From: a virus
Strand: one strand, 5' to 3'
IMG/VR virus record: IMGVR_UViG_3300037674_001028
Span: 1 to 27,906 of that record
Length of the DNA: 27,906 bases
Positions 1-27,906 of this stretch are shown here, one piece after another. The position numbers and the translations under genes were made by a program. Positions within the stretch are counted from its first letter, which is position 1; every line of letters starts with the position of its first letter. The notes under the pieces are model-generated. The model was given only the letters and a program-made list of their open reading frames with translations, did no database searches and was not told the origin of the DNA.

Positions 1-17
1 CATATTCCAATTTTCAT
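1..17 (-). CDS. 5' end of a divergent gene (partial)
   Basis: On the - strand an ATG at 17-15 opens a frame that runs off the left edge (MKIGI...). It is preceded by a good ribosome site, AAAGGAG, read from about 32 to 26. Only five residues are visible, so the product cannot be named. Its presence means that 18-568 is a divergent intergenic region shared by this gene and the early + operon. Confidence 0.5.
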
Positions 18-45
18 ATTAACTCCTTTCGATAAAAACAGGACA

Positions 46-72
46 CGGTGCGCATCAGGAGAAAACGCACCG
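46..72. repeat. 7-bp perfect inverted repeat near the divergent gene start
   Basis: CGGTGCG (46-52) and CGCACCG (66-72) form a perfect stem around a 13-base loop. In the - strand mRNA the loop reads TTTTCTCCTGATG, which contains CTCCT, complementary to the AGGAG ribosome site of the divergent gene about 20 bases downstream. It may be a control hairpin in that leader or an operator. Function is not shown. Confidence 0.4.
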
Positions 73-94
73 CCCACGACCACCACAATCGCTT

Positions 95-109
95 GCTAAT
101 TTAATTAGC
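95..109. repeat. Palindrome GCTAAT-TTA-ATTAGC, operator-like
   Basis: A 6-bp perfect dyad separated by three bases lies in the divergent intergenic region. Its size and symmetry suit a dimeric HTH repressor. The flanking CTTGCT (92-97) also pairs with AGCAAG (143-148), so an RNA structure is an alternative. Confidence 0.3.
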
Positions 110-329
110 TCGGAGTGATAGTAATAAACCATGCCCTGAGGGAGCAAGTAATCAATATCACCGTCCATAATAAAAACATAAAACACGGGCCGAAAAAAAA
201 CAAATACTTTTTTGCCGTTATCGAAAATGGTAACGTTAATAAGATATTATATTATTAAATAATATATTTTATATTTTATTATTATTAATACCTATTTATA
301 TTGTGTCCCATTTTTCACTTTTTGCAATA

Positions 330-360
330 AACTGACCCTAACTGACCCTCAACTGACCCT
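330..360 (+). repeat. Three iteron-like direct repeats AACTGACCCT
   Basis: AACTGACCCT occurs at 330-339, 340-349 and 351-360, the last two separated by one C. A fourth copy with one mismatch (AACTCACCCT) lies at 451-460; copies three and four are both followed by CTT. Spacing of 10-11 bp puts the first three copies on one face of the helix. They sit between the AT-only block at about 235-300 and the first early promoter. Confidence 0.6.
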
Positions 361-450
361 CTTGTTTGCGTAATTTGTTGTTTTTCAACGATTTAACCGC
401 CCCTACTATATATTGTGTACGGACGTAAATGGTTGTTTTTTTAAAAACTT

Positions 451-460
451 AACTCACCCT
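451..460 (+). repeat. Fourth, degenerate iteron copy
   Basis: AACTCACCCT differs from the three upstream copies by one base and lies directly before the A-tracts of the first early promoter. A protein bound here could influence that promoter. Confidence 0.45.
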
Positions 461-494
461 CTTAAAAAAAAATAAAAAAAATATAAAAAAACAC

Positions 495-523
495 TTGTGT
501 TCTGAAACGAATTGTTTTATAAT
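495..523 (+). promoter_or_regulatory. Early promoter copy 1
   Basis: TTGTGT (495-500), a 17-bp spacer, then TATAAT (518-523) make a near-consensus sigma70 promoter. A-rich tracts at 463-490 resemble an UP element. The -10 is followed by TAG and then by a leader with AAAAAACACCAC, as in the other copies. Predicted transcription starts near 530, so the ATG at 530 in the same frame as the next gene is too close to the start to be used. Confidence 0.85.
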
Positions 524-568
524 TAGTGTATGTTAAAAAACACCACACACTCTCACAGGAGAAACACA

Positions 569-1021
569 ATGACAAATTTAGAAACCATCACCAAAATGAT
601 CGCCAACGGCCAAATGGAAGATTCGGCTTTAGAATCTGTCGTGGAAAAAGCTCACGCACGGGCGTGGCACAACGCAATCGTTGATACGGCTAACGAATTA
701 CATCGTTTTTCGGTCGGTTCAGATAAATGGATGGATGAGGATGCTATTAACTATGATTTAAATGAAATCTGCGTCAGCGAAAGTCTTGGATTCTTTTACG
801 GTGGCGTTCAAGACCCCAACTGCAAAATAAAGGTTATACCTTCAATCAAGCAAGGCCCGAAAGGCGTAGACAATACAGACGAAGCGATGGATTCGTGGTC
901 TGAGTGGTTGGATCATTTTCAAATGGCAGTTATTAATCACATGATTGCAAGCGATAGATTTCAAACCGAATTTGAGACGAAGGGATACAAAGAGTTTACC
1001 TTCAAAATAAGAGCAAAATAA
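569..1021 (+). CDS. Early protein of unknown function (150 aa)
   Basis: First gene of the early region. I chose ATG 569 rather than the in-frame ATG at 530. The upstream one falls at the predicted transcription start, and 569 has ACAGGAG at 555-561. The protein is acidic (MTNLETITKM...), with no domain, signal peptide or membrane segment that I recognise. It stands alone between promoter copy 1 and a strong terminator at 1032-1063, so it is probably an abundant early product such as a host-takeover factor. That role is inference from position only. Confidence 0.75.
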   Translation: MTNLETITKMIANGQMEDSALESVVEKAHARAWHNAIVDTANELHRFSVGSDKWMDEDAINYDLNEICVSESLGFFYGGVQDPNCKIKVIPSIKQGPKGVDNTDEAMDSWSEWLDHFQMAVINHMIASDRFQTEFETKGYKEFTFKIRAK

Positions 1022-1031
1022 CACAGGGAAT

Positions 1032-1063
1032 CGGAGTGGGGCGAAATGCCCTGCTCCGTTTTT
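1032..1063 (+). terminator. Intrinsic terminator after the first early gene
   Basis: CGGAGTGGGGC (1032-1042) pairs with GCCCTGCTCCG (1048-1058) around the loop GAAAT, followed by five T. The stem is 11 bp with two wobble pairs. Confidence 0.85.
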
Positions 1064-1091
1064 AATTCACCACGATCACAGGAGAAACAAA

Positions 1092-1448
1092 ATGCAATTA
1101 GTAGAAGGTGGAACGCGATTCGTTCATACGCAAGAGCGCGAAATAGAAAACGGGAAAGCAAAGACGCGCAACATTAAATGGAAACTACGATTTTGGACTC
1201 ACCAACGGTATACCAAGAAAATCGAATACGGATTTGAAGCGATTGAAATGACTTGGGAAAATGGCTACGAACAAGCCAATGGCGAGACGCGAACGAGTAG
1301 TGCCGTTTTTGAGATAGAAGAACTTTTGAGTAAGGGAGGAAACGTTAGTTGGGTGAAAGTTGATGCAGTTATGATGAACAGGTTCAAGAAAGAGATCGCT
1401 TTTTGTAGGGTAAAGGAAGTAAGATCGGTTTTGAATAGCTTACTGTAA
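1092..1448 (+). CDS. Early protein of unknown function (118 aa)
   Basis: ATG 1092 follows ACAGGAG (1078-1084), with a CACCAC box at 1068-1073. The protein is basic with predicted beta strands (TRNIKWKLRFWTHQRYTKK) and no family I can name. No promoter lies between the preceding terminator and this gene, so expression probably depends on read-through of that terminator. The gene ends just before the A-tracts of promoter copy 2. Confidence 0.7.
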   Translation: MQLVEGGTRFVHTQEREIENGKAKTRNIKWKLRFWTHQRYTKKIEYGFEAIEMTWENGYEQANGETRTSSAVFEIEELLSKGGNVSWVKVDAVMMNRFKKEIAFCRVKEVRSVLNSLL

Positions 1449-1475
1449 AAAAATAAAAAAAAGTCAAAAAAAGAC

Positions 1476-1504
1476 TTGTGTTCTGAAACGAATTGTTTTA
1501 TATT
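1476..1504 (+). promoter_or_regulatory. Early promoter copy 2
   Basis: TTGTGT (1476-1481), 17-bp spacer, TATATT (1499-1504), with A-tracts upstream from 1446. The spacer TCTGAAACGAATTGTTT is identical to that of copy 1. The leader carries AAAAAACACCAC and leads to the gene at 1551. Confidence 0.85.
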
Positions 1505-1550
1505 AGTTATAGATTTAAAAAACACCACACAATTTTACAGGAGAATCAAA

Positions 1551-1790
1551 ATGAAAATTCTACCAAAAAACATCTTCAAGACAACCGAACACGCAGAACG
1601 CGCCAAGCAAGAATACATCAATGACGTAGGATCAGACGACCCAACTACAGCACGCGTAGTCAAAGCAGTTAACAGCGTAAACTTTCACTTGCTGAAAACG
1701 ACTATGACCCTTGGTTATATTGTTGAGGTAGTAACCCGTTCGGGTGAACATATGGAATATCTTGAATCACATCTTTGGGGAAGAATCTAA
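1551..1790 (+). CDS. Small early protein of unknown function (79 aa)
   Basis: An upstream in-frame start at 1476 lies in the promoter, so I chose ATG 1551, which has ACAGGAG at 1537-1543 and a CACCAC box at 1523-1528. The protein begins MKILPKNIFKTTEHAERAKQ and has a helical N-terminal half with a beta-type C-terminal half. I do not recognise a family. It heads the unit that continues to 3104. Confidence 0.7.
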   Translation: MKILPKNIFKTTEHAERAKQEYINDVGSDDPTTARVVKAVNSVNFHLLKTTMTLGYIVEVVTRSGEHMEYLESHLWGRI

Positions 1791-1824
1791 AAACCTAACA
1801 CCACGTTAACAGGAGAAAATCATA

Positions 1825-2247
1825 ATGGTAATTTATCAGCTAAGTTTTTACGGTAGTCAACCGAAGGGTGAACCATGTCCTTCACGGTCAGCGATTGAAA
1901 AAATTGTATTAGAGGACAAGAAAGATATTTTTGTAAAATTCCTTAACGACCTGTCATTAGTTCCGTTTTCTTTAAATCCAACCAATAAGCACTTATGCCC
2001 TTGGTCAGATCACAGAACATTTTACGCAACAAAGGAACAGGCGCATCAGGCATTGCGGAAGTTTCTAAAACTCAGAGATCGCTCTACCAACCCACACCCA
2101 ACAAAAGAAACCAAAGCAGACGAGATAGACAATTCGGGCGCAAGAAAATGGGAGCGCAGTCCTAACGACGACTGTTGGGTTGATGTTGAGGATGAGGATG
2201 AGAAAAACGACTTCGAACTATGGAAAGAAAACAGAGCCAACGCATAA
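1825..2247 (+). CDS. Protein of unknown function (140 aa)
   Basis: Start ATG 1825 has ACAGGAG at 1809-1815 and a CACCAC box at 1799-1804. The first 80 residues look globular (two Cys, aromatic-rich), then a Lys/Thr linker, then a very acidic end (DVEDEDEKNDFE). Its stop TAA overlaps the next ATG (TAATG at 2245-2249), so the two are translationally coupled. No family recognised. Confidence 0.7.
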   Translation: MVIYQLSFYGSQPKGEPCPSRSAIEKIVLEDKKDIFVKFLNDLSLVPFSLNPTNKHLCPWSDHRTFYATKEQAHQALRKFLKLRDRSTNPHPTKETKADEIDNSGARKWERSPNDDCWVDVEDEDEKNDFELWKENRANA

Positions 2248-2609
2248 TGAAAACCCTAACCCAATACAACGAACAGGCGCAACGGATAATGTCAGACATC
2301 AGGTTGGCTGTTGATCGCGCAAGGGACGATGTTGATCAAATAGATGAGGATGTAGAACTGACGAATGTAACGTATCATTACGGAGAGGGGAAACCTATTC
2401 ACCAAAGAGCTACAGCACAGGAGACAGTAGAAGAGGTGGCGATAAGTAAAATTAAACAGGCACTATTAGACATGCTAACGCAAGCCAACCTAATTGTAGC
2501 GCAGACGAGACAGCGAGCAAACAACGAAACGTATTTAACAAAAAAAACAGCAAGCGCAATAGAGAAAGACATAGAAATCACAAAAATAGTCACGGAGAAT
2601 AGTCAATGA
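2247..2609 (+). CDS. Coiled-coil protein of unknown function (120 aa)
   Basis: I start this gene at ATG 2247, in the TAATG overlap with the preceding stop. An in-frame ATG at 2220 would add nine residues but has no well-spaced ribosome site. The sequence is almost entirely helical with heptad-like spacing (MSDIRLAVDRARDDVDQIDE; later ISKIKQALLDMLTQANLIVA). No catalytic motif is visible. It overlaps the next gene by ATGA at 2606-2609. Confidence 0.65.
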   Translation: MKTLTQYNEQAQRIMSDIRLAVDRARDDVDQIDEDVELTNVTYHYGEGKPIHQRATAQETVEEVAISKIKQALLDMLTQANLIVAQTRQRANNETYLTKKTASAIEKDIEITKIVTENSQ

Positions 2610-2779
2610 CCAACATTTGCCGAATACCATTTAACGATGAACCGCCAAGCGAAGAAGAAGCAGAGGAGTTTGACGAAGATTACGCATACGATGAATGGAG
2701 ACAACAACGGGATGAAAACATTGCTGTAATGAAACTACAAAACCTAATAGCGAAAGGAAAAGGCGAAAACGATGGATAG
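2606..2779 (+). CDS. Small acidic protein (57 aa)
   Basis: ATG 2606 overlaps the previous stop (ATGA). The frame ends TAG at 2777-2779, and the next gene starts inside it at 2772. The peptide is strongly acidic in the middle (PPSEEEAEEFDEDYAYDE) with a basic tail. Ribosome site GGAG at 2594-2597. Coupling on both sides supports it as a real gene. Function unknown. Confidence 0.6.
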   Translation: MTNICRIPFNDEPPSEEEAEEFDEDYAYDEWRQQRDENIAVMKLQNLIAKGKGENDG

Positions 2780-3104
2780 CCAAATGTTCAGAACATATTT
2801 ACGGAGCAAAATTGTTGACGGAGACCCGTTAAGGATAAAAAGTGACCTGCAGATTGATGATGACACTTTTGAAACGCTTGTTCAAGATGCCGTAGGAGAA
2901 TCATACACAGCACTTGAGGTGAGTCAGAAAATTGGAAGGAGTAAGGTTTGGATACACCGTTGGGGCAAGACGATAAACGTAGGGAGAAAGAGAGAAGCGG
3001 ACGGAGTATACGTCTACACGGAAAGCGAAGTCAATAAACTCAGAACAGTAGAGACGCGAACCAAAAAGATTAGAATTAAGCCAATTTTACAAAAAATTTA
3101 TTAA
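2772..3104 (+). CDS. HTH (MerR/excisionase-like) DNA-binding protein (110 aa)
   Basis: Residues about 40-85 (YTALEVSQKIGRSKVWIHRW, then a wing-like VYVYTESEVNKL) read as a winged helix-turn-helix of the MerR/Xis/AlpA type, in which a Tyr/Ser-rich helix precedes a short wing with a final 'YTESEV' helix. The N-terminal 40 residues are acidic and helical. It closes the 1551-3104 unit and lies right before the promoter of the rad52-like gene, so it may regulate phage genes. The DNA-binding call is from pattern only. Confidence 0.5.
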   Translation: MDSQMFRTYLRSKIVDGDPLRIKSDLQIDDDTFETLVQDAVGESYTALEVSQKIGRSKVWIHRWGKTINVGRKREADGVYVYTESEVNKLRTVETRTKKIRIKPILQKIY

Positions 3105-3108
3105 TGGC

Positions 3109-3137
3109 TTGTTGAAAATGACAAAAAAAACTATATT
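3109..3137 (+). promoter_or_regulatory. Early promoter copy 3, divergent member
   Basis: TTGTTG (3109-3114), 17-bp spacer, TATATT (3132-3137) followed by AG. The spacer differs from the other copies, but the leader again has AAAACACCAC before the ribosome site. The leader also contains CCCTTACAAAAC (3144-3155), found exactly in two - strand leaders. Confidence 0.7.
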
Positions 3138-3175
3138 AGCAAACCCTTACAAAACACCACAACAGGAGGATAGAA

Positions 3176-3877
3176 ATGTTTAACGAGCAAACGACACTAC
3201 AGTTAAATCAACCCCTTGACGAGAAGCACGTATCATCACGCGATCAAAATGGATTTACGCTTGATTACGTAGAAGCATGGTACGTAATTGATCGTTTCAA
3301 TCAGGTTTTCGGCCACGGAAATTGGGAGCGCGAAACCGTAGAAATGAACCTGCTTGACTCGTCAGAGCGAGGTGGAACGCACAATATACACTACTCAGCA
3401 AAATCACGTATAACCGTATGGCATGGGAAAGACCGACTCAGCTTTACGCGCAGAGAGGGTTGGGGTTATGGATCAGGCTATGGTAAAAATGTCGGGCAAG
3501 CACACGAAGGCGCAATCAAAGAAGCGGAGAGCGATGCGATGAAGCGCGCAATGATGACATTCGGTTATCAATTTGGCCTTGCGCTCTACGACAAGAAAAA
3601 GAAAAATGTTCGCGCAACAGAGCAGTGGGAAAAGTTCCACAACTACGTCAGCAAGCATATTGGCGACCCTGCGAAAAAAGACATTGCCGACAAAATTTTT
3701 GCTGAACACTATCTTGTTATGGACGAATTTATTGGCATCAATCATATCCCTAAAAATTCTATCTACGATTTGGACGAGAAGCAAATTAAATCTATCGGCA
3801 AAAAATTGCACAGTGCGCTAATGGATCACCAATCAAATGAAAACGCACGCAAAGATATTGAAGAGGGGAAATCATGA
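3176..3877 (+). CDS. Rad52/Rad22-type single-strand annealing protein
   Basis: ATG 3176 follows AGGAGG (3164-3169). The protein matches the Rad52/22 double-strand break repair family: an N-terminal strand region, WYVIDRFNQVFGHGNWERE near residues 36-54, and the helix GAIKEAESDAMKRAMMTFGY near residues 113-132 with the typical AxxDAxKRAxxxFG pattern. The family forms rings that anneal complementary single strands in phage recombination. The C-terminal 90 residues are specific to this phage and end in a charged tail. The stop overlaps the next start (ATGA). Promoter copy 3 makes it the head of an operon reaching to 7261. Confidence 0.88.
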   Translation: MFNEQTTLQLNQPLDEKHVSSRDQNGFTLDYVEAWYVIDRFNQVFGHGNWERETVEMNLLDSSERGGTHNIHYSAKSRITVWHGKDRLSFTRREGWGYGSGYGKNVGQAHEGAIKEAESDAMKRAMMTFGYQFGLALYDKKKKNVRATEQWEKFHNYVSKHIGDPAKKDIADKIFAEHYLVMDEFIGINHIPKNSIYDLDEKQIKSIGKKLHSALMDHQSNENARKDIEEGKS

Positions 3878-4047
3878 GTAGTAAAGAGCTGAATATGATC
3901 AGAGACCTTCTCGACAGGGTAGCTCCTGACGAGTTGGTTGGGGTTGTTACGGACATCCTCAGGAGTGGATTCTCTCCCTGCTCATCATATAAAGGATTCC
4001 GCTCCACTGAAGATTGGATAAAGTCTATGAGGGAAAAATTACAATGA
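3874..4047 (+). CDS. Small protein (57 aa) coupled to the rad52-like gene
   Basis: Start ATG 3874 and stop TGA 4045-4047 each overlap the neighbouring genes by ATGA. GAGGGG (3863-3868) is the ribosome site. The peptide MSSKELNMIRDLLDRVAPDE... is amphipathic and helical and ends SMREKLQ. It is too short for a confident family. Its tight coupling between the annealing protein and the winged-helix protein suggests a partner in recombination or replication (inference). Confidence 0.65.
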   Translation: MSSKELNMIRDLLDRVAPDELVGVVTDILRSGFSPCSSYKGFRSTEDWIKSMREKLQ

Positions 4048-4736
4048 CGAACAAGCAACGATTATCTGAATTTTTTGCTCACCAAGCTATGACACCGATG
4101 AAGAGTTCGGCTCGTTACATTGCTCTATATTTCCGCACTACCTACGACATAGGGATAAGCAAAAACACGATAGAAAAATACATTATAGAACTGTCAGCAG
4201 AAGGCAAGATCAGGTTAGAGGGAACGAACCGAAACCGCACAATTCAATATATACCTGAGGTTACGGTAGACAGGTCTATACCCGACAATGTGGTCACATA
4301 CGCTAATGGTGAACAGGTTACGGAAGAGACGGTAGATTGGGACACCTCTCCTACATTTATTCCTGACCCTGATTATGACGCAAAATTGCTGTGGGACTTG
4401 TGGAAAAAGGCATCTACAGCTATGGTTAATTCGTTCCCAACCTATCCGCGAGAATCTATGCAGGTTGGAGCATTACGCGACCTACACCATAAATATCAAT
4501 TAAGTATCGTCACAATAGCAACAATAGTTAAAAAAGTATTTTCAGACCCCAATACTTTTATGTGGATAATACGCAGGGGTCCACACCAACTCACGCAACG
4601 GACAAGTAAGGGGAATTTGACTTGGGCAACCGTAATGTCGTGGGACACAACATCAGGAGGAAACGCAGATGACAGAACCGACCGAAATCTCAAAAATTTT
4701 CGGAGCGAGTCTGATTGGGACGCACCCCAATTCTAA
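4044..4736 (+). CDS. Winged-helix protein, possible replication initiator-type (230 aa)
   Basis: I use ATG 4044 (ATGA overlap with the previous gene; GAGGG at 4029-4033) rather than the TTG at 4014. Residues about 2-65 look like a winged helix (SSARYIALYFRTTYDIGISK, then NTIEKYIIELSAEGKIRLEG). A linker follows, then a second helical domain at 110-215 with DPDYDAKLLWDLWKKA and FMWIIRRGPHQLTQRT. An N-terminal winged helix plus C-terminal helical domain next to a recombinase is typical of phage replication initiator or DnaD/O-like proteins, but the match is by architecture only. It overlaps the next gene by 68 bases. Confidence 0.5.
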   Translation: MTNKQRLSEFFAHQAMTPMKSSARYIALYFRTTYDIGISKNTIEKYIIELSAEGKIRLEGTNRNRTIQYIPEVTVDRSIPDNVVTYANGEQVTEETVDWDTSPTFIPDPDYDAKLLWDLWKKASTAMVNSFPTYPRESMQVGALRDLHHKYQLSIVTIATIVKKVFSDPNTFMWIIRRGPHQLTQRTSKGNLTWATVMSWDTTSGGNADDRTDRNLKNFRSESDWDAPQF

Positions 4737-5334
4737 GGATGACCGCTCCAAAAGAGAAATCCCCGTAGAAAAATCTGACCTGCCAAGATTCCGCGAATGT
4801 ATGCGCTACATGCGATCAATGTGGCAAATGCAAGAAATCACAGAGGACGACGGGCATGTATACGGTGGCCTCGTAGCAGATATCGGCATGGACAATTTCG
4901 AGTACGCATTAAAATCATATGCAAGAGACACAACATTAGAACACGGACGGCAACGTTGCGTTATAAAACCAACCGTAACTCGTATATACGTCCATCACCA
5001 AGAAATCGAAAAAAGAAAAAACGACGAAAAAGAGCGCAGGGAGAGCATCAACCAATCAAGAGAATGGCAAGAAAAAGCAGTAACATCCTCAGAGGCAAAT
5101 ACGTGGATGGAGCGAGTCAGGACAAACCAAAAAAATGCAATGATCGTAAAAGAAGAAATCCGTAAAACGTTTAACTTGAAACCAAATGACAATCGGCTAC
5201 ATATGTTGAGCAACGAAGTGTTTCGGGTAGCGCAAAAGGAAAAGGTAGGCAATAAAGGTTGGCATGAGGTGAACGTAGATCGCTACATGGAATTAGCAAA
5301 CGGGTTGGCACCACAATATATACAGGAGAAATGA
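4669..5334 (+). CDS. Unknown protein in the replication/recombination block (221 aa)
   Basis: Start ATG 4669 has AGGAGG at 4655-4660, so the 68-base out-of-frame overlap with the upstream gene looks genuine. Residues 36-112 form a compact helical segment (LPRFRECMRYMRSMWQMQEI; MDNFEYALKSYARDTT; VIKPTVTRIYVHHQ). The middle is a long charged coiled coil. Position directly after an initiator-like gene would suit a helicase loader, but no Walker A motif is present, so an AAA+ loader is excluded and the role stays open. Confidence 0.6.
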   Translation: MTEPTEISKIFGASLIGTHPNSKDDRSKREIPVEKSDLPRFRECMRYMRSMWQMQEITEDDGHVYGGLVADIGMDNFEYALKSYARDTTLEHGRQRCVIKPTVTRIYVHHQEIEKRKNDEKERRESINQSREWQEKAVTSSEANTWMERVRTNQKNAMIVKEEIRKTFNLKPNDNRLHMLSNEVFRVAQKEKVGNKGWHEVNVDRYMELANGLAPQYIQEK

Positions 5335-5335
5335 A

Positions 5336-5614
5336 ATGATAGCTATAGATTTTCTGAAAGAATCAACAAGAAACGACATAATAGAACTGATTAAAAATTG
5401 CGGATCACCGACCAAAGCCTCAGAACATCTTGGCGTAGACCCGAAGGTTTTTTGCAGGTATGCGAACAAGAAGCGGATAAAAACAAGCAGAGAAACCGTA
5501 GAAAACAAGTCGTATACAGTGTATTGCCGTAAGTCATTTTGCATGAACAGACCTGCATCATCAACGGGGATCTGCTTTGCATGTTACGCTAAAGATTGCG
5601 GAGGTCTAAAATGA
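5336..5614 (+). CDS. HTH plus zinc-finger-like small protein (92 aa)
   Basis: ATG 5336 follows ACAGGAG (5322-5328), with a CACCAC box at 5309-5314 inside the preceding coding region. Residues about 14-49 (SPTKASEHLGVDPKVFCRYA) read as a helix-turn-helix. The C-terminal third has Cys64, Cys69, Cys80, Cys83 and Cys88, a CxxxxC...CxxC pattern suited to one zinc ion. HTH plus zinc ribbon in a small phage protein suggests a DNA-binding regulator or nuclease accessory. It overlaps the nuclease-like gene by ATGA. Confidence 0.6.
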   Translation: MIAIDFLKESTRNDIIELIKNCGSPTKASEHLGVDPKVFCRYANKKRIKTSRETVENKSYTVYCRKSFCMNRPASSTGICFACYAKDCGGLK

Positions 5615-6234
5615 GAGATCAAACCCAAACACAAAACAGAGCGAGTATGGGAGATTATAGAACTCCAAATGACGCAAAACAACAATTAGGAGTAGACACA
5701 GAGTTGGGTAAAGAAAGAATTAGAGCGCAACAAGAAGTGATTCGGAGAATGGCGAAATACTCAGGGGCAAGTAGTGTCTACGAAATCCCTACAAAAACAT
5801 CAAGGGTAGATGCTCTTCTGCACGTAAACAATACATTATACGTCATGGAGATCAAAACGCGAAACAGCAAAATAACGAAAGGTGAAGATGGTCGTTTTAG
5901 GTTGCATGACAGATACGGTGATAATAATGATTTTAGGTTCGTTCCACGTGAAACCTACATGATTTCAAATTCTAAAATCATAGAGGGGCAACGGTGCGCA
6001 GAAATATTGTCTGCTCAATACCTTGTAGTTGTTTACGCGATACACTCTGACAATATCGCTTATTTTAATTGTACAAAACTACAATCGGGACAAGATTATA
6101 CGCTAAAAACAATTCAAACAAGGCAACCCTACACTAACGGGACGGAAACCGATATTATGGCTATGCTACCATTAGATCGCATGAGGGTATTGAACGAAAA
6201 AAAAGAAACCCGATTAATCAATGACGCTTGTTAG
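5611..6234 (+). CDS. PD-(D/E)XK nuclease-fold protein (207 aa)
   Basis: ATG 5611 has GGAGG at 5600-5604 and overlaps the preceding stop; the in-frame codon at 5596 is inside that ribosome site. A helix (residues 35-51) is followed by SRVDALLHVNNTLYVMEIKT (64-83). This gives Asp67, Glu80 and Lys82 in the D-(x)n-E-x-K arrangement of the restriction-endonuclease-like fold. The second half has strands that would complete the fold. Likely a DNA nuclease, or a family member used for DNA processing. The target is unknown. It is directly coupled to the PLP enzyme. Confidence 0.6.
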   Translation: MRDQTQTQNRASMGDYRTPNDAKQQLGVDTELGKERIRAQQEVIRRMAKYSGASSVYEIPTKTSRVDALLHVNNTLYVMEIKTRNSKITKGEDGRFRLHDRYGDNNDFRFVPRETYMISNSKIIEGQRCAEILSAQYLVVVYAIHSDNIAYFNCTKLQSGQDYTLKTIQTRQPYTNGTETDIMAMLPLDRMRVLNEKKETRLINDAC

Positions 6235-7261
6235 GCAGTATCACGAAGATCCGTATCACAGATCCTATAATTGGGAAAATCATTTATTCGACCTTACGCC
6301 CGTAGAAGAAGTATTAGGAATAAATTTCAAGCGAGAGGATAAATTCGCTCCATTAGGATACGGCAATATAAACGGGTCTAAGGCACGACAATGTTTACAC
6401 CTAATGAATAGATGGGTAGAAGCATCGCCAAGCATGGAAGGAGTAGTTTCGGGTTCCGTTGTTGGCTCTCCTCAACATCCATTCATCTCGTCTATGTGTA
6501 AACACTTCAACAAACGATGCGTAATTTTTATTGGAGCAAAAAACTACTTGGAACACAATTATGCACGACACGCACATCGTCTTGGAGCAGAAATCCACGT
6601 ATCCAAAATAGGCTACGCGAAGGCTCTGCAAAAATCATGTGAGCAATTCCAAAAAAAAGAGCAATTAAAAGGCAATGATTGGAAGATGCTTGAGCTAAAC
6701 ATTACCTTATTAGCAAAACATGGATTCCAAAAAATAGAAGCATTCCACAGAATAGGAGCAGAGCAGGTTCGTAATATACCCGATGACATTGAAACACTGA
6801 TTGTCCCTTCGGGTAGTTGCAATAGTGTAGTTTCTATCTTGTATGGAATCTCACTGTATCCACCGAAAGGTTTGAAGAATATAATATTGATGGGGATCGG
6901 TAATAACGGATCTAAGAATCTTGGCTACATACCCGAAAGGCTAAAGGCGATTAGTCTACAGACAGGTCGATCAGTAAATCAATATTTCGACTATAGCGAA
7001 TTGTCCAATAAAAATTTACTTGGAAGTTTTGTCGGCAAGCGAGGAGAGTATAAAGTTAGGCATTATGATCTTAATGGAACGGGTTATTGTAAATATGAAA
7101 CTTTAATGCCGTTTACCTACGGAGATATTGTCTTTCACCCACGCTACGAAGGTAAAATAATGAATTATATACAAGAAAACATAAAAGAAATAAAAAAATA
7201 TTGGAACAGAAAAACCCTATTTTGGATAGTGGGAGGGCAAGTTTCTGACACTCTTGCATAA
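6221..7261 (+). CDS. Fold-type II PLP-dependent enzyme (tryptophan-synthase-beta/ACC-deaminase group)
   Basis: The order of motifs fits this superfamily. INFKRED (34-40) with NGSKARQ (51-57) corresponds to the 'KRED...GNKxRK' segment, which makes Lys54 the likely Schiff-base lysine. SGSVVGSPQHPFISSM takes the place of the 'SNHxxQ' helix. LIVPSGSCNSVVSILYG matches the glycine-rich phosphate-binding loop. At 346 residues it has usual length. Such enzymes do beta- or gamma-elimination or replacement on amino acids such as serine or cysteine. It overlaps the nuclease-like gene by 14 bases and its own ribosome site is weak, so it is probably coupled. In a phage it may make or tailor an amino acid used in DNA modification (inference; see findings). 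Confidence 0.68.
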   Translation: MTLVRQYHEDPYHRSYNWENHLFDLTPVEEVLGINFKREDKFAPLGYGNINGSKARQCLHLMNRWVEASPSMEGVVSGSVVGSPQHPFISSMCKHFNKRCVIFIGAKNYLEHNYARHAHRLGAEIHVSKIGYAKALQKSCEQFQKKEQLKGNDWKMLELNITLLAKHGFQKIEAFHRIGAEQVRNIPDDIETLIVPSGSCNSVVSILYGISLYPPKGLKNIILMGIGNNGSKNLGYIPERLKAISLQTGRSVNQYFDYSELSNKNLLGSFVGKRGEYKVRHYDLNGTGYCKYETLMPFTYGDIVFHPRYEGKIMNYIQENIKEIKKYWNRKTLFWIVGGQVSDTLA

Positions 7262-7289
7262 TTATTTTTAAAAAAAACAAAAAAAACAC

Positions 7290-7318
7290 TTGTGTTCTGA
7301 AACGAAATGATTTATAAT
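7290..7318 (+). promoter_or_regulatory. Early promoter copy 4
   Basis: TTGTGT (7290-7295), 17-bp spacer, TATAAT (7313-7318), with A-tracts from 7269. The leader carries a CACCAC box at 7338-7343. Confidence 0.88.
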
Positions 7319-7363
7319 TAGTTTAAGTTTAAAAACACACCACTACTCTACAGGAGAAAAAAG

Positions 7364-7744
7364 ATGACAGCTACTTCCGCAAACGCAACCACAGCAGAAC
7401 AAAAAAAATACGCATTAGACGAATTATGGGACTCACGCGAACCTTCACTTAGCGGATCGTTTGCTGAGATGGTAGAAGAGTTTGACGCGATGCAAATAGC
7501 TTGTGGCGAAAAGAAAACATTTTTTCTGCGCCCAACCGAAATCCTCTCTAACGCATTAGGCTTGAAAGCTGATTTACGCGACCCACGAAACGGATTACAA
7601 GAATTGTTTACACCAAGTCAAAAAGGGAAATTGACAAGATTCTGTAAAAAATGGGCAAAACTCAACGAGCATTGGGGTAGTTATATAGCATACTACGATA
7701 CTACTCCCGTCCGTCAAGAATTCTTAAGAGCGAAAGCAAGCTAA
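7364..7744 (+). CDS. Protein of unknown function (126 aa)
   Basis: ATG 7364 has ACAGGAG at 7350-7356. A flexible Ala/Thr-rich N-terminus is followed by a globular part (LSGSFAEMVEEFDAMQIACG; LFTPSQKGKLTRFCKKWAKL). No recognised domain. It lies under promoter copy 4 and ends at a hairpin lacking a T-tract (7758-7784) before the DUF932 gene. Confidence 0.7.
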   Translation: MTATSANATTAEQKKYALDELWDSREPSLSGSFAEMVEEFDAMQIACGEKKTFFLRPTEILSNALGLKADLRDPRNGLQELFTPSQKGKLTRFCKKWAKLNEHWGSYIAYYDTTPVRQEFLRAKAS

Positions 7745-7757
7745 CAACAACAAACGC

Positions 7758-7784
7758 AGGGAGAGGGGATTCGCCTCTCTCCCT
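7758..7784 (+). other. Strong intercistronic hairpin without T-tract
   Basis: AGGGAGAGGGG (7758-7768) pairs with CCTCTCTCCCT (7774-7784) around ATTCG: 11 bp with one wobble. It resembles the terminators at 12277 and 13072 in sequence but is followed by CACACCACACAATAAGGAG, not T. It may be an RNA processing or stabilising element that separates the amounts of the two flanking proteins. Confidence 0.6.
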
Positions 7785-7809
7785 CACACCACACAATAAG
7801 GAGAACATC

Positions 7810-8829
7810 ATGATTGATTCAACGACAGTAAACATTAGCACAGAAAACCAACCACGCGAAGAGCTAATGGTTAGCGAACAAACATCCTCTGACATTTTAG
7901 AAAACAAGAATCATACGAGGGTAGGAGAGGCAGGTGGAGACATAGGCGATAGCACGATGATGGGCAAGAACGAGGTGACGTTTAGCGACCTTTCTCAAAT
8001 CGCTGTCCCTGAGGACACTTCCTCTTACACGGCAGTTCCGCATCAAGATTTCGTGATGTCCATGTATAAGCACGCAGATAATTTACTCGCTCCCAAGGGA
8101 TTCAAGTTTGAAGGCGAACGCTATGTAACGGACGGTGACGGTCAACGCCTATTTTTCGTTCATCACTACAAGAACGGAGACTCAGGCATGAACATGGCGA
8201 TGGGTTGCAGAAACTCGTATGACAAGTCGATGAAGGCAGGGATCGCTTTCGGTTCGCGTGTTTTTGTATGCGACAATATGGTCATTACGGGTGACATTAA
8301 CATTATGCGCTCTCATCGTGGCAACGCGATAGAATATCTTAACGAGCAAATCGTGCTGTCAATGTATAAGGCAAGCGATTCATGGGACGATACACGCAGG
8401 GATCGTGACGCTATGGCCTCTTACGCGATGGACGAAGATGATGGATTTGCATTGATGGGTCTACTGAAGTCTCATACACGCAGGGAGAAGGAATCTTCCA
8501 AGCGAATATTGACGAGTGAGAAGGAGTGGAAAGCGATAGAAGATTATTGGGTAGAACCACAGCACGAATACGAGGGGGGCAACCGAACCCTATGGGCATG
8601 GTATAACAGCTTCACCTTTCAGTTCCGTGATCTGAAGCCACACGAACAGCTACAGCGACATGCTTCGTTGCATAGGTTCGCCACATCCGCTCTTAATGGA
8701 TTCAACGGTTCGGGTCGCGCTAAGGAATTGCTTGGTCAGTTGCGCGAAGCAGACCCTGCTAATTGGGCGCAAGATACCGCCAATGAATTAGAGACTAACT
8801 TGTCCACGGTATTAGGGCAATCAGCTTAA
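7810..8829 (+). CDS. DUF932-family phage/plasmid protein (339 aa)
   Basis: ATG 7810 has AAGGAG at 7798-7803. The first 65 residues are low complexity and charged. From about residue 75 the protein fits the DUF932 (phage/plasmid-like TIGR03299) pattern: a strand with FFVHHYKNGDSGMNMAMGCRN, then GIAFGSRVFVCDNMVITGD, then helices and a C-terminal part with LWAWYNSFTFQF and HASLHRFA. Members are common in phages and plasmids. Their molecular role is not settled, though a DNA-related function is usually assumed. Confidence 0.75.
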   Translation: MIDSTTVNISTENQPREELMVSEQTSSDILENKNHTRVGEAGGDIGDSTMMGKNEVTFSDLSQIAVPEDTSSYTAVPHQDFVMSMYKHADNLLAPKGFKFEGERYVTDGDGQRLFFVHHYKNGDSGMNMAMGCRNSYDKSMKAGIAFGSRVFVCDNMVITGDINIMRSHRGNAIEYLNEQIVLSMYKASDSWDDTRRDRDAMASYAMDEDDGFALMGLLKSHTRREKESSKRILTSEKEWKAIEDYWVEPQHEYEGGNRTLWAWYNSFTFQFRDLKPHEQLQRHASLHRFATSALNGFNGSGRAKELLGQLREADPANWAQDTANELETNLSTVLGQSA

Positions 8830-8842
8830 ACGCCACAACGCA

Positions 8843-8909
8843 TAACGGGAGAGGGGAAAATAGATACCCCTATCATACAGGACGGACACTATCGTCCCCT
8901 CTCTCGTTA
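8843..8909 (+). other. Long-stem RNA hairpin between the DUF932 gene and the next gene
   Basis: TAACGGGAGAGGGG (8843-8856) pairs with CCCCTCTCTCGTTA (8896-8909) over 14 bp with one wobble. The 39-base interior can form two small hairpins: GATA-CCCC-TATC, and GACG-(8 bases)-CGTC, which competes with the outer stem. No T-tract follows; instead there is an A-run and GGGAG, the ribosome site of the gene at 8929. The shape suggests a regulatory or processing element rather than a terminator. Confidence 0.55.
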
Positions 8910-8928
8910 AAAAAAGGGAGAAAATATT

Positions 8929-9597
8929 ATGCCTCGTTTATCAATTTGGAGTTTTATCCTGTATAACGGAGGAGATTGGAAGGCTAATTGCACGAAATAT
9001 CTACACAAGGCAATCGGACTAAGCTCTATTTCAACCACATCAGAATATGATGAATCCGCGCAAGAAACCAAACACTTCTTGACAGAATTAACAGCAGATT
9101 ATCTTATCCTTGAAAAATTGGAAAATATTGGAATAACGACATTAGAGCAGATCAAACGGGCAGAGATGCACGTAGCCGAATACTCACATTACAGAGAAAT
9201 AATTCTCAATAATATTAAACCTGAGTTTGGAGTTGACGCGAAATTCTCTGATGCCGTTATGGGAAAAATAACTGACTCCGTTATCACGATACTGCAAAAT
9301 GCTATACGGGGATTAATCCCCATCAAAGCAGAGGGTGGCGTTTTCAAGGCCACCAAAATAATGGAGATGTATTTCATTTTTGAGGAAGGCACCGAAAGCA
9401 AACTTGAGCATTTCCGAGATAGGTTTAATTATTCTTCAATTTTTATACATTTTGATACAAGAAAACTTTTCAAGCGAAGAGACGTATTAGACAAGCTACG
9501 GGAACAAATGCCGTTACAGCAAAACATTTACGCCCATCAGAATAGCGCGAATCTGTTTTTACCCATCAAGAAACTTGTGGATATTTTTAATGTCTAA
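8929..9597 (+). CDS. Protein of unknown function (222 aa)
   Basis: ATG 8929 follows AGGGAG (8915-8920). The protein is of mixed helix and strand type, with a central helical region (SDAVMGKITDSVITILQNAI) and a later MEMYFIFEEGTESKLEHFRD. No catalytic motif or membrane segment. It ends next to promoter copy 5. I cannot assign a family. Confidence 0.7.
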   Translation: MPRLSIWSFILYNGGDWKANCTKYLHKAIGLSSISTTSEYDESAQETKHFLTELTADYLILEKLENIGITTLEQIKRAEMHVAEYSHYREIILNNIKPEFGVDAKFSDAVMGKITDSVITILQNAIRGLIPIKAEGGVFKATKIMEMYFIFEEGTESKLEHFRDRFNYSSIFIHFDTRKLFKRRDVLDKLREQMPLQQNIYAHQNSANLFLPIKKLVDIFNV

Positions 9598-9626
9598 AAA
9601 AAAATAAAAAAAACACAAAAAAACAC

Positions 9627-9655
9627 TTGTGTTCTGTTGCATATTGTTTTATAAT
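9627..9655 (+). promoter_or_regulatory. Early promoter copy 5
   Basis: TTGTGT (9627-9632), 17-bp spacer, TATAAT (9650-9655), with A-tracts from 9597. The middle of the spacer (TTGCATA) differs from copies 1, 2 and 4 while its ends are conserved. CACCAC box at 9675-9680. Confidence 0.88.
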
Positions 9656-9700
9656 TAGTTCAGGTTCAAAAACACACCACTACTTTACAGGAGATTCAAA

Positions 9701-9973
9701 ATGAAACAATTCATCAAAACCTACTTCTTAAAGCAAGACGAAGAAACTCGCGAACAAATCATGCTGTCATGGGATCTTGATTATAACGACAATAATGTTG
9801 ACGACATTGACATGGCTCGCTTGATGATGGCACACGATTATTCACTGCACACAGAAGGCTCAATCAGATACGCTTACGTAGGGACTCCTGACATAGTTAA
9901 AAATTGGGAAAGGTTTGTTAATAACGATCCTTCAGCAATGTATTTTAATAGCAAACTTGAAAGAGTTGCATAA
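9701..9973 (+). CDS. Small acidic early protein (90 aa)
   Basis: ATG 9701 with ACAGGAG at 9687-9693. The protein is acidic (YNDNNVDDIDMARLMMAHDY) with aromatic residues and no recognised domain. First gene of the unit running from promoter copy 5 to the Gp157-like gene. Confidence 0.7.
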   Translation: MKQFIKTYFLKQDEETREQIMLSWDLDYNDNNVDDIDMARLMMAHDYSLHTEGSIRYAYVGTPDIVKNWERFVNNDPSAMYFNSKLERVA

Positions 9974-10016
9974 AGCAATATCACACCACAACACCACAAT
10001 GAATAGGAGAAACAAA

Positions 10017-10286
10017 GTGAATACCGATAAGATAGCAGAACTTGGCGCACGCTACATTGCCCACCGTTACCATGATGAGAAATTTGCCACCAAAGAAGAA
10101 GTAGTTAAGGCACTTGACAGTTTCCTCGTCAAATACGCCACAGGATCAACTACCGAAGAAGCAGAGATTGACTTAGGGTTCCTCGTTCATAAGGCTTGGG
10201 TTCGGGCATACGAAAAATACCGTGACTTCATAGGTCATATCGTCCTCTCGCCATTCGTAAAACGCAACGAAGAAGGGAAGGCATAA
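10017..10286 (+). CDS. Small protein with GTG start (89 aa)
   Basis: I choose GTG 10017 because AGGAG lies at 10005-10009, the same AGGAGAAACAAA-start arrangement as at 1092. The in-frame ATG at 9999 has no ribosome site and would put the AGGAG inside the gene. Two CACCAC boxes precede it (9984-9989, 9992-9997). The product is mostly helical (KIAELGARYIAHRYHDEKFA; WVRAYEKYRDFIG). Function unknown. Confidence 0.65.
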   Translation: MNTDKIAELGARYIAHRYHDEKFATKEEVVKALDSFLVKYATGSTTEEAEIDLGFLVHKAWVRAYEKYRDFIGHIVLSPFVKRNEEGKA

Positions 10287-10287
10287 A

Positions 10288-10476
10288 ATGACAGACTTAG
10301 AAATGGCTACCAAGATTCTCGTTGGGATGGTGTCGAACGCAACGGAACACGACATCAATATCAGGAAGCGTCGGATGGTCATAGACGCGTACGAATTTGT
10401 TGACCTGTTGAAAGCACAGGCGTCAGTAAGACGAGCGGACATGGACGATTTTATTAGCAAACAGAAGGGAGAATGA
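10288..10476 (+). CDS. Small protein of unknown function (62 aa)
   Basis: Starts two bases after the preceding stop, with AGAAGGGAAGG just upstream. Basic helical peptide (MTDLEMATKILVGMVSNATE... ISKQKGE). Coupled to its neighbours on both sides. No family recognised. Confidence 0.65.
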   Translation: MTDLEMATKILVGMVSNATEHDINIRKRRMVIDAYEFVDLLKAQASVRRADMDDFISKQKGE

Positions 10477-10478
10477 AA

Positions 10479-10556
10479 ATGGATTGGGATAATATTATAG
10501 ATCACGGAATGATATTAATATCAGTTGTGTTTCTTTTAGCCTACGCCTTATATTAG
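10479..10556 (+). CDS. Single-pass membrane micropeptide (25 aa)
   Basis: ATG 10479 has AGGGAGA at 10466-10472 and follows the previous stop by two bases. The peptide is MDWDNIIDHG followed by one hydrophobic helix (MILISVVFLLAYALY). It ends in the loop-proximal part of a perfect hairpin (10542-10561). A tiny one-TM peptide in an early operon could be an inhibitor or membrane-directed takeover factor. That is inference. Confidence 0.5.
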   Translation: MDWDNIIDHGMILISVVFLLAYALY

Positions 10557-10712
10557 GCGTAAGCATGGAATCTTGGGGAAGGTTTCCATGTTAAACACCG
10601 TAGTTTGGGGGCTGATTTACATCACACTGTCGGATCGTCCAACAGTGGAGAACGGAACTTATACTGTTCAGGTTCAGGTTCCAATCTCAGGGGTTTTGTA
10701 GGTCAGCCCCCT
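10540..10712 (+). ncRNA. Candidate structured RNA: three successive hairpin domains
   Basis: Domain A: TACGCCT (10542-10548) with AGGCGTA (10555-10561), extendable past one mismatch. Domain B: CATGGAA (10564-10570) with TTCCATG (10584-10590). Domain C: GGGGGCTGA (10607-10615) with TCAGCCCCC (10703-10711) closing a region that itself holds CACTGT/ACAGTG (10625-10630/10642-10647, with an inner GGA/TCC) and GGAAC/GTTCC (10654-10658/10678-10682). All the main stems are perfect. It lies about 22 bases before the ribosome site of the Gp157-like gene, so it may be a cis-regulatory leader, or a separate small RNA. I know no matching RNA family. Confidence 0.5.
10588..10701 (+). CDS. Possible 37-aa reading frame inside the structured RNA
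   Basis: ATG 10588 with GGGGAAGG at 10575-10582 encodes MLNTVVWGLIYITLSDRPTV and 17 more residues. Its ribosome site is in the loop of domain B and its ATG is in the stem, so translation would depend on opening that hairpin. It may be a regulated leader peptide, or chance within a structured RNA. Confidence 0.25.
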   Translation: MLNTVVWGLIYITLSDRPTVENGTYTVQVQVPISGVL

Positions 10713-10742
10713 ATGCACACACCATAATCAACAGGGAGAAAA

Positions 10743-11294
10743 ATGATGGAACAATCAGACAACAACAACGCACTCGACGAGCATTTCGATTACACAAGGG
10801 CAGAGCGGAGCCTTGAGGAGATTAGGAAATTACAGGAACAGAAAGATCAAATCGTCGAACACGCAAAAAGTGAAATTGAACGAATCAACCAATGGATGGA
10901 AAGAGAAACTAAGAAACGCAATAAAACACAACAATATCACAAACAAAACCTAACTGCATTCCTTGACCGAAAAGATCGGAAAACAATTAAGTTAATTAAT
11001 GGAGTAATTAAATCTACAAAGGGCAGACAAAAAATAGAGATAATAGATGAAGAAATTATTGACAACAAATTTATGACCGAAACGATTTCACGGACACCTA
11101 ACAAGAAATTGATCTTACAACACATACAGGAGTGCGGAGAGATACCCGATGGAACTGACATCATAGAAGGAGAAAAAACATATACCATACGCGCATACAC
11201 CAAAAAAAGCGAGCCTGAGTTTTTCGCTGATACTGATGCCGATGAGGAGTTTCAAATCCCATCGGACGAAGAGCTTGCGCCAAAAATAACATAA
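10743..11294 (+). CDS. Gp157/Gam-like protein (183 aa)
   Basis: ATG 10743 (or 10746) follows AGGGAG (10733-10738). Residues 15-75 form a long charged coiled coil (RAERSLEEIRKLQEQKDQIV). Then comes a small domain with IKLINGVIKSTKGRQKIEII, a pattern resembling 'P..K..I..HI...G.IPDGTDI' and YTIR, as in siphovirus Gp157 and the Mu Gam-type host nuclease inhibitors. Those proteins bind DNA ends or protect phage DNA. With the Rad52-like protein this suggests a recombination and DNA-protection set. An acidic tail (FFADTDADEEF) ends the protein. Gp157 versus Gam cannot be separated by eye. Confidence 0.6.
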   Translation: MMEQSDNNNALDEHFDYTRAERSLEEIRKLQEQKDQIVEHAKSEIERINQWMERETKKRNKTQQYHKQNLTAFLDRKDRKTIKLINGVIKSTKGRQKIEIIDEEIIDNKFMTETISRTPNKKLILQHIQECGEIPDGTDIIEGEKTYTIRAYTKKSEPEFFADTDADEEFQIPSDEELAPKIT

Positions 11295-11580
11295 CGTCAA
11301 AATCAATTATGCAGGGGAATCAGTTTTTGCGCGTTTCTCATTTTGGCGCAAGGTGATTTCATATTTCACCTCTCCTACTGAAAACGACTACTACGCATAC
11401 GTGATTAACGTCATTAATTTTGACAGCGGATTAAACGAGTGAACTCCGTTCCCGTCACTGTAAACTACAAAGAAAATAGAGCTTTGTTGGTAGCGTGTCT
11501 GTATAATTGGTTTTTTTTAATTTTTTTACCCTACAATATTAGTGGTTTTCAATTTTTTTTTAAAAAACACAAAAAAACAC
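11295..11580 (+). other. Non-coding stretch with several hairpins before promoter copy 6
   Basis: No convincing gene is present. GTCAAAATCAAT (11296-11307) can pair with ATTAATTTTGAC (11413-11424) with one mismatch. It would enclose TTGCGC/GCGCAA and AGGTGA/TCACCT hairpins (within about 11328-11375) and a short ACGT/ACGT pairing. AGTGA (11438-11442) pairs with TCACT (11455-11459). The 3' part, from about 11512, is T- and A-rich and runs into the A-tracts of promoter copy 6. It could be a structured 3' UTR, a small RNA or a protein-binding region. Confidence 0.35.
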
Positions 11581-11609
11581 TTGTGTTCTGTTTCGTTTCG
11601 TTTTATACT
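11581..11609 (+). promoter_or_regulatory. Early promoter copy 6
   Basis: TTGTGT (11581-11586), 17-bp spacer, TATACT (11604-11609), with T- and A-tracts upstream. The leader has a CACCAC box at 11629-11634 and the ribosome site ACGGGAG. Confidence 0.85.
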
Positions 11610-11654
11610 TAGTTCAGTTGTTAAAATACACCACTACTTTACGGGAGATTCAAA

Positions 11655-12269
11655 ATGGCAAGTTTAATCAAAAACATCACGGCAAGCATCGAACACTGCG
11701 AACCAATAAAAGTTGAAGCCACCGAAGGCCACACATACGAGAGCTTGATGCGCTTCACTTCTTTCTCTGCCCCTCGCGAAGAATACACGCATAGAAGCAA
11801 GCATCACTACACCAATGTTGGACACGTCAGCGTTGATAGCTTGGAATTTAAAACCGCAAATGCCTTGGGGGCAGAGAAAGAAGTAAAGAATATTAACGAA
11901 GCATTGGTTGATTTGTGTAACAAAATATTCCGCGAATGCAATGGCGTTAGGTTAGAAAACGGAGACAATGTAGACTTCATCGCTAATGGACCTTGCCGTA
12001 GCTTGAGCGTAGGTGACATAATCAAGATAAGGTATTTCGTAGAAGGATACACAAGGGCAAGAACAAAGATCTTCGCAGTAGCCGATTTCGGTTGGGACGT
12101 TATAGAAGAAATCGACCCAAACCAAGACGGCTTTGACGAGATGTATTCCTTAGAAGATCCTACGGACGCGATGGAAAAAATGGGATACGAAGAATGCAAC
12201 GCATGGTGGAGCAACAACGAAGATAAGGCCGTAGCAAGCCATAAGGCAGTAGCCAAAATAGAGATCTAA
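11655..12269 (+). CDS. Protein of unknown function (204 aa)
   Basis: ATG 11655 after ACGGGAG (11641-11647). The N-terminal half is globular with strands (HYTNVGHVSVDSLEFK). Around residues 110-125, CRSLSVGDIIKIRYFVEG resembles the 'SVGDVI' strand of small phage YodL-like domains. The C-terminal third is acidic with Trp and Asn (NAWWSNNEDKAV). Not enough for a family call. It is transcribed alone between promoter copy 6 and a strong terminator, so it may be made in large amount. Confidence 0.7.
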   Translation: MASLIKNITASIEHCEPIKVEATEGHTYESLMRFTSFSAPREEYTHRSKHHYTNVGHVSVDSLEFKTANALGAEKEVKNINEALVDLCNKIFRECNGVRLENGDNVDFIANGPCRSLSVGDIIKIRYFVEGYTRARTKIFAVADFGWDVIEEIDPNQDGFDEMYSLEDPTDAMEKMGYEECNAWWSNNEDKAVASHKAVAKIEI

Positions 12270-12276
12270 ATCAGGG

Positions 12277-12313
12277 CAGGGAGGGAGCTTCGGTTCCTTC
12301 CCTGTTTTTTTTT
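12277..12313 (+). terminator. Intrinsic terminator with UUCG tetraloop
   Basis: CAGGGAGGGAGC (12277-12288) pairs with GTTCCTTCCCTG (12293-12304) around TTCG, followed by nine T (12305-12313). The C(UUCG)G loop and long T-run make this a very strong terminator. Confidence 0.93.
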
Positions 12314-12323
12314 AAAAAAAGAC

Positions 12324-12352
12324 TTGTTTTTTGTTTTGAATTGTTTTATAAT
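12324..12352 (+). promoter_or_regulatory. Early promoter copy 7
   Basis: TTGTTT (12324-12329), 17-bp spacer, TATAAT (12347-12352), starting only 10 bases after the T-run of the preceding terminator. CACCAC box at 12372-12377. Confidence 0.85.
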
Positions 12353-12397
12353 TAGTTCAGCTGTTAAAATACACCACTCACTTACAGGAGATTTAAA

Positions 12398-13051
12398 ATG
12401 AACAATTACTCAAATTATTCAGGCGCATCAAATTGGGCATACTACAGAGGACGACCAAGCACCCCCGAATCACGCGCACGTAAAGAAGCAAAACGACGCA
12501 AAAACTTACGCACCTTAGTTTCGTTTATGCGACAGAATTTTTCTTCTGTTTTACGCGACCTTAAATTCGCTTCTAAGGACAACTCCTTTATTACAGATAT
12601 CCGCAGTAAAATGATTAACAAGCCTCATTACTTTTTACCTGCAGGTTTAAGCGAAAAACAAATCAGCGCAATAACTCGTTGCGCAGAGGGACGTAGGAAG
12701 TATGAACAGAAATTAGAGCAGAGCGCACGTGACTTTACGGGCAAAATTCCAAGTGAGTTAGAGAACAGTCGCGTTACAGTAGAAGGCGAAATCCTTAGTA
12801 TGAAAATGAAAGATACCGCTTACGGTGAAACTATGAAAATCATACTTAAATGTGGAGACGCTGAAAATGGCTTTTGGAAAATTTATGGAAGTATGCCGAT
12901 CATTAAGGAAGAGGAAGAGCAATACGGCAACGAGAAACTTGCAGATGTCGGTGTCTCAATAAAATTTGACGCTAAAATTAAAATCAGCGACAATGACGAA
13001 TCTTTCGGTTTCTTCTCACGCCCAACTAAAGGACAATTAGCTGTAGCTTAA
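12398..13051 (+). CDS. Protein with C-terminal OB-fold-like domain (217 aa)
   Basis: ATG 12398 after ACAGGAG (12384-12390). Residues 1-40 are Ser/Tyr/Arg-rich and basic. The middle is helical. Residues about 125-215 are strand-rich: RVTVEGEILSMKMKDTAYGE, MKIILKC, GFWKIYGSMPI, VGVSIKFDAKI and SFGFFSRPTKG. This layout, with a 'FGFFSRPTK' end, recurs in phage and plasmid proteins and looks like an OB-type barrel that could bind nucleic acid. No catalytic residues. It is the last + strand gene and overlaps the convergent gene by 15 bases. Confidence 0.6.
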   Translation: MNNYSNYSGASNWAYYRGRPSTPESRARKEAKRRKNLRTLVSFMRQNFSSVLRDLKFASKDNSFITDIRSKMINKPHYFLPAGLSEKQISAITRCAEGRRKYEQKLEQSARDFTGKIPSELENSRVTVEGEILSMKMKDTAYGETMKIILKCGDAENGFWKIYGSMPIIKEEEEQYGNEKLADVGVSIKFDAKIKISDNDESFGFFSRPTKGQLAVA

Positions 13052-14206
13052 AGTTTTTTTACGAGCTTTACGGGGAGAGGGTTTCGGCCTTCTCCCCTTT
13101 TTTGTTGCCGTTTCCGCAGGGACTCCTTCGTATCTATCAGAGATCAAGCCTAATGTATGCTGTCTTCCCGTCAACCTGTATAGGTTTTGCTTGTAGCTCG
13201 TTACGCCTTTATTGGCAGGGTATGATTCGGGTCTGAGTACTGTCGGTAAATATTTTTTCCTTGCTTCCCAAAATATTGAAAAGTCTACATTCTTAAAATA
13301 CGGTGATGCTTCTGTTTTGACTAATCTGTCATACGCCATATCTGCGTAAACGTTTGGATACCTTCTACTTTTGCGGAACCACGACTTGAAATTGCATAAT
13401 TGCGTTTCAAGAGTAAACCGACTAACCCATCGCTCTACCTCTGTCCCCTTGAAACGTTCTAACGCTTCTGCGTAAAGAGCTTCCATCTCTTCGCCAAGCA
13501 TGTCCATAACGGGTGAAGTGTGCAATGTCTGACCTTTAACGTAAGAGGGATTAGATGAATGCTCGTCAAGGTCATCTCTGCCTAATAACTTAGCCATACC
13601 GCTTCTGTGTGACTTGCTTCCTCCGTGATCTTCCGCAAAAAACGAACTGCAATCTATATTCATACCTGCTATGAAAAGGTACTCAAGGTAGGAAAACGAA
13701 CTTAGTCGTCCAAACGTGTAAAACTTCTCTCCCGTCTTACCTTCGTAAACTCTCTTCCAAATAGCGTCAAAGTTTTGGAACTTATCTCCGCAGTAGTGGC
13801 TTGTGAAGAATTCTTCTTGTGTTTTCCCTTTTAGGCATTTTCTGTAGTGCGCGATAGAATCGGCTATACTATTTCTGTAATGCCTTCTATCCATATCAAT
13901 TATCAATACCTGCCAACGAACCTTACCGTTGCCTACAGGCTCAAAATACCATTCCTTGAATTTCTGTTCGTCAAAGCTCGCTACACTTGGAAACGCAGAC
14001 ATAATATAGTAGCTCATCGTTGGAGACTGCGTTAAACCGTTAAGAAAGCAAAACCAAAGCGAATCCTCTATGCTCCAATGTAGTTTTTCTTGAAGAAATG
14101 GTATATACGCATAAACGAACCCTGCCATAGAGCGATATTTCAAATGGAAAAAATAAGCATCCCAAAATATTTGCCTACGATTCTCAGGTAGCCTATAGTC
14201 TATCAT
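13037..14206 (-). CDS. Probable amino acid:DNA transferase-like protein (alpha-glutamyl/putrescinyl thymine pyrophosphorylase group)
   Basis: I start at ATG 14206, just after the preceding stop, with GAAGAG upstream; a TTG at 14218 would add four residues. The 389-residue protein is mostly helical. Two dense motif blocks stand out: EDHGGSKSHRSGMAKLLGRD (192-211) and TLETQLCNFKSW followed by RRYPNVYADMAYDR (266-294). The second resembles the ETxLCxxKSWxRxxRRYPNVY-type segment that I associate with phage thymine-hypermodification transferases, which replace an activated 5-hydroxymethyl-dU pyrophosphate with an amino acid. The recognition is from memory of the family. The C-terminal tail is very basic (KKGRRPKPSPRKARKK) and may bind DNA. 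It could instead be a phage protein of unknown function. Confidence 0.5.
   Translation of the reverse strand: MIDYRLPENRRQIFWDAYFFHLKYRSMAGFVYAYIPFLQEKLHWSIEDSLWFCFLNGLTQSPTMSYYIMSAFPSVASFDEQKFKEWYFEPVGNGKVRWQVLIIDMDRRHYRNSIADSIAHYRKCLKGKTQEEFFTSHYCGDKFQNFDAIWKRVYEGKTGEKFYTFGRLSSFSYLEYLFIAGMNIDCSSFFAEDHGGSKSHRSGMAKLLGRDDLDEHSSNPSYVKGQTLHTSPVMDMLGEEMEALYAEALERFKGTEVERWVSRFTLETQLCNFKSWFRKSRRYPNVYADMAYDRLVKTEASPYFKNVDFSIFWEARKKYLPTVLRPESYPANKGVTSYKQNLYRLTGRQHTLGLISDRYEGVPAETATKKGRRPKPSPRKARKKTLSYS
13072..13103 (+). terminator. Terminator of the + strand, inside the convergent gene
   Basis: GGGGAGAGGGT (13072-13082) pairs with GCCTTCTCCCC (13087-13097) around TTCG, followed by six T (13098-13103). 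It lies within the coding region of the - strand gene that ends at 13037 and encodes part of that protein's basic tail. In the - direction there is no T-run, so it should act only on + transcripts. Confidence 0.88.
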
Positions 14207-14207
14207 T

Positions 14208-14426
14208 TCACTCTTCAATGAATAAAACTTTCAGTGATAGTTGCGCGTCTATCAATCTTTTGATTTGCATTTTCTTGAACGTTTTTTCTTCGTGATCTAA
14301 CGGCTCCCAAGCGCAAACCGAAGTCAATGAATTAGACAATGCGTGAGCAAACATACTCACGTCCGAAGCATCCTCTTGCTGAATCTCAATCAATGCTCCC
14401 TCAGATGGTTCGCTGTTGGCTTCCAT
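14208..14426 (-). CDS. Small acidic protein (72 aa)
   Basis: Starts three bases after the preceding stop and ends one base before the next ATG (TGAAATG), so it sits in a tightly coupled operon. The N-terminus is acidic (SEPSEGALIEIQQEDASD) and the C-terminal half is helical and basic (KTFKKMQIKRLIDAQLSLKV). Ribosome site weak. No family recognised. Confidence 0.55.
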   Translation of the reverse strand: MEANSEPSEGALIEIQQEDASDVSMFAHALSNSLTSVCAWEPLDHEEKTFKKMQIKRLIDAQLSLKVLFIEE

Positions 14427-14429
14427 TAT

Positions 14430-14705
14430 TTATAATATTTCCGTGACCTTATCCCTTAATTCAGTTGCTTCCTTTGCCAACTTTACTACCGCTTGCCCGA
14501 ACGTTTCCATTTCTTCGGGTGATATTTGATTGTCAGCGTAAACCAACTCCCACTGTTCGCCTACATCCTTTAATTGCTCTATTACATCATTTAATTCCCC
14601 AAAGGCATCTTTCGCCTTGGTTATTGTTTTTGCCTTGGCGATAACTCCACCTACTCCACCAACCCCGATTGCCCCTGCGACTGCCGTTGCCCATCCAAAA
14701 TCCAT
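14430..14705 (-). CDS. Small one-TM protein with coiled coil (91 aa)
   Basis: Start ATG 14705 overlaps the stop of the phosphoesterase gene (TAATG) and has AAGGAGG nearby. Residues 4-24 form a Gly/Ala-rich hydrophobic helix (WATAVAGAIGVGGVGGVIA), followed by a basic hinge (KAKTITKAK) and a long helical, mostly acidic part. The layout of a short N-terminal TM and a cytoplasmic coiled coil suits a membrane-associated accessory protein, possibly in lysis. No direct evidence for that. Confidence 0.6.
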   Translation of the reverse strand: MDFGWATAVAGAIGVGGVGGVIAKAKTITKAKDAFGELNDVIEQLKDVGEQWELVYADNQISPEEMETFGQAVVKLAKEATELRDKVTEIL

Positions 14706-15592
14706 TATGATAACCTCCTTGGGGATATTTTTACCCCGTATGTATTAGTTTTCTTTTTGCTCCCTTTGCGCGTCACTCGCTCAAAATCTAACCAAACACC
14801 CCCTTGAGGGCGAGGGGATAATCCTTTTTCTGCCCACCATCCGTCGCCCGTGTATTCGTTTTTATACGTTGGGAGTTGTATGTGCCACTGAGTGTCCTGA
14901 TAATCCTTTCCCCACGTGCTAATTCGCTCTCTACGGAGTTCCATGACCCAAGACTCATGAATGTGCCCACTGACCACGATATCAGCGTCAGGCAGGTAAA
15001 CAGCTCGTCGTGAGGTCTGTATCGTGCCTTTGGTGACAGCACCGCCTCCTCCGCTTCCGTGAGTATAAGCAATTTTAGTTGTTGAGTCAGGAATTTCAGA
15101 GCTTTCTCTCATCATTGACGAATACAAAACCCAACCACTGTAAGGCATTTTGATGATTTTGTTTTTGGTTTTGTCGGCCAACCTGTCAATACAAAGCGAA
15201 ATCAAATCAACCTCTGCAAATCGTAGTATTGAAGTTTCATGGTTTCCTGATGCCCAACCTGCAATATTTGCGGAAAATGGCTCTAAAAAGTTGACCGTAT
15301 CCTCTACGAGAGCATTCAGGTAGTCGTTGCGTTGGTATTCTTTACGTGTTGCGCCTTTGCTCCCACGCGGATCACGTTTTCCTTGCATAGCGTCAAACCA
15401 ATCACCGCAAAAAAATATGCTCGCGCCCTGATCTACAGCTTGTTGTAGATGAGAACGGAGCATATTTCTATTGCAATGCTCAGAATCAAAATGTTGATCA
15501 GAGCAGAGCAATAACGAGCCTTTGCTACCACTGAGCATTCTCTCCCTAATCCTGAGAGCTTTTGGCCCGACCTGTTCGTATTTATTTTTCAA
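14705..15592 (-). CDS. Calcineurin-like metallophosphoesterase (295 aa)
   Basis: The five metal-binding blocks are present: D32-x-H34 in CSDQHFD, GDWFD (63-67), GNHE (116-119), His178 in YTHGSG, and GHIH (209-212). These residues hold two metal ions in the phosphoesterase superfamily (nucleases, phosphodiesterases, phosphatases). The frame opens at a TTG (15592), four bases after the preceding stop. An in-frame ATG at 15538 with AGGGAG just upstream is a serious alternative that would remove 18 residues before the first motif. The substrate is unknown. The 3' end of the gene encodes the ribosome site of the next gene. Confidence 0.85.
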   Translation of the reverse strand: MKNKYEQVGPKALRIRERMLSGSKGSLLLCSDQHFDSEHCNRNMLRSHLQQAVDQGASIFFCGDWFDAMQGKRDPRGSKGATRKEYQRNDYLNALVEDTVNFLEPFSANIAGWASGNHETSILRFAEVDLISLCIDRLADKTKNKIIKMPYSGWVLYSSMMRESSEIPDSTTKIAYTHGSGGGGAVTKGTIQTSRRAVYLPDADIVVSGHIHESWVMELRRERISTWGKDYQDTQWHIQLPTYKNEYTGDGWWAEKGLSPRPQGGVWLDFERVTRKGSKKKTNTYGVKISPRRLS

Positions 15593-15595
15593 GAG

Positions 15596-15679
15596 TTAGC
15601 TTTTCTTTTTTATTTTTGGCTTGGCTTTCTTCTTCTTTTTTTTCTTAAAGCCTTTACCGTAACCTTTTCCTCTTGGCAT
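15596..15679 (-). CDS. Very basic 27-aa peptide
   Basis: ATG 15679 follows AAAGGGA. The peptide begins MPRGKGYGKGFKK and continues with a lysine-rich stretch to KKKS. Its stop is three bases before the phosphoesterase start. The composition would suit nucleic-acid binding or condensation, or a virion-packaged basic peptide. Composition this extreme could also be a chance purine-rich stretch, but the ribosome site and operon fit favour a gene. Confidence 0.5.
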   Translation of the reverse strand: MPRGKGYGKGFKKKKKKKAKPKIKKKS

Positions 15680-15729
15680 ATTGGATCCCTTTCTAAAAAT
15701 ATTGAGGTGAGTTAAAACCCATGCTAACA

Positions 15730-15951
15730 CTAAGCCTCTTCTGCCTCCTCCTTCTGTTGGTTGTCACCAATAATCTCATTACACGCACCTATCGCTCCTT
15801 GAACCCGTAGGATATTAGACCTTATCTCGTTTACCTTGGCATCAGCCTCGTTTAATTCCTCCACCAACTTTTCAAGCGTCGTATTATACTCATCGCGTTT
15901 CTGTTTTGCGTGTGGCTTGGTTCCGTCCGCTGTAGGAGTTTTACTTGCCAT
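15730..15951 (-). CDS. Coiled-coil protein (73 aa)
   Basis: I start at ATG 15951 (MASKTPTADGTKPHAKQ...), with GAGAGGA upstream. The longer frame from 16017 would begin upstream of the promoter at 15985-16013. Residues 20-65 form a helix with heptads (YNTTLEKLVEELNEADAKVN, then EIRSNILRVQGAIGACNEII), ending in an acidic tail. Similar small coiled coils occur near phage lysis and packaging genes. Function unknown. It is first in the unit controlled by the - strand promoter. Confidence 0.65.
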   Translation of the reverse strand: MASKTPTADGTKPHAKQKRDEYNTTLEKLVEELNEADAKVNEIRSNILRVQGAIGACNEIIGDNQQKEEAEEA

Positions 15952-15963
15952 TTTTTTCCTCTC

Positions 15964-15975
15964 GTTTTGTAAGGG
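15964..15975 (-). promoter_or_regulatory. CCCTTACAAAAC leader element
   Basis: The - strand reads CCCTTACAAAAC between the -10 at 15985-15990 and the ribosome site of the gene at 15951. The same 12 bases occur at 3144-3155 (+) and 26915-26926 (-), each shortly before a ribosome site. Confidence 0.45.
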
Positions 15976-15984
15976 TTTTCCTGT

Positions 15985-16013
15985 TATATAACTTTTTGGT
16001 CTTATTATGTCAA
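15985..16013 (-). promoter_or_regulatory. Sigma70-type promoter on the - strand
   Basis: TTGACA (16013-16008), a 17-bp spacer, then TATATA (15990-15985) give a consensus-like promoter reading toward 15951. It abuts the stop codon of the upstream gene at 16014. It would give the seven genes from 15951 to 13037 separate control from the tail genes. Confidence 0.7.
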
Positions 16014-16427
16014 TCATCGCCTTGTCTGCTTGTAAATTTCAGCGAAGAAAATCGTGCAAAGCCACAGTACGGTAGAATGAACAGCCTGATGTTTCCAAAA
16101 CTCTTCCCATTCATGTCCACCTATCCAATAACCCGAAATTGCACATATTTCATAGATTATTGTAACTGTTATACAAGCACCGCCACTCCACATCCCCGTA
16201 GCATTTGCCTCGTCTCTCGCTTTTTGGGATTTGGTTAATGTTACCGTCTTTTTCTTGAATCGGGACGCCTCTTGACGTGCGTCGTCTCTGTCATGTCTGT
16301 ATTGTCGAGATACTATTTCTGTAGCTTTTTCCGTTTTGCGTAGGGATTCCACCTCTGCCACTGCACGTAAATACAGCTTTTGCATCTCATCTGTGCTTCT
16401 GATCTTGTTTATCGGTGGGTAATTCAT
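16014..16427 (-). CDS. Two-TM membrane protein with coiled coil (137 aa)
   Basis: I start at ATG 16427, with AGGAG directly upstream, inside the 3' end of the preceding gene (41-base overlap). Residues 10-75 form a charged helix (LRAVAEVESLRKTEKATEIV). Two hydrophobic segments follow (ACITVTIIYEICAISGYW and STVLWLCTIFFAEIY), and the protein ends in a basic KQTRR. Two TM helices and a charged end are compatible with a holin or a holin-associated protein, but no family match is evident and no endolysin is seen in the window. Confidence 0.6.
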   Translation of the reverse strand: MNYPPINKIRSTDEMQKLYLRAVAEVESLRKTEKATEIVSRQYRHDRDDARQEASRFKKKTVTLTKSQKARDEANATGMWSGGACITVTIIYEICAISGYWIGGHEWEEFWKHQAVHSTVLWLCTIFFAEIYKQTRR

Positions 16428-16851
16428 CGCTCCTGTCCTCTGTTGTATCTCCGTGACCATTCGGGCCTTCATCCGCACGAAAAAAATCGTCGGAATCAAG
16501 TTTCGGTAGAGGACGTTCTATGTTTTGTGACGAGAGAGCGGAATTTTCAAGAGCGAGTTTTGTTCCCCCTGTAATTTTTCCGTCTCTGTATACGTAGAGG
16601 TAGAATACTGTTTTTGTTATACTGATACGAACTATTCTCGCAGGTCTGCCGTTCAGTAAAACTACATCATCTTCATCGTAATCGTTGCCGTAAAAAATCA
16701 GCAACCCTGTCGTTGCGTTTTCAATAACGCCTTTAAAGAAAAATAAAACAAATCCTACAAACAGCAACCATGAGTATTCGGCTATCAGAGACGTTAACCC
16801 ACTCTGCTGACCAAATGTGTTCAGTGCCTCAACTGCCTGTTGCGTTTCCAC
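16387..16851 (-). CDS. Mini-MscS-like membrane protein (154 aa)
   Basis: GTG start at 16851 with GGGGA of the preceding gene end as ribosome site. Residues 26-39 form a TM helix (YSWLLFVGFVLFFF). GVIENATTGLLIFYG (41-55) resembles the pore-lining and kinked TM3 of MscS. DDVVLLNGRPARIVRISITK and YRDGKITGGTKLALENSALS (61-107) match the small beta domain, including the 'DGK.....N..L' end. The outer TM helices and the large cytoplasmic cage of full MscS are missing. The tail (110-154) is acidic and disordered. Possibly a pore or osmotic modulator used at lysis or infection. The role is inference. Confidence 0.5.
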   Translation of the reverse strand: METQQAVEALNTFGQQSGLTSLIAEYSWLLFVGFVLFFFKGVIENATTGLLIFYGNDYDEDDVVLLNGRPARIVRISITKTVFYLYVYRDGKITGGTKLALENSALSSQNIERPLPKLDSDDFFRADEGPNGHGDTTEDRSDELPTDKQDQKHR

Positions 16852-16854
16852 GAT

Positions 16855-17205
16855 CTATCCCCACGGAGCTATAGCAGATTGTGGGTAGTTTCTTCCCTTG
16901 ACAATATCCTCTGCCATTTGCGCCCGTATAGTTTCATCGGCTACAAGTGCATCCGCTGATGCTGTAACGGAATCAGGCATCGTCAAATCAGCAAACGATG
17001 TCAAGTCATCAGCCGAAGCAATTTCGGCAGGGTCAGTTGTGCTAAATATCGCAGGTCGAGACGTTGTTGCGTTGTCCTCGTCGTCTGTCGCAATTATTTT
17101 ACCGTGAACGCCAACAAGGTAATTATCATACTCGCTGTCGTCGCCTAATGTTACCTTCTGCACGATAACCTGATTATTCGTTTCGTACGTGTAATTAATA
17201 GCCAT
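16855..17205 (-). CDS. Small virion-associated protein, paralog A (116 aa)
   Basis: ATG 17205 after AAAGGG. The protein begins MAINYTYETNNQVIVQKVTL. The first half is strand-rich (YLVGVHGKIIATDDEDNATT) and the second half helical and acidic, ending IAPWG. Start, strand pattern and ending resemble the next upstream gene (MAITHTLADKP... CPW), so the two look like diverged duplicates. The pattern recalls small tail-fibre-linked proteins in marine phages. That link is tentative. Confidence 0.55.
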   Translation of the reverse strand: MAINYTYETNNQVIVQKVTLGDDSEYDNYLVGVHGKIIATDDEDNATTSRPAIFSTTDPAEIASADDLTSFADLTMPDSVTASADALVADETIRAQMAEDIVKGRNYPQSAIAPWG

Positions 17206-17220
17206 TTTTTCCCTTTCTTT

Positions 17221-17577
17221 TTACCACGGACAATCTTTTGTCATGGGTAAGGTTTTTATTTTATCCAAAATATTTTCGGCACTTGCCCTGCGACCCTCGT
17301 CATTAAATTTGCCCTCAATAATTTCGTATAGAAATGGGGGACATTCGGTCAGATCGTCAAACGGAACAAAATCATCGGGGTCTTTTTTGGTTGGGTCAAT
17401 TTTTGAAACATCCTCCGCTGTAATAAGCCACTCAGTTTGGTTTTCCCCGTCCGATGTTGTGACCATGTATTCTAACTTTATAACGTAATCAGCAACTAAG
17501 CTATCATCCGATAGGTTTGCTTGCGGAAGCACTGTAACGCGGAACGGCTTATCTGCTAACGTATGTGTAATAGCCAT
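17221..17577 (-). CDS. Small virion-associated protein, paralog B (118 aa)
   Basis: ATG 17577 after AAGGAT. It begins MAITHTLADKPFRVTVLPQA, with strands DYVIKLEYMVTTSDGENQTE, then FVPFDDLTECPPFLYEIIEG and a helix (RRASAENILDKIKTL), ending CPW. Similar in length, N-terminus and C-terminus to the gene at 16855. Lying between the fibre genes and the membrane genes, it is probably an accessory tail or fibre component. Confidence 0.55.
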   Translation of the reverse strand: MAITHTLADKPFRVTVLPQANLSDDSLVADYVIKLEYMVTTSDGENQTEWLITAEDVSKIDPTKKDPDDFVPFDDLTECPPFLYEIIEGKFNDEGRRASAENILDKIKTLPMTKDCPW

Positions 17578-17586
17578 TTCTTATCC

Positions 17587-18927
17587 TTATGTTGGTAGGC
17601 CAAATTCAGGCTGATAGTGATCGTAAATTTTTGCTCGTTCGGCATCGCTAAGTTCCTTGTTGAAATACATCACTACGGCAATATCCGCGAGGAATGGTAG
17701 TTGAACATCGGACACGCCCCACGACAGACAGCTTTGATTCGCAATAGAATTTTTTTGGCTATAATATCCCGTGCCAAAATTGTCCCAATTTGACGGCCAC
17801 GCATAATCCCATGATCCCGTATTGTAGATACCGCCCGATCTCGCACCGTAATATTCTGATGTTGGATAACTACCGTGATACCAATCGCTCCCTGCCCCTC
17901 CGACCTTAGTGTTATTTTTATTCACCTTGATATAACAGTGTTCGGTTCTTGGGACATTTCCCGTTCCACCAACTCCACCTCTATTCGCGATTGTGTACAT
18001 ATTGAACTTATTATTCCAATCGGTTACCGAATTGAAGTTGTAGTAATCCCCTGCCGTAGAAGATGCTTGCCACGCTCTCCCTGAGACATCGTAACCGCCA
18101 TTTCTGTAATTACAGGCAGGGTAAGCGTTGGCTAACATATTAGCCGTTCCGTCTACCGTTCCCGATTGAGCCATAATGCCAAACCATGTGTAATTGTATG
18201 CGTTTGAACTTCCATCCACTCCACCGCCCCCTGCATATTTGTAGGTTAACAGTTGATAAAATTGGTTCGTTGCGTACGGTAACCGTTTGTGGAATCGCAT
18301 GAAAAAAACGTAGGTTCCAATAGTCAGGTTGTCGTCTTGGTCTGTTCCCGAATTATTGAAATACCAAATCGACGTAGGGTCGCCGTAGATATGTCCGTTT
18401 GCAGGCATCATTGACGACCCCCCTGTTTGCGTGTCGCCATTAGAGGACACGTCAAAAGGCGAACCGTAACTTGAACTAAATCCACACGACTGAGGTGGCC
18501 GATAAACGACGCGATCCTTCGTATCGTTGTCGTCACCGCTCCAATTATTGCAATCCTCGTCTTTGATCATCGCTCTTGGATCGCAAATCCAACCGCCATT
18601 GAGGAACGTGTTCTGCGGAGAAACTGTGGACAGATTCATCACTTTTCGGTAAGAGGAGTGAGGAACAAGTTGGGGTGCCCAACTTGCGTAGCCGACATTA
18701 GGACATTGACCCGACGACGCGTCAAAACAATCGGTATTATTAAAATCCCAATAAAGGCGCAACCCATCCATACCGTCGATGCCTGTTTCCCCCCAATTTT
18801 TCCACTCGCTACCGTTCCATGTCCTCGCCTGTTTGTTATCGGCATGGCTATTGTAATAACTATGCCCTGCTCCTGTTGGTGTGGGATTAGTAGTACTGCT
18901 ATTTAATTTTAGCTCGCCTTTTAACAT
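17587..18927 (-). CDS. Tail fibre/receptor-binding protein with lectin-like domain (446 aa)
   Basis: ATG 18927 after AAGGAG. Residues 1-50 are a fibre attachment-type segment (MLKGELKLNSS... TWNGSEWKNWGE). The body (55-440) is rich in Gly, Asn, Ser, Tyr and Trp and ends with LADIAVVMYFNKELSDAERA KIYDHYQ, the typical last strand and helix of concanavalin A-like/LamG jelly-roll domains. Such domains in phage fibres bind surface sugars. It shares its N-terminus with the 44-aa gene just upstream. Confidence 0.7.
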   Translation of the reverse strand: MLKGELKLNSSTTNPTPTGAGHSYYNSHADNKQARTWNGSEWKNWGETGIDGMDGLRLYWDFNNTDCFDASSGQCPNVGYASWAPQLVPHSSYRKVMNLSTVSPQNTFLNGGWICDPRAMIKDEDCNNWSGDDNDTKDRVVYRPPQSCGFSSSYGSPFDVSSNGDTQTGGSSMMPANGHIYGDPTSIWYFNNSGTDQDDNLTIGTYVFFMRFHKRLPYATNQFYQLLTYKYAGGGGVDGSSNAYNYTWFGIMAQSGTVDGTANMLANAYPACNYRNGGYDVSGRAWQASSTAGDYYNFNSVTDWNNKFNMYTIANRGGVGGTGNVPRTEHCYIKVNKNNTKVGGAGSDWYHGSYPTSEYYGARSGGIYNTGSWDYAWPSNWDNFGTGYYSQKNSIANQSCLSWGVSDVQLPFLADIAVVMYFNKELSDAERAKIYDHYQPEFGLPT

Positions 18928-18939
18928 TTGAAAATCTCC

Positions 18940-19074
18940 TTAACTATAAAGAGCAACCCACGCGCTTCCGTTGTAAATATACAAAATATTATCGTCCGTA
19001 TCGTAGTGGAGCATCCCTGCTGTTGCTGTTGGAGCCGATGACGTTCCTGTTATTTTGACCTCGCCTTTTAACAT
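18940..19074 (-). CDS. Mini fibre protein: stand-alone N-terminal segment (44 aa)
   Basis: ATG 19074 to TAA 18942-18940. It encodes MLKGEVKITGTSSAPTATAG MLHYDTDDNILYIYNGSAWV ALYS. The start matches the next gene (MLKGELKL), with 15 identical bases from the ATG, and the 'YNGSAW' end matches 'WNGSEW' there. The D..DN.LY.YNG.AWV motif is common in phage fibre adaptor segments. It may be a small fibre subunit, or a remnant of a duplicated or replaced fibre gene. Confidence 0.6.
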   Translation of the reverse strand: MLKGEVKITGTSSAPTATAGMLHYDTDDNILYIYNGSAWVALYS

Positions 19075-19098
19075 TTACATTTTCCTTTTTTAAGATTT

Positions 19099-20382
19099 TT
19101 ACGCATAAACCTGTTCGAGCAGGTCGTCAATTTGTTGTTGTTGTTCTTTTACTGCCTCAATCAATAGCCCAACGAGATTACCGTACGCCACCGATGCTAA
19201 TCCGTCCTCCCCGTCAGGGACGGTCACTACTTCGGGAACAATTTTCTCAACCTCTTGAGCAATAACGCCAATGGAATCTTTGTTGTATTTTTTGAATGAG
19301 ACTCCACGTAATCGTGTCACCTTGTCGATTGCGTTTGTAATCGTTTTTATATCTGTTTTAACTCGCTCGTCAGACGTGCTTTCGATGTCACCTGTTGCGG
19401 TTATGCCTCCCGTAAATGAGAACGTCGAACTACCATAAGTGAAACTATTGCCTGAGTGCCATACAGTTTTTGTTGCAGGTGATAAGCCTTCGACGTATGT
19501 CCATTGTAGGCCACTCGCCCCTGCTCCAATCCGTAGATCGGTTGAATCTTGTAGTTGAGCGATTTTGAAATAATGATTGGTTGAATCCCAAGACTCACTA
19601 ACCTTATTAGTGCTACCTTCCATCCAATAGACAAGTGGATCATTCGATCCACCTAAGTAGACTTTGCTGTCGTGGGTAGACGTTACCCGTAACGCTCCCG
19701 TAGTCGATCCCGTAAGCGCGAGCACACTTGTGTTGTAGGTAAGATCAGAAGCTACGGTGATTTGAGTTGCACTGCTATACGTGAGTAGCCCCGAACCCGT
19801 TGAGCCTGAAAATGAGATAGATGACCCTGCACTGTCTGCGTACGCTTTGACCGACGCTGAAGTGGGGATAGTCGAATCGCTATTGCCAAACGATTCACCT
19901 GACGTAATCAATGTGGACGCATCAATCATGCCTGTTGTAATTATTGCGTTGCCCTGATGAGGGATTTCCTTAAATGCCGAAGAAACATAGAATTTTATCT
20001 TGTCATCAGATGCCAAATAAAAACCCGTAGACCTTCGGCTATTCCACAATATCGTATTTGAAAGTGATGTTGACGTAAGGTATCCATTTAGCGTCGTTGA
20101 TCCCCCTGCCGTTGTAGACAACGCGACGCATGGGATTTCGCTTGCTCCTGTATAATTGATAAAATTATGTACATTTGTTGGAGTTGATTCTGCCGATGTA
20201 TAAACCGCCTTTATTCCGTGAGCAAAATTTGCCGTATTGTCAGGATCGGTTAGTAATTGTGTCAACGTCCACCGATTCGCATCTGCAGAATTACGCGAAA
20301 TATCCAACCTCGCCTTACTTGTCGTTTCGCCAACCGTCCACCGTTGCCCTAATGAACCGTATGTGTACGTATTTGTTGCCAT
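19099..20382 (-). CDS. Tail fibre/spike with C-terminal peptidase S74 chaperone (427 aa)
   Basis: ATG 20382 after GAGGGAG. The N-terminal and central regions are Ser/Thr/Gly-rich fibre sequence. From residue 337, SDERVKTDIKTITNAIDKVT starts an S74 intramolecular chaperone. Ser337 and Lys342 fit the expected catalytic pair, and SIGVIAQEVEKIVPEVV plus YGNLVGLLIEAVKEQQQQID follow as usual. In this family the domain trimerises, helps the fibre fold and cuts itself off before the serine. Mature fibre would thus be about 336 residues. Confidence 0.87.
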   Translation of the reverse strand: MATNTYTYGSLGQRWTVGETTSKARLDISRNSADANRWTLTQLLTDPDNTANFAHGIKAVYTSAESTPTNVHNFINYTGASEIPCVALSTTAGGSTTLNGYLTSTSLSNTILWNSRRSTGFYLASDDKIKFYVSSAFKEIPHQGNAIITTGMIDASTLITSGESFGNSDSTIPTSASVKAYADSAGSSISFSGSTGSGLLTYSSATQITVASDLTYNTSVLALTGSTTGALRVTSTHDSKVYLGGSNDPLVYWMEGSTNKVSESWDSTNHYFKIAQLQDSTDLRIGAGASGLQWTYVEGLSPATKTVWHSGNSFTYGSSTFSFTGGITATGDIESTSDERVKTDIKTITNAIDKVTRLRGVSFKKYNKDSIGVIAQEVEKIVPEVVTVPDGEDGLASVAYGNLVGLLIEAVKEQQQQIDDLLEQVYA

Positions 20383-20392
20383 ACTCCCTCTT

Positions 20393-23128
20393 TTAGTTTC
20401 CTACGTATGAATAATTGCTATACGTATTTGTGTTTACAATTCGTCCATTTGGGAAAGTCGAGTAACCTGTAGGAGCATTGCCACCCTCAACTGAACCTTG
20501 CTGTTTGTAAGTGTGAGGCATTTCATGTAACCGAACCTTGACGAATGGATTGTCAGGTGTCATTGGCGTTAATCCCATTACGATAAACTTGTGTTTTAAT
20601 AAAAATAGATTTGATCCACTTGAATGAGAAATCGCCTCTGTATTGTAATTGCCCCTTGAAACAACAATAGCCGTCCCTGACGGTACGCCCGTTACTACAA
20701 GAGCTTCGGGTTGACCTGTTCCTAACCCTAATAAAATGTCCGCAGGTGATGGTTTTATCATCAAAACATCGCCTATTGCAAAAAGGTTGGAATCCGATAC
20801 GGTTATAGAGGTCGCTGATGTGTTTAAACTGTTGCCCGTATTCCCTTTTGCTATCGCTCGCAGTGACGGTTTCAGCATAGGGTGATCAAGTGCAACTACG
20901 TCACCAAGCTGAAGATTGCAGTGAGTATGGAATACTTCGATTTCTACTTCGTCTCTTGGCGTAGCAAACCAATCTACCAAATGTTCTACAAAAAGTTTTG
21001 CCGTTGCCGTATCACGAATCAGCTTCGACTTATAACTGCTGTCGCTTACATTGAATGCCGTCATTCTGTGAGGAGTTCGTCCGTTTAGTGTTGCTACTGT
21101 TTTGTAGTTTATTTGAGAAATAATAGAGTCACCGTTTACATTAGGGCCAATATAATAATTTATATTTGCCCCTGAACTGTTAACCACACTTCCTGATAAT
21201 GGCTCTATTGTTATTTGAGTGTTACTGTCTACCGTTTTTACTTTGTAACTTATATCTCCCTCAATATAAACCATTTCCCCTACAACAATTCCATCCGAAT
21301 TGAATGTTGCATTACTGTCTGTTAATATTCCTGTTCCTGACGAACCCCCTACCACCTCACCATCATTGCTCGTCACACGACTACGACCCGAAGCTATTTC
21401 AACAAGTTTGTATTGGTCTGAAGCAGGGTTTTTTTGATACGAAACCGAAACCTCGTTAATTGCTTCACTGATCGGTATCGGTTTAATACGAATAGAATAA
21501 TCCCATTTAGATGGATCGCCTGTATCACCCCTAACAGGGCAATCCCAATCAGCAGATATTAGCGCATTCGGTGTCCGTGTTTTGTCCATAGCCGAAACGC
21601 TCCACCCTCCCTCCTCAGGGAATAGATGTAGCCCTGCTTGAAAACAAAAATCTTCAATCCATGTCGTATCAACCTGTTCTGTTAATGCAAAATCAAACTT
21701 CCAATCGGTTCTACTTGTAGCCGTTGCTGACCAACCGTTTTTGATGCTTGCTGTCGGCAAATTCAAACCAAACTTATGACGCATAATAGCCTGTAATATG
21801 TGGACAGGATTACGCAACAAAACACCGTTACCTGAAACAACACTACCGTCCCTGTATTGTGTCGCTGTGTCAGTAAACCCCTGCCCCTCTACAAAAACTT
21901 GAGGAGCATCATTTTGAAACGCTAACATATCTTCAAACACGACGATAAGTTCTATGTCGCCAATTATACAAGCATCCGCATCACTTGCTTGTGTTCCAAC
22001 TATTTTTACGTTCAGTAAAGCGAAAGCCCAATCAGTGAAATCAGAAGCAGTGAGTGTAATGTCTTGAAAATCTCCTGATCCCGTTAGTGTTGTTGCTCCT
22101 CCAATAGCCGTAGTGTCATTGTATAAATTTAGCGTTCCCTGACCGTTAGACCTGTAGACGCGAAGCGTAACGCTTGACACTGCCCCAAGTTTCGGTACGG
22201 TTGACAGGTAAACCCACAAAGTGTCAGAACTTGTTAGCCTTACATTATTCCCCGTCTCACCGTTTGCCGTGTAATACCAATCGCTTTGGTCGTTACCTGA
22301 TTTTGTTCGTGATGGGCGTAAAATTAACGAACGTAATGGAGAACTAACCCCAACCCTTGACTGTGAAACGCTTCCACCTGCAGGGATACTTGTATTTGCG
22401 CCTGTATTGCTTGGAGAATTTACTTTCGCAAATGCGTTGGCTTGTTCATACCACTGATACGTTGACCCTGTAGTCGATGAGTTGAATGGCCTTACGCCCT
22501 CTATTGCAAATTTGTCTACCATTAAAATCGGCATCAATGCGACATCGCTGTCCGATCTGTCGTGAGGGCCATCCTCAAGTTTGCCAAACGCAAGCGGAAC
22601 AGGTTTCCCAAAATCATAAGCAAACGGATATTTTATAGGCTCTGACAGAAGCGACGGAAATGGTTGTATTTGATTACGCGAATTGTCTTTGATATTTATC
22701 GTCCAAACATTGTTCGCGTTTTGGTGCGTATCAACAACCCCCCGAAACAATTCTAATCGGTCATTGTAAACCTGAGAGCCATCAACAAAAACCATATAAA
22801 AACGAAATTCGTCATTCTGTATTAAATACGAATCAGTAAGGTCAGACAATAATTCTTCGTTGCGAACCCGTAATGTTGCACCTGCAACAGACGCAAGACC
22901 CCCTCGCGTACGCAAACTCGCCATACCTAAACCGACAGACCCCCTTTGTGGGAGCGAATCAGCGTAGGTGTAGGCAGTTCCACCATCATTGATAGTTATA
23001 GCCCTTGAGCCATACAAAACGTTAAGAGCGGAGCCTGTATATTGGTCTATTTCTGCCTCAACCAACCAAGCTACAGAAACCCCGTTGTCAAAACGGTTGT
23101 TATTTTGTTGTGTAGTCGTTGTTTTCAT
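20393..23128 (-). CDS. Tail hub/tip protein (911 aa)
   Basis: A large, strand-rich protein after the distal tail gene, in the position of tail hub or tip proteins (baseplate hub, J-like). The N-terminal part (residues about 15-185) has VSVAWLVEAEIDQYTG and FFRGVVDT-like strands ending in LSEPIKYPF. A central beta domain follows (ADACIIGDIELIVVF), then TWIEDFCFQAGLHLFPEEGG. The C-terminal part has FVEHLVDWFATPRDEVEIEV and LQLGDVVALDHPML, typical of hub domains. It probably links the tube to the fibres and tape measure. The assignment rests on order and architecture. Confidence 0.7.
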   Translation of the reverse strand: MKTTTTQQNNNRFDNGVSVAWLVEAEIDQYTGSALNVLYGSRAITINDGGTAYTYADSLPQRGSVGLGMASLRTRGGLASVAGATLRVRNEELLSDLTDSYLIQNDEFRFYMVFVDGSQVYNDRLELFRGVVDTHQNANNVWTINIKDNSRNQIQPFPSLLSEPIKYPFAYDFGKPVPLAFGKLEDGPHDRSDSDVALMPILMVDKFAIEGVRPFNSSTTGSTYQWYEQANAFAKVNSPSNTGANTSIPAGGSVSQSRVGVSSPLRSLILRPSRTKSGNDQSDWYYTANGETGNNVRLTSSDTLWVYLSTVPKLGAVSSVTLRVYRSNGQGTLNLYNDTTAIGGATTLTGSGDFQDITLTASDFTDWAFALLNVKIVGTQASDADACIIGDIELIVVFEDMLAFQNDAPQVFVEGQGFTDTATQYRDGSVVSGNGVLLRNPVHILQAIMRHKFGLNLPTASIKNGWSATATSRTDWKFDFALTEQVDTTWIEDFCFQAGLHLFPEEGGWSVSAMDKTRTPNALISADWDCPVRGDTGDPSKWDYSIRIKPIPISEAINEVSVSYQKNPASDQYKLVEIASGRSRVTSNDGEVVGGSSGTGILTDSNATFNSDGIVVGEMVYIEGDISYKVKTVDSNTQITIEPLSGSVVNSSGANINYYIGPNVNGDSIISQINYKTVATLNGRTPHRMTAFNVSDSSYKSKLIRDTATAKLFVEHLVDWFATPRDEVEIEVFHTHCNLQLGDVVALDHPMLKPSLRAIAKGNTGNSLNTSATSITVSDSNLFAIGDVLMIKPSPADILLGLGTGQPEALVVTGVPSGTAIVVSRGNYNTEAISHSSGSNLFLLKHKFIVMGLTPMTPDNPFVKVRLHEMPHTYKQQGSVEGGNAPTGYSTFPNGRIVNTNTYSNYSYVGN

Positions 23129-23131
23129 GTG

Positions 23132-23500
23132 TTATGTATACGCTAATTGTATGTCTACCTGCCAAGAGTCGTAGTCTGTCGATTTAGCATTCTCTAATCC
23201 ACCCATATAATACGTGTTTGCCTGTGCCGTTCCTTCGTGGTCTGTGTAGGTGAATGGTAACTGTGTGCCTTTTACCGTTGTGTTGATAAATGTTTTTAAG
23301 GCGTTGTATTTCGCTTCAGACAAATACGACCAATGCAAAATAGGATTACTAATCGTTGTTGTGCTTCGCGTTATAGAAACCACACGACCCCCCATCGCTC
23401 TCGCCCTCTTTTGTATTAGGTTTTCGTTAACCTCTTCAGGGTGATCAGGCGCAGGTAGTGTTGCTGTCGTTGAACTGTAAGTGAATATTACGTCTGCCAT
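23132..23500 (-). CDS. Minor tail/distal tail protein (122 aa)
   Basis: ATG 23500, with AGGAT overlapping the end of the tape measure gene. A beta-rich protein with the pattern of small minor tail proteins that follow the tape measure: GGRVVSITRSTTTISNPILH WSYLSEAKYNALKTFINTT and FTYTDHEG, ending DSWQVDIQLAYT. In lambda-like order this is the gpM-type or distal tail position, connecting the tube tip to the hub. Confidence 0.65.
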   Translation of the reverse strand: MADVIFTYSSTTATLPAPDHPEEVNENLIQKRARAMGGRVVSITRSTTTISNPILHWSYLSEAKYNALKTFINTTVKGTQLPFTYTDHEGTAQANTYYMGGLENAKSTDYDSWQVDIQLAYT

Positions 23501-23504
23501 ATTT

Positions 23505-26114
23505 TTATCCTATCGCTCTATCGGCTATAGCGTCCTCTATTGCTGAAATTATTTGACCTTGTATCCCTGTTGCCGTGAAATCTATAAACTGACCCAAATC
23601 TACAACTACGGTATCAAATGAATTCGCAAAATCGTTAATTGCGTTGTTGTATATCGGTTGCGCTGTATTCATTGCTCCACGAACATTCTCAGGGTTAGCC
23701 GTATATTCTACAGAGCTTGGACTTTGCCCTATTCCATCGGTTCCACCTGCTCCACCTGTTCCACCTGTTCCACCTCCTCTACTTGCAAGGTCTGATGATC
23801 GTCCAATCCCTTCAATTTGAGCTTGGAAACGACTCATAACCTGTTGCTGTAGGTAAACATCACCCCCTGCCAACTTCATATCACGCTGTAAATCTGTTCG
23901 GGCTTGAATCGCTTCGCCTTGAAAGCGGAGCCTCGCAACTTTGCTTTCTGTTTCAGTTAGTGCTTTAGATGCTCTATTCGTTGAACGCAAACTGCTTGCA
24001 AGCCCGTCAAAAGCATCCATAGTAGATAACGCTTCCGTTCCCAACATAGTCATATCAAAATCTTGTCCAAAAAGATCGCGCCCTGTTTGGTGTATATTTG
24101 TAATCCCTGCGCCCTCTATTCGTGACATAGTACGGTTTCTTTGTTCTCCCCCTGTCATACTAAGTGTCTTAAAAAATACGTCTAATATTTGTCTTTCGAT
24201 ATATGCTTCTGCTTGTCCTACAGAGCTAAAGCCTAACGATTCATTTTGCATCAAGTCTGTAATCGTGCTTGGTTGCATTTGCTGAGAATAAATTTCTGTA
24301 TACAAATCTCTGACAGGGGCAAGCATCGCTTCCACTTGACTTTCATATTGCGGAAGATTCGCGAGCCTAACCCCAAACGCTTGATCTGTCGCATCATTCG
24401 CAAGCCTTAACATTTCAACGCGAAATTTTGCTAAAGCATCTGTAGCAGAATCGATAGGACTTAATAAATTTGCCACGACATCACCTGCACGAATTATCCC
24501 TTGAAAAACTGCAAGTCCTTTTTCTATTGGATTACCCGAAGCAAAAGCAGTCACTAAATCTCCAAACGTACCGACAATCTTTCTAAGCCTTGGGTCAATC
24601 TCTCCTAAAACGCTTCCTAATTTATTGAAATTTATGCCCGTATCTAAAATTCTCTCAGAAAGACCTGCAGGTGCAAAATCTTCTAAGTTTAAATCTAATT
24701 CAGTAGAAAAAATGTCTCCGAAATTTTCTGCTACTTCCTCAACCGCAGGGACAGGAAGCGAATTGAGTATCTTTTTTCTTAAATTTGCTATCTCTTCGGG
24801 GCTAAGTTGCGTACCGAACTCTTCTTTTACAGCATCTGTCATATTATTAATTTGCTGTTGCGCGTGCGCGTCTATCCCTGTAGCCTCAAGCCCTGCATCA
24901 ACGGCCAAAGTATTGTCAACTTTAGCTCCATATGTTACCTGTCCTACCGCAGGGTTGTAACTACCATCCTTCGCAATCGCATTATTTAAAATGTCGAAAA
25001 CGTCGCCTGACAAGTTACCTGCGCGACTATCAAGTTTTGTTCCGTTACTTGTCAAACTCCCTGTAGGTGCGCCAACATTAGGGAATAACATTGCCCCTTC
25101 TTTAGGTGCGCCTTGCGGACCATACTTAGACCAATCAACATTGCCTTGCGCTTTTTTTATGTTATCCACCCAACTCGCAGACTTCCCATTTAGGGAATCT
25201 ATGTTGTTTGCTATAACGAGTAAGGCTTCTGCAAATAAATTACTTGCACCGATTGCTTCGTCTAAGTCGCCTACTAAGTCCATAAGGCTATTGCCTAAAA
25301 CAGTACTTGCTTGAGCTATTGTTGACTTCGTTTTACCGAACTCTTCTGCTGTAGCTTGTTCCATTTTCTGTAATGCGCCAATAACCTTGTCTGCTGTCAA
25401 TTCACCTTCCGCACCCATAGCTTTTAATGCGCCTACTCCAACCCCTAAACCCGTTGCGATTGTCTCTGCAAGCATTGGAGTCTGTTCTAAAATACTGTTC
25501 AGCTCCTCTCCTCTTAACGCTCCTGCCGCGAATCCTTGCCCCAACTGCATAAGGGCTGCGTCTGCAGATTCGGCAGAGGCACCTGATAAGGCTACCGCCT
25601 GACTAATTGTTTCTGTTACAGCAAGAAGTTCTACTTGGCTTATGTTCAAGTCTTTCGTCGTTCTTGCAATTCTTGCATAAAGGTCTACAGTTGATTCCCA
25701 TCCCACCCTACTTCTATTTGCTATTTGGAAAGTAGCAGTAGAGACCCTGTTTAATTCTTTTTGTGTGTTTGTAACAAGACGTAGACGATTGTCCATCCTG
25801 TTTACAGTGTCAGCTATTGTTAAAAATTGCCTACCCATTAAAGCAGTGGTTACAGCTACCGCACCAAACGCAACTTTTGCCCTCGTAAGGCTCCCTGTGA
25901 GTCTTTTAAACTTCCCACCTGTTTTTTCGGACTCATCGCCTGTCTTTTTAACTTCATCACCAAGCTCGTCAACTTCTCTCTGTGCCCTGTCAAAAGCATT
26001 AGCCATATCGCTCGTTGAACGCTTTAATTGGTCTAACGTTCTCGACATTTTTTTGACAGGCATACTAACATTGTCTTTAACTTCTATTTTCAATGTTCTT
26101 GTATCAGCTACCAT
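23505..26114 (-). CDS. Tail tape measure protein (869 aa)
   Basis: Starts in a TAATG overlap with the frameshift half of the chaperone gene. Residues 1-75 are charged and helical. Residues about 75-300 fit the tape-measure N-terminal domain (LTGSLTRAKVAFGAVAVTTA; NRMDNRLRLVTNTQKELNRV; LRGEELNSILEQTPMLAETI). Helical and hydrophobic stretches follow. Near residues 780-791 a GGT/GGA repeat is coded by four 9-bp units (23741-23776). At about 0.15 nm per residue, the family rule of thumb, the tail would be near 130 nm. Confidence 0.88.
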   Translation of the reverse strand: MVADTRTLKIEVKDNVSMPVKKMSRTLDQLKRSTSDMANAFDRAQREVDELGDEVKKTGDESEKTGGKFKRLTGSLTRAKVAFGAVAVTTALMGRQFLTIADTVNRMDNRLRLVTNTQKELNRVSTATFQIANRSRVGWESTVDLYARIARTTKDLNISQVELLAVTETISQAVALSGASAESADAALMQLGQGFAAGALRGEELNSILEQTPMLAETIATGLGVGVGALKAMGAEGELTADKVIGALQKMEQATAEEFGKTKSTIAQASTVLGNSLMDLVGDLDEAIGASNLFAEALLVIANNIDSLNGKSASWVDNIKKAQGNVDWSKYGPQGAPKEGAMLFPNVGAPTGSLTSNGTKLDSRAGNLSGDVFDILNNAIAKDGSYNPAVGQVTYGAKVDNTLAVDAGLEATGIDAHAQQQINNMTDAVKEEFGTQLSPEEIANLRKKILNSLPVPAVEEVAENFGDIFSTELDLNLEDFAPAGLSERILDTGINFNKLGSVLGEIDPRLRKIVGTFGDLVTAFASGNPIEKGLAVFQGIIRAGDVVANLLSPIDSATDALAKFRVEMLRLANDATDQAFGVRLANLPQYESQVEAMLAPVRDLYTEIYSQQMQPSTITDLMQNESLGFSSVGQAEAYIERQILDVFFKTLSMTGGEQRNRTMSRIEGAGITNIHQTGRDLFGQDFDMTMLGTEALSTMDAFDGLASSLRSTNRASKALTETESKVARLRFQGEAIQARTDLQRDMKLAGGDVYLQQQVMSRFQAQIEGIGRSSDLASRGGGTGGTGGAGGTDGIGQSPSSVEYTANPENVRGAMNTAQPIYNNAINDFANSFDTVVVDLGQFIDFTATGIQGQIISAIEDAIADRAIG
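23741..23776 (-). repeat. Four 9-bp tandem repeats in the tape measure gene
   Basis: On the + strand TTCCACCTG, CTCCACCTG, TTCCACCTG and TTCCACCTC follow each other in frame and encode Gly-Gly-Thr/Ala units. Such repeats can change copy number by slippage without frameshift and would alter a flexible linker. Confidence 0.65.
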
Positions 26115-26494
26115 TATTTTTTTGCCTTTGCTTTGGCTTGTCTTTGTTCCATTTTTTTATTCTGAAATTCAAGGTATACATTGTCTATGGATTTTATTAT
26201 CAAAAACAGACGTTCGAATTCATCAAAGTCATCTATGCCGTAACGTATTGCATAACTGTTGATTGTGTCGAACGGTATCGGTAGAGGTACGCTTCCAAAT
26301 CCCCCCGAAGCGTAGGGTCGAGAAGATGAGAGGATTTGAAATGCGTCTAATATCCACGCATTATCTGCGTAAGGTGTCGGTGCGTCATCAAGTGCTTTTT
26401 TTGTCCCTAATGTTTCTTGGCCTTTTTCTCTTTTACGCTTTAGGCGATCAAGATGTGGCCCCCATTCTAACTGCCACCTGATGACTTCTGTGAG
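26114..26494 (-). CDS. Tail assembly chaperone T-part, made by -1 frameshift
   Basis: This frame has no start of its own. It opens after a stop at 26506-26504, and the preceding G gene enters it by a -1 shift at A AAA AAC (26500-26494), read in frame as TCA AAA AAC. The T part is 126 residues: LTEVIRWQLEWGPHLDRLKR, then NAWILDAFQILSSSRPYASG, GIDDFDEFERLFLIIKS, and a basic end (KKMEQRQAKAKAKK). The fusion would be 131 + 126 = 257 residues. As in lambda G/GT, the fusion should recruit tube subunits to the tape measure. Stop overlaps the tape measure start. Confidence 0.85.
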   Translation of the reverse strand, partial: LTEVIRWQLEWGPHLDRLKRKREKGQETLGTKKALDDAPTPYADNAWILDAFQILSSSRPYASGGFGSVPLPIPFDTINSYAIRYGIDDFDEFERLFLIIKSIDNVYLEFQNKKMEQRQAKAKAKK

Positions 26495-26886
26495 TTTTTT
26501 GAGCTATCCTCAATTTCAGTTGCCCTAAAGTTAGTCAGATCATTGGCAACAAGCAAGACATCCTCACGGAAATCCTTTAGTTCATTTAATAATTTTTCTG
26601 CATTTTTAGAGCTATACTTAATAGGTTTACCGTCATACTCTATCCCCTCCCAATCAACTAACACTGTTTCGGCAATACATTTAGTTACAATATCCGTCTG
26701 TATTTCTTCGCTAATTGTTCCTCTATCCCTTGCGTGACGATGTGGTTTCATTAACGCTTGCGCCCTGCGTTGATAATTATTGTTTCCAACGCGAGCAATT
26801 TTCAGTTTTGCTCCGTCACCCCAATCTATCCACGCTCCGTTATCTTCTGCTTCTTCGTCCGTCTTGTATTTCTTAGCTAAATCCAT
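26467..26886 (-). CDS. Tail assembly chaperone G (139 aa)
   Basis: ATG 26886 with CGAGGT upstream. Soluble, charged helical protein (MDLAKKYKTDEEAEDNGAWI; IVTKCIAETVLVDWEG; NAEKLLNELKDFREDVLLVA) of the type found between the tube gene and the tape measure. If no frameshift occurs, translation ends at TAG after SSGGS. The slippery site lies at codon 131, eight codons before the stop, so a small share of ribosomes gives the G-T fusion. Confidence 0.85.
   Translation of the reverse strand: MDLAKKYKTDEEAEDNGAWIDWGDGAKLKIARVGNNNYQRRAQALMKPHRHARDRGTISEEIQTDIVTKCIAETVLVDWEGIEYDGKPIKYSSKNAEKLLNELKDFREDVLLVANDLTNFRATEIEDSSKNSQKSSGGS
26494..26500 (-). promoter_or_regulatory. Programmed -1 frameshift slippery heptamer A AAA AAC
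   Basis: The - strand reads TCA AAA AAC TCA in the G frame, giving the canonical X XXY YYZ heptamer A AAA AAC. It lies inside the 39-base region where both frames are open (26503 to the G stop at 26467). Confidence 0.88.
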
Positions 26887-26899
26887 TTTTACCTCGTAT

Positions 26900-26927
26900 G
26901 TAAGGGTTGTAAGGGTTTTGTAAGGGT
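26900..26927 (-). repeat. Three ACCCTTAC repeats in the chaperone gene leader
   Basis: ACCCTTAC is read on the - strand at 26927-26920, 26916-26909 and 26907-26900, upstream of the ribosome site of the G gene. The first two overlap the CCCTTACAAAAC element (26926-26915) shared with leaders at 3144 and 15964. Confidence 0.6.
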
Positions 26928-26934
26928 ATTTCCC

Positions 26935-26973
26935 AAAAGTGAGTGAGGTGCGCCCCTACCTCGCACCCCACTC
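26935..26973 (-). terminator. Stem-loop after the tail tube gene, possible weak terminator
   Basis: On the - strand GAGTGGGGTGCG (26973-26962) pairs with CGCACCTCACTC (26952-26941), 12 bp with one wobble, around a 9-base loop. Only four T (26938-26935) follow after AC. It lies just past a palindrome GCGGTTAACCGC (26974-26985). It probably reduces read-through from the abundant tube gene into the chaperone gene. Confidence 0.55.
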
Positions 26974-27007
26974 GCGGTTAACCGCCTATTTTCTGTAGGG
27001 ACGGTTA

Positions 27008-27906
27008 TTACGCTATAACTCTTGTCACTACTATAGTTTTTTCTACGCCCCCGACAGACGTCGCAGGTTCAGCAGAAAAATCAAATGATAGCATAATGTC
27101 TGTGTCTACTCCACCGTTTGTCGCAGGTTCAGCAGTCAACGCGCACGAAGGCATTTCAAAACAATACCTGTCGCTGTTTTGCATGTTGAGCGTAAATGCG
27201 ATAGGCTGTTTGGTGAAATTCTGTAAATCAAGATCAAGGTCAGCATATGTAGAAGCATCAAGATACACAGAAAAACTACCTGTTACATCTACTGCGCCCT
27301 GTGGCATCCTTGTGGCTTTTAATGACCCCAACCCCTTCGCAGGTCTGTTAGGTGTGGAGATGTTAATTGACAAATCCATGACATCGTAAGATACCGTGGC
27401 ATTGTTAATTATAAGCGATTCAAACCCGTCTACCTCTGACACGACATCCTGATCGTAGGCATCCGTGACCGAACCGCTTCCCTGTCCTCCTGACGCTTGA
27501 TACCGATCCTTTGCGTCAAACGCAACATTACCCGTTATAATACCTGACGGAGTTTGGGACAAAGAAAACGAATTAACCCTCGCGCCTAACATTGCATGCC
27601 ATTTGTTGGTCAGGTCTTGATATTGTTGCTGTAGGCCGTAGCTGTCGCTTGCTGTTCCGTTAGAAATTGATACTCCTTTAACGGTGACAGTATCACCTGC
27701 CGATTCGGTTGCCATTCCACCGTTATTACTAACAGTGAAACCTGCCCCCGAACCCGTTATAGTGGCAACGCGCTTCCAACCGTTATTGCCTGACTCTGTA
27801 AAACCATCCACATACACCCACGAACCAACGGGTACGCTTGAGAATGGCGTACCGCTCGATATTGATATGGTTGTCGAATTAGCTGAAATGGTTGTTTCTG
27901 ATACAG
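27008..27906 (-). CDS. Major tail tube protein (5' end beyond the window)
   Basis: The frame is open to the right edge, so the start is outside; an internal GTG at 27817 is not taken as the start because coding sequence (ending SSVPVGSW) continues upstream of it. The protein is beta-rich and Gly/Thr/Ser-rich: VSFSLSQTPSG-like strands, IINNATVSYDVMDLSINIST, VDVTGSFSVYLDASTYADLD, and an ending EKTIVVTRVIA. Order (tube, G/GT chaperones, tape measure) supports the call. It resembles the large tube proteins of some siphoviruses. Confidence 0.75.
   Translation of the reverse strand, partial: VSETTISANSTTISISSGTPFSSVPVGSWVYVDGFTESGNNGWKRVATITGSGAGFTVSNNGGMATESAGDTVTVKGVSISNGTASDSYGLQQQYQDLTNKWHAMLGARVNSFSLSQTPSGIITGNVAFDAKDRYQASGGQGSGSVTDAYDQDVVSEVDGFESLIINNATVSYDVMDLSINISTPNRPAKGLGSLKATRMPQGAVDVTGSFSVYLDASTYADLDLDLQNFTKQPIAFTLNMQNSDRYCFEMPSCALTAEPATNGGVDTDIMLSFDFSAEPATSVGGVEKTIVVTRVIA

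Follow-up and report, generated by a model that had tools for sequence, protein, structure and literature searches.

Our analysis suggests, with high probability, that the open reading frame (ORF) at positions 13037-14206 of the window (the whole IMG/VR virus fragment analysed here, 27,906 bases) encodes an amino acid:DNA transferase (AADT) of the PF18724/aGPT-Pplase2 family, and that this enzyme represents one step of a four-enzyme thymidine hypermodification pathway, with genes scattered over the phage genome. Very probably, the encoded enzyme links an amino acid to modified thymines in the DNA of the phage itself. The window encodes both the transferase and a PLP-dependent enzyme, and the enzymes presumed to generate and activate the modification site are encoded on a contig that overlaps it, so that the phage DNA is probably disguised from the restriction enzymes of bacteria.

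Family and fold of the transferase

The ORF reported in the initial annotation is real, and its strand, absent there, can now be given as minus: it starts with an ATG at position 14206, ends with a stop codon at 13037-13039 and encodes 389 aa. The same annotation placed the protein in the alpha-glutamyl/putrescinyl thymine pyrophosphorylase group, of which clade 2 is now called amino acid:DNA transferase, and proposed a profile search. In Pfam, the protein matches a single family, ADDT 'Amino acid:DNA transferase' (PF18724), with E=4.1e-11 and 43.5 bits, above the curated cut-off of 26.2. Its PHROG match is phrog_3271 (E=7.8e-50), the family of the Vi01 transferase, which also includes the relatives from Montesquieu, Zemanar and Cr30. 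NCBIfam has no model for either the transferase or the PLP enzyme. A tblastn search with the transferase found matches in 372 phage records, every one below 60% identity: 34% for mycobacteriophages and about 24-30% for Vi01-like phages of Vibrio and enterobacteria. A match in a Glutamicibacter phage (33%) is itself labelled 'alpha-glutamyl/putrescinyl thymine pyrophosphorylase clade 2'. The window transferase is a further member of a known family, and profile, predicted fold and gene neighbourhood agree on this membership.

The two motif blocks noticed earlier (residues 192-211 and 266-294) turned out to be the two densest runs of invariant positions in an alignment of 12 relatives of the transferase and can be regarded as family signatures. 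The first contains the motif GGSKSHRSG (aa 195-203; minus strand, 13598-13624), in which G196, S197, S199, H200, R201 and G203 are invariant, with further invariant residues, G209 and D214, in the same region. The second, TLETQLCNFKSWFRKSRRYPNVYADMAYDR (aa 265-294; minus strand, 13325-13414), has 17 invariant columns: T265, E267, L270, C271, K274, S275, W276, R278, R281, R282, Y283, P284, V286, Y287, D289, M290 and R294. Its core, E-T-x-L-C-x-x-K-S...Y-P, recurs at residues 243-262 of gp51 from phage M6, the counterpart in the window transferase being ETQLCNFKSWFRKSRRYPNVYADM, and on inspection of the sequence strings the motif is visible in about 50 of 58 transferase loci.

The AlphaFold2 model built from the alignment of 12 relatives (mean pLDDT 84, pTM 0.85) is nearly all helix, in keeping with the helical character attributed to the protein before. 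Among solved folds, gp46/PUGT of phage PaMx11, a 5-phosphomethyl-dU glycinyltransferase (PDB 8z2m/8z2n), matches best, the 8z2m entry giving a VIA-align Z of 16.9 with an rmsd of 3.6 over 256 aligned residues; because mostly helical models can reach a background Z near 14, this value is not decisive by itself, but it agrees with the Pfam assignment. Foldseek also paired the model with PUGT, at a probability of 1.00 but an E of only 0.047. Although the overall fold is common to both, the window protein is about 100 residues longer, and identity over the structural alignment is 13%. The Pfam and fold results are connected through M6 gp51, which is a member of PF18724 (E=1.4e-46), with the core motif described above, and a sequence homologue of PUGT (E=1.2e-90). 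A PDB sequence search with the transferase and its 12-row profile found no credible relative, and hhalign of the transferase profile against M6 gp51 gave 2% with a single sequence on the M6 side. The sequence link alone is thus weak, and the tie to the solved transferases rests on Pfam, fold and motif together. The comparison also bears on the substrate: the initial annotation named a pyrophosphorylated form, whereas 5-phosphomethyl-dU is given as the substrate of the best-matching enzyme of known structure.

The PUGT entries stand clear of the next fold families: DUF2419 queuine salvage proteins reach a Z of about 9, and 8-oxoguanine glycosylases of the HhH type one of about 8. Could the protein instead be a DNA glycosylase-like enzyme of base excision? 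Second-tier folds do include HhH 8-oxoguanine and 3-methyladenine glycosylases along with DUF2419 (Z 5-9), and the record of mycobacteriophage Prince annotates a relative as 'DNA glycosylase'. However, the PUGT score is about twice that of the next family, PF18724 is matched above its cut-off, and base excision would have no obvious use for the conserved operon or for fusions with the kinase, TET and PLP enzymes found in relatives (see below). We therefore consider this reading extremely unlikely and retain the assignment as a transferase.

The very basic C-terminal tail, pointed out in the initial annotation, is indeed present (the C-terminal 29 residues include 10 K/R and a single D/E), yet it loses its value as functional evidence. 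It has pLDDT under 50, is absent from the 12 aligned relatives and is encoded across a terminator-like hairpin of the converging plus-strand gene (13072-13097; plus strand, 11-bp stem, 4-base loop and T-run). This hairpin lies just past the stop of the plus-strand gene at 12398-13051 and overlaps the transferase codons for aa ~370-379; the two convergent genes, 12398-13051 (+) and 13037-14206 (-), themselves overlap by 15 bases. A role of the tail as a DNA-binding element was rejected on account of the terminator overlap and the lack of conservation; most plausibly, the tail simply results from that overlap.

Partner genes in the window and on an overlapping contig

The initial annotation noted that the kinase and the hydroxymethyl-dUMP synthase are missing from the window, but it overlooked a pathway partner inside it. 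The gene at 6221-7261 (plus strand) encodes a PLP-dependent enzyme of fold type II that matches phrog_3650 (E=1.3e-68), the family of the Vi01 enzyme. Its homologues occur in 342 phage records, mostly at 33-40% identity, largely in Vi01-like phages that also have the transferase, and no mycobacteriophage is among the organisms named in these matches. The Schiff-base lysine, K54, is invariant, including in Vi01, Montesquieu and M6. Profile matches include ACC deaminase and D-cysteine desulfhydrase. The enzyme is a homologue of the Ackermannviridae PLP enzyme and a probable decarboxylase of the DNA-linked amino acid.

A scan with the PLP protein led to a second contig, IMGVR_UViG_3300032073_000301, which overlaps window positions 1-7769 at 99.92% identity and reaches ~14 kb beyond position 1. 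The two are joined by identity and not in one assembly; about 42 kb are known in total, and the far ends leave a gap. This contig has TerL-, portal- and capsid-like genes (named by eye), a ParB-like gene (9159-9944) and two genes of direct relevance here. The first, at 9931-10821, encodes a TET/JBP dioxygenase (PF12851, E=8.7e-10, 38.5 bits against a cut-off of 34.9) with the metal-binding residues H165-x-D167, H216 and R229. The second, at 13590-14063, encodes a 157-aa P-loop kinase with the Walker A motif GMQGTGKT. The kinase has no match to HMUDK (PF18748) at E up to 0.1; it does match PHROG 800 (E=5e-6), the family of M6 gp54, which in turn matches HMUDK (PF18748) at 7.7e-18. A profile of the operon kinases finds, weakly in both cases, M6 gp54 and the Vi01 P-loop kinase that adjoins the synthase. 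The 157-aa protein therefore probably works like a 5-hmdU DNA kinase, but it is not filed in PF18748.

PHROG 800 also holds a mycobacteriophage gene annotated as 'terminase small subunit'; the loci concerned are L039 (2875-3465) and L048 (21686-22249). Because the family includes M6 gp54, an HMUDK match, the label is doubtful and probably represents a misannotation in M6-like and mycobacteriophage genomes.

Within the window itself, PF12851, PF18723, PF00303 and PF00145 all remained without a match. A thymidylate-synthase homologue and HMUDK_hel are absent from both the window and the overlapping contig, although, the genome being incomplete, a synthase could lie in the missing part. The search of the rest of the genome, proposed earlier for a kinase and a thymidylate-synthase homologue, thus had a mixed outcome: a kinase-like gene was found, whereas the known ~42 kb contain no thymidylate-synthase homologue and a TET/JBP gene instead. 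The two findings named in the initial annotation as refuting it, a missing profile match and missing partner genes, are thus both contradicted: PF18724 is matched, and the overlapping contig of this phage has a kinase-like and a TET/JBP gene. The route to 5-hydroxymethyl-U in this phage is probably oxidation of T within DNA, with no hydroxymethyl-dUMP synthase involved.

Seen in the orientation of the window, the minus strand carries TET, kinase and AADT along with the structural genes, and the plus strand carries PLP. The TET, kinase and AADT genes are apart from one another, with the PLP gene in the plus-strand early region, unlike the arrangement in relatives, and such scattering might mean that they are decayed or non-functional remnants. 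However, all four reading frames are intact and retain the AADT motifs, PLP K54, the TET HxD at 165-167 and the kinase Walker A. Moreover, the Vi01 genes are likewise scattered, yet Vi01 DNA is modified (PMC6449724). Decay is therefore very unlikely.

Several other features of the window may be recorded. Six copies of a ~100-bp module (463-578, 1447-1559, 7269-7369, 9595-9704, 11562-11664 and 12313-12407; 77-86% identity to the first copy) lie directly upstream of plus-strand genes, and an extra copy is on the overlapping contig. The copies combine a TTGTGT-17 bp-TATAAT-like promoter with a conserved leader and, ahead of the ATG, a GGAG sequence, and the module looks like a repeated early promoter-leader cassette. 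A generic promoter scan gave no result above chance. The early region also encodes a Rad52/22 annealing protein (3176-3877, plus strand; PF04098, E=2e-29) and a Mu Gam-like DNA-end protection protein (10743-11294, plus strand; PHROG 2205). The strand that encodes the transferase also has, three genes upstream of it, a gene for a calcineurin-like metallophosphoesterase (14705-15592, minus strand; PF00149, PHROG 7339 'DNA repair exonuclease').

Gene neighbourhoods and front ends in relatives

To place the four genes in context, local profile searches were run over 90 AADT loci, 58 of which remained after removal of near-copies. TET, PLP, AADT and kinase are all present in 28 of the 58 non-redundant loci (window included), and 15 more have TET, AADT and kinase without PLP. 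Wherever another non-redundant locus contains TET, AADT and kinase (43 of 43), these genes share a strand and lie within 6 kb. Single-ORF fusions of AADT were also found among the 58 loci, five with the kinase, one with TET and one with PLP. Over the loci examined, fusions occur in L070, L075, L076, L081, L083, L091, L100 and L102 (kinase), L078 (TET) and L073 (PLP). In the AADT tree, the window protein groups with L049/L050 (support 100/99); its closest relatives, L049-L052, have 59% identity and the gene order TET-AADT-PLP-kinase. TET-PLP-AADT-kinase operons of uncultivated viral contigs (L002, L005, L010, L016, L050 and others) feature the same four families as the window phage, but they are contiguous, whereas the window phage genes are dispersed; in total, dozens of viral contigs have the four genes as one operon, in some cases with fusions. 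Actinophages provide a further parallel in the ParB-TET-AADT-kinase cassettes of Zemanar, Fortunato and Rhodococcus phage Tonitrus, the TET-aGPT-Pplase2-kinase combination having been named in the latter (PMC11955845). Common to these cassettes and the window phage are TET/JBP, AADT (34% identity), a P-loop kinase and a ParB-like gene by the terminase. Unlike the window phage, mycobacteriophage records revealed no PLP enzyme, and their product is therefore expected to keep the carboxyl group.

These neighbourhoods also bear on the target base. The four enzymes might act on cytosine, with a C5-methyltransferase producing 5-methylcytosine, TET converting it to 5-hydroxymethylcytosine, and the kinase, transferase and PLP enzyme decorating the latter. 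In L004 (IMGVR_UViG_3300022407_003850) and L061, a C5-cytosine methyltransferase adjoins TET-AADT-kinase, so that the target base is not certain, and phage Melnitz (L042) has an HhaI-like methylase-TET-kinase arrangement; these three loci may represent a cytosine version of amino-acid hypermodification. On the other hand, no C5-methyltransferase is present in the window or the overlapping contig, and one was found in only 1 of 18 records searched and 1 of 47 non-redundant TET loci. Furthermore, homologues of the PLP enzyme and the transferase occur in Vi01 and M6, phages with modified thymidines (PMC6449724, PMC6336734, PMC9476957). For the window phage we regard the cytosine version as unlikely and keep thymine as the target.

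Among the non-redundant AADT loci, 47 of 58 have TET and six have the synthase/HMUDK_hel front end, but none has both (Fisher p=1.1e-5; the sequences are related, and the p value is a guide only). Whole contigs show the same division: HMUDK_hel and thymidylate synthase are both missing from 15 contigs of the TET-type set, while those of the other type (n=4) have HMUDK_hel in all four cases and synthase in three. Complete phages are divided in the same way, Vi01, M6 and Montesquieu having synthase and HMUDK_hel without TET, and Zemanar and Margaery having TET and neither of the other two. In the AADT-bearing records examined, L036, L048, L021, L112 and L114 have HMUDK_hel (PF18723) and a thymidylate-synthase homologue together, never with TET/JBP. 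We traced no literature source for this mutual exclusion. At least four changes of the synthase label are required on the AADT tree, which suggests repeated exchange of front ends, although some of the branches involved are long and call for caution. Tentatively, and conceding that it is rather improbable, we propose that a transferase-kinase-PLP module joins two mutually exclusive front ends, TET or hydroxymethyl-dUMP synthase, with HMUDK_hel specific to the replication route. If so, HMUDK_hel (aGPT-Pplase1) might, for example, select sites or restore thymine where 5-hydroxymethyl-U has been placed everywhere. In phage PhiW-14, the mechanism of thymine restoration is recorded as unknown (PMC5977210).

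A different combination is seen in Caulobacter phage Cr30 (L043, 4664-6801), in which an ADDT gene (PF18724, E=1.3e-52) adjoins a weak match (E=8.5e-4) to a TET-associated glycosyltransferase; TET and kinase genes lie close by. A mixed amino-acid and sugar modification is possible in this phage.

Predicted pathway and its product

The observations comprise the genes and the families to which they belong, the predicted fold and the operon conserved in relatives; the pathway assembled from them is inferred in its reactions, order, amino acid and product. A TET/JBP-type Fe(II)/2-oxoglutarate dioxygenase would first oxidise selected thymines in replicated DNA to 5-hydroxymethyluracil, and the P-loop kinase would then phosphorylate the hydroxymethyl group; a 5hmdU DNA kinase is known to act on DNA (PMC6449724). 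Next, the transferase would swap the phosphate for a free amino acid, and its DNA-glycosylase-like helical fold would suit binding of a flipped base. Finally, the PLP enzyme (6221-7261) would decarboxylate the amino acid once it is attached, so that a cationic aminoalkyl group remains. PLP enzymes of the thymidine hypermodification pathway are reportedly decarboxylases, as Lee et al. 2022 are said to have found. The product would serve to block restriction endonucleases.

Known systems help to narrow down the product. Vi01 DNA carries 5-(2-aminoethoxy)methyl-dU, M6 DNA carries 5-(2-aminoethyl)-dU, and such modified DNA protects against restriction (PMC6449724). The gene set of Ackermannviridae includes a hydroxymethyltransferase, two kinases, a PLP enzyme and two aGPT-Pplases (PMC6336734), and that of M6-like phages has also been given (PMC9476957). 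In sequence, the window pair is homologous to the transferase (Vi01_199) and PLP enzyme (Vi01_182) of Vi01 (phrog_3271 and phrog_3650; 38% identity for PLP), and the pathway genes are scattered in both phages. The front ends differ: Vi01 has a thymidylate-synthase homologue and HMUDK_hel but no TET, whereas the window phage has TET and, in its known part, neither of the others. In M6, unlike the window phage as known, the front end is of the thymidylate-synthase/HMUDK_hel type and a radical-SAM gene is present. We predict decarboxylated (aminoalkyl) thymidines, perhaps as in Vi01; because both the transferase and the PLP enzyme are homologous to those of Vi01, an aminoethoxymethyl-type thymidine is by analogy the likeliest product.

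The combination of a TET front end with a Vi01-like PLP finish was found in none of the named phage records searched. In viral contigs, a TET/JBP front end with a Vi01-like PLP step is common, and such combinations may have been covered before in the metagenomic survey by Lee et al. 2022; we therefore claim no new variant. Enzymes of this kind could be used to place amines at chosen thymines in DNA. The exclusion between TET and the synthase/HMUDK_hel front end bears, as a hypothesis, on the unexplained role of HMUDK_hel. An anonymous ORF and several 'hypothetical' neighbours become a readable pathway, which predicts a specific base in the DNA of an uncultivated phage.
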